64,000 nucleotides of DNA from Streptomyces sp. CMB-StM0423 (GTDB lineage Bacteria; Actinomycetota; Actinomycetes; Streptomycetales; Streptomycetaceae), in the NCBI RefSeq assembly GCF_002847285.1, contig NZ_CP025407.1, forward strand, positions 3,422,501-3,486,500, written 5' to 3'. How positions within the stretch are numbered: position 1 is the stretch's first letter; each line of letters begins with the position of its first letter. Positions 1 to 64,000 of the stretch are shown here, in pieces. The notes beneath the pieces are model-generated. The model was not told the DNA's origin, did no database searches, and was given only the letters and a program-made list of their open reading frames with translations. The position numbers and the translations under genes are program-made.

Positions 1-198
1 CGCAAAATCCGGCCGCCCGCCGAAAAGAACCGGGCATGCCGATTCAACCCCGACGAAAGGGAGTCGATCACACAACGAGAAGATGGGACGAGCCGCCCCA
101 CAGGGACGGCCACCGTCGCACTCCAGAACCCGAACGGCCCCGTGGCAACCCGAAGAACCTTACGGAGCGGCCTGACCGGTGTCAAGCGCGATCAAGGG

Positions 199-777
199 CT
201 AGTCCAAATCGGACAGTCGGCCGCTCGCGTCGGGCTGGGCGTCCTCCACACGGCGGAGGAGGCGGGTCAGCAGCTCGCCGAGCAGGGTGCGTTCGGTCGG
301 GGTGAGGTCCTGGAGCAGGTCTTCCTCCCAGTCGGTGCCCATGCGCATGGTCGCGAACCACTTCTCGCGGCCCAGCCCGGTGATGCCGACGATGACGCGG
401 ACGCGGTTGGCCTCGTCGCGTTCGCGGGTGACCAGGCCCTCGGTGACCATGCGGTCGATGCGGTGGGTCATCGCGGCGGGGGTGAGGCCGAGGCGCTTGG
501 CCAGCTCGCCTGGGCCGAGCTGGTACGGGGCGCCGGCGAGGACGAGGGCCTTGAGCACCTCCCACTCGGCGCCGTTGATGCCGATGTCGGAGAGGTGGCG
601 GCCGTAGGCGACGGTCATGCGGCGGTTGAGGCGGCTGAGGGCCGAGACGATCTGCTCGACCTGGGGGTCGAGGTCCTGGAACTCCCGCTGGTAGAGCGCG
701 ATCTGCTCGTCGAGCGAGCGCAGCTCCTGCGTGGGCGGCCGTTCGGCATCGGGGGCCGGGGCGTCGCTGTCGGACAT
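199..777 (-). CDS. MarR-family transcriptional regulator
   Basis: A 192-residue protein with the MarR winged-helix core at about residues 45-150; the recognition-helix region reads ELAKRLGLTPAAMTHRIDRM and the wing RDEANRVRVIVGIT. It is divergent from a major facilitator gene starting at 914, the usual arrangement in which a MarR repressor controls an efflux pump, so it probably represses that transporter and perhaps itself in response to a small ligand. I chose the ATG at 777 (MSDSDAPAP). An in-frame ATG at about 825 (MTEKFDANEI) is preceded by AAAGAG and would add 16 residues lying in the intergenic operator region. The family is clear; the ligand is not knowable from sequence. Confidence 0.85.
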   Translation of the reverse strand: MSDSDAPAPDAERPPTQELRSLDEQIALYQREFQDLDPQVEQIVSALSRLNRRMTVAYGRHLSDIGINGAEWEVLKALVLAGAPYQLGPGELAKRLGLTPAAMTHRIDRMVTEGLVTRERDEANRVRVIVGITGLGREKWFATMRMGTDWEEDLLQDLTPTERTLLGELLTRLLRRVEDAQPDASGRLSDLD

Positions 778-851
778 GGCGCGCAGTATTCCACCAATCT
801 CGTTCGCGTCGAACTTCTCAGTCATGTACTCTTTAGGTCTGAACTTTAGCA

Positions 852-864
852 TCGAAGTCTTCGA
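852..864. promoter_or_regulatory. Perfect inverted repeat in the MarR/MFS divergent intergenic region
   Basis: TCGAAG-T-CTTCGA is a perfect 6-bp palindrome with one central base, lying between the divergent MarR and MFS starts. Nearby, CTTTAG occurs twice as a direct repeat (about 831-849). MarR proteins bind short palindromes in such divergent spacers, so this is a candidate operator. That role is inferred from position and symmetry only. Confidence 0.4.
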
Positions 865-913
865 CCCGGTAGCTCGTCGGCTCCGGGACGCACGTGTGTA
901 TGGGTGGTGAGTA

Positions 914-2224
914 GTGACACGGGAGACCGGCACCGCGGCCCTCCGCAGGATCCAGATGGGGAACGCGCTGAGTGCCTTCGGCAGCGGCTTCACGGTGCCG
1001 TACACGTTCTTGTACGTATCGCGGGTGCGGGATCTGGGCTCGACGACGGCGGGTGTCGCGCTCGCCGGGTTCGCCATGGCCGCGCTGCTCGTGCTGCCCT
1101 TCACCGGGCGGTTCATCGACCGGCGCGGGCCGCTGCCCGTGGCCCTTGCCGGTACGGTCGCGGCCGCGACCGGGGCCCTGTCGCTGGGGCTGGCCTCGAC
1201 GGCGCCGATGGTGCTCGCGTCGACGCTGGTCATGGGCGCCGGGATGGCGGTCATCCAGCCGGCGCTGGCGACGATGATCGTGTGGTGCTCGACCACGGTG
1301 ACGCGGTCGCGGGCGTTCGCGACGCAGTTCTTCCTGAACAACCTCGGGCTCGGTGTCGGCGGTCTGCTGGGCGGGCTGCTCGTGGACGAGGAGCACGCGG
1401 GGTCGTTCGTGCGGCTCTTCGCCATCGAGTCGGTGATGTTCCTGGTGCTCGGCGCCGTGGTCGCGACGGTGCGGCTGCCGCGCGGGACGCGCGCCGCGCA
1501 CGCCGTGCCGGCGGGCGAGGGGGCCCGGGGGCGGTGGCGGATCCTGCTCGCGGACCGGGCGATGGTGTGGCTCTGCGTGCTGGGCTTCGTGATGTTCTTC
1601 GCCTGCTACGGGCAGTTCGAGTCGGGGCTGTCGGCGTTCGCGGTCGAGGTGTCGGGGATATCCCCGTCGACGCTCGGGGTGGCGCTGGCGGCGAACACCG
1701 CGGTGATCGTCGTGGCGCAGTTCGCCGTGCTGCGGCTCGTGGAGCGGCGGCGGCGCAGCCGGGTCATCGCCGCGGTCGGGCTCATATGGACGTTCGCGTG
1801 GCTGGTCGCCGCCGCCTCCGGGTGGGTCGCCGGCGGACAGGCGATGGCGACGGCGGCGATCATCTCCACGTACGCGCTCTTCGGCCTCGGCGAGGCGATG
1901 CTGTCGCCGACCGTGGCGCCTCTTGTGGCGGATCTGGCGCCGGGGTCGCACATCGGGCACTACAACTCGGTGTTCGCGCTGGTCAAGCAGTTGGCGCTGG
2001 CGATCGGGCCGGCCGTCGGCGGGCTGCTGGCGGGGGCCGGGGCGTACGGGGCGTACATCTCGATGCTCGTCGTGTGCTCGCTGGGCATCACGGTGATGGG
2101 GCGTCTGCTTGGCCGCCGGCTGACGCCGGTGCAGGACTGCCCGCGGCTCGCGGGCACCGTGCAGGTCGCGGCCCACAAGCCGGCGGCGGCCGAGGCGGAG
2201 CCGGCACCCGTGCAGGCGGCCTAG
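914..2224 (+). CDS. MFS transporter, probable drug/metabolite efflux
   Basis: A 436-residue membrane protein with about 12 hydrophobic segments in two halves. The loop after the second segment carries a motif-A-like GRFIDRRGPLPV, typical of major facilitator antiporters. The central cytoplasmic loop lies near residues 190-210 and the C-terminal tail is short and Ala/Glu-rich. GTG at 914 is preceded by GGTGAG; an internal ATG at 956 is a weaker alternative. Divergence from a MarR gene suggests ligand-induced expression. Substrate unknown. A G/C-rich hairpin follows the stop, shared with the convergent SpoIIE gene. Confidence 0.85.
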   Translation: MTRETGTAALRRIQMGNALSAFGSGFTVPYTFLYVSRVRDLGSTTAGVALAGFAMAALLVLPFTGRFIDRRGPLPVALAGTVAAATGALSLGLASTAPMVLASTLVMGAGMAVIQPALATMIVWCSTTVTRSRAFATQFFLNNLGLGVGGLLGGLLVDEEHAGSFVRLFAIESVMFLVLGAVVATVRLPRGTRAAHAVPAGEGARGRWRILLADRAMVWLCVLGFVMFFACYGQFESGLSAFAVEVSGISPSTLGVALAANTAVIVVAQFAVLRLVERRRRSRVIAAVGLIWTFAWLVAAASGWVAGGQAMATAAIISTYALFGLGEAMLSPTVAPLVADLAPGSHIGHYNSVFALVKQLALAIGPAVGGLLAGAGAYGAYISMLVVCSLGITVMGRLLGRRLTPVQDCPRLAGTVQVAAHKPAAAEAEPAPVQAA

Positions 2225-2235
2225 GCGCGGGCCCC

Positions 2236-2261
2236 GCGGGCTCCTGCCTGCGCGAGCCCGC
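2236..2261. terminator. Hairpin between convergent genes
   Basis: GCGGGCTC (2236-2243) pairs perfectly with GAGCCCGC (2254-2261) across a 10-nt loop. It sits in the 54-bp gap between the MFS stop and the convergent SpoIIE stop, where a bidirectional terminator is expected. There is no U-tract, as is common in Streptomyces. Confidence 0.5.
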
Positions 2262-2278
2262 CCCTTCCGTACGCGGCC

Positions 2279-4072
2279 TCAGTGGCCGTGCTCGCCCGGC
2301 AGGGCGAACTCGCACCACACCGCCTTGCCGCCGCCCAGCGTGCGGCGTGAGCCCCAGGTCGAGGCGATCGTGGCGACGATGGAGATGCCGCGGCCGTTCT
2401 CGTCGCCGGGCTCCGCCCGGCGGCGGCGCGGCAGGCGGTCGTCGCCGTCGGTGACCTCGACGATGAGCCTCCGGTCCGTACGCCGCAGGCGCAGCCGCAT
2501 CGGCGGGGAGCCGTGCTGCAGGGAGTTGGCGACGAGTTCGCTGGCCGCCAGCACGCCCAGCTCGCGCAGCTCCGCCGGGAAGCGCCAGCTCGCCAGGACG
2601 CCGTCGGCGAAGGCGCGGGCGCGCGGGGCCGCCTCCACGCCGCCGAGGAGGTCGAGCGCCGCGCCGCGGAAAAGTTCGGCCTCCCCGTCGTCGCGCAGCG
2701 GGTGCTCAAGGACGAGCACGGCGACGTCGTCGTCGTGCTCGGCGGTGACGCCCAGGGAGCGGATGAGGCGGTCGCAGACGACGCCGGGTGCGCCGGTGGC
2801 GCCGGCGAACGCGCTCACGAGCGCGTTCACGCCCTCCTCGATGTCCTGGCCGCGGCGCTCGATGAGGCCGTCGGTGTAGAGGACGGCGGTCGAGCCGGGC
2901 GGGAAGGGCAGTTCGGCGGAGCTGTGCACCCAGCCGCCGGTGCCGAGGGGCGGTCCCGTGGGTTCGTCGACGCGGCGCACGGTGCCGTCCGCGTCGCGGA
3001 TGAGGATCGGCAGGTGGCCGGCCGAGGCGTGCACCAGGCGGCCCTCGTGCGGGTCGTGGACGGCGTACGCGCACGTGGCGATCTGGTTGGGGTCGATCTC
3101 GGCGGCGAGGCCGTCGAGGAGCTGGAGCACCTCGTGCGGCGGCAGGTCCAGGCGGGCGTACGCGCGTACCGCGGTGCGCAACTGGCCCATGACGGCGGCG
3201 GCGCGGACGCCGCGGCCCATGACGTCGCCGATGACCATGGCCGTGCGGCCGGCGCCGAGGGTGATGACGTCGTACCAGTCGCCGCCGACGGCGGCGTCCG
3301 TGCCGCCGGGCTGGTACTTGGCCGCGACCCGCAGGTCGTCCGGGTGCTCCAGTTTCTCCGGCAGCAGGCTGCGCTGCAGCGCCACCGCGGCCTCGCGCTG
3401 CATGCGCTCGCCGGCGCGCAGCCGCTCGGCGGCCTCCACCTGGTCGGTGACGTCGGCGGCGGAGACGAGCACGCCGCCGCTCTCGCCGACGTCGATGGGG
3501 CTGCAGGTGAACGTGTACGAGCGGGAGTCGGGGGCGCGGCGGGCCTTGACGGTGCGCGGGGTGCCGCTGCGCAGCACCTGGTCCATCAGCGGCAGCAGCC
3601 CCAGCTCGGCGAGTTCGGGCAGCGCGTCGCGTGCCGGGAGGCCCGGGGCGCGGGCGCCGAAGACGGCGGCGTAGGCGTCGTTGACGTAGGCGATGCGGTG
3701 GTCGGGGCCGTGGACGACCGCGACGGGTGCCGGCAGCCGGCCGAGGGTGGCGCTGACGGGCAGCTCGATGCCGGGGTCGACGTCGTGTTCCGTATCGGGT
3801 TCCGGGCCCGTGTCGCCGCCGCCGCTCGCCGTACCGCCGCCGGGGTCGGCGTCCGGCTCGGCGCCGGGGGGCGGTTCCGCCGCAGCGCGGCGGCCCTGCC
3901 GTCCGGCGCGGGCGGAGGGGACGGCACCGCGGAAGCCCCGCGCGGCGGCGGTGCGGCGCGGGGATCCGGGGAGCCGGGGGCTCCAGCGCGTGAAGTTCAA
4001 GCGTGCCAGTCCCAGGTCCACTCGTTGGTCGTTCGTTTCGCTCCGTGCCGTTTCGTGCCCGTCCATGGTCAC
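2279..4072 (-). CDS. PAS - SpoIIE/PP2C phosphatase - HATPase fusion
   Basis: A 597-residue multidomain signalling protein. After a Pro/Gly-rich N-terminus (about 1-110) comes a PAS domain (VAVVHGPDHRIAYVNDAYAA), then a SpoIIE-type PP2C domain with the metal-binding GGDWYD, GDVMGRG and SAGHLP motifs and a C-terminal AVLYTDGLIERRG segment. Last is an RsbW-like HATPase_c with the N-box ELVANSLQHG and ENGRGISIV. Such proteins combine RsbU-like phosphatase and anti-sigma kinase activities in partner-switching networks. I use the GTG at 4072, with GAGG 8 nt upstream; an ATG at 4066 would also serve. The gene begins 10 nt after the NADH dehydrogenase stop, so the two are probably co-transcribed and translationally coupled. 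Confidence 0.85.
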   Translation of the reverse strand: MTMDGHETARSETNDQRVDLGLARLNFTRWSPRLPGSPRRTAAARGFRGAVPSARAGRQGRRAAAEPPPGAEPDADPGGGTASGGGDTGPEPDTEHDVDPGIELPVSATLGRLPAPVAVVHGPDHRIAYVNDAYAAVFGARAPGLPARDALPELAELGLLPLMDQVLRSGTPRTVKARRAPDSRSYTFTCSPIDVGESGGVLVSAADVTDQVEAAERLRAGERMQREAAVALQRSLLPEKLEHPDDLRVAAKYQPGGTDAAVGGDWYDVITLGAGRTAMVIGDVMGRGVRAAAVMGQLRTAVRAYARLDLPPHEVLQLLDGLAAEIDPNQIATCAYAVHDPHEGRLVHASAGHLPILIRDADGTVRRVDEPTGPPLGTGGWVHSSAELPFPPGSTAVLYTDGLIERRGQDIEEGVNALVSAFAGATGAPGVVCDRLIRSLGVTAEHDDDVAVLVLEHPLRDDGEAELFRGAALDLLGGVEAAPRARAFADGVLASWRFPAELRELGVLAASELVANSLQHGSPPMRLRLRRTDRRLIVEVTDGDDRLPRRRRAEPGDENGRGISIVATIASTWGSRRTLGGGKAVWCEFALPGEHGH

Positions 4073-4082
4073 ATGCCCCGCC

Positions 4083-5438
4083 TCAGTCGCCGTCAGGGCC
4101 GCGACCCGACCGGGTGGCGAGTTCGAATTCCGCCCGGGGGTGTTCCAGCGAGCCGAGGGCGACGATCTCCCGCCTGAACAGTCCGGCAAGGGTCCACTCG
4201 GCGAGCACATGGGCCTTACGGCCCACGGTGGGGAGCTTGCCGAGGTGGTACGCACGGTGCATGAGCCAGGCAGGGTAGCCCTTCAGCCGGTGGCCGTACA
4301 CATAGGCGATGCCTTTGTGGAGGCCGAGGGAAGCGACGGAGCCGGCGTAGCGGTGCCGGTAGTCGCGCAGGGGGTCGCCGCGCAGGGCTGCGGCCAGGTT
4401 GTCGGCGAGGACGCGGGCCTGGCGGACGGCGTGCTGGGCGTTGGAGGCGCAGAGTGCGCCGGGCTCGTCGGCGGTGAGGTCCGGTACGGCGGCCGCGTCG
4501 CCGGCGGACCAGACGGCGTCCTCGCCCTCGACGCGCAGGTCGGGGGTGCACCGCAGGCGGCCGCGGTCGTCGCGGGGCAGACCGGTGGCGGCGAGCACGG
4601 GGTTGGGGCGGACGCCGGCGGTCCACACGAGGGTGCGGGTGGGGAAGCGGGCGCCGTCGTCGAGTTGGGCGACGCGGTCCGTACAGCTCGACAGGCGGGT
4701 CTCCAGGCGTACATCGATGCCGCGTTCGCGCAGGCGGCGTACGGCGTACTCGCCGAGCCGCTCGCCAACCTCCGGCAGGATGCGGTCGCTCGCCTCGACG
4801 AGGACCCAGCGCATGTCCGCGGGGCGTACGCCGGTGTAGTAGCGGGTGGCGTAACGCGCCATGTCTTCGAGCTCGGCGAGGGCTTCCACGCCGGCGTAGC
4901 CGCCCCCCACGAACACGAACGTCAGCGCGGCCTCGCGGACGGCGGCGTCGCGGGTGGAGGAGGCGATGTCGAGTTGTTCGAGCACGTGGTTGCGGAGGCC
5001 GATGGCCTCTTCGATCGAGGTGAAGCCGATGCCGTACTCGGCGAGCCCGGGCACCGGCAGCACCCGGGAGACGGATCCGGGCACCATCACGAGCTGGTCG
5101 TACGCCAGCTCCAGCGGCGGTTCGCCGGTCTCGTCGGTGGCGAGCGTCGAGACGCGTGCGGTGCGCTCGGCGTGGTCGACGGACGTCACGCGGCCGGCGA
5201 CCACGCGGCAGCGGGGCAGGACGCGGCGCAGCGGCACCACGACGTGGCGCGGCTGGACGGAGCCGGCGGCGGCCTCGGCGAGGAAGGGCTGATAGGTCAT
5301 GTACGGGTCGGGGGCGACCACGGTGATCTGCGCCGCGCCTCTTCTGAGCTGCTTGCCGAGGTGCTTCTGCAGCCGCATCGCCGCGGCCATCCCGACGTTG
5401 CCGCCACCGACGACGAGTACCCGCGTCGGATCCGTCAT
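4083..5438 (-). CDS. ndh: Type II NADH dehydrogenase (NDH-2-like FAD/NAD-binding oxidoreductase)
   Basis: A 451-residue pyridine nucleotide-disulfide oxidoreductase. The N-terminal FAD site is VLVVGGGNVGMAAAM, the second nucleotide fold (NADH) is FVFVGGGYAGVEALAEL near residue 175, and the FAD-contacting VWSAGDAA lies near residue 310. It lacks the redox-active CxxxxC of reductases, as expected for non-proton-pumping NDH-2, which passes electrons from NADH to menaquinone at the inner membrane face. AGGAGG 7 nt before the ATG at 5438 fixes the start. The SpoIIE phosphatase follows 10 nt downstream; the AtrA-like regulator is divergent upstream. Confidence 0.85.
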   Translation of the reverse strand: MTDPTRVLVVGGGNVGMAAAMRLQKHLGKQLRRGAAQITVVAPDPYMTYQPFLAEAAAGSVQPRHVVVPLRRVLPRCRVVAGRVTSVDHAERTARVSTLATDETGEPPLELAYDQLVMVPGSVSRVLPVPGLAEYGIGFTSIEEAIGLRNHVLEQLDIASSTRDAAVREAALTFVFVGGGYAGVEALAELEDMARYATRYYTGVRPADMRWVLVEASDRILPEVGERLGEYAVRRLRERGIDVRLETRLSSCTDRVAQLDDGARFPTRTLVWTAGVRPNPVLAATGLPRDDRGRLRCTPDLRVEGEDAVWSAGDAAAVPDLTADEPGALCASNAQHAVRQARVLADNLAAALRGDPLRDYRHRYAGSVASLGLHKGIAYVYGHRLKGYPAWLMHRAYHLGKLPTVGRKAHVLAEWTLAGLFRREIVALGSLEHPRAEFELATRSGRGPDGD

Positions 5439-5717
5439 GGGCAACCTCCTGCCTGGGGTCCCGCCTGGGGCCCGGCCTCGCCGCACGCCGCCGGCGGCGG
5501 TGGGCCCGGGACGAGGCCGCCGACGGCGACCTCGGAACACCCATGACGCACCGCGTGCGGACTTTTGTCCACAGGCGGGGGAAGGATTTCCGGCGCCCGA
5601 GGTGTCCGACCCGCGGCCGATCCTTATCCACAGCCCCTTCTCTCTTGACTTCTGCTGAACTATGTTCGTACGAGCCGGAGTGGCCCGACCAGATGCACTC
5701 CGGTAAGCAGGGTGGGG

Positions 5718-5735
5718 AGTCTCCGGGGGGAGACT
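5718..5735. promoter_or_regulatory. Inverted repeat upstream of the TetR gene
   Basis: AGTCTCC-GGGG-GGAGACT is a perfect 7-bp inverted repeat ending 22 nt before the TetR start codon and just upstream of its ribosome binding site. It could be an autoregulatory operator or a 5'-leader hairpin that limits translation. The sequence does not decide between them. Confidence 0.4.
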
Positions 5736-5757
5736 GTCATAACCGGGGGAAACAGAG

Positions 5758-6501
5758 ATGCAGGTTCAGAGCAGTCGTCTGTCAGCAAACATGTCGGGAC
5801 CGGACACTTCCGGCGAACTGCCGACGAATGGCCGGTCGGCGCTGCGGGTCGACGCGCAGCGCAATCTGGAGCACGTCCTGCGCGCCGCGCGCGAGGTCTT
5901 CGGGGAGCTGGGTTACGGCGCCCCGATGGAGGACGTCGCCCGCCGCGCCAGGGTCGGCGTAGGCACGGTGTACCGCCGCTTCCCGAGCAAGGAAGTGCTG
6001 GTCAAGCGCATCGCCGAGGCGGAGACCGCGCGGCTCACCGAGCAGGCCCGTGCGGCACTGCAGCAGGAGGAAGAGCCGTGGGCCGCGCTGGCCCGCTTCC
6101 TCCGCGCGTCCGTCGACTCCGGTGCCGGGCGGCTGCTGCCGCCGCAGGTGCTGGGCGTGACGGCGCAGGCGCCGGAGGGCGAGCCGCGGGTGCCGCAGCA
6201 GCGGCCCTCGCCGGACGGCACGGCGCCGCAGGCCGGCGGTGCGGTCGCGGGTGAGGGCCCGGGTGCGGAGGGCGCGAGCGTCGGCGGTACGGACGCGGCG
6301 GCGCTGCTCGACGTGGTCGGGCAGTTGGTCGCGCGCGCCCGGGACGCGGGGTCGCTGCGCGCCGACGTATCGGTGTCGGACGTGCTGCTGGTGATAGCCA
6401 CCGCGGCGCCGTCCCTGCCGGACCCGGAGCAGCAGGCGGTCGCGTCCGCGCGGCTGCTGGACATCCTGCTCGACGGGCTGCGGCCGCACGCGGAGGGCTG
6501 A
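5758..6501 (+). CDS. atrA: TetR-family regulator, AtrA-like
   Basis: A 247-residue TetR regulator. The DNA-binding domain occupies about residues 30-85 (VLRAAREVFGELGYGAPM, then ARRARVGVGTVYRRFPSKE, a textbook TetR helix-turn-helix). The ligand domain carries an Ala/Pro/Gly-rich insert at about 140-180. The ATG at 5758 follows GGGGGAAACAGAG; an ATG at 5791 would drop 11 residues. The gene order around it recalls S. coelicolor atrA, an activator of actinorhodin genes also tied to carbon metabolism; that symbol rests on remembered synteny and not on a search. It is divergent from ndh. Confidence 0.7.
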   Translation: MQVQSSRLSANMSGPDTSGELPTNGRSALRVDAQRNLEHVLRAAREVFGELGYGAPMEDVARRARVGVGTVYRRFPSKEVLVKRIAEAETARLTEQARAALQQEEEPWAALARFLRASVDSGAGRLLPPQVLGVTAQAPEGEPRVPQQRPSPDGTAPQAGGAVAGEGPGAEGASVGGTDAAALLDVVGQLVARARDAGSLRADVSVSDVLLVIATAAPSLPDPEQQAVASARLLDILLDGLRPHAEG

Positions 6502-6841
6502 GCCCCGGGCCGTGCCCGCCAGGGGTGCGCCGGGGTGTGCCTCGGCGTGCCCTGACGGGCCCCATGGGGTTCCCCTTGACGGGTGTCCCCGCCGGCGGTG
6601 GTTCGTGTTGACGGCGTCGCCCGTCAGGGTGCCTCTCGCCGGGCGCCGGCTTTGGCGGCCGGCGTAGCGGCCGTTCGTCAAGCGAGGCCGCCGTCTACCC
6701 CGAAAGCGTGACCGGTAGTGCGCCGCGAGCGGGAAAACCCCCCAACGGGTGGTTGACCGTTCAACGCGGACGGCGGCCACGGCCCGTTGTGACACGCTCA
6801 CCCGATGAACGGGCGGGACGAGCTCTACGGGAGCTTGCGGC
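6502..6841. other. Intergenic region with inverted repeats upstream of the sigma-factor gene
   Basis: No coding sequence is supported here. CCCTGACGGGC near 6550 and GCCCGTCAGGG near 6620 form a perfect 11-bp inverted repeat about 60 bp apart, and TTGACGGG recurs between them. A smaller one, GTTGA-CCGT-TCAAC, lies at 6752-6765, about 75 bp before the sigma gene. These could mark the TetR gene terminator and the sigma gene promoter/operator. No clear -35/-10 pair is visible. Confidence 0.4.
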
Positions 6842-8704
6842 ATGGCAGTTGACGATCGGGACGATCGCGGGCATGCCATGGACGGCGGGACCTCAGGCGG
6901 TTCCGACGAGGCCGTGGGGGCCATCCCCAAGCAGCGTGAGCGGCGGGACGAGGGGGTCACGGGACCCCTGCCCTCCGACACGGAGTTGGTCGGCCGGATG
7001 CGTACGGGCGACGACAGCGCGTACGAGGAGCTGTACCAGCGGCACGCCCCGGCGGTCCGCCGGTACGCGCGCACCTGCTGCCGCGACTCGCACACCGCCG
7101 ACGACCTCACCGCCGAGGTGTTCGCCCGCACGCTCCAGGCGGTCCGCGGCGGCGCCGGTCCCGAGACCGCGGTACGGGCGTATCTGCTGACCACCGTGCG
7201 GCGGGTCGCCGCCGCCTGGACGAAGACCGCCAAGCGCGAGCAACTCGTCGACGACTTCGCCGTCTTCGCCACCCAGGCCGCGCGGCCGGTCTCCGACGAC
7301 GACACCCTCGACCTGGGCGCCGACGTACGGGCCATGCACGAGGCCGAGCAGTCGATGGCGGTGCAGGCGTTCCGCAGCCTGCCCGAGCGCTGGCAGACCG
7401 TGCTGTGGCACACGACGGTGGAGGACGAGTCCCCCAGCCAGGTCGCGCCGCTGCTCGGGCTCACCGCCAACGCCACCGCCGTACTGGCGCACCGCGCCCG
7501 CGAGGGGCTGAAGCAGGCGTACCTCCAGGCGCATGTCTCGACCGCGCTCACCGCGGGCGGCGACTGTGCCCGGTACGCGGACCGGCTCGGCGCGTACGCC
7601 CGCGGCGGGCTGCGGATGCGCGCCGAGCGGGGGCTGCGCAAGCATCTGGACGACTGCACGCGGTGCCGCATGGCGGCGGTCGAGGTCGCGGACGTCAACT
7701 CCCGGCTCAGCACGCTGCTTCCGGTCGCGGTCGTCGGCTGGTTCGCGTCGGCCGCGGCGGCGAAGGCCGCCGGGTTCGCGGGCGTCGGCGCGGGTGCCGG
7801 GGCGGCGGGTGCCACCGGAGCGGGGGCCGCGGCGGCGGCGAGCGGCGTCGGCGGCATCGGCGGCGGGGCGGGCTCGGGTGCGGCCGGCGGTGCCGGTGCG
7901 GCGGCGGGCGAGGGGGTCGGTGCGCCGGTCAAGGTCGCGGCCGCGGCGGGCATCGTCGTGGCCGCGGCGGCAGCGGCGCTGGCGCTCGTACTCTCCGGCG
8001 GCGACGGCGGGAAGGAGCCGGTCGCCAACCCGCCCGCCACCTCGGCCCCGGCGCCGCCCCCGGCGCCCCCGGCCGAGAAGAAGCCGGAGCCCACTCCCCC
8101 GCCCCCCGCCCCCGAGCCGGCGGAGCCCACCCCGACGCCGACGCCCACCCCGACCCCGGAGCCTCCCTCCCCCAGCCCCACGCCGACCCCCACGCCCACG
8201 CCCACGCCGACCCCGACACCCACCCAGACGCCGAAGCCGCCGCCCCCACCGCCACCGCCGCCCCCCGCCGAGCCGTACCGCGTCGCCGGCCTCGACGCCG
8301 ACGTCCTCGGCGACGGCACGGCCCCGGAGATCGTCGCGAGCCGCAGCGGCTGGTGGTGGCAGCGCGAGGACTTGGACGTCGGCGGCACGACCTACGCCCA
8401 CGGCGTCACGGTGTCCGCCAAGTCATCGCTGGTCATCGAGCTGAACCGGTCCTGCACCCGCTACCGGGCGGCGGCCGGCATCGACGACATGATGGACCGC
8501 CTGGGCGCGGCCAGATTCACCGTCTACGGCGACGACGCCCGGCTCTGGCGCTCGGACTGGGTCGAGGCGGGCGAGCAGGCGGCGGTGGTCGACGTGGGTC
8601 TGCCGTCCGGCACCGAGACCATCCGGCTGGAAGCGGAACCGCAGCACCCCATCCACACCGCGCTGCTGACGGGCTGGGCGGACTCAGTCATCGACTGCCG
8701 CTGA
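6842..8704 (+). CDS. ECF sigma factor fused to zinc-finger anti-sigma domain, membrane anchor and NPCBM-like domain
   Basis: A 620-residue fusion. Residues 46-112 are sigma region 2 (ELVGRMRTGDDSAYEELYQR, then TADDLTAEVFARTL) and 166-222 are region 4. Residues about 230-270 hold a zinc-finger anti-sigma motif (Cys232; His258-x3-Cys262-x2-Cys265). An Ala/Gly-rich stretch leads to one membrane helix at about 364-385. A long Pro/Thr-Pro spacer follows (about 398-480), and residues 485-620 resemble an NPCBM/NEW2 carbohydrate-binding module (YAHGVTV, FTVYGDDARLW). The layout places the sigma and anti-sigma parts in the cytoplasm and a presumed glycan sensor outside. GGGAGC lies 7 nt before the ATG. 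There is no separate anti-sigma gene nearby. Confidence 0.8.
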   Translation: MAVDDRDDRGHAMDGGTSGGSDEAVGAIPKQRERRDEGVTGPLPSDTELVGRMRTGDDSAYEELYQRHAPAVRRYARTCCRDSHTADDLTAEVFARTLQAVRGGAGPETAVRAYLLTTVRRVAAAWTKTAKREQLVDDFAVFATQAARPVSDDDTLDLGADVRAMHEAEQSMAVQAFRSLPERWQTVLWHTTVEDESPSQVAPLLGLTANATAVLAHRAREGLKQAYLQAHVSTALTAGGDCARYADRLGAYARGGLRMRAERGLRKHLDDCTRCRMAAVEVADVNSRLSTLLPVAVVGWFASAAAAKAAGFAGVGAGAGAAGATGAGAAAAASGVGGIGGGAGSGAAGGAGAAAGEGVGAPVKVAAAAGIVVAAAAAALALVLSGGDGGKEPVANPPATSAPAPPPAPPAEKKPEPTPPPPAPEPAEPTPTPTPTPTPEPPSPSPTPTPTPTPTPTPTPTQTPKPPPPPPPPPPAEPYRVAGLDADVLGDGTAPEIVASRSGWWWQREDLDVGGTTYAHGVTVSAKSSLVIELNRSCTRYRAAAGIDDMMDRLGAARFTVYGDDARLWRSDWVEAGEQAAVVDVGLPSGTETIRLEAEPQHPIHTALLTGWADSVIDCR

Positions 8705-8767
8705 ACGCCGCCCCAGCCGGGCGCCTCGTCCGCCGCTGCCGGAGGCCGCGCGCGAGCCCGTACGCCC

Positions 8768-8782
8768 CGGCGCACTGCGCCG
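8768..8782. terminator. Possible hairpin between convergent genes
   Basis: CGGCGC-ACT-GCGCCG is a perfect 6-bp stem in the 103-bp gap between the sigma gene and the convergent NsdA-like gene. It is flanked by two copies of CGCCCCGGCGC. It is a plausible but weak bidirectional terminator without a U-tract. Confidence 0.3.
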
Positions 8783-8807
8783 CCGGGCACGCCCCGGCGC
8801 GTACCCC

Positions 8808-10253
8808 CTACGCCGGCGCGACCAGCAACGGGCGGGCGCGCTCGCGCAGTTCCGCCACCATCGGCTCGTCGCCGTACGGCTCCAGCCGGGCCAGCAGGTC
8901 CTTCACGTACTCCGTCGTCCGCGCCGACGAGATCCGGCCCGCGACCTCCACCGCCCGCGTGCCCTGCGCGCACGCCGCGTCGAGGTTCCCCGACTCCAGC
9001 TCCGCCACCGCCGCCACGATCAGCCGCAGCCCGTGCGAGCGTACGAACGCCTCCGTCGGCCGCGCCAGCGCCTGTTCGGTGAACCGCCGCACCTGCCGCG
9101 GCACCCGCAGGTCGCGATAGCACTCGGCGGCGTCCGCGGCCAGCCGGTCGTAGGCGTAGAAGTCGAGCCAGGCCGGGTCGGGGTCGCCCGCACGGGCGCG
9201 CTCCAGCCAGCTCTCCGCCGCCGCCAGGGCCGTGCCGCACGACGCTTCGTCCTGTGCGCGGGCGTGCGCCCGCGCCTCGACGAGGTGGAAGAAGCTCATC
9301 GCACGCGCCGTCGCCAACCCCCTGTTGCGCTCGATCGCCGCCTGCGCGAGGTCCACGCCCTCGTCGGCGAAGCCGCGGTACGTCGCCTGGAGCGACATCG
9401 ACGCCAGGACGTACCCGCCGAGCGGCACGTCCGCCGCCGCCCGCGCGAGCCGCAGCGCCTGGATGTAGTACCGCTGGGCCGCCTCCTGCTGCCCCGTGTC
9501 GAAGGCCATCCACCCGGCGAGCCGGGTGAGTTCGGAAGTCGCGCCGAAGAGCGAGCGCCCGACCTCGTCGGTGTACGCGCCGAGCAGCAGCGGCGTCGCG
9601 TCCACCCGCAGGCACTCCGGCACCATCGACGCCCGCCAGTCGCCGCCCCCGTACTTGGAGTCCCAGCGCCGCGCCTCGTCCGCCGCGTCGCGCAGCTTGG
9701 CGACGTCGCTGTGCCCCACGCGCCGCGGCCCCGGGCCGTCGGCGGCGGGCGCGTGCTGCGGGTCGACGCCGTCGAGGCCGCGGGCGACCGAGCCGTCGGC
9801 CGGCGTGATCAGCCAGCGGGAGGCGGGCGTCGCGTACGCGCTGACGGCGAAGGAGCCGGCGAGGCTCTGCCAGATGCCGCCGCTGCCCGCGCGCCGCCCG
9901 GCGAGGTCGAGCCGGTACAGCTCGGTGGCCGAGCGCACCGCCTCGCCCACGTCCCGCGGGAACGCCAGGCCCACTTCGGGCGCCGGGTCGGTGTCGGCCA
10001 GCCCTATCTCGTGCAGCGGCACGGGGCGGCCGAGCTTGCCGGCGATGGCGGTGGCGATGAGGTGGGGCGCGGCGCCCTGGGGCACCATCCCCTTCGTCAC
10101 CCAGCGGGCGACGGACGTCTTGTCGTACCGAAGCGTCATGCCGCGCTGCGCGCCGAGGTCATTGACCCGGCGGGCGAGTCCGGCGTTGCTGATCCCGGCG
10201 AGCGCGAGCATGTGGCCCAGCTTCTCGTTCGGCCCGCGTGGCGTCCTGGACAT
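8808..10253 (-). CDS. NsdA-like HTH/TPR regulatory protein
   Basis: A 481-residue protein beginning with a Cro/XRE-like segment (about 10-75: [20 protein letters not shown] through [13 protein letters not shown]). The C-terminal half (about 250-480) is all-helical and TPR-like, with repeats rich in Ala, Leu, Tyr and Arg. It resembles the Streptomyces NsdA family, negative regulators of sporulation and antibiotic production; that match is from memory. The start at 10253 has GAGGGG 5 nt upstream; the open frame upstream to 10319 lacks a comparable site. Its neighbours (AtrA-like regulator, sigma factor, sporulation-associated-type protein) fit a developmental role. Confidence 0.75.
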
Positions 10254-11021
10254 GCACACCCCTCGACCACCGACGGCTCCCGTCCGGCAGGTGGGGATCC
10301 GGCCGGGTCGCATATGCACCCAGCGTAGTTCGCCGGATCCCGACCGTTAAGAGGAATGTTTCCGGATGGCGGGATTGCAGCGCGCGTGCTCCGGGGTCGT
10401 GTGGCGGTGCGCCGTACGTGCGCTCTGCCCGCAAAGGGCCGTGCACGCTTGGCTGGTTGTCCGTGGGTGGGCTCGCCGCGCCTGGGAAAGCGGCGGGCCT
10501 GGGGAACTCCGCCGTCATTCATCCCCGCGGGCGGCGGCTCACGGTCCGGGGAGCGCGGGACGCTTCCCGGACCACACAAGCCCGGAAGACGGGCTTGGAT
10601 GGCCGGGATTGCGCCGTGTAGAGAATGGCTGAATGACGCCCCTCACGGGGGGTGTAGATCCGGGCGTACGGGACGCCCGCACCGGAGTCCGGGCACCGCC
10701 CGGGTGTCCGTACCGCGTTCCGGACGGCGCGCCGGGGGGCCGGTTCGTACCGCCTGTTGATCCTCTTCCTCATGCAGGGCCCGCCGGGCCGCCCAACTGC
10801 CGTGAGCGCGCCCGCGCGGCGGCCTCCGGGGGCGCTTCCGGCCGTGACGGGCAGACTCCCGCACGACCGCATCCACTCACATGCGCCCCTCTCGTGGCAG
10901 CATTGGTCCTGACGAAGCGGCAGTACGCCCTGAGCGTGGCGGAGTTGATGCCGATCGCCCGGCTCGCCTGGCTCGCTTGGCATATGCCGATACGTCCCCA
11001 GTTGCCCACGAGGAGGCGCGC
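10254..11021. other. 768-bp intergenic region with divergent promoters
   Basis: No gene is supported. It separates the divergent NsdA-like and asparagine-synthase-like genes. A possible plus-strand promoter is TTGGAT (10595-10600) and TAGAGA (10619-10624) with an 18-bp spacer, but this leaves a leader of about 400 nt. GCCGAT, resembling half of a sigma-WhiG -10 element, occurs near 10950 and 10986 without a matching TAAA at the right distance. Length and lack of coding signal suggest complex control or an unseen leader RNA. Confidence 0.3.
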
Positions 11022-13124
11022 ATGCGGTGGTTGGTGGGGTGGAGCAGTGCCGCCGCCGCGCCCTCGTTCCTCGACGGTGCCCAGTCCGCCGACGACTACG
11101 ACCTCCACCCCGTCGGCGCCCAGCTCGTCTGGGGCGGCTCCGATCCGCTGTGGGCGGTCGGCGACTGGCGGCCGGACGAGATCCGCGTCGTCGACGTCGC
11201 CCCGCTGATCCGGCTGGCGGTCTTCGGCACCTGCGGCGCGAGCGGCGACCAGTTGCGCGTGGGCCTGCTGTCCGCCCGCGGCGGCGCCGTACGGCACCTG
11301 ACCGCCTGGTCCGGCGGGTACACGGCCGTCGCGCAGGTCGGCCGCCGCACCACCGTCCTCGGCGACCTCGCCGGCGCGCGCCCCGTCTTCCACGCCGCCT
11401 GGGACGGCGGCACCGCGTACGCGACCGCCGCGCTGCCGCTCGCCGACCTGATCGAGGCCGAGCTGGACGTCCCCCACCTCGCCGCCCAACTCGCCTGCCC
11501 CGACGTGCCGGAGGCGCTCGGCGACGGCACGCCGTACGCCGGCGTGCGCCGCGTGCCTCCCGGCCACGCGCTCATCCTCCGCGAGGGCGCCAAGGAGATC
11601 ACCGGCTACGAGCCGCGCGCCTCCCTCGCCGTCGCCGCCCCTTCGCTGGACACCGAACCGGCAGTGGCGGGCGTACGCGACGCGCTGGTGGAGTCCGTAC
11701 GCGCCCGGCTCGCCGCCCCGCGCCACGCGCCGGAACCCGGCTACGGCGGCCTCGACCCCGGCCCCGTACCCGGCATGGGCCCGGCCGACCGCCGCGCCTC
11801 GCGCGGTCCCGCGCCCGGCATCGGCGCCGACCTGTCCGGCGGCATCGCCTCCGGCACCCTCGCGCTGCTCGCCGCCGGGCTGCCGGGCGCGCCCGGCACA
11901 CCGCCGGGGCTGGGCCCCGGACAGGGCGAGCGCCTGGTGGCCGTGACGTTCAACGACCTGACGGCGCGCGCCGACGAGGCCGAGCTGGAGCGGGCCCGCA
12001 CCATCGCCGCCAACCCGCGACTGCACCACGTGGTGGTGGCCGCCGGCGAGGCGGCACTGCCGTACGCGGACCTGGAGAGCATGCCGCTGACGGACGAGCC
12101 TGGGCCCTCCCTGGTCGCCGCCGCCCGGCACCGGCGCAGGCTGACTGCGGGCAGCGCCGACCACCTCGTGGGCGTCGGCGCCCGCGAGGTCCTCGACGCG
12201 CACCCGGCGCGGCTCGCGGACCTGCTGCTGGACCGCAGACGGCGCTCGCTGTTCCGGCCCGTGACGGCGCTGGCGCGCGCGGAGGGCTCGGTGCTGGCAC
12301 CGCTGACCGTCTACCGCGCGGCCCGCCGGCTGGCCCGTACGTCGTACTGGGAAGGCATCTCCGAAGGCGCCGAGGCGCTCCTCGACGACCCCGCGGGCGT
12401 GCCCGGCGGAGCGCCCGGGCGCAGCCGGGGCGCGCTCGACGCGTCGCTGGCCGCGCTGAGCTGGTGCCGGCCGGGGCCTGCGGCGCGGTGGCTGACGGGC
12501 GAGGCGCTGGCCGAGGTGGCGGTACGGCTCCGGGGCTCCGCGGGCACGGCGAACGGCGACGGCACCGGCCGCCCCGGCGAGCGCCGCGCCGCCGCGGCAC
12601 TGGCGCAACTGGGCGCCGACTACCGCGTCTTCGAGCAGGCCGCGGAGGTCAGGTTCCAGCGGCTGCACGCCCCCTTCCTCGACAACCAGGTCGTACGGGC
12701 CTGCCGCGCCCTGCCCGAGGCGCTGCGCGTACAGCCGGGCGCGCGGGCAGCGGTGCTCGGCGCCGTACTCGACGGCGCGGGCATCCGCGGGCTGCCGCCG
12801 GGCTGGGGCGCGACGACCGGCCCCGCGGCGGCCGCCGCGTCGGCGGAGCGCATCGGGCTGCGCCGCGCCTCAACGGAGCTGGCCGACCTCTTCCACCGGC
12901 CGCTGCTGGCGGACGCGGGTCTGGTGGAGGGCCGGGTCGTACGCAAGGCGCTGCGCGCGGCGGCGGACGGCGAGGCGCTGCCGCTGGGCGGGCTCGCGGA
13001 GCTGGTCTCGACGGAGCTGTGGCTGCAGCGGCTGCTGATGCGGCGCGGGTCGTGCTGGACGGGCGACGCGGCGCCGCGGCAGCGCGCGGTCGCGGGCGGG
13101 GTGCCGCCGCGGCTGCCGCTGTAG
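11022..13124 (+). CDS. Degenerate asparagine-synthase-like protein (sporulation-associated type)
   Basis: A 700-residue protein with the two-part layout of class B asparagine synthetases: an N-terminal Ntn-hydrolase-like region (about 1-200) and a C-terminal ATP-pyrophosphatase-like region. Key residues are missing. The N-terminus starts MRWLVG, so there is no Cys2 nucleophile for glutamine hydrolysis, and the PP-loop near residues 271-276 reads SGGIAS where active enzymes have SGGxDS. A catalytically altered or regulatory role is therefore likely. I recall the S. coelicolor orthologue being annotated sporulation associated. AGGAGG 5 nt before the ATG fixes the start. Confidence 0.7.
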   Translation: MRWLVGWSSAAAAPSFLDGAQSADDYDLHPVGAQLVWGGSDPLWAVGDWRPDEIRVVDVAPLIRLAVFGTCGASGDQLRVGLLSARGGAVRHLTAWSGGYTAVAQVGRRTTVLGDLAGARPVFHAAWDGGTAYATAALPLADLIEAELDVPHLAAQLACPDVPEALGDGTPYAGVRRVPPGHALILREGAKEITGYEPRASLAVAAPSLDTEPAVAGVRDALVESVRARLAAPRHAPEPGYGGLDPGPVPGMGPADRRASRGPAPGIGADLSGGIASGTLALLAAGLPGAPGTPPGLGPGQGERLVAVTFNDLTARADEAELERARTIAANPRLHHVVVAAGEAALPYADLESMPLTDEPGPSLVAAARHRRRLTAGSADHLVGVGAREVLDAHPARLADLLLDRRRRSLFRPVTALARAEGSVLAPLTVYRAARRLARTSYWEGISEGAEALLDDPAGVPGGAPGRSRGALDASLAALSWCRPGPAARWLTGEALAEVAVRLRGSAGTANGDGTGRPGERRAAAALAQLGADYRVFEQAAEVRFQRLHAPFLDNQVVRACRALPEALRVQPGARAAVLGAVLDGAGIRGLPPGWGATTGPAAAAASAERIGLRRASTELADLFHRPLLADAGLVEGRVVRKALRAAADGEALPLGGLAELVSTELWLQRLLMRRGSCWTGDAAPRQRAVAGGVPPRLPL

Positions 13125-13157
13125 GAGGTTCGCGGCCCCCGGCGCTTCGCGGGCCCC

Positions 13158-13187
13158 GCGGTAAGGGGCTTCGCGGTAAGGGGCTTC
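13158..13187 (+). repeat. 15-bp tandem duplication
   Basis: GCGGTAAGGGGCTTC occurs twice head to tail, flanked by further GGGGCTTCGCGG partial copies, in the 131-bp gap before the L-2-hydroxyglutarate oxidase gene. It may be a local slippage product or part of a terminator. Confidence 0.6.
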
Positions 13188-13255
13188 GCGGCCCCTGGTT
13201 TGGCGGCGGCCGGGCCGGTCGGGGGATGATGGGGCCGACCCCTGCCGGAGGTGCC

Positions 13256-14596
13256 ATGGCCGACGACTGCGACGTACTCGTGATCGGCGCCGGCATCGTC
13301 GGCCTCTCCACGGCGTACGCGCTGACGCGGGCCGCCCCCGGCATCCGCGTCGTCGTCCTGGAGAAGGAGCCAGGCCCGGCCCAGCACCAGACCGGGCGCA
13401 ACAGCGGCGTGATCCACAGCGGCCTGTACTACCGGCCGGGCTCGCTCAAGGCGCGCTACGCGGTGCAGGGCGCCACCGAGCTGGTCGCCTTCTGCGCCGA
13501 GCACGGGCTGCCGCACGCGGTCACCGGCAAGATCGTCGTCGCCACGGACCGGGACGAGCTGCCGCGCCTGCACGCCCTGGCGCAGCGCGGGCGTGAGAAC
13601 GGCATCCCGGTGCGCGAGCTGGGTCCCGCGCAGATCACGGAGTACGAGCCGCATGTGCGCGGGCTGGCGGCGCTGCACGTGGCGACGACGGGGGTGTGCG
13701 ACTTCCGGGCGGTGGCGCGGACGCTGGCGGAGCTGGCGCGGGAGGCGGGGGCGGAGGTGCGGTACGGGGTGGAGGTACGGGCGATCGCGAGACGCCCGGG
13801 CGGGGCGCGTACCTCTGAGCCCACGGCCGTCTCTGACACCACCCACCCCGACGACACCACCGGCCCCGGTACTTCCGTCCGCCCCACCGACGCCACCTGC
13901 CCCGCCGACGCCACCCGCCCTGCCGATGCCACCGGCCCGGCTGTCGCCGTCCGCACCGCCGCCGGTGACGTCGTCCGCGCCCGCGCCCTCGTCAACTGCG
14001 CCGGCCTGCACTCCGACCGCATCGCCCGCATCGCCGGCGATCGCCCAGGGCTGCGCATCATCCCCTTCCGCGGCGAGTACTACGAGCTGGCCCCGCACGC
14101 CGCCGACCTCGTCCGCGGCCTCGTCTACCCCGTCCCCGACCCCGCGTTCCCGTTCCTCGGCATCCACCTCACCCGCGGCATCGACGGCGCCGTCCACCTC
14201 GGCCCCAACGCCGTACCCGCGCTGGCCCGGGAGGGGTACTCCCGTACGAGCCTCAGCCCCCGCGACGCCGCCGCCACGGTCGCGTACCCCGGCAGTTGGC
14301 GCATAGCACGCCGCCACTGGCGCTACGGCGCCGGCGAACTCCGCCGCTCCCTCTCCCGCCGGGCGTTCACCCGGGACGTACGGCGCCTGCTGCCCGCCGT
14401 CGACGAGAAGGACCTGCGCCCGGCACAGGCGGGGGTACGGGCGCAGGCGGTGCTGCCGGACGGGGCGCTGGTGGACGACTTCCGCTTCGCGGAGGGGCCG
14501 CGGACGATCCACGTACTGAACGCGCCGTCCCCGGCCGCGACCGCGTCGCTGCCGATCGGCAGGGAGATCGCCCGCCGGACGCTCGCCCTGCTGTGA
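13256..14596 (+). CDS. lhgO: L-2-hydroxyglutarate oxidase-type FAD enzyme
   Basis: A 446-residue DAO-family flavoprotein. The FAD dinucleotide fold VLVIGAGIVGLSTAYALTRA is at residues 5-25, and QTGRNSGVIHSGLYYRPGS matches the L2HG oxidase/dehydrogenase family, which oxidises L-2-hydroxyglutarate to 2-oxoglutarate. ALVNCAGLHSDRIA and IIPFRGEYYEL are also conserved. Residues about 184-226 are an insert rich in Thr, Pro, Asp and Ala that reads as a local repeat expansion and is unlike the rest of the enzyme. GGAG lies 5 nt before the ATG at 13256. The open frame extends upstream through the previous gene, but that part is shadow. Next comes trmB. Confidence 0.8.
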   Translation: MADDCDVLVIGAGIVGLSTAYALTRAAPGIRVVVLEKEPGPAQHQTGRNSGVIHSGLYYRPGSLKARYAVQGATELVAFCAEHGLPHAVTGKIVVATDRDELPRLHALAQRGRENGIPVRELGPAQITEYEPHVRGLAALHVATTGVCDFRAVARTLAELAREAGAEVRYGVEVRAIARRPGGARTSEPTAVSDTTHPDDTTGPGTSVRPTDATCPADATRPADATGPAVAVRTAAGDVVRARALVNCAGLHSDRIARIAGDRPGLRIIPFRGEYYELAPHAADLVRGLVYPVPDPAFPFLGIHLTRGIDGAVHLGPNAVPALAREGYSRTSLSPRDAAATVAYPGSWRIARRHWRYGAGELRRSLSRRAFTRDVRRLLPAVDEKDLRPAQAGVRAQAVLPDGALVDDFRFAEGPRTIHVLNAPSPAATASLPIGREIARRTLALL

Positions 14597-14610
14597 CGGG
14601 CGGGAGACCA

Positions 14611-14663
14611 CCCCCTTCACCGGCTCGGGGCATGGGGGGACCGCCCCCTTCACCGGCTCGGGG
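14611..14663 (+). repeat. 20-bp direct repeat upstream of trmB
   Basis: CCCCCTTCACCGGCTCGGGG occurs at 14611-14630 and again at 14644-14663 (33-bp period), with similar GACC bases just before each. The second copy ends about 20 bp before the trmB start, so it may affect the trmB leader or be a recent slippage duplication. Confidence 0.7.
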
Positions 14664-14684
14664 CCTCCGTAAAATGGGGACACT

Positions 14685-15443
14685 GTGTCCGACCACTCCG
14701 ATCAGCACGATCGTCCCCAGCCCAGGTTCCCCGACGGCCCCGCCCCCGCGCCCGCCGGGCCGCACAACGAGCGACGTATCCGCTCCTTCGTGCCGCGCCG
14801 CAGCCGCGTGACCCTCGCGCAGGGCGAGGCCCTGAAGCGGCTCTGGCCGAAGTGGGGCTTCGACATCGACGGCGCGTCCGTACTCGATCTCGACGACCTC
14901 TTCTGCGGGCTCCCCGTCGTCCTCGAAATCGGCTTCGGCATGGGCGAGGCGACCGCGGACATGGCCGCCGCCGACCCCGCGACCGGCATCCTCGCCGTCG
15001 ACGTCCACACCCCGGGGCAGGGCAACCTGCTGCGGCTCATGGAGCAGCGCGGCCTGACGAACGTACGCATCGGCAACGGCGACGCCGTCATCCTGCTGCG
15101 CGAGATGCTGCGCCCCGCCGCGCTCGCGGGGATGCGGATCTACTTCCCGGACCCGTGGCCCAAGAAGAGGCACAACAAGCGCCGGCTCATCCAGCCGGAG
15201 TTCCTGGCGCTGGCGGCGTCGCGGATGGCGCCGGGGGCGGTGCTGCACTGCGCGACGGACTGGGAGCCGTACGCGGCGTGGATGCTGGAGACGCTGGAGG
15301 CGTCGCCGTACTTCGAGAACACCCACCCCGGCGGCTACGCGCCGCGGCCGGACTTCCGTCCGCGTACGCGCTTCGAGGGGCAGGGGCTCGGAAAGGGGCA
15401 CATCGTGAACGATCTGCTCTTCCGCCGCATCCGCGATAAATAG
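14685..15443 (+). CDS. trmB: tRNA (guanine-N7-)-methyltransferase TrmB
   Basis: A 252-residue class I SAM methyltransferase forming m7G at tRNA position 46. It shows VVLEIGFGMGEATADMA (SAM motif I), ILAVDVHTPG (motif II), the TrmB signature YFPDPWPKKRHNKRR near residues 149-163, and GLGKGHIVNDLLF near the C-terminus. The first 30 residues are a disordered Pro/His/Asp-rich extension common in actinobacteria. GTG at 14685 follows GGGGA. Length and motifs are normal for the family. Confidence 0.93.
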   Translation: MSDHSDQHDRPQPRFPDGPAPAPAGPHNERRIRSFVPRRSRVTLAQGEALKRLWPKWGFDIDGASVLDLDDLFCGLPVVLEIGFGMGEATADMAAADPATGILAVDVHTPGQGNLLRLMEQRGLTNVRIGNGDAVILLREMLRPAALAGMRIYFPDPWPKKRHNKRRLIQPEFLALAASRMAPGAVLHCATDWEPYAAWMLETLEASPYFENTHPGGYAPRPDFRPRTRFEGQGLGKGHIVNDLLFRRIRDK

Positions 15444-15482
15444 CCCGTCGCGCGCGGCGGGAGGACTGGCTAGGGTCGAAGG

Positions 15483-16859
15483 GTGCAGCACGAAGGCGCT
15501 CAGCTCATGACCCGGCCGCGGGAACCCGAGGAATTCGGCCCGCGCCCGGAGTACGAGGACGCGCGCCCGAAAGCGGCGGAACCTCCTGTGCACACCCCTC
15601 CCGCCGGCCGCCGGTTCTGGCGCAGAAGGGGCGTACGAATAGGCGCGGTGGCGACCGTGCTGACGCTGGCGGGCCTGGCGATCCTGTGGCTGGTGTGGAC
15701 GGAGACCGGCACGCACGGGATGCTCCTGGGCGGCGGGCTGGCGCTGCTGCCGGTGCCGCTGCTGATCGCGGGCTTCCTGTGGCTGGACCGGGTGGCGCCG
15801 GGACCGTGGCGCTACCGCATCTTCGCGTTCGCCTGGGGCGCCTTCGCCGCGACGCTCGTCGCGATGCTGGCGAACACCTTCGCCGCCCGCTGGATGGCCA
15901 CCGGCCTGCCGACGGCGTCGTCACGCGAGGCGGACCTGTGGGGGATGGCGGTCGTCGCGCCGGTGGTGGAGGAGAGCGCGAAGGCGGCGGCAATACTGCT
16001 GCTGTTCCTCTTCCGCAGGCACTACTTCGCCGGCCTGGTCGACGGCCTGGTGCTGGCGGGGATCATCGGCACGGGCTTCGCGTTCACCGAGAACATCCTG
16101 TACCTGGGCCGGGCGTACGAGGAGAACCAGACCTTCGGCGACTCCGGCCCCCTGGCGACGGTGACGGTGACGTTCATCGCCCGGATCGTCTTCTCCCCGT
16201 TCGCGCACCCGCTGTTCACGGCGATGGCGGGCATCGGTTTCGGCCTGGCGGCCATGACGGTCGCGCGTCAGCGTCTACGCCGCGTGCTCCTGCCGGCGGC
16301 GGGCCTGCTGCTGGCGATCGCGATGCACGCGCTGTGGAACGGCTCGGCGGTGATGAACGGCTACGCCTTCCTCGGCGCGTACGCCTTCGTGATGGCGCCG
16401 GTGTTCGGCCTGCTGGTGTGGCTGGCGGTCTGGTCCCGCGGCGGCAAACTCCGCACGATACGGACCCAGCTCCCCGCCTACGCCCAGGCCGGCTGGCTGG
16501 TCCCCGCGGAACCGGTGGCCCTCTCCTCCCTGCGCATCCGCAAGATAGCCCGCAGCCTGGCCCGCCACGCCCACGGCGACGAGGCCCGCCGCGCAGTAGC
16601 CGACTACGAACGCGCGGCGACCACCCTGGCCCTGCTCCGCGCCCAGGCCACGCAGGGCCGCCCGGCAAAGGACTACGCAGCCCGAGAACAGGCCCTCCTG
16701 GCAAGGATGTGGCAGAACAAGGCCATAGCCCAACCCGCCCTGACCAGAGCCGCCTACACCACCAACCCACCCCGCCCAACCCCCTGGCCCCCACCCCAGG
16801 GCACTGCACACTCCCCGCAACGCATCCCCTTCCCTGCGCCTGGCAGCAGGCCCGCGTAG
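15483..16859 (+). CDS. PrsW-family intramembrane metalloprotease
   Basis: A 458-residue membrane protein. After a hydrophilic N-terminus come several membrane helices carrying the PrsW signatures: VVEESAKAAAI (EExxxK, near residue 160), GFAFTENILYLG, HPLFTAMAGIGFG and AMHALWNGS. In Bacillus, PrsW cleaves the anti-sigma factor RsiW; actinobacterial substrates are mostly unknown. The cytosolic tail of about 110 residues is charged, then Pro-rich. I use GTG 15483; ATG 15507 is an equally possible start eight codons later. It is the last gene before the defence island. Confidence 0.85.
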   Translation: MQHEGAQLMTRPREPEEFGPRPEYEDARPKAAEPPVHTPPAGRRFWRRRGVRIGAVATVLTLAGLAILWLVWTETGTHGMLLGGGLALLPVPLLIAGFLWLDRVAPGPWRYRIFAFAWGAFAATLVAMLANTFAARWMATGLPTASSREADLWGMAVVAPVVEESAKAAAILLLFLFRRHYFAGLVDGLVLAGIIGTGFAFTENILYLGRAYEENQTFGDSGPLATVTVTFIARIVFSPFAHPLFTAMAGIGFGLAAMTVARQRLRRVLLPAAGLLLAIAMHALWNGSAVMNGYAFLGAYAFVMAPVFGLLVWLAVWSRGGKLRTIRTQLPAYAQAGWLVPAEPVALSSLRIRKIARSLARHAHGDEARRAVADYERAATTLALLRAQATQGRPAKDYAAREQALLARMWQNKAIAQPALTRAAYTTNPPRPTPWPPPQGTAHSPQRIPFPAPGSRPA

Positions 16860-16953
16860 CCGGGAGGCGGAGCGCACTGCCCGGCAGCAGCGGTACGCTA
16901 CGCCCCTCGAAACCCAACTGCGCACACTCTGAAGCCAGACGCGAGGTTGCTGA

Positions 16954-17925
16954 ATGCTTCCGTTGGACTACTCGGCCGCGCTGAACGCCACAGCGACCAG
17001 TTCAGCATCATCCGATCCCGAACTGATCGCAGTCCGGGATCATCTCATTCGGCTCGATCCCAACGGAGAGCGCTTCTCCCTTGTACTCCGGGATACGATC
17101 GACCAGCTTCTGAACGGTGAGGTCACGGGCCGTTACGACTGGGGCACACTGCTTAAGACAGAGAAGACACATGCCGGCAGCCTGGTAGAGATCAACTTGC
17201 AAAGAGAATTCAAGTTTGCCGACGGCGAATCGATGGATTATCGTATCGCCGGAATCGAAGTCGACTGCAAATTCTCGCAGAGGTTCGGTTCCTGGATGAT
17301 ACCGCCAGAAGCTATCGGGCATCTCTGTTTGGTGGTATGGGCGGATGACATGAAGAGCCAGTGGCGAGCCGGGCTCATCCGAATCCAAGAGGAGATCCTC
17401 AACCAGAAGTCTAATCGTGACCGGAAGCTCACGATCAAGGCTGAGCACAGGAACAAGATTTACTGGCTCATGCCCGACGGCAAGCTCCCAGAGAACGTAC
17501 TTCTACACATGCCTGCAGTCGATCGCCATGCTGTCCTCGGGCAGAAGAGCGGTCAGGCGCGCGTGAACGAACTGTTCAGGCGGGTCCAGCAGCGCAGAAT
17601 TACGAGAAACGTGGTCCGTACAGCCGCCCAGCAGAAGGACTACATGAAGAGGGTCCGCGGTAACGGAGGAGCAAGATCCAGCCTCCGCCGTCACGGCATT
17701 CTCATTATGGGAGATTACCGAAAGCACCAGCAAGTTGCAGCGGATCTGCAGGTCCCGGTCCCCCGAGAAGGAGAGTTCGTCAGTGTGCGCGTAACGCGGG
17801 CGCAAAATGGCCAGCACGCAAGACCACGCGTATACCTGGAGGGCGACTGGTGGGCGGTTGCTGGAGACCAGGACCCGGCCGAGTCGGCGCCAACGCTCCC
17901 GAAAACGCGAAACTCCGATGCCTGA
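16954..17925 (+). CDS. NaeI-type (type IIE) restriction endonuclease
   Basis: A 323-residue protein of the NaeI family. Glu79, Asp95 and Asp104-x-Lys106 (MDYRIAGIEVDCKFS) repeat exactly the spacing I recall for the NaeI active site (Glu70, Asp86, Asp95, Lys97). Residues 52-55 (LLNG) fall where NaeI has Leu43-x-Asp-Gly, the ligase-like motif with Leu in place of Lys. The C-terminal half (about 170-300) should be the second, effector-DNA-binding domain of type IIE enzymes. GAGG is 7 nt before the ATG. Third positions are clearly more A/T-rich than in the flanking genes. The Vsr gene overlaps its end by 8 bp. Specificity (GCCGGC for NaeI) is not proven here. Confidence 0.88.
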   Translation: MLPLDYSAALNATATSSASSDPELIAVRDHLIRLDPNGERFSLVLRDTIDQLLNGEVTGRYDWGTLLKTEKTHAGSLVEINLQREFKFADGESMDYRIAGIEVDCKFSQRFGSWMIPPEAIGHLCLVVWADDMKSQWRAGLIRIQEEILNQKSNRDRKLTIKAEHRNKIYWLMPDGKLPENVLLHMPAVDRHAVLGQKSGQARVNELFRRVQQRRITRNVVRTAAQQKDYMKRVRGNGGARSSLRRHGILIMGDYRKHQQVAADLQVPVPREGEFVSVRVTRAQNGQHARPRVYLEGDWWAVAGDQDPAESAPTLPKTRNSDA

Positions 17926-18406
17926 AAAGCTCGATCCCCCCGACATAGGGGATGCTGAGCAGAAGTCCTGGCGCCCGCCAGACGGGTCGTGGGCTTCTTC
18001 TGCTGCCCGCCGCCGAAATATGCAGGCAATCCGCAACCGCGATACCAAACCGGAACTGACCATCCGGCGCCTGGTGCATGCACTCGGACTCCGGTACCGA
18101 GTGGCGGCACGGCCGCTTCCGGACCTGCGGCGGACTGCGGACCTGGTGTTCCGTCCAGCAAAGGTCGCAGTGTTCATCGATGGGTGCTACTGGCACGGCT
18201 GCCCGGAGCACTACATCCCTCCCAGGACAAACAAGGGCTATTGGTCGGAAAAAGTGACTAAGAACGTCGCCAGGGACCGCGACACCGATGAACAGCTCGC
18301 CGATGCAGGCTGGGCAGTCCTCCGCTACTGGGAGCACGAGAATCCCGTCGCATGCGCCCACCAGATCGCCGACACTGTGCGAAGGCGCCGGGAGGAGTCG
18401 AAGTAG
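17918..18406 (+). CDS. vsr: Very short patch repair endonuclease (Vsr)
   Basis: A 162-residue Vsr family nuclease, which nicks beside T:G mismatches arising from deaminated 5-methylcytosine. Family features: RRRNMQAIRNRDTKPELTIR at the start of the fold, RTADLVF with the catalytic Asp, FIDGCYWHGCPEH with zinc/catalytic residues, and the NVARDRDTDEQLADAGWAVL helix. The ATG at 17918 overlaps the end of the NaeI-type gene (ATGCCTGA), so the two form one operon. Its presence supports a C5-cytosine methylation system, consistent with the methyltransferase at 23535. Confidence 0.92.
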   Translation: MPEKLDPPDIGDAEQKSWRPPDGSWASSAARRRNMQAIRNRDTKPELTIRRLVHALGLRYRVAARPLPDLRRTADLVFRPAKVAVFIDGCYWHGCPEHYIPPRTNKGYWSEKVTKNVARDRDTDEQLADAGWAVLRYWEHENPVACAHQIADTVRRRREESK

Positions 18407-18439
18407 CCTGCCGGAGGGAAGCCGTCACCGCAGCCGGAA

Positions 18440-19300
18440 TCAGCCAGGCCAGTCGACAGCACCGCCGAGTATCGCAGAAGCGGCCTCGTCAACTATTTCC
18501 CGGAGCCCGCTGATACCGGGGACAAGGACATCGCGTGGAACGTCGAACCGGCAGGACTCCCACCTCGCTGCGGCTCCTCGGTCTGCCGGAGCCTGCGTGG
18601 CTATCCAGACGGCTGGAACAGTGGCGACAGCGGCCGCTTTCAGCCCTTCTGTCAGCCGCACTGCAACGAGTTGCCAACTGGCATCGTTGCGCATTGTCTC
18701 GTACTCGTTGCGTGAGAGATACACCGGGAGTCGGCCGCGGCGGGTAGTCGACTTCACCTCGATGTGGGCGCACAGTCCCACTGCACGCACGGCGATGTCG
18801 TAACCGAAGCAGTCAGCTTCTGCTGCGACGTGCAGAACTTCCGCCGCCTCGGGCAGGCCTTCGCAGAGCAGATGGACAAGCGCCCGTTCACCAGCCCCCC
18901 CGATGCGCTCTCGCTGCGCCGTGTCAATTTTGCCCCATGCCGCACGCACGCAGGCAAAAGCTTCCTCGGCGCTGAGGCCAACCGCTCGGGCCGCGCTCAG
19001 CGCGTCGCCGGGAAGCTCTTCGGGCGTCGTGACAAGCACATCCATATCCGCAAACCACGGCGTCGCCTCGGTTAGCGCATGCTCCAAGACCCTGTGCTGG
19101 GGTCTTTGCACGGCGCCCGGGCTCTCCAGCAGCCCTCCGGCGCGGAGCCAGCTATAGGCCGTCTCGTACTGAGTGGGGGTGAGATCGCTGTAGGCGTGGT
19201 GCGTCGCGAAAAGCGCCCGGCAGCGGGCTGGGCCTGAGTCCGTCAGGTGCGTCAGCCACCTTACGGCCCCCCTCAGTACGGGTTCAGGCGGTACGGGCAC
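18440..19300 (-). CDS. DUF3883-domain putative PD-(D/E)xK nuclease
   Basis: A 286-residue protein. Residues 135-215 form a DUF3883/restriction-endonuclease-like fold: GERALVHLL (Glu138), FGYDIAV (Asp168) and HIEVKST (Glu181-x-Lys183), then RNEYETM. The N-terminal half is helical and unassigned. The GTG start at 19300 lies inside the end of the helicase gene (17-bp overlap), making it the third gene of a minus-strand operon with the ParB-like and SNF2-like genes. DUF3883 domains recur in helicase-nuclease defence systems, so a DNA-cleaving effector role is inferred. It is convergent with vsr, 33 bp apart. Confidence 0.75.
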   Translation of the reverse strand: MPVPPEPVLRGAVRWLTHLTDSGPARCRALFATHHAYSDLTPTQYETAYSWLRAGGLLESPGAVQRPQHRVLEHALTEATPWFADMDVLVTTPEELPGDALSAARAVGLSAEEAFACVRAAWGKIDTAQRERIGGAGERALVHLLCEGLPEAAEVLHVAAEADCFGYDIAVRAVGLCAHIEVKSTTRRGRLPVYLSRNEYETMRNDASWQLVAVRLTEGLKAAAVATVPAVWIATQAPADRGAAARWESCRFDVPRDVLVPGISGLREIVDEAASAILGGAVDWPG

Positions 19301-21119
19301 GGAGATAGCCCATCAGTGCCTGCAGATCCTTCTGGTCCAGACCTGCTCCTACGGCGGGCTCCTCATCCAGATCAGCAAGCTCACGTACAGACGGGTCGTC
19401 GAGGATGCTGCCCATGAACAGAAGCTTGTCGGCGAGACGCTGGTCCACCACCTCGTCGATGGTCCCCTCGGAGACCAGAACGGTGACACGGGTTTCTGCG
19501 TCGGAAGCCAGACCAAGGCGATGGATCCGGTCCAGGCTCTGCAGGTACCGCCCGGCGGCAAAGTCACGGTCGACGTAGACGGCGTCATGGCAGTGGTGGT
19601 GCAAGCTGATTCCCTCACCGAGGGTAGCGGGGTTGGACAGCAGGACCATGCAATCGGGGTCGCCACGGAACCGGGCGATCTCTGCCTCGCGTTCTTCGGT
19701 GCCCCCGTAAACGATCGAGGGCGAGAACTCACTCAAGATGCGCCGCAGTGTGGTGAGGCTGCGGATGAACGTCGACCAGACCAGCGTCTTCCGGCCGAAG
19801 GCGGCGTTCTGGGCGACGATCGCGAGAACCTCGCGGTACTTCGATGACATCTCGTAGCTTGGCAGGTCCCTCATGAGCTGGAAGAGCGGCGTCCCCTCTG
19901 GCACTGCCAGCGGTGGTACCTGGTACGACAGCGGCTCGTACTTTGTCGTCCCAACAGACAGGAGCGCAGGGCTGATTGCGGCCATGAGGAGATAGACTGC
20001 GATCCTTCCGAGCGCCTGGAATTCACTTTCCGCATTGTGAGAGCGGGCTGAGAACCGCCCGGTGAGCGCCTCGTACACCTCCCGGTGGAGTGGCGGGAGA
20101 GGAACAGGCCTCCGTGTCGTCGTCACTGGAGGCAGGCCCAGCTCTTGCTTCGTCGTGCGGGCGAACAGCGGCCGCAGTACTCGGCTCGCCTTGGCCAGGT
20201 CCCCACCGGCGACTGCCTGAGTGACATGCTGGCGCCCGTAGCCTGGCCAGACGAAGCTGAACAGATTCTCAAGGTCGCGCACACCGTTGGGTGCGGGAGT
20301 GCCCGTGAGCACCAGCCGGTGGCGGGCGCGCGGGCCAAGCGCCAGGCAGGCAGAGCCGTATGTGCCCTGGGCACCGAGTTTCGTCCGGTGAGCCTCGTCC
20401 AGCAGCAGCAGAGACGGCCGTGCCGCGAGCCACTGGCCGAGGCTGTTGACGACACCGTCGAAACGGAGGCGCTCGTAGTTCACGATCAGGGCTTCGGCTG
20501 CCGGGTCTGCGTCCCGTGCAGCCACGGCCATACGCAGCGGCTTGGCCAGGCAGGTGGCGTTCTCCTCCTGCCACGCCTCGAAAGATGACTTAGGACCGAC
20601 GACCAGCAGCCGCTCAATCCCGCGGGTTTGGCGCAGAACGCTGAAGACCGCCAGCCCGACACGGGTCTTGCCTGCTCCAGGGACGGAGAAGTTGGCACCA
20701 TGGTGCATGGAAAGCAGCCGGGCGGTGTCCCGGCGCTGGAAGTCTGTCAGCTTGCCGGTCCACTCCCCTCCGAGCAGGCTGTCCAGATCCCCGGGGTCCA
20801 TCTCCGCCGGCCCACTCCTTGCGGTGCCGAGGCGCTCAGCCACGATACGGGCGTCGTTATGCGTGTCGGTGACCAGCGTCTGCAGCTCAGGTTCCCAGAT
20901 GACTCTGCTTGGCTCTGGCCAGTCCGCGAGCGCCGCCAGGTTCGTCAGCAGATCGTCCAGATTGATGTCGAGCGTGGTCGGCGAGGCGTGCACCCCACTG
21001 CTGAAGCGCAGAGCGATGCGCCGAAGTTCCGCTTCGAACCCGTCACGGACCCGGATTCGCACCTGTGTGGCGCTGTCCCCGAACCCCAACTGCAGGCTGG
21101 GGCTGGCCGCGGCTTGCAT
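19284..21119 (-). CDS. SNF2-type superfamily 2 helicase/translocase
   Basis: A 611-residue helicase. The P-loop is FSVPGAGKTRVGLAVF (146-152), the Walker B/DEAH box is LLLLDEAHRTK near 240, and motif III is LTGTPAPNG near 280. The second RecA fold shows FGRKTLVWSTFIRSL and LSNPATLGEGISL, then QSLDRIHRLG near 550 (motif VI). The P-loop VPGAGKT matches small SNF2-like helicases of bacterial defence loci. Its ATG at 21119 overlaps the upstream gene's stop by one base (TGATG), so translation is coupled. It is probably the motor linking the ParB-like protein and the DUF3883 nuclease. Confidence 0.85.
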   Translation of the reverse strand: MQAAASPSLQLGFGDSATQVRIRVRDGFEAELRRIALRFSSGVHASPTTLDINLDDLLTNLAALADWPEPSRVIWEPELQTLVTDTHNDARIVAERLGTARSGPAEMDPGDLDSLLGGEWTGKLTDFQRRDTARLLSMHHGANFSVPGAGKTRVGLAVFSVLRQTRGIERLLVVGPKSSFEAWQEENATCLAKPLRMAVAARDADPAAEALIVNYERLRFDGVVNSLGQWLAARPSLLLLDEAHRTKLGAQGTYGSACLALGPRARHRLVLTGTPAPNGVRDLENLFSFVWPGYGRQHVTQAVAGGDLAKASRVLRPLFARTTKQELGLPPVTTTRRPVPLPPLHREVYEALTGRFSARSHNAESEFQALGRIAVYLLMAAISPALLSVGTTKYEPLSYQVPPLAVPEGTPLFQLMRDLPSYEMSSKYREVLAIVAQNAAFGRKTLVWSTFIRSLTTLRRILSEFSPSIVYGGTEEREAEIARFRGDPDCMVLLSNPATLGEGISLHHHCHDAVYVDRDFAAGRYLQSLDRIHRLGLASDAETRVTVLVSEGTIDEVVDQRLADKLLFMGSILDDPSVRELADLDEEPAVGAGLDQKDLQALMGYLRARTA

Positions 21120-22528
21120 CACTTGCCCCTCGTAGCATCAAGCAGCCAGGCAACCCCGTCGCCGGGGGAGTCGAAGGTCCGGCCTGCCAGTCTGGCCAGC
21201 CTGGCCAGGCTGTCACGCAGCGCGATCAGACCGTCGTCGAAGGAGTCCTCGTCCAGCACGCGCTTGGCCCTGGCATCGGCAAACTCCAGAACGCACTGGC
21301 TAACATGCTCAGCCGCATCCGTCAGGCGGTCTGGCACGGCTGCCCGTCGCTTCTTAAGCTGCGCGTTCAGTCCGGCCATTCTGACTGCGACGTCGAAAGT
21401 TTCCCTCGCCTTCGTAATCTTCTCGTTGGCGGCGGCCACCAGAGGCGGCTCCAACTGTCCATCAGCCTGCTGCGCCGCCTTAGCCTGCAGAAGGGTGTCG
21501 GTGAGTGCCTTGACCGCCCGAACCGGTTCCGGCTCTGCCGGGAGGACGACCCCTGGCAGACCGGGGATTGCTTTGTCAGCGGCTTCTGCTGTTCCCGGGC
21601 GCAGTTCATCTGGCAGCCGGGGGGCAAGGAAGTCGCTGTGGAAGTCCGCCTCAGCCAGCCGGAGGCTGGTCTTGGGGTAGTTGAGTACCACCATGGCCAA
21701 CCGGGACTCCTTCAGCATCTCGGCCGCATCCGCATTAGTCTCAGCGCACGTCACGTAGTCCCGCTGCAGCTCACGCAGCTTCTCCTGGTGTCCTTCGAAA
21801 TCCACCAGACGCAGCTTCACTCCACCGGCCGTGACACTCCGGTCGATGGCCTCAAGGATCATCTGGTAGACACGGCGGTCGGTCCTGAGCGTCTTGAGTT
21901 TGATGTTGAAGTCCCGCGCCACATCCTCTTCACGCCGACTACGGGCAAGTTCGTCCTCGATCGCTATGAGCTGGTTGATGTAGGAGTAGTCTCGGCGCTT
22001 GTCATGGCGCAACTGCAATGACATCTCAACGTCGTTGATGTCCCGGTAGACAGTGTCCGCAGGCAGGACGCCGACTCGGATGTCCTTGACTCCCAGCTCC
22101 CGCAGGGCCGCACAGCGCGTGTTGCCGTCGACGAGGATCCCATCAGGCGTGATGATCCCAGACTCGCGCTGTCCGTAATCCTCCAGTTCCTCCCGCAACT
22201 CGATGTACTCAGGGTCGGTCTGTGCGGGGTTGGACGGCTGGCGGGTGAGGAGGTAGTGGAGATACTCCTGCGCCTCATCGCTCCAAGGCCGCCCGTCCAG
22301 GGTCCGGCTGCGCTCAGAGTCGAGCGACCGCTGGGCACGAACACGGTGGGTATCGGGGTTGAAGTACAGCATCTCCACTGGCATCGCGATCACGTGCAGG
22401 TACCGTTGCTCCCCGCGGAAGGTGACGGTGACCTTCGCCCCTTCTTCCGCTTTAGCCTGCTTCAGGCGTTCCGCGACCATTGCGCGGTTCTCCTCGGCAA
22501 GAGGGGGTGAACCGAACTCTTCGAACAT
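21119..22528 (-). CDS. ParB-like nuclease-domain protein
   Basis: A 469-residue protein with a ParB/Srx-like domain at about residues 75-190: TPDGILVDGNTRCAALRELG is the nucleotide-binding box (DGNTRCAAL for the usual GxxRxxA), followed by helices that may include an HTH. ParB-fold proteins hydrolyse CTP or cut DNA; which applies here is unknown. The C-terminal 200 residues are helical. GGAGG lies 8 nt before the ATG. It heads a three-gene minus-strand operon and is divergent from the treble-clef protein gene. I do not recognise the whole protein as a named family. Confidence 0.7.
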   Translation of the reverse strand: MFEEFGSPPLAEENRAMVAERLKQAKAEEGAKVTVTFRGEQRYLHVIAMPVEMLYFNPDTHRVRAQRSLDSERSRTLDGRPWSDEAQEYLHYLLTRQPSNPAQTDPEYIELREELEDYGQRESGIITPDGILVDGNTRCAALRELGVKDIRVGVLPADTVYRDINDVEMSLQLRHDKRRDYSYINQLIAIEDELARSRREEDVARDFNIKLKTLRTDRRVYQMILEAIDRSVTAGGVKLRLVDFEGHQEKLRELQRDYVTCAETNADAAEMLKESRLAMVVLNYPKTSLRLAEADFHSDFLAPRLPDELRPGTAEAADKAIPGLPGVVLPAEPEPVRAVKALTDTLLQAKAAQQADGQLEPPLVAAANEKITKARETFDVAVRMAGLNAQLKKRRAAVPDRLTDAAEHVSQCVLEFADARAKRVLDEDSFDDGLIALRDSLARLARLAGRTFDSPGDGVAWLLDATRGK

Positions 22529-22647
22529 TTGGGAACCCTCCCACGAAACCTGCCGTCCGGACTGGGTGCATCATGCCAGGGGGCGTCGGCAGCAAGGGCG
22601 CATGCTTGATAATGGGCCGGAAGCCGCCCTGCCCGACGGAGGACGCC

Positions 22648-23337
22648 ATGGCCTTGCCCGCATGGAACGAACCAGGTGTCAAGAGAGGCACGATGATCCG
22701 CGGCGCCCTGTGGCTGATCCAGGAGATTGGTGAAGGCGGGACGTTCACGAAAGAAGACGTCCGTGACGCCTTCCAGGGCGTAGCTCAGGCAGACCGCCGG
22801 ATCAGGGATCTGCGGGGCTACGGCTGGGTGATCCACACCAGTACGGATGACGCGAGACTCGCCTCGGAGCAACAGCGGTTCGTCAAGCAGGGGGTTGCAG
22901 TATGGGACCCGGCAGCGCGCAAGGCTGCTGAAGCACAGCACGCCGTCACGAGCAAGGAGAGGCAGGCAGCCCTTGAGCGGGACGAATTCATGTGCACGGT
23001 GTGCGGCATCTCGTCGGCCGAGCCGTACCTGGACGACTCGAACCAGACCGCGGCCCTCGTCGTAGTCCGCAGAATGACCGTCATGCCTGACGGCACAGAG
23101 ATCACGCTTCTGGTCACGGAGTGCAAGAGGTGCCGGGCAGGACGAGGCACTGTACCCGCGCGGGCCGATGAGGTCCTGCAAGCCGCCGCCGAACTCGACG
23201 AAAGCGACCGGCGGCGGCTGCTCAGGTGGATCGAACGCGGGCAGCGTAAGCCGTCGCCCGCAGACCGGGTCTGGAGCGCCTACCGGCGCCTGCCGGAGGA
23301 TGCTCGTAGCGCTGTGCGCTCCTCCCTGTCACGCTGA
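22648..23337 (+). CDS. Treble-clef/HNH-like protein with N-terminal winged helix
   Basis: A 229-residue protein. Residues about 10-90 look like a winged helix (IRGALWLIQEIGEGGTFTKE, then ADRRIRDLRGYGWVIHT). Residues 115-165 hold CTVCG and CKRC, the paired zinc cysteines of an HNH/treble-clef fold, but the His normally following the first beta-hairpin is absent. It may therefore bind DNA rather than cut it. GGAGG 5 nt before the ATG fixes the start; the longer frame upstream overlaps the divergent ParB-like gene. The cytosine methyltransferase follows in the same direction. Confidence 0.65.
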   Translation: MALPAWNEPGVKRGTMIRGALWLIQEIGEGGTFTKEDVRDAFQGVAQADRRIRDLRGYGWVIHTSTDDARLASEQQRFVKQGVAVWDPAARKAAEAQHAVTSKERQAALERDEFMCTVCGISSAEPYLDDSNQTAALVVVRRMTVMPDGTEITLLVTECKRCRAGRGTVPARADEVLQAAAELDESDRRRLLRWIERGQRKPSPADRVWSAYRRLPEDARSAVRSSLSR

Positions 23338-23534
23338 TGCGCCGCACTCGCACCGGTGCCGAAGGCTTGGCCCCGCTGGCACGCCGCATCTGGGCCGGTT
23401 CTCCGGCAGGCCACCCGACCTGCGAGTATTGTTCGCTCAGGTGCTGGAGCATCTGCAGTTACTTCTGCAGCCGAAGAGGCTGAACTGCTTATGATGCGCA
23501 AGCGCCGGACGCCGATCGCCTGGAGGTAGAGCAC

Positions 23535-24845
23535 ATGCCGGAACCAGATGCTGAAAATGGGCTTCAGGTTGTCGAGATCTGCGCCGGCGCTGGCGGTCAG
23601 TCACTGGGACTGCACCGGGCTGAGTTCAGTCACCTTCTGGCCGTTGAGCTGGACCGCAGCGCGGCTGATACCCTGCGCGCCAACCTGCCCAACGGCGAGA
23701 AAGTGGTCAGAGTCGGCGACGTGGCAGACGAGAATGTCTGGAACCCCAAGGAGTTTGAGGGAAGAGTCGATCTCCTGGCCGGCGGAGTTCCGTGCCCTCC
23801 GTTCAGCATCGCGGGCAAACAGCTCGGCACAAAGGACGAGCGAGATCTGTTCGCGTGGGCCATTCAATTGTGCGCAACTGTCAAGCCCAAAGCTCTTATG
23901 CTGGAGAATGTGCGCGGGCTCAGTTCTAACCGGTTCGCCGCGTACCGCCAGCACACGCTCGACCGTCTTCGGGACATCGGCTACGTCCCAGACTGGCAGC
24001 TTCTGCATGCCAAGGACTTCGGGGTTTCGCAGTTCCGGCCACGATTCGTACTCGTTGCCGTCCTGGAGGAATACGCACCTTACTTCAAGTGGCCGGAAGC
24101 CCAGGCCCATGAGCCTCCGACCGTAGGTGAACTCCTCCGGGACCTGATGGGTTCGAATGGCTGGGAGAGCGAGAACCTGGAAGCCTGGGTAAAGCGTGCC
24201 TGTGGGATCGCTCCAACGATCGTCGGAGGCTCGAAGAAGCACGGCGGTGCGGACCTGGGCCCTACTCGCGCCAAGCGGGCCTGGGCGGAACTTGGTGTCG
24301 ACGCCATGGGAATTGCCAATGAACCACCGATGGCCGGTTGGGCACCCAAAGGAAATGCGCCTGGCCCCAAGCTCACCATCGATATGGTCAAGCGGCTTCA
24401 AGGCTGGGACAACAACAAATTCTCGTGGGATTTCAAGGGCCGCAAAACAAGCGTGTACCGGCAGATTGGCAATGCCTTCCCTCCACCGGTCGCCATGGCC
24501 GTCGGTGAGGCCATCAGAAGCGCCCTGATGAGAGAGGGTGAACGTGGCAAACTGATCGAGACCACAGATGTCGTTCTTGATCCCGTATACAAGCTGCTCC
24601 ACAGCCATGGACGGCCTCTCACTGTCGAACAGATGATCTCGAAACTCGCACAGCGAGGCATCGTCATGAGCCAGCCCACAGTCGAACGTCACCTGAACCA
24701 CCTCAGCCGCGACTTCGAACTCAGGACCAAAGAACGGTCATCTGGCGCAGTAGCGTTCAGTCTGGGAGATTTCCAGGGCTTCATCGGACAGGATGACCAC
24801 CGACGGCACGTACTTTTCGCTGAGCAACGCTCGAAGATCAGCTAA
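23535..24845 (+). CDS. DNA (cytosine-5-)-methyltransferase
   Basis: A 436-residue C5-MTase. Motif I is EICAGAGGQSLGL (residues 14-26), motif IV is GGVPCPPFS with nucleophile Cys87, motif VI is LENVRGL near residue 122, and IGNAFPPPVAMAVGEAI is motif X. Residues about 355-436 add a winged-helix-like tail (LTVEQMISKLAQRGIVMSQP) not needed for catalysis. GGAGG is 8 nt before the ATG. It probably protects the host against the NaeI-type enzyme or another nuclease of the island, and Vsr would repair its deamination products. Target unknown. Confidence 0.92.
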   Translation: MPEPDAENGLQVVEICAGAGGQSLGLHRAEFSHLLAVELDRSAADTLRANLPNGEKVVRVGDVADENVWNPKEFEGRVDLLAGGVPCPPFSIAGKQLGTKDERDLFAWAIQLCATVKPKALMLENVRGLSSNRFAAYRQHTLDRLRDIGYVPDWQLLHAKDFGVSQFRPRFVLVAVLEEYAPYFKWPEAQAHEPPTVGELLRDLMGSNGWESENLEAWVKRACGIAPTIVGGSKKHGGADLGPTRAKRAWAELGVDAMGIANEPPMAGWAPKGNAPGPKLTIDMVKRLQGWDNNKFSWDFKGRKTSVYRQIGNAFPPPVAMAVGEAIRSALMREGERGKLIETTDVVLDPVYKLLHSHGRPLTVEQMISKLAQRGIVMSQPTVERHLNHLSRDFELRTKERSSGAVAFSLGDFQGFIGQDDHRRHVLFAEQRSKIS

Positions 24846-25440
24846 TTTGCTGGCGGGACCTTCGCTGCTCTTTGAGGCGACGATTTCGGTCAGGGGACAC
24901 TGGTGGCCTGCGTTCGATCCAGGTCAAGATCGCCATCCGCATCTCCCGCCAGGTGGCCCAGGTGTGGGCTTGAGGAGGTTCTTCTGCAGCAGCGCGAAGA
25001 AGCTGGCCAACGCCCCCTCGACCCGGCCGATCGAGCAGACCAATTCCTGCCGGATGAGTACCGCGCCGGACGACAACGGACCCCAGGGCGGCCACCGCGA
25101 GGCGGCACTTCCCGGGCGTGGATGGCATAAGCCCACGATGTGGCCGGAATACACGTCCTTGATCGCACACAGGTACAGCTTGCCCCCTCGCCGGTCGCAT
25201 GCTTGGCGTGTCCGTAAGTCACAGCCGGTTCAGCCCGTCCGCGGTGAAGTTGCGCCGCACCCGGTCATCGTGAACCAGCGGCAGTCCCCGGCGTACTTGG
25301 CGCGGCTCTTGTGCTTGACGAACGCGCGCCACTGGCCCGTGAGCCGGCAGATCCGCCAGGCGGGCCGCCCGGGCCATCGGCCCCCAGCAGCACGTGCTTC
25401 GTCGACGAGGAATCGGGGCCCGAACGTGGGTCGTCACGGC
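24846..25440 (-). pseudogene. Decayed IS3-type transposase (OrfB) remnant
   Basis: Read on the minus strand in several frames, the segment gives pieces of an IS3-family integrase in the right order. They are VHDDRVRRNFTADGLNRL (about 25220-25290), then KLYLCAIKDVYSGHIVG-like residues (about 25120-25185). SIGRVEGALASFFALLQKNL (about 24970-25045) and ILTWIERR (about 24900-24930) follow. The part carrying the HSDRGSQF motif is missing, and frameshifts and stops separate the pieces, so it is dead. No terminal inverted repeats were identified. It lies between the two halves of the defence island. Confidence 0.8.
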
Positions 25441-25874
25441 ACGTACTGGACAAGGCGCTGGCCGGATAGATGGCGGACCTGGCCGACCCTGCCGTCATCC
25501 GCCACTCCCGCCGCGATCACCCGACATGGACACCCGTTCGGCCAGGCACAGGGTTGAGCGGTAGGCGGAAACCTGCAACTTCGGTGCTCCGTGATCCAGA
25601 TCGGCATGGAACACCGTTCCGATGCGAGAAAGATCGCCGACTCTCAAGCGCCCGTTGGCGAGGATGAGCAGCCACACGCCCGTAAGTTGCAACGGCCACA
25701 AAGATACGCATATGCCTATCGCGTGAGGATCCCTATGGGTAGCGTTGGCTGGACTGGTCGGATTGGCAGGGCCGCCCGACGCAGCAGGGCAGGCGATAGT
25801 GCCTGGGATGCGGGGGCATGTCTTCGCAGCGGTAGACGAGCATGCGGCTGCGGCGGTGGAGCTGGAAAGGTTAG
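25441..25874. other. Non-coding spacer with possible transposase scraps
   Basis: No intact gene. A minus-strand frame (about 25500-25700) reads GRLRVGDLSRIGTVFHADLD, which could be another degraded integrase core fragment (a GTVFHADHG-like motif), but the match is short. The rest leads into the next operon; GAAAGG precedes its ATG at 25875. A promoter for the three-gene helicase operon must lie here, but I could not pick one out. Confidence 0.35.
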
Positions 25875-27968
25875 ATGAGGTCTGAGTACAAGCAGTGGCA
25901 TGAGGTGCTCTCGGCAGAGTTCTTCGGTGCGGGCAATGCGCTACGGAGCACCGTCCTGTACGTCGACGCTGAAGTCGAACAGGAGCTGGCCCAGCGCATA
26001 GGAACGGACCTTGCCCAGGCTGTCGCCGGTGAACTCAACTGGAGCGACACCGATAAACCACTGTTCAGCCGCGTCCAGCACGAGTGCGCAATCTGGGAGC
26101 AGCACGGAAGTGCGGGCCCTCCGCCGAGCCTGCCGGTGCTCGCCCTGTCCGTGCTGGCGGCTACCCGTATGGCCTCCTCGGACGGCATGCTCAAGTCCAA
26201 CTTCTACGGGCGGTGGATCCAGCTGTTGGGCGAGCAATCCTCCAGCCCTCGGGCACACAAGCTTGAGCACGCGTTTCGGGACGTGGCAGTGATGTGGGAG
26301 GAACTCCGTACCTGGCTTGATGAGACGGGCGGCCTCTACGGCGCCAGCACTGTCAGCACTGATAAGTTCTACTGGAAGATCGGCTACCCAATCTCGCAGG
26401 CGCTAGTACGCGGCTCAGATCGGCAGATCCTCACTCGGTTCTTCGCCGCTACCCGGTTGCGGCCGCACAATCCCCATGGGGTTTCCGGCCGCGAGTTGCT
26501 GCGGCGCCTGCGTGTATGGACAGCAGGGCGAGACAGGCGCCTGTCGCCCCGGCTTATGGAGGAGCTCGTCAGTGCCCCGGATACGGGCGACGCTCTGATC
26601 GCCAGTCTGGTCAAACGGCTCGCCGATGACTGGGACGGCACCCTTCACGAGCCGGAGCGCGAGCACCGGCGCCGTGCCATCGGACTGAGGCTCGTAGTTG
26701 CGGACCGCGGCAGGCGGCTGGAATGGCTCGCCGAAGCATGCGACGGGATCGACGAGGCGCGCGTCGCAGTGCTAGGCGGCCGTTCGTTCACGCTGCACAA
26801 GGGCTACGGGGACGTCTACGACGGGCTGGAGTCGCTACACCCCTCCTGGCAGCAACTGGGGCACGGACTACGCCTTCAGGGGGAAGAACTAGTCCTTGAG
26901 TGGGCACCACAGGAAGTCGTGCTGTTGCGGCTGCACCCGTACCTAGGGGAGTGGGTGAGTACTGAGTATTTCGAGCCCGGCGAGCAGCACTGGATTCTGG
27001 CAGCCGACTCTGCTGTCCGCGCAGTGCGCTCCATGGTCGAAGCCCTCGGCGGCCGTACAGCCCGCGAGGCTCCGGCAACGGTGCCGGGGTGGAAGCTGTT
27101 CAAAGGGGTGCGCGCCGTCAACGGACTGGCCTTCGCAAGCGCCCTCGATCGGGGAGGAGATCACTCGCACGTCCTCGAGCCCCAGATCCGGAATCATGCC
27201 GCGTTGTCCGGTGGGCTGCGTATCGCCCCTGAGTACCGGGCAGGTGCCGGAGTGGCCGGCCACTTCCTCCGAGGTGGTACTCCCGATCTCATGCTGCCGG
27301 CCAGCGACTCTCCAGACGGCCTAGTGGAAGTCGTCCTCGACGGCCGCACTGAGAAACTTCGCGCTGATCCCCGAGTGCCCTTCCCACTCTGCCTGATCCC
27401 CCTCGACGAGGGAGAGCACTGTGTCGGTACGGCCGACAGCAGCCAGGTCTTCACGCTGCACGACGGACTTCACGAGCGCCTGCCTCCTGGGACCGGGACA
27501 CTCGGGTACCTCGGCGACGGTACCGCCCGGCCCTGGCTCAGCGATGTTACGGGCTCCGAGGCAGCCATCCGCGGGGCTGAGGCTGCAAGCATCATCAGCC
27601 TCCCGCGGACCGAGCTACTTCGTACAAGCGTTCTGGAAGCTGTGCTGCTCGATCCCCAAGGGGGTGTGCGCCGGGCCAAGCAGCAGCAGGTCCCGGCCTG
27701 GATGGCTTCCCGCCTGCCTGCCGTAGCCCTTGGCCCCTGCCTTGAGGTCGAGGTGCCGGACGGATATGTCTGGCTGGTCTACCGCACACCGACCCGCTGG
27801 TCGGTCAGGGCGCTGACAGCAGAGGCTGACATCGCGGCTCCCACGCCGGCACCCGAGGACTACGCCTGGGCGTACGCAATCCTCAGCGCCGCCCAGCGTC
27901 TGCAGAACCTCGTCTGGCTCGACTACGTAAGGGCAGCCGAAGCGATCGGTGGAAGGCAGGGAGCCTGA
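25875..27968 (+). CDS. Unrecognised defence-island protein, first gene of the DUF1998 helicase operon
   Basis: A 697-residue soluble protein that I cannot assign to a family. No P-loop, nuclease triad or membrane segment stands out. The first 250 residues are mainly helical (with VSGRELLRRLRVWTAGRDRR), the middle has beta-rich stretches (ELVLEWAPQEVVLLRLHPYL), and Trp and Arg are frequent. Its TGA overlaps the next gene's ATG by one base, and that gene overlaps the giant helicase, so the three products are almost certainly partners. By position and size it could correspond to an accessory Druantia protein, but I see no motif proving it. GAAAGG precedes the start. Confidence 0.7.
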   Translation: MRSEYKQWHEVLSAEFFGAGNALRSTVLYVDAEVEQELAQRIGTDLAQAVAGELNWSDTDKPLFSRVQHECAIWEQHGSAGPPPSLPVLALSVLAATRMASSDGMLKSNFYGRWIQLLGEQSSSPRAHKLEHAFRDVAVMWEELRTWLDETGGLYGASTVSTDKFYWKIGYPISQALVRGSDRQILTRFFAATRLRPHNPHGVSGRELLRRLRVWTAGRDRRLSPRLMEELVSAPDTGDALIASLVKRLADDWDGTLHEPEREHRRRAIGLRLVVADRGRRLEWLAEACDGIDEARVAVLGGRSFTLHKGYGDVYDGLESLHPSWQQLGHGLRLQGEELVLEWAPQEVVLLRLHPYLGEWVSTEYFEPGEQHWILAADSAVRAVRSMVEALGGRTAREAPATVPGWKLFKGVRAVNGLAFASALDRGGDHSHVLEPQIRNHAALSGGLRIAPEYRAGAGVAGHFLRGGTPDLMLPASDSPDGLVEVVLDGRTEKLRADPRVPFPLCLIPLDEGEHCVGTADSSQVFTLHDGLHERLPPGTGTLGYLGDGTARPWLSDVTGSEAAIRGAEAASIISLPRTELLRTSVLEAVLLDPQGGVRRAKQQQVPAWMASRLPAVALGPCLEVEVPDGYVWLVYRTPTRWSVRALTAEADIAAPTPAPEDYAWAYAILSAAQRLQNLVWLDYVRAAEAIGGRQGA

Positions 27969-28915
27969 TGGCCGATACAGGAAGCTTGCTGCTGCGCTGG
28001 CTGAGCGAGCAGGGCGCCGGCACCCTGTCTGACGTCAAGCAGGGCATCTGGTGGCTCGCGGTCAAGCATTGCCCGGACATCGAACCGGGAGCGCCGGGGC
28101 GCTGGCTGCGCGACGCCGTCTCCCTCGCCTACATCGACATCGATTGGCGCAACCGGCGCTGGTGCGCGGCCCCGCCAGTCCTGACCCGCCTGCCGCACGC
28201 ACGAGGACTGGCGGTACTCACCGGGAGCCGGACAGCCGCGTTCGACGCGCGCGTAGCGCAGGCGATGGAGGATGGCTTGCTGGAGCTGTTCCGGGTGTCC
28301 AGCATCCGCCCGCCCACCGACATCCCCTTGCCCGCGTCCCTTATCGTCCAGTTCGATGACGAATCAGGGATCGCGAGCTGGGCGGTCGAGCTCGGTGTCT
28401 CTTACACACCGTGCTTCGCGCTGCAGGGAGCTTCGCTGCTACCTCCCTTGAGCCCCGGAGCGCCGACCTCTGCGCCGGAGTTCGGCAAGCCCCTGGAACA
28501 GTACGACTTCGCGCGCGGCGAGTACCGGCTTGTCCCGCGGCCCCACGGCGAAGGTCTGTACCGGCTCAAGCGGCGCGACGGCAAACGCGTATGCCAGGTC
28601 CTGCGCGACGGCGAATGGCACGAGACTAGCCACGAACAGGGCGTTTACCGTGTGCTGGAGACCCGGAGCCGGGCTGCCGACGTGCTGCGCTGGCGGCCGG
28701 AGAAGGGCTCAGGGCGCGAGAGGTTCGGGACCTTGTTCGTCGACTGGGGATATCCCTTGCCCGACTTGCACCGGCGCGTGGCCGTGATGTGCTGCGGTCT
28801 CGCGCCCCGCATCAATGCCCAGGCCGAAAACCTCGCTTACGACAACGTGCCCTACGCCGTAGCTGTCAGGATCTCCCAATCGCTCGGACAGCAACTGAGG
28901 GAGAACCATGAGTGA
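27968..28915 (+). CDS. Unrecognised defence-island protein, second gene of the helicase operon
   Basis: A 315-residue protein of unknown family. The N-terminus (LLLRWLSEQGAGTLSDVKQG, through about residue 65) looks like a winged helix, and residues 190-240 hold a beta-rich segment (LYRLKRRDGKRVCQVLRDGE). Its ATG overlaps the preceding stop (TGATG), with GGGAG just upstream, and its own end overlaps the helicase start by 8 bp. Tight coupling suggests a fixed stoichiometry with the helicase, perhaps as a loader or target-recognition subunit. That role is inference. Confidence 0.7.
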   Translation: MADTGSLLLRWLSEQGAGTLSDVKQGIWWLAVKHCPDIEPGAPGRWLRDAVSLAYIDIDWRNRRWCAAPPVLTRLPHARGLAVLTGSRTAAFDARVAQAMEDGLLELFRVSSIRPPTDIPLPASLIVQFDDESGIASWAVELGVSYTPCFALQGASLLPPLSPGAPTSAPEFGKPLEQYDFARGEYRLVPRPHGEGLYRLKRRDGKRVCQVLRDGEWHETSHEQGVYRVLETRSRAADVLRWRPEKGSGRERFGTLFVDWGYPLPDLHRRVAVMCCGLAPRINAQAENLAYDNVPYAVAVRISQSLGQQLRENHE

Positions 28916-31900
28916 CACCCCTTCGCAACTGCCCGGTCGCTCCGATCGGGACGTGGATATCCTCAGTTCGTTCGAGCACTTAAAGGATGCGCTCTTCCGC
29001 TACTACAACACGCCGTTCGGACTCGCTGATGAGCACCTCGAACGCGAGCGCCAGGATTTGTTCGACATGAACGGCGGAGCCTGGCGGCGTCCCCTGCTTG
29101 AGGTCCGCCCGCGCTACGTTCAGATGGATGCAGGCGTCGCGGAATCCGTGAGGGCAGCAGGAGCCCACCCCGACCTTGCGGAACTGGCGCAGCTCGGACT
29201 GTTGCAGGACGTCCGCTCCCTGTATGAGCACCAGCACCGGACTCTGATCGCCGCTGCGCGAGACGGACACGATGTCGTCGTCACGGCAGGTACGGGATCG
29301 GGCAAGACGGAGTCGTTCATGCTGCCCATCCTGGCCGACCTCGTCCACGAATCCGCCGACTGGCCGACCGACTCGCTGCCGTCGAACCGCTGGTGGGAGT
29401 CTCCTGACGGCAGTTATCAGCCCCAGCGGGCAGGCGAGGCAGGCCGGCACTCAGCGGTACGCGCCCTCATCCTCTACCCCATGAACGCGCTCGTCGATGA
29501 CCAGATGATGCGTCTGCGCAGGGCCCTGGACAGCGATGACGTCAGGGCGTGGCTTGCCCGGTCGCGGCCCGGCCACCGCTTCTACTTCGGCCGCTACACA
29601 GGGGCAACCCCCGTCCCCGGCGAGGTCGGCTCGGCAGCCGGCATCAAGACGTTACGCGAGGAGTTCGCCGCCACCGAGGAGCGCTCCCGCCAGGCGCAGA
29701 AAGCCGCCGGCGACGGCCGTTACTTCATTCCCCGGCTGGACGGCGCGGAAATGCGCTGCCGCTGGGACATGATCCAGGCCCCGCCCGACATCATGATTAC
29801 GAACTACAGCATGCTCAACGTCATGCTGATGCGCTCGCGCGAGTCGCAGATCTTCGACAAGACGCGCCGCTGGCTGGAGGAGGTGCCCGACGCCCGCTTC
29901 ACCCTGGTCGTCGACGAGCTCCACATGTACCGGGGCACTGCAGGCACGGAGATCGCCTACCTTCTGCGCAACCTGCGCCACCGCCTCGGGCTTGACCACA
30001 GGCCGGACAAGTTCCGCGTCCTGGCCGCCTCCGCGTCCCTCGAAGCCCCGCGCGACCTGGACTTCCTGCAGGAGTTCTTCGGCGTCGACCGAAACCGGTT
30101 CGTGGTCCTCGGCGGCCAGCCTGTGCTGCCGACGCACACTCGCACTGACATCTCCCGGCACGCCGACGCCTACGCCGCCCTGAACCCGGATACCTCGCCC
30201 GCCCAGGCCGACCAACTACTGGCGGACACCGGCGCCGGTGACGCATTTGTCAACGCCCTGCGCGATGGCGACCGGCTTATCGCCGATTTCGACGACACCG
30301 TCGCCACCCGCATCTTCCCAGCCGCTGACAGCGCTGTGCAGAAGAGGGCATTACGCGGAGTCCTCATCGCACTCCGCCGCTCGGCCAATTCCCGGACGCC
30401 CAAGCTGCGCGGACATCTCTTCTTCCGCAACATCCCCGGCGTCTGGGCCTGCTCAGACCCCAAGTGCCCCGACGCCCCGCGCTGGGAAGGCGTGGAGAGG
30501 ACAGTCGGCAAGCTGTACTCGCGCCCCACGCCGCGCTGCAGTTGCGACGCTCGCGTCTTGGAACTCCTTTACTGCCAGACCTGCGGAGATGCATTCCTCG
30601 GCGGATATGCACCAGCATCAGCCTTCCGCAACGCAGCCAAGGGGCACCCATTCCAAGCTGGCCTGCTCGCGGACCTGCCCGACCTAGACTCTCTGCCTGA
30701 CGCCGCTGCTATGGGGCCGAGCGCGGCCAACTACATCGTCTACTGGCCGCGCAAGGACGACCCGGCGGTGGAGAAGCTGGAGTGGAGTTCCAATTCGGAC
30801 CGGGGCACACTGAGAGCTGACTTCAAGTTCAAGCGCAGCCAGTACGACCCCCGCACCGGCATCCTCCGCAACCAGCGTGACCACACCGGCTGGTCCTTCC
30901 ACACTGGTCTGCCGCAGCGCAAGAAGGGGCGGCCCCGGCTCAAAGCAGAGGACCTCCCCGCGGCACCTACACAGTGCCCCAGCTGCGGCGACAACTGGGA
31001 GGTCAGGCAGGTTGGGACCGAGCATTTCAGCCTCAGCGACCCGCGCCGGATGCGTACGCCGGTCAGGTCCATGCGCACTGGTTTCGAGAAGGTCAACCAG
31101 GTGCTGACCACCGGGATCCTCTCCCACCTGCGGAACAGGCAGGCCGTGGTCTTCTCCGACAGCCGCCAGGACGCAGCGAAGCTGTCCGCGGGCCTGGGAC
31201 TGCGCCACTACCAGGACCTCCTGCGCCTGCTGCTCGCCGAGGAGGTCGACGGCCAGGGGGATCCAGTCGCCGACCTGGCAGCCGTATCGGGCTTCTACCG
31301 CAAGTCCCTCGACAACCCCGTCAACAAGGAAACGGCCAAAGCCGCCCGCGATCGGCTGCGCGCCCGTGATCCGGAGAGCTACGACGCCTGGGTGAAGCTC
31401 CAGAAGACATCTGAAAGTCTCGACGATCTCGACGACGACCTCCCCGACCCGGCAGAAGAGGCCGCGCTCTACCGTCGCCTTAGCCGGGTACCCAGCCTAG
31501 ATAGCCACGGAGCGGCCGTCGCCGAACGGCTGGTCCAGCACGGCATCAATCCCGGCGGCCCGAAGGCATCCCTGCAGCAGACGAGCTACCAGAAGGGCTC
31601 CCAGCCGCAGTCATGGACCTCTCTGTATCAGTGGCCCGAGCCCTCCGGCGGCAAAGTACGTGACGAATCCAGCCTGGTCCTGAGTGAGCGGCAAGAACAG
31701 TTGCGCCAGGACATCCGTGAAGCCCTCACTGGTGAGGTGCTCAACGGGCTATTCGGCAGCGTCGGACGTGACTTCGAGTCCCTGGGCCTGGGCTGGCTCA
31801 CCCTCTCCACCGACCAGGCGCCGCTCGAAGCCGAGCGGGCCTCCGATGCCGCACTGGCCCGGGCCAGCTTGCGAGTCCTCGGTCACATGCGTCGTTTCGC

Positions 31901-34490
31901 AGGACTGCGTAGCCCGGCTGACGAACCGCCGAAAAAGCTGCGTGACTTCTGGGCCAGTGCAGCGGAACACCTCGGGCAGGACCCGGACGACCTCCGCGAG
32001 ACGGTCGGGCAGATCTGGGGAGATGCAGTCAAGAAGTACATCATCCAACCCGAGCATGTCGCCTTGCGCCACGGCCGAGCGGTGTCCTGGACCTGCCCTG
32101 TCTGCCGCCGACGGCACCTCCACCCAGGCGTCGGGGTGTGCACGAAGTGCCGTCGGCCTCTGCCTGCGACGCCTGAACCATTCGAGGGCACAGACGCCGA
32201 CTACTACGCCTGGATGGCGCGTCGGCAGTTCGGAAATTTCCGCCTCAACGCGGCCGAACTCACGGGCCAGACCGACCGCCTGGATGCCCAGGCTCGCCAA
32301 GCCCGATTCCAAGGCATCTTCCTCGACGGCAAGGAGCACACGCTTCCCGACAGCCTCGATGTTCTCTCCGTTACCACCACGATGGAAGCCGGAGTCGACA
32401 TCGGCCCGCTGTCCGCTGTCCTGATGGCGAACATGCCACCGACCCGGTTCAACTACCAGCAGCGCGTCGGGCGGGCAGGACGGCGCACTTCGCCGGTCGC
32501 GCTCGCGCTCACCGTGTGCCGCGGTCGCAGCCACGACGAGCACTATTTTCAGGATCCCCAGCAGATCACCAACAATCCGACCCCGCCGCCGTACCTCTCC
32601 ACCGACATGAAGGACATCTACCAGCGAGTCCTCAGTGCCGAAGTGCTCCGTAGGGCCTTCGATGCAGCGCAGGGCGCGGCAGGGGATGACATGGGAGCCG
32701 ACCCGACCCGCAACGTCCACGGCCAGTTTGGCCACACTGCAGACTGGCCCGCCGTGAGCGAACAGGTCAGTGTATGGATCAAGTTGCACGACGACGAGAT
32801 CCGCAGTCTCGCCGAAGCCCTCGCGGAGCACACCCGCAACGCCTGGCCTCCGGATCAGGCGGCGGTTTGGGTGGCCCAGGAACTCGTGAAGCGCGTCAAC
32901 CAGATCGCCCACGAGCCTCGCGGCCACCACGAACTCAGCCAACGACTCGCGGAGTCAGGCCTGCTGCCTATGTTCGGATTCCCCACCTCAGCCCGCTACC
33001 TTTATACGAAGCGCCCCTCTGACTCCTATCCTTGGCCTCCGAGTGGAGTGGTCGACCGATCTCTGGACATCGCTATCTCTCAATTCGCTCCCGGTGCCGA
33101 GACCGTCAAGGACGGACAGGTCCACACGGCCGCCGGCACAATCGCGTTTGAGCCGACCGGGCGAGTTCCTCGAGCCGTGCAGGAACCACTAGGGAAGCCC
33201 GTCCACATCGGCATCTGCCTTGCCTGCGGACACCTGGCAAAGGACGTGCAGATGCTGCCAGAACAGGAGGATGCCCCGCCGCAACCTTGCCGCGCCTGCG
33301 GAACAACCGACGGCTCTTATCGCGAGATTGAACTCCGCGAACCGGCCGGCTTCTACTCCGCGGGTAAGGCCCGCGACTTCGACGGAAACTTCGCCTGGAG
33401 GGCCAGGTCGCTCGCCCCCCGCACCGCCGCAGACCTTGAGCACGGGGCGCCCCTGAAGATCAAGCTGACGGGCATGGTGGTACACGCCGGGAAGGGGGAG
33501 CGCTACTCGGTCAACGACAACGGAGGCCGCCTGTTCCACTTCACGAGAGTAAGCCCGACCACACGCTGGTCCGGCGCTTATCTGGAGGCCGGGGCCACCG
33601 AACTGTTCCCCTGGCTGGCGAACGACATTGCCGCCGGCGAGGAACCTCTCAAGACCGCCATCGGCGCGACCCAGCGCACCGACCTGTTCCTGCTCGGACC
33701 CCAGGTAAGCGAGATCCCAGCGCTCGGTCTGCGCCTCAACCTGACCTCCGTACCGCAGAGCACCGGCTTCCCCGACGACCGCTCCGGCAGGCGCGCGGCC
33801 TGGTACTCGCTGGCCGCCCTCCTGCGCACGGCCGCGGGCTCGCTTCTCCAGGTGCAGCCCAACGAGATTGCATCCGGCATTCACGGCGCAGGATCAGGTA
33901 GCAGCAAGGCGCGCACCTTCGCCTTCCTCTCAGACACCTTGGACAACGGTGCTGGCTACTGCACACACCTCGCGGAACGCGAGATCTTCGAGCAGTTCAT
34001 GGCGACTGCCAGGAAGATGCTGGCCGACTTCGCCGACGGTACACACGGCCGAACCTGCCGCGGCTCGTGCTACCAGTGCCTGCGCGACTACACGAATATG
34101 GCGTATCACAGCCTTCTGGACTGGCGGCTGGCCGGCGAACTCCTGGCCATCCTTCAAGGCGCGAGCATTGAAAGCAGCCAGTATGGCCGCCAGGCAGCAG
34201 GACTGCTGCGGAACTGGGCATCCGACTTCCCGCCCGGTGATGCGGAGTTCGTGGAGGACCTGGGCGGCACCGGTCCCGCGGTCCTCTTCGAGGAGCGGAT
34301 CTGGGTCGCTCCCAAGGGCCCGTTCGAGGCTGCCGACACCACGCTGTCCTCCCCTCGCATCAGCTCCGTGCGCAACGCCACCGCATCCGACCGCCGAGGC
34401 GTTCCAGACGTGGTATTTGTCGACGATTTCCTTCTCGACAAAGCCCCGGGCCGTGTGTCTGCCATGCTCGCCGACTTTGACCAGCTGTAG
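28908..34490 (+). CDS. Giant DEAD/DEAH helicase with DUF1998 (MZB-like) C-terminus, DruE-like
   Basis: A 1860-residue superfamily 2 helicase. VVTAGTGSGKTESFMLPIL (Walker A) is near residues 125-135, LVVDELHMYRG (DELH box) near 335, and SVTTTMEAGVDIG and QQRVGRAGRR (motifs V and VI) near 1150-1190. Zinc-binding pairs occur near 514-560, 691, 1062-1085 (CPVC, CTKC) and 1436-1465 (CLACG, CRACG). The C-terminal DUF1998 signature is CRGSCYQCLRDYTN near 1716. Size and layout fit Druantia DruE; other DUF1998 helicases include DISARM DrmA/DrmB, but those are split and smaller. It is the last gene of a three-gene operon and is followed by a strong terminator. Confidence 0.85.
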   Translation: MSDTPSQLPGRSDRDVDILSSFEHLKDALFRYYNTPFGLADEHLERERQDLFDMNGGAWRRPLLEVRPRYVQMDAGVAESVRAAGAHPDLAELAQLGLLQDVRSLYEHQHRTLIAAARDGHDVVVTAGTGSGKTESFMLPILADLVHESADWPTDSLPSNRWWESPDGSYQPQRAGEAGRHSAVRALILYPMNALVDDQMMRLRRALDSDDVRAWLARSRPGHRFYFGRYTGATPVPGEVGSAAGIKTLREEFAATEERSRQAQKAAGDGRYFIPRLDGAEMRCRWDMIQAPPDIMITNYSMLNVMLMRSRESQIFDKTRRWLEEVPDARFTLVVDELHMYRGTAGTEIAYLLRNLRHRLGLDHRPDKFRVLAASASLEAPRDLDFLQEFFGVDRNRFVVLGGQPVLPTHTRTDISRHADAYAALNPDTSPAQADQLLADTGAGDAFVNALRDGDRLIADFDDTVATRIFPAADSAVQKRALRGVLIALRRSANSRTPKLRGHLFFRNIPGVWACSDPKCPDAPRWEGVERTVGKLYSRPTPRCSCDARVLELLYCQTCGDAFLGGYAPASAFRNAAKGHPFQAGLLADLPDLDSLPDAAAMGPSAANYIVYWPRKDDPAVEKLEWSSNSDRGTLRADFKFKRSQYDPRTGILRNQRDHTGWSFHTGLPQRKKGRPRLKAEDLPAAPTQCPSCGDNWEVRQVGTEHFSLSDPRRMRTPVRSMRTGFEKVNQVLTTGILSHLRNRQAVVFSDSRQDAAKLSAGLGLRHYQDLLRLLLAEEVDGQGDPVADLAAVSGFYRKSLDNPVNKETAKAARDRLRARDPESYDAWVKLQKTSESLDDLDDDLPDPAEEAALYRRLSRVPSLDSHGAAVAERLVQHGINPGGPKASLQQTSYQKGSQPQSWTSLYQWPEPSGGKVRDESSLVLSERQEQLRQDIREALTGEVLNGLFGSVGRDFESLGLGWLTLSTDQAPLEAERASDAALARASLRVLGHMRRFAGLRSPADEPPKKLRDFWASAAEHLGQDPDDLRETVGQIWGDAVKKYIIQPEHVALRHGRAVSWTCPVCRRRHLHPGVGVCTKCRRPLPATPEPFEGTDADYYAWMARRQFGNFRLNAAELTGQTDRLDAQARQARFQGIFLDGKEHTLPDSLDVLSVTTTMEAGVDIGPLSAVLMANMPPTRFNYQQRVGRAGRRTSPVALALTVCRGRSHDEHYFQDPQQITNNPTPPPYLSTDMKDIYQRVLSAEVLRRAFDAAQGAAGDDMGADPTRNVHGQFGHTADWPAVSEQVSVWIKLHDDEIRSLAEALAEHTRNAWPPDQAAVWVAQELVKRVNQIAHEPRGHHELSQRLAESGLLPMFGFPTSARYLYTKRPSDSYPWPPSGVVDRSLDIAISQFAPGAETVKDGQVHTAAGTIAFEPTGRVPRAVQEPLGKPVHIGICLACGHLAKDVQMLPEQEDAPPQPCRACGTTDGSYREIELREPAGFYSAGKARDFDGNFAWRARSLAPRTAADLEHGAPLKIKLTGMVVHAGKGERYSVNDNGGRLFHFTRVSPTTRWSGAYLEAGATELFPWLANDIAAGEEPLKTAIGATQRTDLFLLGPQVSEIPALGLRLNLTSVPQSTGFPDDRSGRRAAWYSLAALLRTAAGSLLQVQPNEIASGIHGAGSGSSKARTFAFLSDTLDNGAGYCTHLAEREIFEQFMATARKMLADFADGTHGRTCRGSCYQCLRDYTNMAYHSLLDWRLAGELLAILQGASIESSQYGRQAAGLLRNWASDFPPGDAEFVEDLGGTGPAVLFEERIWVAPKGPFEAADTTLSSPRISSVRNATASDRRGVPDVVFVDDFLLDKAPGRVSAMLADFDQL

Positions 34491-34495
34491 TGGCA

Positions 34496-34534
34496 CCGCC
34501 CTTACGCCCTAGCCGCAAGGGCGTAAGGGCGGTG
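34496..34534 (+). terminator. Perfect 16-bp stem-loop terminator
   Basis: ACCGCCCTTACGCCCT (34496-34511) pairs perfectly with 34519-34534 across the 7-nt loop AGCCGCA, starting 6 bp after the helicase stop codon. It closes the three-gene operon and separates it transcriptionally from the PIN-like gene. No U-tract follows. Confidence 0.85.
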
Positions 34535-34622
34535 TGGCCGCTGCAGCCGTGATCGTCCGCCGATCTCAGATCTTTGTGCCAAGATGACCGGTCAGGGAGG
34601 CGTGATCGAACCGGAGGAGAAA

Positions 34623-36044
34623 ATGGGAGATCCGGTACTGCTGCAGAGGTTCGCAGCCTGGCTCCAGCCTGGTCCGACGGACGGCGATGCGGAGCGAAGT
34701 TCCTTCTTCAACAACGGCGTTATCGTGCTGGATACAAACGTCCTGCTGAGCCTGTATGAATACACCGAGACCTCCAGGTCAGAAGTTCTGTCGGCGCTTG
34801 AACAGACTGCCGGACGGCTGTGGATGCCCTATCAGGTCGGTCTTGAGTTCGTCCGCGGCCGCCGCAGCACTTTGGAGTCCCGCAAGAGGGCCCTTTCCGA
34901 TGCCGCCGCAGACGTCAACAAGAAGCTCATGGCTGCCCGCAAAGCGATCGTCGACGCCAAGAACGTCGTGTGCGCCCAGCTCGACAAGTACGCCCGGGCT
35001 CACCAGGAGATAGCGGGGCTCGACGCACTCGTCGCGGGTTCTGGCGTCGATGCGCACCTCGACGTGTACCGGCACGAGTTCAAACGCTACCTGGACATGC
35101 TCAAAGCAGACCACGGACTAGCACTAAGTTCCGCCGATGCGGAGGACCCCATCCTTGTGCACATCGCGAAGCTCTACGGAGATGGCATCGGCCAGCAGCC
35201 GGAGGACAGCGTCGTGCGCGGACGTCTAGAGGAGGCCACCGCCTTCCGGTTCCCGAACAAGATCCCTCCCGGATTCTCTGACTCTGGCAAGGACACGCCG
35301 CTCAAGTCCGCTGGCGACTTCCTCCTCTGGGAAGAACTGGTCGAGCATGCCACGAAGCTCCCGGTCGGCAGCCGCCGCGTGCTGTTTGTATCGAACGACA
35401 CGAAGGAGGACTGGTACGAGCAGGGCTCCGGCCCAAGCAGCTCCCGTCCGTGGCCGAGTCTTGTCGACGAGCTGAGACGGAGGGCACAGGCGGACTTGAG
35501 GGTCGAGACGCCACCGCACTTCTTCGGCGGCGTCAGAGAGTTCCTGGACGCCGAGCTCGCTGCGGATACGTACGCGGAGATCGAGCGGGTGTCAGAGTCA
35601 TTTGAGGAGAAGGTCCCGGACACACCGCTGGTAACGGAGGAGACAGCAGCTCACCTGGAACCGCCGGACGGACTGGCGCTTGATGCGTTCAATTCGGTGG
35701 GACTCGTCTCCTCGACCGTGCGTGCGGCTCTCGATTCAGCGTCGCCGTCCCGTCGGTTGTTCCAGTGGTGGCTGATCGGGGTGACGGCTCAGCTCGGGCG
35801 GCGGTCTGTAGGAGAAACGGAGCCGTCTGTAGCTATTGCTACGGCCACACGAAGCAGCGAGCCGCCTTCCCAGAACTGGGTACCCGGTACTGCCCTCCCG
35901 CCAGGTGAGTGGCTCCACCGGAACTCGTCGTGGATCGCACCATGGTTCATGGACCTGTTGGACTCCATCCCGCAGGCTGACCGCGCTGTCTTGCGCCGAC
36001 TGGCGGCGCAACAAGCAGAGAGCAATAGGCGCTCCCGAAGCTGA
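34623..36044 (+). CDS. PIN-like nuclease-domain protein with long C-terminal extension
   Basis: A 473-residue protein. Residues about 35-300 are a PIN-like domain of the large PIN_8 type. VIVLDTNVLLSLYEYTETSR carries the first catalytic Asp, then come MPYQVGLEFVRGRR, a helical insert (100-150) and VLFVSNDTKEDWY near 270 with the terminal Asp. PIN enzymes cut RNA. The C-terminal 120 residues are of unknown role. GGAGG 5 nt before the ATG at 34623 supports this start over the upstream ATG at 34584. It lies behind a terminator, so it probably has its own promoter, and no antitoxin-like gene adjoins it. It may be an RNA-degrading arm of the island. Confidence 0.75.
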   Translation: MGDPVLLQRFAAWLQPGPTDGDAERSSFFNNGVIVLDTNVLLSLYEYTETSRSEVLSALEQTAGRLWMPYQVGLEFVRGRRSTLESRKRALSDAAADVNKKLMAARKAIVDAKNVVCAQLDKYARAHQEIAGLDALVAGSGVDAHLDVYRHEFKRYLDMLKADHGLALSSADAEDPILVHIAKLYGDGIGQQPEDSVVRGRLEEATAFRFPNKIPPGFSDSGKDTPLKSAGDFLLWEELVEHATKLPVGSRRVLFVSNDTKEDWYEQGSGPSSSRPWPSLVDELRRRAQADLRVETPPHFFGGVREFLDAELAADTYAEIERVSESFEEKVPDTPLVTEETAAHLEPPDGLALDAFNSVGLVSSTVRAALDSASPSRRLFQWWLIGVTAQLGRRSVGETEPSVAIATATRSSEPPSQNWVPGTALPPGEWLHRNSSWIAPWFMDLLDSIPQADRAVLRRLAAQQAESNRRSRS

Positions 36045-36052
36045 CACCCTTC

Positions 36053-36277
36053 GTGAAGGAGGCGCTCCCACTGGGCACGATCCGCTGGGTCAAGTCCAGC
36101 TGTAGCAACGGTGATGGCGGCGGCTGTGTCGAGTGGGCGCCGACCCTTGCCGCCTCCGGTCTTGTTCCTGTGCGGGATAGCAAGGATCCCGATGGACCTG
36201 CCCTCGCGTTCTCTGCCGCGGGGTGGCGGGCCTTCGTTGCGGGCGTTCGGGCCGGGGAGTTCGCCGAGCGCTTCTGA
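36053..36277 (+). CDS. DUF397 protein, orphan
   Basis: A 74-residue DUF397 protein: RWVKSSCSNGDGGGCVEWAP followed by VPVRDSKDPDGPALAFSAAG is the full family pattern. These small proteins normally lie directly downstream of an XRE-family HTH gene and act with it, as in the WhiJ/BldB-like pairs of Streptomyces. Here the gene upstream is the PIN-like gene, 8 bp away, so its usual partner is missing. The GTG at 36053 has no convincing ribosome binding site beyond overlap with the upstream gene. Confidence 0.75.
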   Translation: MKEALPLGTIRWVKSSCSNGDGGGCVEWAPTLAASGLVPVRDSKDPDGPALAFSAAGWRAFVAGVRAGEFAERF

Positions 36278-36353
36278 CCTGCCCGAAGGTCCCTGGTCCG
36301 AGAGTTATCCACAGGGGGAAGCGGGGGGTGGGGATTCGCGAGAGGGTGGGGGC

Positions 36354-37487
36354 ATGACGGGGGAACTTGGGTCGCTGGGTGAGTTGGCGGCTAGGAACGG
36401 TGGCGTGTTGGTCTGTGCCGAGGCTTTGGCGGCCGGGTGGTCGTCCGGGGTGTTGGTGCGGCGGTTGCGGAAGGAGGGGTGGCGGAAGGTACGGGCCGGG
36501 GTGTGGGTGGAGCCGGGGCGGGTTGGTGATCTGCGGCTGCGGTTGCGGGTGGCGCAGGCCGGGCGGCCGGAACTGGTCGTCAGTCACAGTGCGGCGGCTC
36601 ATCTGCTCGGGGTCGAAGTGCTCGCCGTGCGGCCCGAGTTCACGCACGTGCGGGGGCGGGGGCGGGCGCCCGAGGGATGCGTGCTGCATCGGACCGCGGT
36701 GGGTGACGAGGAGATCGTCACCGTCGCCGGGCTGCGAGTGACCGACGCCGCGCGGACCCTCGTCGACCTGCTGCGTACGGCGGAGCGGGATGCCGCGCTG
36801 GTGGCCGTGGAGTCGGCGTTGACCCGGCGGCCGTTGGGGCCCGGCGGAGAATGGCCGCGGCGGTGGCGGGAGCAGGTGGCCGATCTGCATACGGTCTCCG
36901 AAGCCCTTGCCGGGATCGGGCAGCGGCGGGGTGTGGTCCAGGCGCGGCAGCGGCTGGCGCTCGTCGATCCGCGCTCCGGGTCGCCCGCGGAGACCATCGC
37001 GCGGCTGCGGATGTACGACGCCGGGCTGCGGCCCCTCAGCCAAGTGCCGTTCACCGCGCCCAACGGCCGGCGGATACGGGTGGACTTCTTCTTCCCGGCG
37101 GCGGGGCTCGTCGTCGAGATCGAGGGCTACGGCTTCCACGGCAGCCGGGCCGCTCATCTCGCCGACGTCGAGCGCTTCAACGACCTGGGGCGCTGTCCCG
37201 AGGTCCGGCGCATGCTGCGGTTCACCGCGGCCGACGTCTTCGAGCGGCCCCAGCGGATGCTCCACACCATCCGCGCCGCCCTGGGCGAAATCGCCGCCGG
37301 GGAGTCCCGTGGCACTGCAGCCGCCGGAGGGTCCCGTGGAGCCGCCGCCGCCGGGGAGTCCCGTGGCGCCGCCGTCGGTGCTGCCGCGGCTGCCACCGCG
37401 GCTGCTCATGCGGTTGCCGGTGCGGCAGCAAGTGCCGGTGCCGTCGTCAGCGCGGCTGCCGGCGCCTCCGCCACCGCCGCTGCCTGA
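36354..37487 (+). CDS. AbiEi-like HTH / DUF559-type endonuclease-fold protein
   Basis: A 377-residue protein. Residues 1-60 resemble the AbiEi antitoxin N-terminal winged helix (ELAARNGGVLVCAEALAAGW, RKVRAGVWV). Residues 70-160 resemble the AbiEi core (VTDAARTLVDLLRTAERDAA), and 215-300 form a DUF559/Vsr-like fold with VDFFFPAAGLVVEIEGYGFH. The last 70 residues are a low-complexity Ala/Gly/Ser tail built on a 27-bp tandem repeat. GAGGG precedes the ATG at 36354. There is no toxin gene adjacent, so it is not a complete AbiE pair. Such HTH-DUF559 proteins are frequent in actinobacteria and of unknown function. Confidence 0.7.
   Translation: MTGELGSLGELAARNGGVLVCAEALAAGWSSGVLVRRLRKEGWRKVRAGVWVEPGRVGDLRLRLRVAQAGRPELVVSHSAAAHLLGVEVLAVRPEFTHVRGRGRAPEGCVLHRTAVGDEEIVTVAGLRVTDAARTLVDLLRTAERDAALVAVESALTRRPLGPGGEWPRRWREQVADLHTVSEALAGIGQRRGVVQARQRLALVDPRSGSPAETIARLRMYDAGLRPLSQVPFTAPNGRRIRVDFFFPAAGLVVEIEGYGFHGSRAAHLADVERFNDLGRCPEVRRMLRFTAADVFERPQRMLHTIRAALGEIAAGESRGTAAAGGSRGAAAAGESRGAAVGAAAAATAAAHAVAGAAASAGAVVSAAAGASATAAA
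37293..37373 (+). repeat. 27-bp coding tandem repeat, three copies
   Basis: Three head-to-tail 27-bp units at 37293, 37320 and 37347 encode nine-residue units of the type AAGESRGTA inside the C-terminal tail of the AbiEi/DUF559-like protein. Because the unit is a multiple of three, copy-number change would keep the frame. Confidence 0.85.
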
Positions 37488-37538
37488 GTCGCCGCCGGCT
37501 TCCCGGCGGTGTCCGCGGTGCGTGGCAGGGTGGCCGCC

Positions 37539-37904
37539 ATGGACGCCTATGTCAGGAACATCGTGCTCGACTGCGCCGACGCACGTCAGCTCGCCGACTT
37601 CTACACGCAGTTGCTCGGCATGCGGGTCATCCGCGACGACTGGATGGTGATCGCCAAGGACGAAGACAGCTTTCCACGGCTGGCATTCGAGGAAGTCGAC
37701 GGCTACCGGCCGCCGCTCTGGCCCGACCTCGATCGCACCTACCCCCAGCAGATGCACATCTGCTTCGGCGTCGACGACTCCACCGCCGCGGGCGAGCTGG
37801 CGCTGCGGCTCGGGGCCACGCGGCTCTCCGAAGCCGGTGGCAGTTGTCCGGTGTTCGCCGATCCCGCCGGGCATCCGTTCTGCCTCTGCGGGCCCGGGGA
37901 GTAG
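37539..37904 (+). CDS. VOC-family (glyoxalase/bleomycin-resistance fold) protein
   Basis: A 121-residue protein of one vicinal-oxygen-chelate domain pair: YVRNIVLDCADARQLADFYT is the first beta-alpha unit, with PQQMHICFGVDD and PVFADPAGHPFCLCG forming the second. His in QMHICF and the terminal Glu region are candidate metal ligands. Streptomyces carries many of these; substrates range from glyoxal adducts to antibiotics and cannot be read from sequence. The ATG at 37539 is chosen because the family starts with this beta-strand; GTG 37509 is possible. Confidence 0.8.
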   Translation: MDAYVRNIVLDCADARQLADFYTQLLGMRVIRDDWMVIAKDEDSFPRLAFEEVDGYRPPLWPDLDRTYPQQMHICFGVDDSTAAGELALRLGATRLSEAGGSCPVFADPAGHPFCLCGPGE

Positions 37905-37922
37905 CTCCCGGGAAAAGGCCGA

Positions 37923-37957
37923 CGGCCCTGGTGTCGGGGGGTCGGCCACCAGGGCCG
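37923..37957. terminator. Hairpin between convergent genes
   Basis: CGGCCCTGGTG (37923-37933) pairs perfectly with CACCAGGGCCG (37947-37957) across a 13-nt loop. It is placed just after the VOC gene and before the end of the convergent M23 peptidase gene, and probably terminates the VOC transcript. Confidence 0.65.
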
Positions 37958-38108
37958 CCGGCGGTCTCGGTGCGCGCTCGGACGCCACGGGGGAAGTTGC
38001 GTTCGGGCACGCCGGAGACGTGGGAGAGGGGTTTATGGGGGCTTGCGGTCCGTGCGGCGGGTGCCGGTCCCGGCCGCCGGGGCCGGGGCACCGGGCCCGC
38101 CGGGTGGG

Positions 38109-39230
38109 TCAGACCGGGGCGCCGTTGTTGCGCAGCCAGGCGAGGGGGTCCACTGCGTCCCCGCCGCCGGGTCGTACCTCAAGGTGCAGGTGCGGGCCGG
38201 TGACGTTGCCCGTGGCGCCTACGCGCCCGATGACGTCGCCGGTCGTGACCTCGCCCGAGGACTGGATGATGGAGGACAGATGGCAGTACCAGACCTCGGT
38301 GCCGTCCTCGAGCGTGAGGACGATGCGGTAGCCGTACGAGCCGGCCCAGCCGGCCTCGGTGATCGTGCCGCCGTGCACCGCCTTGACCGGGGTGCCGGTG
38401 GAGGCGGCGAAGTCCTGGCCCGTGTGGCCCGCGGCCCACATGTCACCGGACTCGCCGAACGTCGAGGTGAGCGTGTAATTCGCGACCGGGGCGACGTAGC
38501 TGGCGGCGAGCTTGGCGAGGCGCTCCTCCTCCGCCTTGCGGCGGGCCTCCTCCTCCGCCTTGCGGCGGCGCTCCTCCTCCAGGCGGCGCTGGCGCTCCTC
38601 TTCCTGCGCCTTCGCCTCGGCGGCCTCCTCGGCCGCCTGCTGGGCGGCCTCGGCCTCGGCGGCCGCGCGGGCAGAGGCGTCGGCCTCCGCCTGCTGCTGC
38701 TCGGCCTGCTCCAGGATGCGCGCCCGCAGGGCCTCGCCGGAGTCGGCGGGCTGGTTCGCGGAGTCGGTGTCGCTGGCGTAGCTGACCTGCGTGAGCGGAG
38801 CCGTGGTGACGACCGTGTCGGAAGCGGGCTCCTCCTTGCTCGGTATCAGGTCGCCGACGCCCGGCAGGCTCTCCGCATCCGGGAGTTGGGCGCTTATCCG
38901 GTTCGCAACGGTGTCGACCTGGTCGGGCATGGATATCGCGACCGGGGGCTTCTCCTGCGCGGTGGCCATGCTGCCCGCGCCGACGGCGGCGAAGACGCCG
39001 ACGCCGAGTACGGCGCCGCTGCGCGCCATGCTGCCGCCGCGCTGCCGGGGAAGGCGCCGACGGCCGCGGGAGGGAAGGCCGTCCTCGGGGAGGACTTCGT
39101 CGACCGGCTCTTCGGCGGCGTAACCGGTGGGCGCATACCCCTCGGGGGCGTGGCCGCCGGACGCATAACCGTCGTAGCCGTAATCGTCATAGCCATGGCC
39201 GTAGCCAGGCTCAGACCTGTAGGACGCCAC
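38109..39230 (-). CDS. Exported M23-family cell-wall peptidase with coiled-coil
   Basis: A 373-residue protein. Residues 1-65 are a Tyr/Gly/Arg-rich cytosolic leader, followed by a membrane or signal segment (SGAVLGVGVFAAVGAGSMATA). A coiled-coil of Glu/Ala/Arg repeats (about 165-245) precedes the C-terminal M23 LytM domain, with zinc-binding GHTGQDFAA, YCHLSSI and GPHLHLEV. Such enzymes cut peptidoglycan cross-links. GTG 39230 follows AAAGGAG. Transcription passes through a c-di-AMP riboswitch leader, so the gene should be switched off at high c-di-AMP, as for Rpf and other Streptomyces cell-wall hydrolases. Confidence 0.88.
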   Translation of the reverse strand: MASYRSEPGYGHGYDDYGYDGYASGGHAPEGYAPTGYAAEEPVDEVLPEDGLPSRGRRRLPRQRGGSMARSGAVLGVGVFAAVGAGSMATAQEKPPVAISMPDQVDTVANRISAQLPDAESLPGVGDLIPSKEEPASDTVVTTAPLTQVSYASDTDSANQPADSGEALRARILEQAEQQQAEADASARAAAEAEAAQQAAEEAAEAKAQEEERQRRLEEERRRKAEEEARRKAEEERLAKLAASYVAPVANYTLTSTFGESGDMWAAGHTGQDFAASTGTPVKAVHGGTITEAGWAGSYGYRIVLTLEDGTEVWYCHLSSIIQSSGEVTTGDVIGRVGATGNVTGPHLHLEVRPGGGDAVDPLAWLRNNGAPV

Positions 39231-39244
39231 GCAGGCGTACTCCT

Positions 39245-39392
39245 TTCCTTCCTTCTCGCCTACCGGGTTAGCTGACGGGTTCGGAGCAGGAAGGTCTCCT
39301 ACGGGCCTCCTCCTCGCGGAGGTTGGCCCGATTCACCCCAAGGTGGTGGTTCCCCGGTTCCCTAGGTGTTGCCGTTGCTGCAGTTGTGACGC
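39245..39392 (-). ncRNA. c-di-AMP riboswitch (ydaO-yuaA type)
   Basis: Read on the minus strand, the leader contains the conserved ydaO-yuaA blocks in order: GGGAACCGGGGAACCACC, TTGGGGTGAATC, GGAGACCTTCC, and CCGAACCCGTCAGCTAACCC followed by GGTAGGCG. It ends a few bases before the ribosome binding site of the M23 peptidase gene. Such riboswitches bind c-di-AMP and usually turn expression off. In Streptomyces they precede cell-wall hydrolase genes. Confidence 0.93.
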
Positions 39393-39462
39393 GTGCGGGA
39401 TTCGGCGACGGCGCACGGTGCCGCCTCTTGCGACGGCAGTGACGACCGCGCTGCGTTACCGC

Positions 39463-39492
39463 ACGCTAGCGGACGACGGCGTTCGATTCCAA
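39463..39492 (-). promoter_or_regulatory. Candidate promoter for the riboswitch-M23 transcript
   Basis: On the minus strand TTGGAA (39492-39487) and TAGCGT (39468-39463) are separated by 18 bp, close to the Streptomyces HrdB pattern, and would start RNA about 65 nt before the riboswitch. Position is sensible; proof would need a mapped start. Confidence 0.35.
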
Positions 39493-39640
39493 GTCGTTCC
39501 CGTTATTCAGTTGTGCTTTACCGCGGACGATCCGGGCATGCACCAGCGGAAACGGACAAGTTGACGGCCTGATTACGCGCAGTGAAGTCCGGTCGTTAGC
39601 TGATCGTGCATCAGTTGTTATGCGGAGGGGCGCTGTTCCG

Positions 39641-41185
39641 CTACGGAGCGTGTACAGGCGAGGCCGGGTCCGGCGGCTCTCCGAACGGCGTACGCAAGCG
39701 GGCGAGGGCGAACAGCGCCATGTCGTCGGCGACCCTTCCGCCCGTATAACGGGTCACGTCGTCCAGGAGGGTGTCCAGCAGTTCGTGCGGGCCGTCGAAC
39801 AGCCGGCCGTCCAGCCGGGTCAGCGGGTCGTAGAAGACGCCCGCCTTGTTCCGCGCCTCGGTCACGCCGTCCGTGAACAGGACGAGCGCCGCGCCCGGCG
39901 GGAACGCCACCTCCATCAGCTCGTCCGGCCACGTACCCAGGTCGCCCATGCCCAGCGGCAGCGCGTGCTCGTGCGGGTGCAGCGTGCGTGCCGCGCCGTC
40001 CGACCCCAGCAGCACGGGCGCCGGATGCCCGCGGTTGAGCAGCCGCAGCGCGCCGCCCCCGCGGTCGACCTCCGCCAGCACCGCGGTCGTGAACCCCTCC
40101 ACCCGGTCGAGGCCGCTGCGCCCCGTCTCCTGGCGCTGCAGCGCGCGTTCCAGCCGCCGCGCGATCCCCGCGAGCCCCGCCTCCTCCTCGGCCGCCTCCC
40201 GGAAGGCGCCGATGACGACCGCCACGGACTCCACCGCCTCCAGCCCCTTGCCGCGTACGTCGCCGACGATGCAGCGCACGCCGTACGGGCCCTCCTGCAC
40301 GGCGTAGAGGTCGCCGCCGATACGGGCGTCGGCGTCCGCGGCCTGGTAGCGGGCGGCGACCCGCAGCGTGCCGAAGCCGTCCGGCGGGTTCGGCAGCACG
40401 GCGCGCTGCGCGGCGACGGCGACGTGGCGGGCAGAGGTCAGCCGGCGGTAGTTGCGCTGGATGAGGAGGTTGATGCCGATCGCCAGGGCGCCGAGCACCA
40501 CCTGCGACACCATCTGGGTGAGCGCGTTGGGCCTCGTGGCGGTGCCGTTGAGGATTTCGAGCGTGACGTCCACGGCCAGGGCTGCGACGGCGACGGCGAC
40601 CGTGCCGCGCAGGGTGAGCAGCGCGGCGGCGACCAGCGGGGTGGTCTCGAATATCGGCGAGGACCTCAGCCCTTCCGGCGTGAACCAGAAGAACACCGCC
40701 CCCACGACGATCAGCGCCGCCGGCAGCCACCGCAGCGCCCAGCGGACCCGCCGCTCACCGCCGGTGGGGTCGGGGCGACGGGACCGGGCCGCCAGGTCCA
40801 GCGCGTCGGCGCCGACGCGGTAGGCCCGCCCGTTCTCGTACGGACCGCGCCCCTCGCCGTACGAGCCACGCTCCACGTCGCGCGAGCCACGCTCTGCGTC
40901 GTGCGGGGCGCGGCCCTCGTGCGAGGTGCGGCCGTCGTGCGAGCCGCGGCCTTCGTGCGAGGCGCGCTCCTGGTCGTGCGGATCGCCCTCGTCGTGCCCC
41001 GCGCCCTGCGCGCCGTCCTCCCGCACCGGCTGCACCTGCCCTCTCCTGCGCTGCCCTTCCTGCGCTGTCCTCCCCGTGCGGCCGACAAGCGGGCCCATAC
41101 CGTCGTCCCTCAGGGTTCCGCGTCCCGGGCGGGACGGCGACCGGGCGGGGCCCAGGCGGGTTACAGGAGGCGTTTCAGGCGTCAT
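39641..41185 (-). CDS. Membrane-anchored SpoIIE/PP2C serine phosphatase (RsbU-like)
   Basis: A 514-residue protein. Residues 1-125 are hydrophilic and contain His/Asp/Glu/Arg repeats (SHEGRGSHDGRTSHEGRAPH). Three hydrophobic segments follow (about 150-235: WLPAALIVVGAVFFWF, then TVAVAVAALAVDVTL, then VVLGALAIGINLLI). The C-terminal half is a SpoIIE phosphatase: ADARIGGDLYAV and GDVRGKGLEAV with metal Asp residues, NRGHPAPVLL, and LVLFTDGVTEARN. These proteins dephosphorylate anti-anti-sigma factors. The start at 41185 is the longest; ATG 41098 (MGPLVG) would shorten the low-complexity head. Confidence 0.85.
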   Translation of the reverse strand: MTPETPPVTRLGPARSPSRPGRGTLRDDGMGPLVGRTGRTAQEGQRRRGQVQPVREDGAQGAGHDEGDPHDQERASHEGRGSHDGRTSHEGRAPHDAERGSRDVERGSYGEGRGPYENGRAYRVGADALDLAARSRRPDPTGGERRVRWALRWLPAALIVVGAVFFWFTPEGLRSSPIFETTPLVAAALLTLRGTVAVAVAALAVDVTLEILNGTATRPNALTQMVSQVVLGALAIGINLLIQRNYRRLTSARHVAVAAQRAVLPNPPDGFGTLRVAARYQAADADARIGGDLYAVQEGPYGVRCIVGDVRGKGLEAVESVAVVIGAFREAAEEEAGLAGIARRLERALQRQETGRSGLDRVEGFTTAVLAEVDRGGGALRLLNRGHPAPVLLGSDGAARTLHPHEHALPLGMGDLGTWPDELMEVAFPPGAALVLFTDGVTEARNKAGVFYDPLTRLDGRLFDGPHELLDTLLDDVTRYTGGRVADDMALFALARLRTPFGEPPDPASPVHAP

Positions 41186-41341
41186 TGCGGGCCAGAGTGG
41201 GACGGGCAGAAGAGTCGCGGACCGGCGGACCGCACGCAGAGGGTACAGCCGAACGGGTATAGGGCCACCCGGCTCCGGCGCGCGCGGCGCCCGCGCGCCC
41301 CCCGGCTCTCCCGGCGCCCCGCACGCCCCCGGACAAATGAC

Positions 41342-41514
41342 GCCATCTGTCAGCCGTTATCCGTCAAGCGTCAGCCGTCAGGCATCGCCAGGCGCCGGGC
41401 GCCAGCCGCCGCCGGCACGCCAGGCGTCAGGCGCCGGGCCCCGCCAGGCGCCAGCGGTCAGGCGCCGGCCGCCATGCGCCAGCACGTCAACCGTCAGCCG
41501 CCGTCAGGCGCCGG
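41342..41514. repeat. Degenerate GCGTCAG-like repeats in the SpoIIE/P450 spacer
   Basis: This part of the 402-bp spacer between the SpoIIE and P450 genes is made of imperfect units such as GTCAGCC, GCGCCAG, GCCGTCAG and GCGTCAG at irregular spacing. It grades into the perfect heptamer array that follows. No gene is supported here. Confidence 0.75.
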
Positions 41515-41591
41515 GCGTCAGGCGTCAGGCGTCAGGCGTCAGGCGTCAGGCGTCAGGCGTCAGGCGTCAGGCGTCAGGCGTCAGGCGTCAG
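41515..41591. repeat. Eleven perfect tandem copies of the heptamer GCGTCAG
   Basis: GCGTCAG is repeated 11 times without a mismatch over 77 bp. The last copy supplies the TGA stop codon (41588-41590, minus strand) of the CYP154-like gene. Because 7 is not a multiple of 3, loss or gain of units in the coding end would alter the P450 C-terminus. Perfect identity suggests recent slippage expansion. Confidence 0.95.
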
Positions 41592-42859
41592 GTGAGGCGT
41601 ACCGGGAAGGACTCCAGGTCGTTCTGCGTCAGCACCGGCAAGTTGCGCAGCTCCCCCAGCGGTGCCGCCGCCCGCAGGTCCGGGAACCGGGCGAAGAGCG
41701 CCGGCAGCGCCACCGCCGCCTCCAGCCGCGACAGCGCCGCGCCGGGGCAGATGTGCGGCCCGTGTCCGAAGGTCATGTGCCGGATCGGCGTCGCCCGCGT
41801 CACGTCGAAGGCGTCCACGTCCGCCCCGTGGTGCCCGGCGTCCCGCCCGATCGCGCGGTACGAGATGACGACGCCCTCCCCCTTCTCGATCACCGTGCCC
41901 GCGATCTCGATGTCCTCCGTCGCGAACCGCATCAGCAGGTGGGTCACCGGCGGGTCGTAGCGCAGCGCCTCCTCGATCGCCGTCTCCCACGTCACCTTGC
42001 CCTCGCGGACCATGCCGAGCTGCTCGGGGTGGGTCAGCAGTCCGCGCACGGTGGTGAGCAGGAGCGTGATCGTGGTCTCGTGCCCGGCCGCGATCATGGA
42101 CTTCAGGTTGCCGACGACCTCTTCCTCGGTCAGCGGCTCGCCGCCCTCGTCGGCGAGGATCAGCGCGCTCGTGAGGTCGTCGGCGGGCTCGGCGGTCTTC
42201 TGCCGCACCATGTCCGTGAACACGCGGTCGAGTTCCGCCATCACCGCGAGCCGTTCCTCCTGCGGCGTGAGCATGGAGAAGAAAGCTTTCCACAGGCGCA
42301 TCTGCCGCGGTATCTCCGATTCCGCGACGCCCATGAGCGCGCACACCACCCGCATCGGCAGCGGCTGCGCGAAGACCTCCTTGAGGTCGACCACCCCGTC
42401 GCCCCCGGCCGCCGCGGCCGCCAGGGAGTCCAGCAGTTCGGCCGTCACCCGCTCGACCACCGGCCGCAGCGCGTCGAGCCGCCGCGGGGTGATGGCCTGC
42501 GCCGTCTTGGCGCGCAGCCGCCGGTGCTCGGGGCCGTCGACCGTGAACATCGACCGGCCCGGGTCGACCATCCCGATCAGCGGCCACTCCGCGGTGACCT
42601 CGCCGGTCTGCCACAGCCGCCAGGCGCCGATGTCCTTGACCAGCCGGGCGTCGGTGAGCAGTTGGCGGGCCTCGGCGTGCCGCGTGACGGTCCACGCGGG
42701 CGCGCCGAGCAGTTCGATCCGGGTGAGCGGGGCGGCGGCGCGCAGGAGCGCGGTCTCGCCCGCGAGGTCGCGTACGAGCGGGTCGATGGCCAGCGGCCCG
42801 GGGAGGGCCCCGGAGCCGGTCGGGGCGGCGGCGGAGCCGGCGGCGTGCGGGCAGTTCAC
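41588..42859 (-). CDS. Cytochrome P450, CYP154-like (conservon-linked)
   Basis: A 423-residue soluble bacterial P450 with all canonical motifs: AAGHETTITLLL (I-helix acid-alcohol pair), EEALRYDPPV (K-helix ExxR) and FGHGPHICPGAALSR with the haem-ligating Cys near residue 371. Its ATG overlaps the stop of the CYP157-like gene (ATGA), placing it last in the six-gene conservon operon. CYP154/CYP157 pairs follow conservons in S. coelicolor and some CYP154 enzymes hydroxylate polycyclic substrates; the substrate here is unknown. Its stop codon lies in a heptamer repeat array. Confidence 0.88.
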   Translation of the reverse strand: MNCPHAAGSAAAPTGSGALPGPLAIDPLVRDLAGETALLRAAAPLTRIELLGAPAWTVTRHAEARQLLTDARLVKDIGAWRLWQTGEVTAEWPLIGMVDPGRSMFTVDGPEHRRLRAKTAQAITPRRLDALRPVVERVTAELLDSLAAAAAGGDGVVDLKEVFAQPLPMRVVCALMGVAESEIPRQMRLWKAFFSMLTPQEERLAVMAELDRVFTDMVRQKTAEPADDLTSALILADEGGEPLTEEEVVGNLKSMIAAGHETTITLLLTTVRGLLTHPEQLGMVREGKVTWETAIEEALRYDPPVTHLLMRFATEDIEIAGTVIEKGEGVVISYRAIGRDAGHHGADVDAFDVTRATPIRHMTFGHGPHICPGAALSRLEAAVALPALFARFPDLRAAAPLGELRNLPVLTQNDLESFPVRLT

Positions 42860-44367
42860 GGATGACCTCCTGCAGCGCGTACGGGGGTGAAGGTGACCGG
42901 CAGTGCGGTCATGCCGCGCAGGAACGCGGACGGCCGCCGCACCAGCGTCCGGGCCGGCACGGACAGGTCCAGGTCGGGCAGCCGGTCGAGGAGTACCTCA
43001 AGGCCCGTCCGGGCGATGATCTCAGCGATCTCCTGGGCCGGGAAGGGGCAGCGGAAGTCGCCGTAGCTGAAGGCGAAGTGGGCGCTGTTGCCGGCCTGTG
43101 CGGGTACGCCGGCGCCTCCGTACCCGTATCCGCCGCCCGTGCTGCCCGGCCCGCCGAGGGCCTGCTGGATCTGCGGGTCGTCGTTGGCGGCGGCGAGGCC
43201 GAGGAGCAGCAGGTCGCCGGCGCCGACCGGGCGGCCGCCGAGGTGGGTGTCGCGGGCGGCCCAGCGGCCGACGAGGATCTGGGTGGGGGTGTCCTCCCAC
43301 AGCACCTCGTTCATGGCCTGGCCGACGCTGTGCCGCCCGCCGCCGAGGGCGGCGGCGAAGCGGTCGTCGGTGAGCATGAGGCGGATGGAGTTGCCGATCC
43401 AGTCGGCGGTGGGGAGGAAGCCGGCGGCGGTGGTGTCCTTGAGGTCGAGCATGACCTCTTCGTCGGTGAAGTGCATGGGATCGGCGAGCATCCGCGAGGT
43501 GACGTCCTGGCCGGGCGCGAGCCGTTTCTCGGCGACCAGCCGGGTCATGTGCTCGACGAAGGTCTCGTACGCCTTGAGCGCGCCGGGTCCGCCGTCCGCG
43601 AGTTCGTTGAGGACCTGGGCGAGTTGGCGTCCCTGGGCGTCGGGGAAGCCGATGAGGCGGGCGAGGACGAGGACGGGGAGGGGGACGGCGTAGTCGCCGA
43701 CGAGTTCTGCGCTGCCGCGGGAGCAGAAGGAGTCGATGAGCCGGTCGGCGAGTTGTTCGCAGTGCCGGCGGAGGTCGAAGGGGTCGACGCTTTCCAGTGC
43801 GGCGCCGACCATGACGGCGTGCCTGCGGTGGTCGGCGGCGGAGGCGGTGAAGTGGATGGACGGCATGACCTGGCCGACCATCGGCAGCAGGGGCCAGTCG
43901 GGCGGGATCTTCTCCCACTGGTTCCACAGCCCGCGGTCCCGTGGGAACAGTTCGGGGTCGGAGGTGACCTGGTGGAGTTCGCGGTAGCCGATGACGAGCC
44001 AGGCGGGGATGTCGCCGGGGAGTTCGACGGGGACGACGGGGCCGTGGTCGCGGCGCATCTCGCGGTAGAGGTCGCGCGGGTCGGTGTGGAAGCGGGGGCC
44101 GCTGAGGGGTACGGACCCGGCGGCGCCGGCGTGCGCGGGGCAGCCGGCGGGGGGTGCGTCGGCAGCGGGGGGCGTGTCGGGGCCGTCGGGCGCGGGCCCG
44201 TCGGCCGGCGCACCCGGCGCGGTGCCCGGCGCACCCGGCCCGGCCGACGGCTCACCGGGCGCATCCGGCGCACCGGGCGCAGGGGCCTCGCTCAGCGCGC
44301 CTGTGCGCGGTTGCGCCGGGCTGCTGCTCCCCTCGTGTGCGGCCTGGTCGTCGGGAGTCGGGGTCAT
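42856..44367 (-). CDS. Atypical cytochrome P450, CYP157-like, lacking ExxR
   Basis: A 503-residue P450 with a Pro/Ala/Gly-rich N-terminal extension of about 80 residues. The haem-binding loop is FSYGDFRCPFPAQ (Cys near residue 440), but the K-helix ExxR is replaced by ExLW (NEVLWEDTP near 354), and the I-helix acid-alcohol pair is replaced by AAGFLPTADW. CYP157 members of S. coelicolor are known for losing ExxR (EQSLW). A Gly/Tyr-rich insert (about 405-425) precedes the haem loop. ATGA overlaps at both ends couple it to cvnD and the CYP154-like gene. It may act as a partner or use a noncanonical fold. Confidence 0.82.
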   Translation of the reverse strand: MTPTPDDQAAHEGSSSPAQPRTGALSEAPAPGAPDAPGEPSAGPGAPGTAPGAPADGPAPDGPDTPPAADAPPAGCPAHAGAAGSVPLSGPRFHTDPRDLYREMRRDHGPVVPVELPGDIPAWLVIGYRELHQVTSDPELFPRDRGLWNQWEKIPPDWPLLPMVGQVMPSIHFTASAADHRRHAVMVGAALESVDPFDLRRHCEQLADRLIDSFCSRGSAELVGDYAVPLPVLVLARLIGFPDAQGRQLAQVLNELADGGPGALKAYETFVEHMTRLVAEKRLAPGQDVTSRMLADPMHFTDEEVMLDLKDTTAAGFLPTADWIGNSIRLMLTDDRFAAALGGGRHSVGQAMNEVLWEDTPTQILVGRWAARDTHLGGRPVGAGDLLLLGLAAANDDPQIQQALGGPGSTGGGYGYGGAGVPAQAGNSAHFAFSYGDFRCPFPAQEIAEIIARTGLEVLLDRLPDLDLSVPARTLVRRPSAFLRGMTALPVTFTPVRAAGGHP

Positions 44368-45062
44368 GTCGCGGTCTCCGGTGCGGTGGGGACGGTGGCT
44401 GCGGCTGAAGCTGCGGCGCCGGCGGCGGTCGCGGCGGTGGCCGTGCCGGCGGCGAGCCGCTGCAGGTGCTCGACGAGGGCGATCAGCACGCCCTTGCTTG
44501 ACTCGCGGGACCGCGCGTCGCAGTCGACCAGCGGGACGTGCGGGTCGAGGTCGAGCGCTTCGCGTACTTCTGCGCTGGTGTAGGGCGGGCCGCCGAAGTC
44601 GTTGCGGGCGACGATGAACGGCGTGCCGTGGTGCTCCAGCCGGTCGATGGCGTACCAGGAGTCGGCGAGCCTGCGGTGGTCGACGAGGACGATCGCGCCG
44701 AGGGTGCCGGAGAACAGCCGGTCCCAGAGGAACCAGAAGCGTTCCTGTCCGGGTGCTCCGAAGAGGTAGAGCACGGTGCGCTCGTCCAGGCTGATCCGCC
44801 CGAAGTCGAAGGCGACCGTGGTGGCGGTCTTGCCGGGTACGGCGCTGCGGTCGTCGATGCCGCGGCCGGCGAGGGTCATCGTCTCCTCGGTGTTCAGCGG
44901 CCGGATGTCGCTGACGGAGCGGACCATGGTGGTCTTGCCGACGCCGAAGCCGCCGACGATGACGATCTTCAGCCCGTTGTCCGCGGTACGGGCCAGGGGG
45001 GCGCGCTCGGTCGCGCCGCCCGGCGCGGGGGTCGCGCGGGGGTCAGAGGTGGCGGAGTCCAA
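44364..45062 (-). CDS. cvnD: Conservon small GTPase CvnD
   Basis: A 232-residue Ras-like GTPase of the conservon type: IVIVGGFGVGKTTMVRSVSD (P-loop, near residue 35), LFGAPGQERFWFLWD (G3, DxxG region) and VARNDFGG (G4-like). The C-terminal 30 residues are Ala/Thr-rich. CvnD works with the sensor CvnA and the CvnB/CvnC proteins in a membrane complex likened to eukaryotic G-protein systems. TTG at 45062 starts inside cvnC (20-bp overlap), and its end overlaps the next P450 start (ATGA). Confidence 0.88.
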   Translation of the reverse strand: MDSATSDPRATPAPGGATERAPLARTADNGLKIVIVGGFGVGKTTMVRSVSDIRPLNTEETMTLAGRGIDDRSAVPGKTATTVAFDFGRISLDERTVLYLFGAPGQERFWFLWDRLFSGTLGAIVLVDHRRLADSWYAIDRLEHHGTPFIVARNDFGGPPYTSAEVREALDLDPHVPLVDCDARSRESSKGVLIALVEHLQRLAAGTATAATAAGAAASAAATVPTAPETAT

Positions 45063-45411
45063 CGAGCACCTTCTCCAGAGTCTCGGGATCGGCGAACCGG
45101 ACGCCGCCCGGTGTGCGCGGGGGCGCGTACCGCGGGTGGCGGGCGGTGATCCGGCCGGCGGCCAGCAGGTCGGACAGCAGGATCTTGGTGATGCCGACGG
45201 GCAGTCCGAGGTCGGCGGACAGTTCCACCACGGCGGTCGGGGTGCGGCAGATGCGCAGGATCGCGGCGTGCTCCGACTGCATGCCCGGCGCCGGCTCGTC
45301 CTCGGCGACCACCAGGGTGACGAGGTCGAACTCGTCGCTGGCGGGCCGGCTGCGCCCTCCTGTCAGGGTGTACAGCCGGTCCGGGTCGTCGTCCCGGCCG
45401 GGGCGGGTCAT
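45043..45411 (-). CDS. cvnC: Conservon DUF742 protein CvnC
   Basis: A 122-residue DUF742 protein: DDPDRLYTLTGGRSRPASDE at the N-terminus and a winged-helix-like body (AAILRICRTPTAVVELSADL, then ILLSDLLAAGRI). CvnC is the third component of conservon modules. The ATG at 45411 overlaps the cvnB stop (ATGA). Length is normal. Confidence 0.9.
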   Translation of the reverse strand: MTRPGRDDDPDRLYTLTGGRSRPASDEFDLVTLVVAEDEPAPGMQSEHAAILRICRTPTAVVELSADLGLPVGITKILLSDLLAAGRITARHPRYAPPRTPGGVRFADPETLEKVLVGLRHL

Positions 45412-45845
45412 TCCGCCGCGACCCCCTCGGCCGCGGGTACGGGCCCGCGGGCGGGGGCGCTGAGGTGGTCGCCGAGCTGTTCGACGAGTTCCAGCATGTT
45501 GTGTCCGACGAGCCCGGGGTCGGCCGTCTCGGCGGCGATGACGGCGACGTGGCTGCCGGAGCCGGCTTCGGCGATGAAGAGGATGCCGCCGTAGAACTCG
45601 GTCATCGACTGCCGTACGCCGCCGCTGCCGTCGCCGAACTCGACGGAGGCGCCGTGCGACAGGCTCTGGATGCCGGCGGAGATGGCGGCGAGCTGGTCGG
45701 CGCGGTCCTCGGAGAGTTCGGGCGTGTGGCAGAGCTTGAGCCCGTCGCGGGAGAGGACGAGGGCGTGCCTGGCGCCGGGCGTGCGCTCCAGCAACCCCTC
45801 CAGCAGCCAGGTCAGCCCGGTGGCCTCGGCGGGAGATTGGGTCAT
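45408..45845 (-). CDS. cvnB: Conservon roadblock/LC7 protein CvnB
   Basis: A 145-residue roadblock/LC7-domain protein: LTWLLEGLLERTPGARHALV, SRDGLKLCHT and DQLAAISAGIQSLSHGAS are typical of MglB-like GTPase regulators. It is expected to bind CvnD and modulate its GTP cycle. It overlaps cvnA and cvnC by ATGA at both ends. Confidence 0.9.
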   Translation of the reverse strand: MTQSPAEATGLTWLLEGLLERTPGARHALVLSRDGLKLCHTPELSEDRADQLAAISAGIQSLSHGASVEFGDGSGGVRQSMTEFYGGILFIAEAGSGSHVAVIAAETADPGLVGHNMLELVEQLGDHLSAPARGPVPAAEGVAAE

Positions 45846-47605
45846 CGGTCGTCCTCCGAAGGTGAAGCGGCATTGCGTGCGGGGGGTGCGGTGGAGGGGC
45901 CGTCGCCGGGCGCGGCGGGTTCCTCGCGTTCCGCGGGTCGGTCTGCTGGTGCGGGGGCTTCGGCGCGTGCGCCGTCGTCCTGCCGTACGTCGTCTGCGTC
46001 CCGTTCGGCGTCTGGGGCCGCTGCGGCGCCTGCGGCCGGTGCGTCGCCGGCCCGGCCGGTGTCGCGCTTGCGGCCGTTGACGGCGGCGACCATGGCGCCG
46101 CCCGCCGTGCTGGTGCCGCCCTCGCCGTCCGCGCCGCGCTCCTGGCCGGTCACCGCACGCCGGAAGGCGCCGAACCGGGCGGCGGAGCCGGCGGGTTCGC
46201 GCCGGCGCTGGGATCCGGTGTCGTCACCGGCGGCACCCTGGCCGCCGGTACCCGTGTCCGTGCCCGTACCGGCGGCCTCGCCCGGCGTGCCGCCGTCCGG
46301 CACTCCGCCGGGGTGTGCGCCCGCCAGCGTGCGCCCGCGGCGCCGCCGCGGCAGCGCGGCCAGCGCGAACGGGTCGTGCCCGCCGTCGCCCGCCCGCTCG
46401 TCGGCGTCCTCGCCGGCGGCGACGTCCCGCTGCCGGGGCAGCGGGAGCGGCGTGCTGCCGGTGTCCTCGGTGGGCATGGGCAGGGCCGGTGTGCGTACGG
46501 GTTCGCCGGGCCGGGCGCGGGAGATCAGCTCCTGCGGGATCATCAGCACGACGCCCGTGCCGCCGATGGCGGAGGGGCGGAACGAGACGGTCAGCCCGTG
46601 CTTCTGCGCGAGGTGCCCGACGACGGGCAGGCCGAGCCGGGTGCCGGTGAGCGTGGACAGGTCGGTGGCGGTGCCGGCGACGGCGCGCTCGGCGCGGCGC
46701 TGCGCGGCCTCGCTCATCATCAGGCCGCTGTCCTCGATGGTGACGACGGCGCCGGCGGGCACCTCCGAGACGTAGACGTGCACCTCGGTGGTGGGGGGCG
46801 AGAAGTTGCAGGCGTTGTCGAGGAGTTCGGCGAGGGCGTGCATGACGCCCTCGGCGGCGTGTCCTGCGACAGCCACTTCGGAGACGGCCCGCAGCCGCAC
46901 GCGCTGGTAGCCGGCGATCCGGCCCATGGCGCCGCGCAGGATGGACTCCATGGTGATCGGCTTCGCCCAGCGGCGGCCGGTGCGGGCGCCGCTGAGCACG
47001 GCGATGCTGTCGGCGACGCGGCCGGCCTGCGCGGTGCGGTGGTCGAGGTGGAGGAGGTCGCCGAGGACGTCGGCGTCGCCGTGGCGGTGCTCCATCTCGC
47101 GCAGGTCGGCGAGCATGCTGGTGGTGATGGCCTGCATCCGTCCTGCGGCGTTGGCGCAGGAGGCCATGGCGGCGGCGCGGCGGTTCTCGCTGCGCCGCGC
47201 TTCTTCGGCGACCTGCTGTACGGCGCGCCGGTACGCCTGGTTGTCCAACTGCGGGGCGGCGGCGAGTGCTTCGTCGACAGGCGCGCCGGCGGCGATCTTC
47301 CGCAATACCTCGGGTACGACGCGGTCGGCGAAGGCGGCGGCGGCGCCGGCCGCGGCGGCGGCGCGTTCGTCGGCGCGGGCGGCCTTGGCGCGGTAGCCGG
47401 CCGCGGCGGCGACGGCTATGCACAGCAGGACGGCGGCGGCGCAACCGGCGTAGACGATGTGCCGGGTGTGGTCCTCGGGTCCTGCGAGCGCCGCGGCCAG
47501 TACCGCGACGGCGGTCGCGGGCACCGTGACGAAGAGGGCCGGCAGTGGTGCGGGGAGTCGGGAACGCGAGGCCCGGGGCGGGGCTGCATCCTGGTGCGCG
47601 GTCAT
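45842..47605 (-). CDS. cvnA: Conservon sensor histidine-kinase-like protein CvnA
   Basis: A 587-residue membrane sensor. Two hydrophobic segments (ALFVTVPATAVAVLAAALAG; AGCAAAVLLCIAVAAAAGY) flank a short outer loop. A helical dimerisation region is followed by HATPase_c (ELLDNACNFSPPTTEVHVYV as N-box, LPVVGHLAQKHGLTVSF). The C-terminal 200 residues are disordered and charged. As in other CvnA proteins there is no clear phospho-acceptor His box, so it may act by binding rather than phosphotransfer. It heads the cvnA-B-C-D-CYP157-CYP154 operon, all junctions overlapping. Confidence 0.88.
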   Translation of the reverse strand: MTAHQDAAPPRASRSRLPAPLPALFVTVPATAVAVLAAALAGPEDHTRHIVYAGCAAAVLLCIAVAAAAGYRAKAARADERAAAAAGAAAAFADRVVPEVLRKIAAGAPVDEALAAAPQLDNQAYRRAVQQVAEEARRSENRRAAAMASCANAAGRMQAITTSMLADLREMEHRHGDADVLGDLLHLDHRTAQAGRVADSIAVLSGARTGRRWAKPITMESILRGAMGRIAGYQRVRLRAVSEVAVAGHAAEGVMHALAELLDNACNFSPPTTEVHVYVSEVPAGAVVTIEDSGLMMSEAAQRRAERAVAGTATDLSTLTGTRLGLPVVGHLAQKHGLTVSFRPSAIGGTGVVLMIPQELISRARPGEPVRTPALPMPTEDTGSTPLPLPRQRDVAAGEDADERAGDGGHDPFALAALPRRRRGRTLAGAHPGGVPDGGTPGEAAGTGTDTGTGGQGAAGDDTGSQRRREPAGSAARFGAFRRAVTGQERGADGEGGTSTAGGAMVAAVNGRKRDTGRAGDAPAAGAAAAPDAERDADDVRQDDGARAEAPAPADRPAEREEPAAPGDGPSTAPPARNAASPSEDDR

Positions 47606-48073
47606 CGACGGGCTCCTCCGGGCAGGTGGCCTGTCCCAGGTCGGGTGTGTGCGCCGGGCTGAGCAACGTGCTCGCAGGTGCTCAAGTCGCCGACACTATA
47701 GGGAGTTTCCTCACCACACCAGCACACTCAGAGGACCGTTTGCAGCACACCTGTGACAAGAGATGTCTGCCCTGGTCCGCTCCGGTCAGGGCGGCTTCCG
47801 GAGGTCCCGCCGCGGCGATCGTGACGGCCCTGTCACCGCCGGTCGGCTAGAACGTAGGACGCCCAAGATCGCCCGTACGCCCCCTGCGGCAACGGCGTCC
47901 AACTGCTCAACGGCCCTGGTCAGCATGCCTTTGCGGCGTCACCACGCTGTAACCGCGCGCTTGTTACAACGTTTGAGCAAGATCGCTGATCAAGCAGCCA
48001 CGCGGCGCCACCACCTTGCCGTACGACGGCCGCTCAGCGCTCCGGACCCTCCACCCGACGGGAGACCCTACGG
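47606..48073. other. Divergent promoter region of the conservon and sulfation genes
   Basis: No gene is supported in this 468-bp spacer. On the minus strand TATAGT (47700-47695) is a good -10 hexamer about 90 nt before cvnA, with a poor -35. Right of it the sequence is less G/C-rich (GTAACCGCGCGCTTGTTACAA near 47950-47970 is a partial inverted repeat), consistent with a plus-strand promoter for the arylsulfotransferase gene. Confidence 0.35.
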
Positions 48074-49639
48074 ATGACCCGTTTACCCCGTACGTACGCC
48101 ACGTTCATGCTCTGCGGAGTCACGGTCGCCGCACTCACCGCGGCGGCCCCGGCCCCCGGCGCCGCCGCCCGGCCCGCCGCCGGCTCCGGCCCGGCCTCTG
48201 ACGGCGCAGCCGCCGACGGCACCGACGCCGCCCCCGGCTCCGCCGCCCCCGGCGCAGCCGCCGACCAGGCCGCCGCCGTCGACGGCGAGGACCCGCCCGG
48301 GCTCGACGTGCTCAAGCGCGGCCAGGGCATGGCCCCCGGCCTCCTCTTCCTCACCCCCCAGGGCCGCCACGAGACGCCCCGCGGCCCCCAGATCGTCGAC
48401 GACCGCGGCCGCCCGGTCTGGTACCACCGGATCCCCGCCGGCTTCGTCGCCGCCGACTTCCAGGTCCAGGAGTACCGCGGCAAGAAGGTGCTCACCTGGT
48501 GGGAAGGCGAAAGCTCCCCCACCGGCACGGGCTCGGGCACCGGATATATCGCCGACGAGAACTACGACATCATCGCCACCGTCAAGACTCCCGACGCGGG
48601 CGAGCGCACCGACTTCCACGAGTTCCGCCTCACCCCCGACGGCACGGCCCTGATCCTCAGCTACCGCGACGAGCCGTACGACCTCACCCCCGTCGGCGGA
48701 CCCGAAGACGGTCAGGTCCTCGACTACGTCGTGCAGGAGATCGACATCGCCACCGGCGAAAAGGTCATGGACTGGCACAGCCTCGACCACATCCCGATCA
48801 CCGACTCCGACCGCCGCTTCGACCCCGGCATGCCAGGCCCTTTTCCGTACATGCACCTCAACGCCGTCAGCCTCGACCACGACGGCAACCTCCTCTTCTC
48901 CGGCCGCGAGACCAGCACCATCTACAAGGTCGACCGCGAGACCGGCGAGGTCATCTGGCGGCTCGGCGGCAAGCGCAGCGACTTCCGCCTCGGCGCCGGC
49001 GCCCGCACCATCGGCCAGCACAACATCGAGCCCGCCGGCGAGAACACGTACCGCGTCTTCGACAACCAGAACATGGGCAGCCCCGGCTACGAGTCGCGGG
49101 TGGCGTGGCTGCGTATCGACGAGCAGCAGATGACCGCCGAGCTCGTACGCCAGCAGGTCCACCCGGACCGGCTGACGACCGGACTGGAGGGCAACAGCCA
49201 GGCGCTGCCCAACGGCAACACCTTCGTGAGCTGGGGCTCCCCTTCCGGCCGCATCTCCGAGTTCTCGCCCTCCGGCCAACTGGTCTTCGACAGCACGCTG
49301 CCGGAGGACATCAGCAGTTACCGCGGCTATCGCGCCCCCTGGAAGAGCACCCCCGACACCGCCCCCGAGGCCGAGGTGAACGACGCGGTCACCGCCGTCG
49401 ACGCCGTGTGGAACGGCGCGACGGAGGTCGAGGGCTGGCGGGTACTCGGCGGCGAGACGCAGTCGCGGCTGCGCCCCGTGGCGCGCGCCGGGTGGAAGGG
49501 GCTCGACACCGAAGTGCAACTGCCGCCCGAGGCCCGCGACATCGACTACGTGAAGGTCCAGGCGCTCGACGCGCGCGGCCGGGTCCTCGGGTCCTCGCCG
49601 GTCGAGGCCGTGGAGCCCGCCGCATCCCCCCACCACTGA
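48074..49639 (+). CDS. Exported arylsulfotransferase (ASST family, Cpz4-like)
   Basis: A 521-residue protein. Residues 1-32 look like a secretion signal (positively charged start, then FMLCGVTVAALTAAAPAPGA), followed by an Ala/Pro-rich linker to about 75. The rest is an arylsulfotransferase beta-propeller with repeated blades: GRPVWYHRIPAGFVAADFQV, DFHEFRLTPDGTALILSYRD, MHLNAVSLDHDGNLLFSGRE and TGEVIWRLGG. These PAPS-independent enzymes move sulfate from one phenolic ester to another. Cpz4 of caprazamycin biosynthesis is of this type. GGGAGA precedes the ATG. First of three co-directional genes with the type III PKS and a sulfotransferase. Confidence 0.82.
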   Translation: MTRLPRTYATFMLCGVTVAALTAAAPAPGAAARPAAGSGPASDGAAADGTDAAPGSAAPGAAADQAAAVDGEDPPGLDVLKRGQGMAPGLLFLTPQGRHETPRGPQIVDDRGRPVWYHRIPAGFVAADFQVQEYRGKKVLTWWEGESSPTGTGSGTGYIADENYDIIATVKTPDAGERTDFHEFRLTPDGTALILSYRDEPYDLTPVGGPEDGQVLDYVVQEIDIATGEKVMDWHSLDHIPITDSDRRFDPGMPGPFPYMHLNAVSLDHDGNLLFSGRETSTIYKVDRETGEVIWRLGGKRSDFRLGAGARTIGQHNIEPAGENTYRVFDNQNMGSPGYESRVAWLRIDEQQMTAELVRQQVHPDRLTTGLEGNSQALPNGNTFVSWGSPSGRISEFSPSGQLVFDSTLPEDISSYRGYRAPWKSTPDTAPEAEVNDAVTAVDAVWNGATEVEGWRVLGGETQSRLRPVARAGWKGLDTEVQLPPEARDIDYVKVQALDARGRVLGSSPVEAVEPAASPHH

Positions 49640-49681
49640 CAGAAGGCCGCCGACGCCTCGCACAGTCAGGAGAAGAACACG

Positions 49682-50725
49682 ATGTCCGAAGCGCGGATCG
49701 TGGCTGTCACGTTCCGGACCCCACCGCTGGTCAAGATGGAAGAGTTCGCCAACCTCGTCGCCGCGGAACCCGGAGGCGACACGGTCGCCCAGGTCATCCG
49801 GAACTCGGCGATCACCACCAAGGGCATGGCCGTGAACGCCCTGCTGGAAGACCCCCGCCGCTGGACCACGCGCCGGCGGATGGACCGCAGCCTCGCCGAG
49901 GCCCGCCACCTCGGCCGCACCACCGTCATCGCGGCGCTCGCCGAGGCCGGCCTGCGCCCGGAGGACGTGGGGCTGTTCGCCACCGTCACCACGACCACCC
50001 ACTCCGCCCCCGGCCTCGACGCCCTCGCCCCGGAACTCGGGCTGCGCCCGGACGTCGAGACGCTGTCCCTCGGCCCGATGGGCTGCTATGCGGCCGTGCC
50101 GGCGGTGTCCGCGTGCGCGCACTGGGTCGCGGCCAAGCGGCGCCCGGCGGTACTGCTCGCGGTCGACCTCTTCTCGCCGCACGTGCAGCCGCCCCCGTAC
50201 GACAAGGAACAGGCCGTCGTCCTCACGCTGTTCGGCGACGGCGCCGCGGCGGTGGTGCTGCTGCCGCCGGAGGCGGGTGAGCCCGGCGGCGTCGAGGTCG
50301 TCGACTCCGAACAGCTCACCGCGCCGGCCTACGCGGACGACCTCCAGGTGCACATGGGCGACAACGGGCTGCGTATCAGGCTCAAGCCGTCCATGCCGGA
50401 CGTCGTCGCGGGCTCCGTCGCGATTCCGGCGCGGGCGCTGCTCGCCAGGCACGGGGTCCGCTGGTCCGACGTCGCGTGGTGGGCCGTCCACCCGGGCGGC
50501 CGGCGCATCCTCGACCGGGTCGACGAGGCGCTGGGCCTGCCGGAGCGGTCGATGGCCACGGCGCGGGAGGTGATGCGGGAGTACGGCAACACCGCGGCCC
50601 CGGCGGTGCTGGCGGTGCTGCGCCGGCTGCAGACGACGCGGCCGCTGGCGGCGGGTGAGCACGGGGTGGTGCTGGCGTGCGGCCCGGGAGCGACGGTCTG
50701 GGCGCTGCTGCTGCGCGGCGCGTAG
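49682..50725 (+). CDS. Type III polyketide synthase (Cpz6-like)
   Basis: A 347-residue chalcone-synthase-fold enzyme. The catalytic triad is visible with normal spacing: Cys near residue 134 (LGPMGCYAAVP), His near 269 (WWAVHPGGRRI) and Asn near 302 (REYGNTAAP). It would condense malonyl-CoA units on an acyl starter to give pyrones or phenols. In caprazamycin biosynthesis the type III PKS makes triketide pyrones that carry sulfate between two sulfotransferases. AGGAGAAG lies before the ATG, 42 bp after the arylsulfotransferase stop. Product not predictable from sequence alone. Confidence 0.85.
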   Translation: MSEARIVAVTFRTPPLVKMEEFANLVAAEPGGDTVAQVIRNSAITTKGMAVNALLEDPRRWTTRRRMDRSLAEARHLGRTTVIAALAEAGLRPEDVGLFATVTTTTHSAPGLDALAPELGLRPDVETLSLGPMGCYAAVPAVSACAHWVAAKRRPAVLLAVDLFSPHVQPPPYDKEQAVVLTLFGDGAAAVVLLPPEAGEPGGVEVVDSEQLTAPAYADDLQVHMGDNGLRIRLKPSMPDVVAGSVAIPARALLARHGVRWSDVAWWAVHPGGRRILDRVDEALGLPERSMATAREVMREYGNTAAPAVLAVLRRLQTTRPLAAGEHGVVLACGPGATVWALLLRGA

Positions 50726-50763
50726 GGACAACGTAGGACGTCGGAAACCGAAAGGAGAAGGTG

Positions 50764-51423
50764 ATGCTGGAAGTCATCGGCGCGGGAGTCGGCCGTACGG
50801 GAACGCTGTCGCTCAAGACGGCGCTGGAACGGCTGGGCTTCGGCCCGTGTCACCACATGCTGGGCCTCTTCGAGGACCCGGAGCAGATCCCGATGTGGGA
50901 GGCGGCGTCGCGCGGCGAGTCCGTGGCCTGGCACCAGGTGTACGCACGGTACGGCTCGACGGTGGACTGGCCGGGCGCCCGCTTCTGGCGGGAGATAGCG
51001 GGGGCGTTCCCCGAGGCGAAGGTGGTGCTGACGGTACGGGACCCGGAGAGCTGGTACGCGAGCGCGGCGAGCAGCATCTACGCCACGGCGGTGGCCCCGC
51101 CCCCGCCGGACGTGGGCGAGGGCTTCGTACGGCTTCGGGACATGTCGCTTGAGGTGATCTGGGACGGCGTGTTCGACGGCCGGTTCACGGAGAAGGAGCA
51201 CGCGCTGAAGGTCTTCGCGGAGCACGAGGCGGCGGTGCGGGAGGAGATACCCGCGGACCGGTTGCTGGTGTTCCGGGTGAGCGAGGGCTGGGAGCCGCTG
51301 TGCGACTTCCTGGGAGTGCCGGTGCCGGACGAACCGTTCCCGAGGAGCAACGAGCGGGGCAGGTTCGTGGACGAGGTGAGGGAGCGCAGCGGGGCGGCAG
51401 GCGGGGGAGACGCCGCGGGGTGA
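50764..51423 (+). CDS. PAPS-dependent sulfotransferase family protein (Cpz8-like)
   Basis: A 219-residue Sulfotransfer_4-type protein: VIGAGVGRTGTLSLKTALER is the 5'-phosphosulfate loop, and VVLTVRDPESWYASAASS is the 3'-phosphate-binding region near residue 85. It should transfer sulfate from PAPS to a small acceptor in the cytosol. With the type III PKS just upstream (38-bp gap, AAAGGAG before the ATG), the obvious acceptor is the PKS product. The exported arylsulfotransferase could then pass that sulfate on. Last gene before a 2.5-kb gene-free stretch. Confidence 0.82.
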   Translation: MLEVIGAGVGRTGTLSLKTALERLGFGPCHHMLGLFEDPEQIPMWEAASRGESVAWHQVYARYGSTVDWPGARFWREIAGAFPEAKVVLTVRDPESWYASAASSIYATAVAPPPPDVGEGFVRLRDMSLEVIWDGVFDGRFTEKEHALKVFAEHEAAVREEIPADRLLVFRVSEGWEPLCDFLGVPVPDEPFPRSNERGRFVDEVRERSGAAGGGDAAG

Positions 51424-52125
51424 GACGGAACGGCGGGACGCGGCGGGGGTGATACTCCTCCGATCACCGCGACGCGACCGCGGCGGCAGGGGCCCGGAGG
51501 GCATTGCTCTTCGGGCCTCTGCCGGTTTGGGGGGAGGGCGGGGCTGCCGGGGGGTACGGGGGGCGGGCAAGTCGGGGGGAGGGGACGGCGGAGCGGGACC
51601 GGGGGGCCGGGGGCGGGAGACCCGGGGGCTGGGGGGACCCGGGGGCTGGGGGAACCCGGGGGCGGCGGCAGAGCCCGAGCCCGGTGGCGGCGGAGCCGTG
51701 GGACGGCGGAGCCCGAGCCGGGGGCGGGAGAGTAGGGGGGCGGGCCGGAGCCGGGCGGGCGAGCCGGCGGCGGGGCGGCGCCCAGAGCGGGGCCGGAGTC
51801 GGGGGGCGGAGCCGGGGGGCGGAGTCGGCCGACCGCTGCCGCCGAGGGAGCCGCGGACGTGGGCCGGCCCACCGGGCCGGGGCGCTGCCCGATCACGGAT
51901 TGCCCCAGGTAGGCGGGGGGCCGGAGTCGGGGCGTGTGTTCTCGTATTCGAGCCGCACGGACGGGGGTTTGGAGCATTGGGCCCCCCTCGGACGGAGACC
52001 GGCTCGCACGACAACCGAGGTCCGGCCCAGCGGCGATGATCCGAATCAATCGGCGACAGGCCCTCGCCCAGCCGGAACCGAGCCAGAAGCCGGGACCGCG
52101 ATGACCGGATCGCCCGATGGCGCCA

Positions 52126-52475
52126 CCCGGACGGAGATTCGGGGCCGTAACTCGCGGTAACCCACCCCAAAATCATCCCAAATCGCCCACCAGACCAGAC
52201 TTTCGCCCACCCGCGCGCACCCACTGGGCCCAGGCAGTCCCGAGCGAATGCAACCGAGAGAAACTCGCAGCAACACCTCCACCGAACCAGGACAAATCAC
52301 CCCCACGGGCTGACTTTCGCCCATCGACGCACACCCCGCCGCCCGCAGGCCCGGCAGCCGCCGTTGGCGGCTCCCGGGCGGAGGGATTGGGTCGTAACTC
52401 GCGGTAGCACCCCCGGATCCGGCCCGAATCGGGCCCCGGAACCCGACTTTCGCTCAGTGGCACGCACGCACCGCC
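52126..52475. repeat. Three diverged copies of a ~95-bp non-coding element
   Basis: Each copy begins with a GTAACTCGCGGTAAC-like block (near 52147, 52268 as AACTCGCAGCAAC, and 52393) and ends with GACTTTCGCCCA-like bases (near 52197, 52311 and 52445) followed by GCGCACCC-like sequence. Middles differ. A fourth, more worn copy may precede at about 52000-52085. Spacing of about 115-125 bp is regular. Confidence 0.65.
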
Positions 52476-52785
52476 ACCCCGACGCCGCTCCCCGAAGCGG
52501 ATCTCCCCCACGGACGCGGGTCACGCCAGCCCCGTACGACGCTGCCCACCTGCGGATGGCCCGGGCCCGCCCCCGTGCAATGCTCCAATGCCTCAGCCCC
52601 GTACTCCGCCCACCCCGCGAACCACCCCCGGCCTCGACCCCGTAGTCCGCCCAGCCCCGCGAACACCCCCCGGCCCGGGCCCCGCACGCCCCGAGGACAC
52701 CGCAACGGCCCTGCCCCGGCCCGGGGTTCCGCTCCCTGCCCGCCGGGCGCATCAGCGACGGAGCGCAGCCGTCTCCGGCTCCCGC

Positions 52786-53112
52786 CCCCGTCCAGCGGGG
52801 ACTTCGGCGACGAGGCCCGGCCCGCCTCCGGCCCTCCCACGTCGGCCGCAGGCAACGGCGATCAGGGCAGATCCAGCACCCGGCAGCCCGCCCTCCGTCG
52901 CCCGGGCGCGTCGGCGATCAGGGCAGACCCACCGGCCGGTCGCCCGCCCCGCGTCCGCCGGGAACCTCGGCGCTCGGGGAAGACCCGGCGTCCGGCGGCC
53001 CGGCCCCGGTCCGGCGGGGGCATGGGCGATCGGGCCCGGCCGCTCCGTCTTCCCACGTCGGCCGGGACCTCGGCGAGCGGGGAGGGCCCGGCGCCCGGTA
53101 GCCGCCGCCCCG
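52786..53112. repeat. Degenerate tandem array of ~47-58-bp units
   Basis: About six units start with CGTCSGCCGGG-like bases, followed by CTCGGCGATC/GAGCGGGG and a CCCGGC-rich end. They begin near 52788, 52838, 52896, 52950, 53007 and 53054. Unit length varies, so no reading frame is kept; a minus-strand frame reads LIADAPG, LAEVPAD and similar, but this is probably incidental. Confidence 0.6.
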
Positions 53113-53202
53113 TCGGCGGGGCACGGCATCCGTAGTGGAGCGTTAGGGTGCCCGCTCCCTCCGGGCCACCCATAGCCGCCGGTCTTTTACGGGCCGGGGT
53201 GC

Positions 53203-53277
53203 GGTGTCAGGGGTGGGGCGAAGCCCCATCGCGAAGCGACGTCCCTGGAGCGAAGCGGAAGGGACGCCCTTGACACC
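53203..53277 (+). other. 75-nt cloverleaf-like multi-branched fold
   Basis: GGTGTCA...TGACACC closes a multi-branched structure. Inside are three hairpins: GGGGC-GAA-GCCCC, TCGC-GAA-GCGA, and a longer one based on GTCCCT...AGGGAC whose tip again shows GC-GAA-GC. Each has a GAA loop. It is not a tRNA (no T-arm or anticodon pattern). It could be a structured RNA, a repetitive palindromic element or a terminator. Confidence 0.6.
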
Positions 53278-53492
53278 GGACGCAGGCCCGCACACTCAGG
53301 AGTGGGGTGGCCCGGGGGGAGCCCCAACGACACGGCCACTCCCCTCACCGACACCCCCGTACACCGGCCCACCCCACGCACCACCGCCACCCCGACGCCG
53401 TACCCCCGCACCCGCCCCGCACTGACACGACGTACCAGCTCAGCGGCCTGTAGCCCCCCGCGTTGTCACAGGAGGCGCATACCCTTGGGCGG

Positions 53493-53537
53493 GCGTGAGG
53501 GGAGATGGCGTGAGGGGAGATGGCGTGAGGGGAGATG
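53493..53537. repeat. 15-bp perfect triplication
   Basis: GCGTGAGGGGAGATG occurs three times in a row without mismatch, about 100 bp left of the 31-bp minisatellite. Confidence 0.9.
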
Positions 53538-53635
53538 GGGGGTCGGCGCGCCCTCGGGGCGCTCGCTCGGGCGGGTATTCCGGGTGCCGGTCCCCCCGGA
53601 CTGCGGTGTCTCGCGGGCCCGCTGCGCGGAGGCCG

Positions 53636-53790
53636 GGTGTGCCGAGACGCGGGGACAGGGACGCCCGGTGCGCCGAGACACGGAAACACGGACGCCCGGT
53701 GTGCCGAGACGCGGGGACAGGGACGCCCGGTGCGCCGAGACGCGGGGACACGGACGCACGGTGCGCCGAGACACGGAAACACGGACGCCC
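53636..53790. repeat. 31-bp minisatellite, five copies
   Basis: Five head-to-tail 31-bp units start at 53636, 53667, 53698, 53729 and 53760. Two variants alternate: one with GACGCGGGGACAGGG, one with GACACGGAAACACGG; the fourth unit is a hybrid. There are no unique spacers, so it is not a CRISPR array, and 31 is not a multiple of 3. Confidence 0.95.
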
Positions 53791-53929
53791 ATTGCGTGAA
53801 GCGCGGCAGCGCGGGTTCAGACGGCGACACTTGGGCCGGGGTAGGCCGGTGGCGCCCCGGCGTTGAGAGCGTTGCTCTGGTGCCCTGGGCTGCCGAGTCG
53901 TTCCGGCTGCCCGTCCCTGGAGGTCTTCC

Positions 53930-54382
53930 GTGTACGTCGTCAACGTCTGTGTCGCCCTGCGGCGCCGTGATCAGTGGCTGTTGATCGTCCGCCACCCCGA
54001 CCTGGGCCACGCCGGTGGGACCCTCGCCGTCCCCGGCGGCAAAGTAGAGGCGGCCGCCGGCCCATCCGACAGTGACGACGTCCTCGAAGCCACCGCCCGG
54101 CGCGAGACAGCCGAAGAGGTCGGCGTCGATCTCACCGGCGTCCCGCTCCACTACGCGGAGAGCACCTTCTTCGTCTCCGACACCGGCAACCCCGTCGTGA
54201 ACGTCCTCTTCGCCGCCCACCTCCCCGAGAACGCAGCCCCCCACCCCGCCGCACCGGCCGAGGTATCCGAGGTCCTGTGGCGTACGCAGCCGGAAGTCGA
54301 GGCCACCGCGGGCTGCCCGCCCTGGACCGTGCAGAACATTCGCCGGGCGGCGGCAGCCCTGGGTCCCGCCCAGCCGCTGTGA
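53930..54382 (+). CDS. NUDIX hydrolase
   Basis: A 150-residue NUDIX protein. The Nudix box is GGKVEAA...ARRETAEEVGV (about residues 38-68, Glu residues of the REx2EE core at 62-66), with an Asp/Ser insert of about ten residues inside the box. These enzymes hydrolyse nucleoside diphosphates linked to another group; substrate unknown. GTG 53930 has GGAGG 6 nt upstream. The repeat-rich interval precedes it. Confidence 0.83.
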   Translation: MYVVNVCVALRRRDQWLLIVRHPDLGHAGGTLAVPGGKVEAAAGPSDSDDVLEATARRETAEEVGVDLTGVPLHYAESTFFVSDTGNPVVNVLFAAHLPENAAPHPAAPAEVSEVLWRTQPEVEATAGCPPWTVQNIRRAAAALGPAQPL

Positions 54383-54454
54383 GGCCACACCGGCTGTCCC
54401 GCTCACACCCGCCCCAGGTCTCCGGCCGATTCATGCCTCTGGCCCGGGTCCCCG

Positions 54455-54655
54455 TCAGCGGTCGGCGTACTCCCCCAGGACGACCACCGACACCACCGCA
54501 CCGCCGAATGCCGTGACCGCGCGCCACGCCGTGTGCAGGTGGTGCCTCGTCGCACGCACGGCCACCGTCGCGATGTGCGGGCTGTCGGGCTGCGGGGCGT
54601 CGGTGGCCCGCCGGCTGTCTGCCCCGCGCGGCGGGGCGATGGAAGCGCTGCTCAT
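54455..54655 (-). CDS. Small putative membrane protein
   Basis: A 66-residue frame starting at ATG 54655 with MSSASIAPPRGADSRRATDA and ending in a hydrophobic segment (AVTAFGGAVVSVVVLGEYAD). GGAAAC before the ATG is a weak binding site. It lies between the NUDIX gene and the decayed ATPase on the same strand as the latter; small proteins of this kind are common beside RsbW-like ATPases in Streptomyces. No function can be assigned. Confidence 0.45.
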   Translation of the reverse strand: MSSASIAPPRGADSRRATDAPQPDSPHIATVAVRATRHHLHTAWRAVTAFGGAVVSVVVLGEYADR

Positions 54656-54748
54656 GTTTCCAGCGTGCCGCGGATCACCTGCGAAAACCTCGGCCCGCGG
54701 GCGGAACCCCACCGCCCCGGATCTACGACCCAAGGGCCAGCCGCACCC

Positions 54749-55100
54749 CTACGGAAGTCTCAGGGTTCCCCCGACTTCCTCGTCCCGCGCCTCCTGCGGC
54801 ACCCGCGTCGGCTCCAGCGTCGCCCGTACGGTCTTGCCGACGCATTCGCGCGGGAACCACGACAGCTCCGCCCCCAGCCCCCGCGCCAGGAACAGCCCCC
54901 TCCCCCGCTCGTCCTCCGGCCCCGGCGGCGATGCCTCCGGCCTCCGCGGCGGCTGCGTCGTCTGGGGGTCCGATACGTCGATCACCAGCGAACCGTCCTC
55001 CCGTACGGCCAGCCGCACCCGCACCCGGCGCCCGACCTGCCGCCCGTACTGGATCGCGTTCGTCACCAACTCCGACACCACCAGCGCCGCGTCCTGCGCA
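54749..55100 (-). pseudogene. Truncated RsbW-like anti-sigma/HATPase protein
   Basis: The C-terminal two thirds of an HATPase_c anti-sigma-type protein are intact: DAALVVSELVTNAIQYGRQV (N-box), then LVIDVSDPQ (G1) and ERGRGLFLARGLGAELSW (G2). The N-terminal 40 or so residues and the normal start are gone: at about 55100 the frame runs into sequence belonging to a DUF397 gene on the other strand. Family members are about 140-150 residues. Without its first helices it is probably not functional. Confidence 0.75.
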
Positions 55101-55110
55101 TCCCCACCCC

Positions 55111-55227
55111 ACCACCGTCCCCGTGCGCGATTCGAAAGACCCCCGCGGCCCGCGCCTGGCCTTCACCCCCGCCGCATGGGACGCCTTCGTCGCCGCCGTC
55201 AAGCGCGAGGAGTTCCCCGGCCGCTAG
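55111..55227 (+). pseudogene. Truncated DUF397 gene (C-terminal part only)
   Basis: VPVRDSKDPRGPRLAFTPAA and the following 17 residues to the stop are a perfect DUF397 C-terminus, but the N-terminal half (the WxKSSxS part) is missing. The sequence before it is the truncated ATPase gene on the other strand. The usual order is ATPase, divergent from XRE regulator, then DUF397, so one deletion of roughly 1 kb would produce this junction. Confidence 0.8.
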
Positions 55228-55412
55228 CCGCCGGGGGCGATGCCCCCGGTGAAATTCGTTGGACCGGCCCGCCCCCCGGCCCGTAAGCTCGCGCGTCTGC
55301 CCCCGCCTCACCGGCTGTTTTCGCGCGCCGGGAGTGCCGCCTGCCGGTCGGAAACCGGCGGCCTACGCCACGCCCGTGACCGGGCCGCCAGCCGCCGGAG
55401 GCTTGTACCACC

Positions 55413-57488
55413 ATGTCCGACCCCACCGCTACCACCACCGGGACGACCCCCGCCCCCCTCCTCCGCGAGCGCGCCCACCTCGCCGCGTCCCGTAGCGCCC
55501 TGCGTGACATGCGCGCCGACGCCGAGGCGCTGGACATCGCCGACGTGACCGCGAACTGGGTCAACGCCGAGGTCCTCCAGTCCGAGATCGACCTGCGGAT
55601 CAAGGCTCTCGCCGACCTCGCCGACACCCCGCTCTTCTTCGGGCGCCTCGACTACTCCCACGCCCCCGGCGCGGAGATGGCCGAAGGGGACCCCGGGGAG
55701 AACTTCTACATCGGGCGGCGGCACGTGCACGACGCCGACGGGGACCCGATGGTGATCGACTGGCGGGCGCCGGTCTCGCAGCCGTTCTACCGGGCGTCGA
55801 AGAAGGACCCCATGGACGTCTCCCTCCGCCGCCGGTTCGGGTACGACCGCGGGGAGATCACGGCGTACGAGGACGAGCATCTGACCGACCCGGCCGAGGC
55901 GGCGAAGTCGAGCGCCCTCCTCCAGCGGGAGATCGAGCGGCCGCGCGTCGGGCCGATGCGGGACATCGTGGCGACGATCCAGCCCGAGCAGGACGAGATC
56001 GTCCGGGCGGAGATCGGCGGGACCGTGTGCGTGCAGGGGGCGCCGGGGACGGGGAAGACGGCGGTGGGGCTGCACCGGGTTGCGTATCTGCTGTACGCGC
56101 ACCGGGAGCGGCTGGCGCGTACGGGGACGCTGGTGATCGGGCCGAACGACTCCTTCCTGCGGTACATCGAGCAGGTGCTGCCGACGCTGGGCGAGCTGGA
56201 CGTCAAGCAGGCGACGGTGGCCGAGCTGGTCGCGCACGTGGAGGTGCGCGGGGCCGATCCGGCGCCGGTGGCGCGGCTCAAGGGCGACGCGCGGATGGCG
56301 GAGGTGCTGCGGCGGGCGGTGCGGGCCGGGGTGACGATGCCGGTGGAGCCGGTCGTGGTGGTGCGCGGGTCGCGGCGGTGGCGGGTGCCCGCGTACGAGG
56401 TGGAGGAGCTGGTACGGGAGCTGCTCGCGCGGGACATCCGCTACGGCTCGGCGCGGGAGGCGCTGCCGCAGCGGATCGCGCACGCCGTGCTCGTCCGGAT
56501 GGAGCGGGCCGGTGAGGCGCCGGACGACCGGGTGCAGGACGCGGTGGCGCGGAACGCGGTGGTGAAGGCGGCGGTCAAGGAGATCTGGCCGGCGGTGGAT
56601 CCGGTGAAGCTGGTGCTGCGGCTGCTGTCGGATGCCGACTTCCTTGCCGCGCACGCGGAGGGGGTTCTCGACGCGGACGAGCAGCGGCTGCTCCTGTGGG
56701 AGAAGGCGCCGCGGGGGGTGCGGTCGGCGCGGTGGTCGGCGGCGGACGCGGTGCTGATCGACGAGGCGCGGGACGTGGTGGAGCGGACGCCGTCGCTGGG
56801 GCACGTGGTGCTGGACGAGGCGCAGGACCTGTCGCCGATGCAGTACCGGGCGGTGGGGCGGCGGTGTTCGACCGGATCGGCGACCGTCCTGGGGGACATC
56901 GCGCAGGGGACGACGCCGTGGGCGACGGAGAGCTGGGCGGTCGCCCTCGCGCACCTGGGGAAGCCGGACGCGGCGGTGGAGGAGCTGACGCAGGGCTTCC
57001 GGGTGCCGCGGGAGGTCATCGCGTACGCGTCGCGGCTGCTGCCGTCGATCGCGCCGGGGCTGGCGGAGGCGACGTCGATCCGCGAGTCGGCGGGGGACCT
57101 GGCGGTACGGGCGCTGCCGCGGGCGGCGCTGGACGGCTCGGTGGCGGAGGCGTGCGGGTCGGTGCTGCGGAGCCGGGAGGGCTCGGTGGGGCTGATCGCG
57201 GCGGACGGGCGGGTGGCCGCGCTGGGGGCAGCGCTGGCGGCGGCGGGGCTGCCGTTCCTGGCGCCGGGTGAGGAGACGACGTCGGAGGCGCGGCTGACGC
57301 TGGTGCCCGCGTCGCTGGCGAAGGGCCTGGAGTACGACTACGTCGTCCTGGACGACCCGGCGACGATCGTCGCGGCGGAGCCGGACGTACGGACGGGGCT
57401 GCGGCGGCTGTACGTCTGCCTGACGCGGGCGGTGTCGGGGCTGACGGTGCTGCACGCGGAGCCGCTGCCGGCGGAGCTGGCGGCGTGA
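55413..57488 (+). CDS. HelD/HelR-like superfamily 1 ATPase acting on RNA polymerase
   Basis: A 691-residue UvrD/Rep-type ATPase lacking true helicase features. The N-terminal 60 residues form a coiled-coil arm (LLRERAHLAASRSALRDMRA). DYSHAPGAEMAEGDPGENFYIG and MVIDWRAPVSQPFYRA are typical of HelD. Walker A is VQGAPGTGKTAVGLHRVAYL near 205, Walker B is HVVLDEAQDLSPMQYRAV near 470, and VPASLAKGLEYDYVVLDDP is near 630. Such proteins pull stalled RNA polymerase off DNA; actinobacterial HelR also dislodges rifamycin. I saw no rifamycin-associated element upstream, so the HelR subtype is unproven. GGAGG lies 11 nt before the ATG. Confidence 0.82.
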   Translation: MSDPTATTTGTTPAPLLRERAHLAASRSALRDMRADAEALDIADVTANWVNAEVLQSEIDLRIKALADLADTPLFFGRLDYSHAPGAEMAEGDPGENFYIGRRHVHDADGDPMVIDWRAPVSQPFYRASKKDPMDVSLRRRFGYDRGEITAYEDEHLTDPAEAAKSSALLQREIERPRVGPMRDIVATIQPEQDEIVRAEIGGTVCVQGAPGTGKTAVGLHRVAYLLYAHRERLARTGTLVIGPNDSFLRYIEQVLPTLGELDVKQATVAELVAHVEVRGADPAPVARLKGDARMAEVLRRAVRAGVTMPVEPVVVVRGSRRWRVPAYEVEELVRELLARDIRYGSAREALPQRIAHAVLVRMERAGEAPDDRVQDAVARNAVVKAAVKEIWPAVDPVKLVLRLLSDADFLAAHAEGVLDADEQRLLLWEKAPRGVRSARWSAADAVLIDEARDVVERTPSLGHVVLDEAQDLSPMQYRAVGRRCSTGSATVLGDIAQGTTPWATESWAVALAHLGKPDAAVEELTQGFRVPREVIAYASRLLPSIAPGLAEATSIRESAGDLAVRALPRAALDGSVAEACGSVLRSREGSVGLIAADGRVAALGAALAAAGLPFLAPGEETTSEARLTLVPASLAKGLEYDYVVLDDPATIVAAEPDVRTGLRRLYVCLTRAVSGLTVLHAEPLPAELAA

Positions 57489-57565
57489 GGGCGCCGTAGC
57501 CCGCTGAACGTGCGGGGGCACACGCCGCGGCCGTCGCCGCCGGGTGCGGTGCGTCCCGCGGGGGC

Positions 57566-59401
57566 TCAGCTCGCCATGGAGCGGCTGGTGATCTTGCCGT
57601 CGAGGTTCGCACGGAGCATCGCGCTGCCGACCTCGCCGGTCGCGTACACCGAGAGATACGGGCCGTCGGAATCCACGTCCACGCTGATGTGGCTGACCTT
57701 CGCCGGTGGCCGCAGCTCCAGCTCGGTCTCCGCCACCTTGATCAGCCGGGGCAGCGCATCCCAGTTGACGTCGGCGACGTCGAACGACGCGCGACCGTTC
57801 ATCAGCCCCACGCTCTGCCCCTTGACCCCCTTGCCCTCCCGGTAGTCGAAGGCGTCGTACACCTCCCCGTCCGCCGACACCGCGTAGATGTCGGCGTAAT
57901 CCCGGTACAGGGTGCAGGTGATGGCCTTCGTCGTGCCCATGGCCTCGTCCATGGCGCGCACGACTCTGCGGGCGCCGGCGGGGGTTTGCAGGTTCTCCTT
58001 CTTCGGCTCCTCGGAGGGTGAGGAAGAGGTGGAGGGGCTGGGAGTGGTGCTCGGGGTGGACGCCCCGGGGCCGTTGCCGGTGGCGCCGGGCGACTTGTCG
58101 TCGTCGAGGAGGTCGGGGAGGACGGTCCAGCCGGCCACGGCGATGACGAGGACGGCGAGCGTGGACGGTACGACGCGCCAGCGGCGGGAGCGGGGGCCGG
58201 CGGGACGGGGCAGGACCGTGGAAGCGGCCACCGCGGCGCCGCCGCGGTCGTCGCCGTCGCCGTCCGTGCCGCCGCCGTCCGCACCGCCGCTCGCCGCACC
58301 GCCGGTCGTCTTGCCGGTCGACGCACCGCCCCTCGTCTCGCCGCCGCCCGGCCCGACGCCTGATTCGGCACCGCCGGACTCACCGCCGGACCCGGCACCG
58401 CCCGCGCCCGGTTCGGTGCCACCGCCCGCCGCCGGCGCCTCGGCGTCCCGGCGCCGGGACGTGCCCAGTCCCACCGTCCCCGTGCCCGGCTCCCCCGCCG
58501 GGGCCTCCACCGCCCCCGCCCCCGCCGGCCGCACCACCGGACCGCCCGGGACGGTCCGTACGCGCTCGCCCGTGGCCTCCGCCAGCAGCAGGTCCAGCAT
58601 CTCGGCGTCGGGCCGGGCGGTCACGTCCTTGACGAGGACCGACCGCAGTACGGGCGTGAGGGCGCCCGCCCTGCGGGGCTCCGGAACGTCCTCCTCCAGG
58701 ATCGCGGCCAGCGTCGCGAGGGTGGAGCCGCGGTGCATGGGGTGGTGGCCCTCGACGGCGACGTAGAGCATCATCGCCAGCGACCAGAGGTCCGAGGAGG
58801 GGTCGTCGTCGCGGCCGCGGAGGCGTTCGGGGGCCATGTAGTCGGGAGAGCCGACGAGTTCGCCCGTGTTGGTGAGGTTGGTGGCCTCGCGGACGGCGGC
58901 GATGCCGAAGTCGGTGAGGACGGGGGTCCCGTCGGCACGCAGGAGTACGTTGCCGGGCTTGACGTCCCGGTGCAGGATGCCCGCTTCGTGCGCGGCCCGG
59001 AGGGCGCGCAGCACACCGCGGCCGAGTTCCGCGGTCTCGGTGGGGGTGCAGGTGCCGCGGTCGAGGCGGTCTTGCAGGGACCCGCCGGGGACCAGCTCCA
59101 TCACGAGCCAGGGGTGGGCCACTTCTTCACTGCTGACGATGTGGTGGATGGTGACGACGTTGGGGTGGCTGAGCTGGGCGAGCGACACGGCCTCGCGCAG
59201 GACGCGGGCACGCAGCATGTCGGCGGCGTCGGGCCGCAGCCGCAGCAACTCCGGATCGGGCGGCCGGACTTCCTTCAGCGCGACGTCCCGCTCCAGGAGG
59301 ACGTCACGCGCCCGCCAGACGAGCCCCATTCCCCCGCCGCCGAGCCGCTCCAGCAGCTCGAACCGGCCGTCTATGAGATTCCCTTCGGCCCCCACCACCA
59401 T
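57566..59401 (-). CDS. Membrane Ser/Thr protein kinase (PknB-like)
   Basis: A 611-residue receptor kinase. The N-terminal kinase domain (about 10-275) is complete: LGGGGMGLVWRARD (P-loop), VALKEV (Lys), ILHRDVKPGNVLL (catalytic loop), LTDFGIAAV (DFG) and GSPDYMAPERL. A Gly/Glu/Ala-rich linker, partly repeated, leads to one membrane helix at about 410-428 (STLAVLVIAVAGWTVL). The outer part (about 450-611) has no PASTA repeats and resembles no sensor I know. ATG 59401 lacks a clear binding site. Confidence 0.87.
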   Translation of the reverse strand: MVVGAEGNLIDGRFELLERLGGGGMGLVWRARDVLLERDVALKEVRPPDPELLRLRPDAADMLRARVLREAVSLAQLSHPNVVTIHHIVSSEEVAHPWLVMELVPGGSLQDRLDRGTCTPTETAELGRGVLRALRAAHEAGILHRDVKPGNVLLRADGTPVLTDFGIAAVREATNLTNTGELVGSPDYMAPERLRGRDDDPSSDLWSLAMMLYVAVEGHHPMHRGSTLATLAAILEEDVPEPRRAGALTPVLRSVLVKDVTARPDAEMLDLLLAEATGERVRTVPGGPVVRPAGAGAVEAPAGEPGTGTVGLGTSRRRDAEAPAAGGGTEPGAGGAGSGGESGGAESGVGPGGGETRGGASTGKTTGGAASGGADGGGTDGDGDDRGGAAVAASTVLPRPAGPRSRRWRVVPSTLAVLVIAVAGWTVLPDLLDDDKSPGATGNGPGASTPSTTPSPSTSSSPSEEPKKENLQTPAGARRVVRAMDEAMGTTKAITCTLYRDYADIYAVSADGEVYDAFDYREGKGVKGQSVGLMNGRASFDVADVNWDALPRLIKVAETELELRPPAKVSHISVDVDSDGPYLSVYATGEVGSAMLRANLDGKITSRSMAS

Positions 59402-59470
59402 AGGTCGAACAGTACGACAACAGCCGCCCTCCCGCGGGTGGACGGAGAACGGTGTGGAAGGGAAGCGAAT

Positions 59471-60553
59471 TCACTCGGCCGGCAGCGGCCAGGACGCGCC
59501 CTCCGGTGTCCCGTACCAGAACCGCTGGCCGCCCGGCGTGACGGTGATGCCGAAGTCCTCCCGGGCCGCCCGGCCGCCCGGGAACAGGGACGCGACTTCT
59601 GCCACGGTGTCCCACAGCCGCCGCGGGCCGGACTGCCGGACCTGGCCGTCCGCCTGCGCCAGGACCGTCGAACCGTCCTCCGTCCACAGGCACATGCCGG
59701 ACACCGCGCCGTCGTCCGCGCGCCACGCGACGGCGTTGTAGCCGGGCAGGGCGAGGGACAGCGGGAACGTCCAGCGGCCGGCCAGCACGTCCCCCACCCG
59801 CAGCGACGTGGCCTCCGGGGGCCGGTTGTGTACGCCGGTCAGGTCCGGGCCGCTGCCCGGGGGGACGCGGACGGGCATGAAGAGGGCGGGGGTCGGGAGG
59901 AACCGGCCTTCCGCGTGGCCGGGGGCGGTGACCGTCGCCCGGATCAGTCCGAAGCCGATCGGGGCGACGATCACGGCGCCGTCCGCGGCCTGTTCGATCA
60001 GTGCCCGGGGTACGGAGCGGAGTGCGGCGGTGGCGATGAAGCGGGTGTAGGGAGCGCGGGGCGGGTAGCCGAGGGCTCCGTCTCCGGTGGTGACGAAGGG
60101 GGTGGTGCCGGCCTCGCGGAGCCGGCGGGCGGCCAGCGCCACCAGGTCGGGGTCCACGTCGACGCTGGTCACGTTCTCCGCGCCGAGTCGGTGGGCCAGG
60201 AGCGCCGCGTTGTAGCCCGTGCCGGTGCCCAGTTCGAAGACGGTGGCGCCCGGTTGTGCGTCGAGGGCGTCGAGCATGGTCAGCATGAGGCCCGGTTCGC
60301 TGGAGGACGACGTGGGGACGCCACTGGCGTCGAGCTGGGTCATCAGGGCGCTGTCCGAGTAGACGGTTGGCAGGTATTCGTCGTCCGACTCCGTGACGCG
60401 GTACCACTCGCCGCGCGCGTTCTGCCCGTAGAACTCCGGGACGAAGACGTGCCGCGGCACGGCGGCGAAGGCAGCGCGCCAGGGGCTCGGGCTCCCGTCG
60501 CCGAGGGTGGCGGCGAACTCCGCGCGCAGCGCTTCCGTCGGATCCGGGGCCAT
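59471..60553 (-). CDS. PCMT-like (protein-L-isoaspartate methyltransferase family) protein
   Basis: A 360-residue SAM methyltransferase. PRHVFVPEFYGQNARGEWYR and SSSSEPGLMLTMLDAL match the N-terminal PCMT pattern, VFELGTGTGYNAALLAHRLG near 103-122 is SAM motif I, and VTSVDVDPDLV follows. The C-terminal 130 residues exceed classical PCMT (about 210). Long actinobacterial members of this type sometimes modify RiPPs, but no precursor or ATP-grasp gene is nearby. GAGG is 6 nt before the ATG at 60553. Confidence 0.78.
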   Translation of the reverse strand: MAPDPTEALRAEFAATLGDGSPSPWRAAFAAVPRHVFVPEFYGQNARGEWYRVTESDDEYLPTVYSDSALMTQLDASGVPTSSSSEPGLMLTMLDALDAQPGATVFELGTGTGYNAALLAHRLGAENVTSVDVDPDLVALAARRLREAGTTPFVTTGDGALGYPPRAPYTRFIATAALRSVPRALIEQAADGAVIVAPIGFGLIRATVTAPGHAEGRFLPTPALFMPVRVPPGSGPDLTGVHNRPPEATSLRVGDVLAGRWTFPLSLALPGYNAVAWRADDGAVSGMCLWTEDGSTVLAQADGQVRQSGPRRLWDTVAEVASLFPGGRAAREDFGITVTPGGQRFWYGTPEGASWPLPAE

Positions 60554-60747
60554 GTCGTTCCTCGTCGGTAGTCGGCTTCCCGACCCTGCCCACCCGCCGG
60601 CCAGACCGCACGCGAAGCACACCGCACCGGGGCCGACGACCCCCCGGCCGGCCGAACACGTCGTGCGGGTCCCGCCGTCCGTCCTTACCGTGAAGGGATA
60701 CGCGACCGGTACGTACGTGGCGCGGGCAACGGAGGGAGAGCGGACCC

Positions 60748-61959
60748 GTGATCGACTACGAGGCGGTCTTCCACGCCATGCCGACGGCGGTGGCGCTGTT
60801 CACCACGGACCTGGTCTACCTGGACGCCAACGATGCGTACTGGTCGACGTCGGGGCGGACCCGCAGCCAGGTGATCGGCCGCTATGTGTTCGACGTCTTT
60901 CCCGACAACCCCGACGACCCCGAGGCGAGCGGCACGCGCAACCTGGCCGCCTCCCTGCGCCGGGTCGCGGCCACCGGGCAGCGCGACGCCATGGCCCTCC
61001 AGCGCTACGACGTGGAGTCCTCCGACCGGCCCGGGGTGTGGGAGGAGCGGTACTGGAGCCCGGTGAACGTCCCCGTCTTCGCGCCGGACGGGACCGTGGC
61101 CCTGCTGCTGCACCGGGTCGAGGAGGTCACCGAAGTCATCCGCGCCCGCGGTGGCGCGGATCGCACCCAGGTGCTGGAGGCCGACCTCTACACCCGGGCC
61201 CGGGAGCTTCAGGAGGTCAACGAGGCCCTGCGCCTGGCCCACGCCCGCGAACGCGAGGTCGCGCTCCAGCTTCAGGAGGCGATGCTGCCCGCGCCCAGCC
61301 CCCTCGGTCACCACCGGGCCGCGGTCCGCTACCGGCCCGCGGTCGCGTCCCTGAACGTCTGCGGCGACTGGTACGACATCGTCGACAGACCCGGCGGCGA
61401 CCGCACCGTCGTCGCCGTCGGCGACGTGGTCGGCCACGGACTGCGGGCGGCAGGTGTCATGGGCCAGCTCCGCAGCGCGCTCTCCGCCGCCTCGCTCGTC
61501 GCGGACGGCCCCGCCCAGGCCCTGGAAGTCCTCGGCCGGTACGCCCGGTCCGTCGACGCCGCGGCCACCGCCACCGCTGCCGCCGTGTTCATCGACTGGG
61601 CCGGCTGCTCCCTCACGTACAGCAGCGCCGGCCACCTGCCTCCCGTGCTCTGGCATCCGGACGGCACCGTCACCTACCTCGACCAGGCCACCGATCCGCC
61701 TCTCGGCGTGCGCCCCGAGCACAGCGCCCGCCCCGAGGCGCGGGCCGGGTTCACCGAGGGCTGTGTCCTCGTCCTGTACACCGACGGTCTCGTCGAGCGC
61801 CGGTACGAGGACATCGACACCGGCCTGGCCCGGCTGGCCGATTCGATCGCCCGTCACGGCGCCGCGGATCCCGAGCGGCTCGCCGACGCGCTGCTGACCG
61901 ACCTCATCCCCCCTGCCGGCCTTACCGACGACACCGCCCTGGTGGTCGTCCGCCTGTAG
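60748..61959 (+). CDS. PAS - SpoIIE/PP2C serine phosphatase
   Basis: A 403-residue cytosolic protein: PAS domain (about 5-120, YEAVFHAMPTAVALFTTDLV, DANDAYW), a short coiled-coil linker (EVNEALRLAHAREREVALQL), then the SpoIIE phosphatase domain with CGDWYDIV, GDVVGHGLRAAGVMGQLR, SSAGHLPPVLW and LVLYTDGLVERR. Expected to dephosphorylate an anti-anti-sigma factor in response to a PAS-bound signal. It lacks the HATPase domain of the similar protein at 2279-4072. GTG 60748 follows GGAGAG. It is divergent from the PCMT-like gene. Confidence 0.87.
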   Translation: MIDYEAVFHAMPTAVALFTTDLVYLDANDAYWSTSGRTRSQVIGRYVFDVFPDNPDDPEASGTRNLAASLRRVAATGQRDAMALQRYDVESSDRPGVWEERYWSPVNVPVFAPDGTVALLLHRVEEVTEVIRARGGADRTQVLEADLYTRARELQEVNEALRLAHAREREVALQLQEAMLPAPSPLGHHRAAVRYRPAVASLNVCGDWYDIVDRPGGDRTVVAVGDVVGHGLRAAGVMGQLRSALSAASLVADGPAQALEVLGRYARSVDAAATATAAAVFIDWAGCSLTYSSAGHLPPVLWHPDGTVTYLDQATDPPLGVRPEHSARPEARAGFTEGCVLVLYTDGLVERRYEDIDTGLARLADSIARHGAADPERLADALLTDLIPPAGLTDDTALVVVRL

Positions 61960-62003
61960 GCGGGCCGTTCGGGTGACGGCGCCCTTCCCATCCCAGGACA
62001 CTT

Positions 62004-62035
62004 AGAGTTACGATCTCTCCACAATCTGTAACTCT
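62004..62035. promoter_or_regulatory. AGAGTTAC/GTAACTCT inverted repeat upstream of the I36 gene
   Basis: AGAGTTAC (62004-62011) and GTAACTCT (62028-62035) are perfect 8-bp inverted repeats 16 bp apart, in an A/T-richer patch just before the ribosome binding site of the secreted inhibitor gene. The symmetry suggests an operator for a dimeric regulator; a hairpin in the leader is the alternative. Confidence 0.5.
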
Positions 62036-62049
62036 CGGGGGTCTTCATC

Positions 62050-62418
62050 ATGCGCCTGCGCGCTTTTCTCTTCGCCGTCCTCACCGCCGTCGCCACCCTT
62101 GCCGTCGCCGCCGTCCCCAGCGGGGCCGCGCCGGGTGCCGCCGGGCCGGGCGAGGTCTGCTTCTGGACCCGGCCGGGGCAGATGGGCGAGGGGTGGTGTT
62201 ACCGGCCCGGAGGATACGCCGATCTGCCCCGGAACCTGCACGACAACGCGTACTCGTTCCGGTCCGACTACAACGGCAGCGTGTGGGCCATCGACTGGAC
62301 GCGGCACGGGTGCGTGTTCCGGGAGATCCGGGCGTACGAGCTGGACGACAACTGGGACTGGGGCAACAAGATCGACGGGGTGGACAGCTCCCGGCCCGCC
62401 GACTGCCAGCCCGGCTGA
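62050..62418 (+). CDS. Secreted peptidase inhibitor family I36-like protein
   Basis: A 122-residue exported protein. Residues 1-26 are a signal peptide (RAFLFAVLTAVATLAVAAVP, SGAAPG). The mature part has four Cys and the I36 pattern EVCFWTRPGQMGEGWCYRPG, then LHDNAYSFRSDY. I36 inhibitors (SMPI type) block metalloproteases and have a crystallin-like fold. GGGGG is 8 nt before the ATG. Followed by a lipoprotein gene and a second I36-like gene. Confidence 0.82.
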   Translation: MRLRAFLFAVLTAVATLAVAAVPSGAAPGAAGPGEVCFWTRPGQMGEGWCYRPGGYADLPRNLHDNAYSFRSDYNGSVWAIDWTRHGCVFREIRAYELDDNWDWGNKIDGVDSSRPADCQPG

Positions 62419-62443
62419 GTCTCACGGCGGCACGCACCAGGTC

Positions 62444-62992
62444 ATGCCCTCCCGTCCCCGTCCGGGTCTTCCCGGCCCTCTCGTCCTTCTCGGTGCGGTT
62501 CTCGGCGTCGTCCTCGCCGTGGCCGGCTGTGCCTCCACGCCCGCGCCCGCCCGGCCGCCGCTCAGCGACGACGACTCCGTACGCGCCGCGCAGCAGTTGC
62601 TCACCGACCGGTGTCTCGTCCGGCAGGGGCTCACCCCGCCCAGGCCCGGGCAGCCGCCCGGCGGGGAGAAGGAGCAGCGGGAGGTGGCCGACGCGCTCTT
62701 CGGGGCGGGTGAGGCCGAGTTGGCGGCGGAGCTGCCCACCGGGTACGTCGTGCGGGCGCACACCGACGGGTGTCTCGCCGGGGCGCAGCGCGCGCTGTAC
62801 GGGGATCAGGAGCGCTGGTTCCGGGCCTCCACCGTCGTGAACAACCTCAAGTCCATCGCCGCCTACGAGGACCGCAGCCTGGCCGCGGTCCGTGCCGACC
62901 ACCGCGCGGACGTCACCGCGCACGACCGCCTGCGCGCCCACGCCGTGGAGCGTGCCACCACCCTGCTCGACAAGGAGAAGTCACCCTCATGA
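62444..62992 (+). CDS. Lipoprotein of unknown function
   Basis: A 182-residue lipoprotein: LVLLGAVLGVVLAVAGCAST has a lipobox (AVAGC) with Cys near residue 26. The mature part contains two further Cys (DRCLV, DGCLAG) and a YGDQERWF motif; no family recognised. It lies 25 bp after the first inhibitor gene, and its TGA overlaps the ATG of the second inhibitor gene (ATGA), so all three are probably one transcript. The binding site before ATG 62444 is weak. Confidence 0.72.
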   Translation: MPSRPRPGLPGPLVLLGAVLGVVLAVAGCASTPAPARPPLSDDDSVRAAQQLLTDRCLVRQGLTPPRPGQPPGGEKEQREVADALFGAGEAELAAELPTGYVVRAHTDGCLAGAQRALYGDQERWFRASTVVNNLKSIAAYEDRSLAAVRADHRADVTAHDRLRAHAVERATTLLDKEKSPS

Positions 62993-63384
62993 CGCAGAAG
63001 AAGACGAAGACGAAGCGCAGGCCGCTCGCGCTGCTGGCCGCCGCGCTCCTGGCCGTCGGCGGCGCGTTCGCCTCGGCGGCCGTGGCCACGGCCGCGGACT
63101 GCCCGAGCGGCGAGTTCTGCACCTGGGAGCACGCGAACTTCGACGGCCAGCGCGCCAACTGGTCCGGTGACGACGGCTGGTGGGAGTCGTGGATCGCCGA
63201 CACCGACTCGTCCTGGGCCAACCACGGCATCTCCGGACCCGGCGTCAAGGACCACGTGATCGTCTACGAGGACGCCTGGCAGGGCGGCGCCGCCACCATC
63301 TGCCTCACCCCGGGCCAGGAGGTCGGCTACAACGGCGTCGCCAACGACCGCGGCGACTCCCACACCTGGGCCATGAGCTGCTGA
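62989..63384 (+). CDS. Second secreted I36-like protein
   Basis: A 131-residue exported protein: a Lys/Arg-rich start and hydrophobic signal (LALLAAALLAVGGAFASAAV, cleavage near ATAA), then the I36 pattern DCPSGEFCTWEHANFDGQRA. The end, HTWAMSC, carries the last Cys. AAGGAG is 11 nt before the ATG, which overlaps the lipoprotein stop. It may inhibit an extracellular protease. Its sequence differs a lot from the first I36 protein, so they are not a recent duplication. Confidence 0.8.
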   Translation: MTQKKTKTKRRPLALLAAALLAVGGAFASAAVATAADCPSGEFCTWEHANFDGQRANWSGDDGWWESWIADTDSSWANHGISGPGVKDHVIVYEDAWQGGAATICLTPGQEVGYNGVANDRGDSHTWAMSC

Positions 63385-63481
63385 GTCCGGGCGGCAGAAG
63401 GGGCAGCGGCGCGCGTTCCCCCACGACGCACGCCGCTGCCGCCCCCGCCGTGCCCGCGAACCTCCCCCTGGTGCCCGTTTC

Positions 63482-64000
63482 TCATCGGTCGTACGTCAGG
63501 AACAACGCGCCGCTCTCCAGCGCCTCGTGCCCCGTCAGCGTCCACACCCGCGGGTCGAACGCCGCCTCGCGGCCGAAAAGCGGGATCCCCGCGCCCGTCG
63601 TCACCGGCGCCAGCTTGACGATCAGCCGGTCGATCTCCCCGTACAGCGACCCCGCCAGCGCGCCGCCGCCGATCAGCCAGATGTCCTTGCCGTCCTCCTG
63701 CTTCAGCTCCGCCACCCGCGCGACCGGATCCCCGGCGACCACCTCGACCGCCGCGGCCGGGCTCTCCCCCAGCGTCGTGGAGAAGACCAGGTGGCGCAGG
63801 TGCGGGTACGCGTCGGGCACGCCGGCCGCCAGCCCGATCTCGTACGACTTGCGCCCCTCCAGCACCGTGTCGAAGCTGCTGCCCTCCGCCGTGACGCCCA
63901 GCGCCTCGCGGGCCATGAAGGGCAGCGTCTCCGGGTAGTTGGCGGCGAGGTACTGCACGTAGTCGGCGGGCAGCGGCCAGAAGCCGCCGGGTCCCGTCGG
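63482..64000 (-). CDS. RibD/DHFR-like reductase, N-terminus beyond the window
   Basis: The visible 172 residues end at a TGA at 63482 and match the RibD C-terminal/dihydrofolate reductase-like family: VLEGRKSYEIG, HLVFSTTL, DIWLIGGGALAGSLYGEIDR and ITTGAGIPLFG-like residues. The frame is open to the window edge with GFWPLPADYVQYLAANYPET, which is internal in this family, so the start is to the right of 64000. Substrate unknown. Confidence 0.85.
   Translation of the reverse strand, partial: PTGPGGFWPLPADYVQYLAANYPETLPFMAREALGVTAEGSSFDTVLEGRKSYEIGLAAGVPDAYPHLRHLVFSTTLGESPAAAVEVVAGDPVARVAELKQEDGKDIWLIGGGALAGSLYGEIDRLIVKLAPVTTGAGIPLFGREAAFDPRVWTLTGHEALESGALFLTYDR

Follow-up and report, generated by a model that had tools for sequence, protein, structure and literature searches.

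Druantia type IV was defined by PADLOC in 2021 as a combination of DruE and DruF with DruL instead of DruM and DruG; DruL carried no domain annotation in that description, and the anti-phage role of the type was a prediction (PMC8565338). We came across no published experiment in which a type IV Druantia was challenged with phage. In types I and II, the C-terminal part of DruE is reported to be an inactivated Vsr domain (PMC12458937). In type III, DruE engages DNA at 3' single-stranded tails and cleaves it via its PLD domains, with DruH as the likely sensor (PMC13192584). The locus described here lies in the window, a stretch of 64,000 nucleotides corresponding to positions 3422501-3486500 of a complete 8.03-Mb genome whose relatives are Streptomyces.

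RESULTS

Three overlapping genes assigned to Druantia type IV

Three overlapping reading frames with Streptomyces-like GC3 run on the + strand and are open throughout (Table 1). A TGATG sequence joins druF to druL with a 1-nt overlap, and druL overlaps druE by 8 nt. The same overlaps of -1 and -8 recur in relatives, which argues that the junctions did not arise by chance and bears out the coupling of the three genes proposed in an earlier, sequence-only reading.

In a PADLOC profile search, the three products matched DruF4 (1250.7 bits, residues 1-696), DruL4 (427.6 bits), and DruE4 (2596.9 bits, residues 15-1858), each over the full length. The next-best profiles were DruE2 and DruF2, consistent with the closeness of type IV to type II, and the DruG profiles PDLC00024 and PDLC00025 had no match anywhere in the genome. 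Given the full-length matches, the adjacency of the three genes with DruL replacing DruG and DruM, and the absence of DruG, their predicted products almost certainly represent DruF, DruL, and DruE of Druantia type IV. The sequence-only reading had rightly suspected DruE in the largest protein. It had recognized nothing in the two smaller ones, which is explained by their lack of any Pfam match, and had proposed either a type II-like system split by an insertion or a new type of DUF1998 helicase. As evidence against this, it had named clear matches of the two smaller proteins to a described system; the DruF4 and DruL4 profiles provide exactly that, the locus does not represent a new helicase type, and type II lacks its DruG here. 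DruL is carried by 24 of 391 Streptomycetales genomes, a sample that represents part of the known diversity.

Table 1. Positions of the features discussed, in the window unless a locus is named
Feature	Position	Strand	Remarks
Cytosine (C5) methyltransferase	23535-24845		upstream of druF; DruM2 (PDLC00032)
Integrase-core (rve) fragment	24927-25229	-	E 0.0094, below the Pfam cut-off
druF	25875-27968	+	697 aa; PADLOC DruF4 (PDLC00055)
druL	27968-28915	+	315 aa; PADLOC DruL4 (PDLC00057)
druE	28908-34490	+	1860 aa, YprA/DUF1998-family SF2 helicase; PADLOC DruE4 (PDLC00051)
Walker A, TAGTGSGKTE	29283-29312	+	T129, G132, K133, T134, and E135 invariant in 18 DruE
DEAH-type motif II (DELH)	29913-29924	+	D336, E337, L338, and H339 invariant in 18 DruE
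MZB (DUF1998) zinc-binding domain	33813-34082	+	Pfam PF09369, residues 1636-1725
Hairpin, 16-bp perfect stem	34494-34509 / 34519-34534	+	from sequence and fold; 3' of the druE stop
TGTGCCAAGAT	34575-34585	+	similar motif in the window, L003, L004, L005, L036, and L066
PIN_8 gene	34623-36044	+	about 473 aa; Pfam PF18476
Clade B pair	L042:1325-3957		equivalents in L037, L039, L041, L043-L045, and L048-L052

DruE combines the DEAD, Helicase_C, and MZB (DUF1998) domains with invariant SF2 motifs, as is typical of the YprA/DUF1998 family. The DELH motif, zinc-binding cysteine pairs, and DUF1998 domain reported before were all recovered, together with a Walker A motif; the MZB match, at 24.6 bits, just exceeds its cut-off of 24.2. 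Downstream of W1739, an alignment of 18 DruE sequences contains no invariant residue. Among solved structures, DruE matches PDB chains 9wae_A (E 1.8e-170) and 9tu7_Y (E 1.8e-44), the latter presumably DruE of type III, and 6znp weakly; the DpdJ, DrmA, and BrxH profiles likewise match weakly. The corresponding sequence searches with DruL, DruF, and the PIN_8 protein gave no meaningful match. In Streptomyces sp. GKU 895 (L005:10929-16528), druE is divided over two reading frames of 831 and 1035 residues, reflecting a frameshift or an assembly error.

DruL is homologous to the C-terminal region of a fused DruF

In nine genomes, each of a different species and all from another actinobacterial order (that of G451), druE is preceded by a single reading frame of 989 to 1066 residues (about 1,020), here called fused DruF. 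Using hhalign, the DruL profile aligned with the last approximately 280 residues of fused DruF (probability 99.3, E 2e-20, 274 columns); the first approximately 630 residues aligned instead with the DruF profile (E 3e-46). The controls, in which DruL was compared with the fused N terminus, DruF with the fused C terminus, and profiles were reversed, were negative (E 0.1-0.7). When run against the 4416 reading frames of all loci, the DruL profile retrieved DruL genes, DruL fragments, and fused DruF, and nothing else. Moreover, the summed length of DruF and DruL is confined to 989-1023 residues over 28 split loci, with 1012 in the window. By profile comparison, DruL is thus homologous to the C-terminal 280 or so residues of fused DruF, a relationship that appears to be new. 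DruF and DruL are accordingly one protein split in two, and it is very likely that they form one functional unit.

Split and fused forms are interleaved on the DruE tree. G897 encodes a member of the same family as fused DruF that is split into 715 and 362 residues and yet falls within the fused group, implying that fission or fusion occurred more than once. L059, wrongly labeled 'fusedFL' on that tree, was rejected as a fused DruF because its DruL region sits in two other frames. On viral contigs L068 and L069, where DruL has an N-terminal extension of about 150 residues, a shifted DruF/DruL boundary was considered but found no support, as the extension gives no match to the DruF C terminus. 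Likewise, DruF was not retained as a PD-(D/E)XK nuclease: its conserved GGxPDLVLP motif lacks a (D/E)XK after it. AlphaFold2 models of DruF (pLDDT 39, 7 sequences) and DruL (pLDDT 50, 8 sequences) were too poor for a fold search; at this low confidence, the N-terminal part of DruF is predicted to be helical and its C-terminal part rich in beta structure, and the N terminus of DruL resembles a winged helix.

A PIN_8 gene closes the homology block in clade A

The gene downstream of druE encodes a PIN_8 domain (E 3.5e-54) whose acidic residues D37, E75, D232, D259, and D263 are invariant in nine homologues, so that both the domain and the conserved acidic positions expected of a PIN protein are present. 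The reading frame is open from 34584. The starts of the relatives align with 34623, where GGAGGAGAAA stands before an ATG, making 34623 the likely start.

The clade of the window, clade A, is small, with seven loci: the window itself, L002, L003, L004, L005, L036, and the viral contig represented by L064-L066. In all seven, DNA homology extends from approximately the DruF start (25713-25873 in the window) to the PIN_8 stop codon (36037-36048), and the flanks are unrelated. Since the block ends at the PIN_8 stop in every case, the mobile unit consists of four genes; such a four-gene transferable unit including PIN_8 appears to be new. The PIN_8 protein of the window is also closer to those of Druantia loci (75-84% identity) than to those of three Druantia-free loci (56-62%), which indicates that PIN_8 traveled with DruF-DruL-DruE. 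In the three Druantia-free genomes (L060, L061, and L062), the PIN_8 homologue adjoins a methyltransferase.

The contig behind L064-L066, which holds the four-gene unit, is 121 kb long and comes from a virus collection (IMGVR_UViG_2930578203), a hint that the unit is carried by a prophage or an integrative element. A gene that we call c11 (about 197 residues, no Pfam match; L004:18233-18823) lies 3' of PIN_8 in L004, L005, L060, L061, and L062, whereas the window does not have it.

Between druE and the PIN_8 gene, the sequence-only reading had placed a perfect terminator ending the operon. The 16-bp stem is indeed perfect, but the hairpin has no T-tract and was absent from the output of the terminator scan, so that a terminator function is plausible at most, and the PIN_8 gene lies beyond it. 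We rejected the hairpin as the end of the operon because the shared homology continues through PIN_8. Hairpins of different sequence occupy the equivalent place in L003 and L005. In L003, L004, and L036, the two genes lie 118-157 bp apart, compared with 6 bp in L002. Ahead of PIN_8, the conserved motif TGTGCCAAGAT is possibly an extended -10 element.

The upstream methyltransferase belongs to a different cassette

The cytosine methyltransferase noted earlier upstream of druF is there (METHYLTRANSFERASE), and DruM2 is its best profile at 631 bits, with MTase_II nearly equal at 576 bits. Its assignment as the DruM that accompanies DruE in type II does not hold, however. It lies outside the DNA block common to the clade A relatives and terminates a series (18440-24845) of NOV_C, SNF2, a 469-residue protein (U469), a 285-residue protein with a weak winged-helix match (U285), and the methyltransferase. 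L062, which lacks DruF-DruL-DruE, carries PIN_8, c11, the methyltransferase, U285, U469, SNF2, and NOV_C; L060, also without them, has the same series up to SNF2 within its stretch, and L061, again without them, has PIN_8, c11, and the methyltransferase. The occurrence of this cassette in Streptomyces without Druantia assigns the methyltransferase of the window to the cassette, and we rejected it as DruM on this synteny. The stretch between methyltransferase and druF, previously read as a dead insertion sequence, is decayed, but with its rve match below the cut-off an insertion sequence is weakly supported.

Further upstream are genes for a NaeI-type restriction enzyme (16954-17925, PF09126, E 3e-123) and a Vsr endonuclease (17807-18406), so that 16954-24845 forms a defence island of NaeI-type enzyme, Vsr, and the cassette. 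Elsewhere, a C5 methyltransferase adjoins five of the nine fused-DruF loci (L084, L085, L088, L089, and L090), where DruM-like genes may be genuine accessories.

Other type IV clades carry other downstream genes

The downstream modules follow the DruE tree, each being confined to one clade. In clade B, the commonest type IV clade in Streptomyces, two genes are coupled to druE. They encode proteins of about 580 and 300 residues, for which neither Pfam nor PADLOC gave a match above the cut-off; by eye, the larger has a J-domain-like C terminus without HPD. In clade C (L040, L046, L047, and L053), the type IV genes are followed by a PtuA/PtuB-like ATPase-HNH pair (PADLOC PDC-M01A/B), and a divergently oriented C5 methyltransferase lies upstream of druF. 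Clade D (L034 and L035), the sister of clade A, lacks PIN_8 and has a convergent AspBHI-like restriction enzyme of the 5mC-dependent type beside a C5 methyltransferase. The two would be an odd pair if they target the same site. No conserved gene was found downstream in clade E.

DISCUSSION

We consider it probable that the locus is a complete type IV anti-phage system whose unit, in this clade, includes the PIN_8 gene and which works as follows. DruE, by analogy with its type III counterpart, would act as a YprA-type SF2 translocase, loading on phage DNA intermediates that contain single strands. DruF and DruL, as two halves of what relatives make as one protein of about 1,000 residues, may sense infection or license DruE, a role that goes beyond the homology detected. 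Cleavage of nucleic acid would fall to the PIN_8 protein, since the DruE tail, which in other Druantia helicases holds a nuclease, lacks conserved residues. Transcription of the PIN_8 gene would start at a promoter of its own or reach it by reading through the hairpin. The upstream methyltransferase is not part of the system.

It is slightly more likely than not that PIN_8 is a functional partner of DruF-DruL-DruE. That it replaces the nuclease of DruE is conceivable rather than expected: DruE retains its helicase motifs but no conserved residue past DUF1998, which makes PIN_8 a candidate nuclease. PIN domains, however, cut RNA more often than DNA. The hairpin in the window and the spacers of 118-157 bp in several relatives mean that PIN_8 may be a neighbor and not a subunit. 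Possibly, then, DruF-DruL-DruE is complete by itself and PIN_8, alone or with c11, is a separate defence or toxin gene hitch-hiking downstream. The promoter-like motif that accompanies the hairpin between the two genes would fit such an arrangement, as would the PIN_8-c11 pairs beside a methyltransferase in three Druantia-free loci, the PADLOC definition of type IV, which does without PIN_8, and the other type IV clades, which lack PIN_8 and carry other genes, some of them not recognizable as nucleases. Against it, the homology block stops exactly at the PIN_8 stop in all seven loci at unrelated sites, c11 is missing from the window, and only 6 bp separate druE from PIN_8 in L002. On balance, we regard a hitch-hiking PIN_8 as a serious but lesser candidate.

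A type II-like arrangement, in which the methyltransferase acts as DruM and marks self DNA while the Druantia genes attack unmarked DNA, would account for the DruM2 score and for the C5 methyltransferases beside other DruF/DruE loci (the five fused-DruF loci and Streptomyces clade C). It is very improbable given that DruG is absent from the genome, that the methyltransferase falls outside the shared block, that the cassette from methyltransferase through U285, U469, and SNF2 to NOV_C is intact in L062 and partly so in L060 without Druantia, and that MTase_II fits nearly as well. Some YprA/MrfA relatives function in DNA repair (PMC12458937), and in view of the weak 6znp match the helicase operon might be imagined to serve repair or housekeeping instead of phage defence. 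The far stronger match to Druantia DruE, the patchy occurrence (24 of 391 genomes), the neighboring defence genes, and the copy on a virus-collection contig make this scarcely credible.

More tentatively, type II and type IV Druantia may share one DruF(-DruL)-DruE platform in which DruF is split in some lineages and to which a lineage-specific effector is plugged in at the 3' end. In such a scheme, the plug-ins might be PIN_8 in clade A, the PtuA/PtuB-like pair in clade C, and the two coupled genes in clade B, and each would be an effector recruited by a DruE that is itself devoid of nuclease. We do not claim a universal swappable nuclease, as none of the known nuclease domains was recognized in the clade B pair and clade E lacks a conserved downstream gene.

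With DruL recognized as the tail of DruF, classification becomes simpler, because types II and IV differ less than their names imply. Profiles of the fused and split forms should be merged, and DruF and DruL call for co-expression in experiments. The link to PIN_8 points to a specific protein that could be the missing nuclease and that experiments can address, and three-gene clones from clade A may be incomplete.

Compared with known systems, the locus shares with ARMADA, DISARM, and Dpd (PMC12458937) a core YprA-like DUF1998 helicase, but none of their partner genes is present in its unit. The YprA-type helicase core is also common to Druantia type III (DruH-DruE; PMC13192584, PMC13316683). 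In type III, however, PLD nuclease domains form the C-terminal end of DruE, and its partner is DruH, whereas DruE of the window has no conserved C-terminal residues and has DruF and DruL as partners. With type II (DruM, DruF, DruG, and DruE), the locus shares strong matches to the DruE2 and short DruF2 profiles and a nearby C5 methyltransferase. The genome of the window differs in lacking DruG and in having its methyltransferase in another cassette; long DruF2-type proteins, moreover, contain the DruL region in fused form. With type IV as defined by PADLOC (PMC8565338), the locus has in common the three proteins with full-length profile matches, the absence of DruG, and the co-directional, overlapping genes. 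It departs from that description in two respects: DruL is the C-terminal region of DruF instead of an unrelated protein, and in the clade of the window a PIN_8 gene closes the transferable unit.
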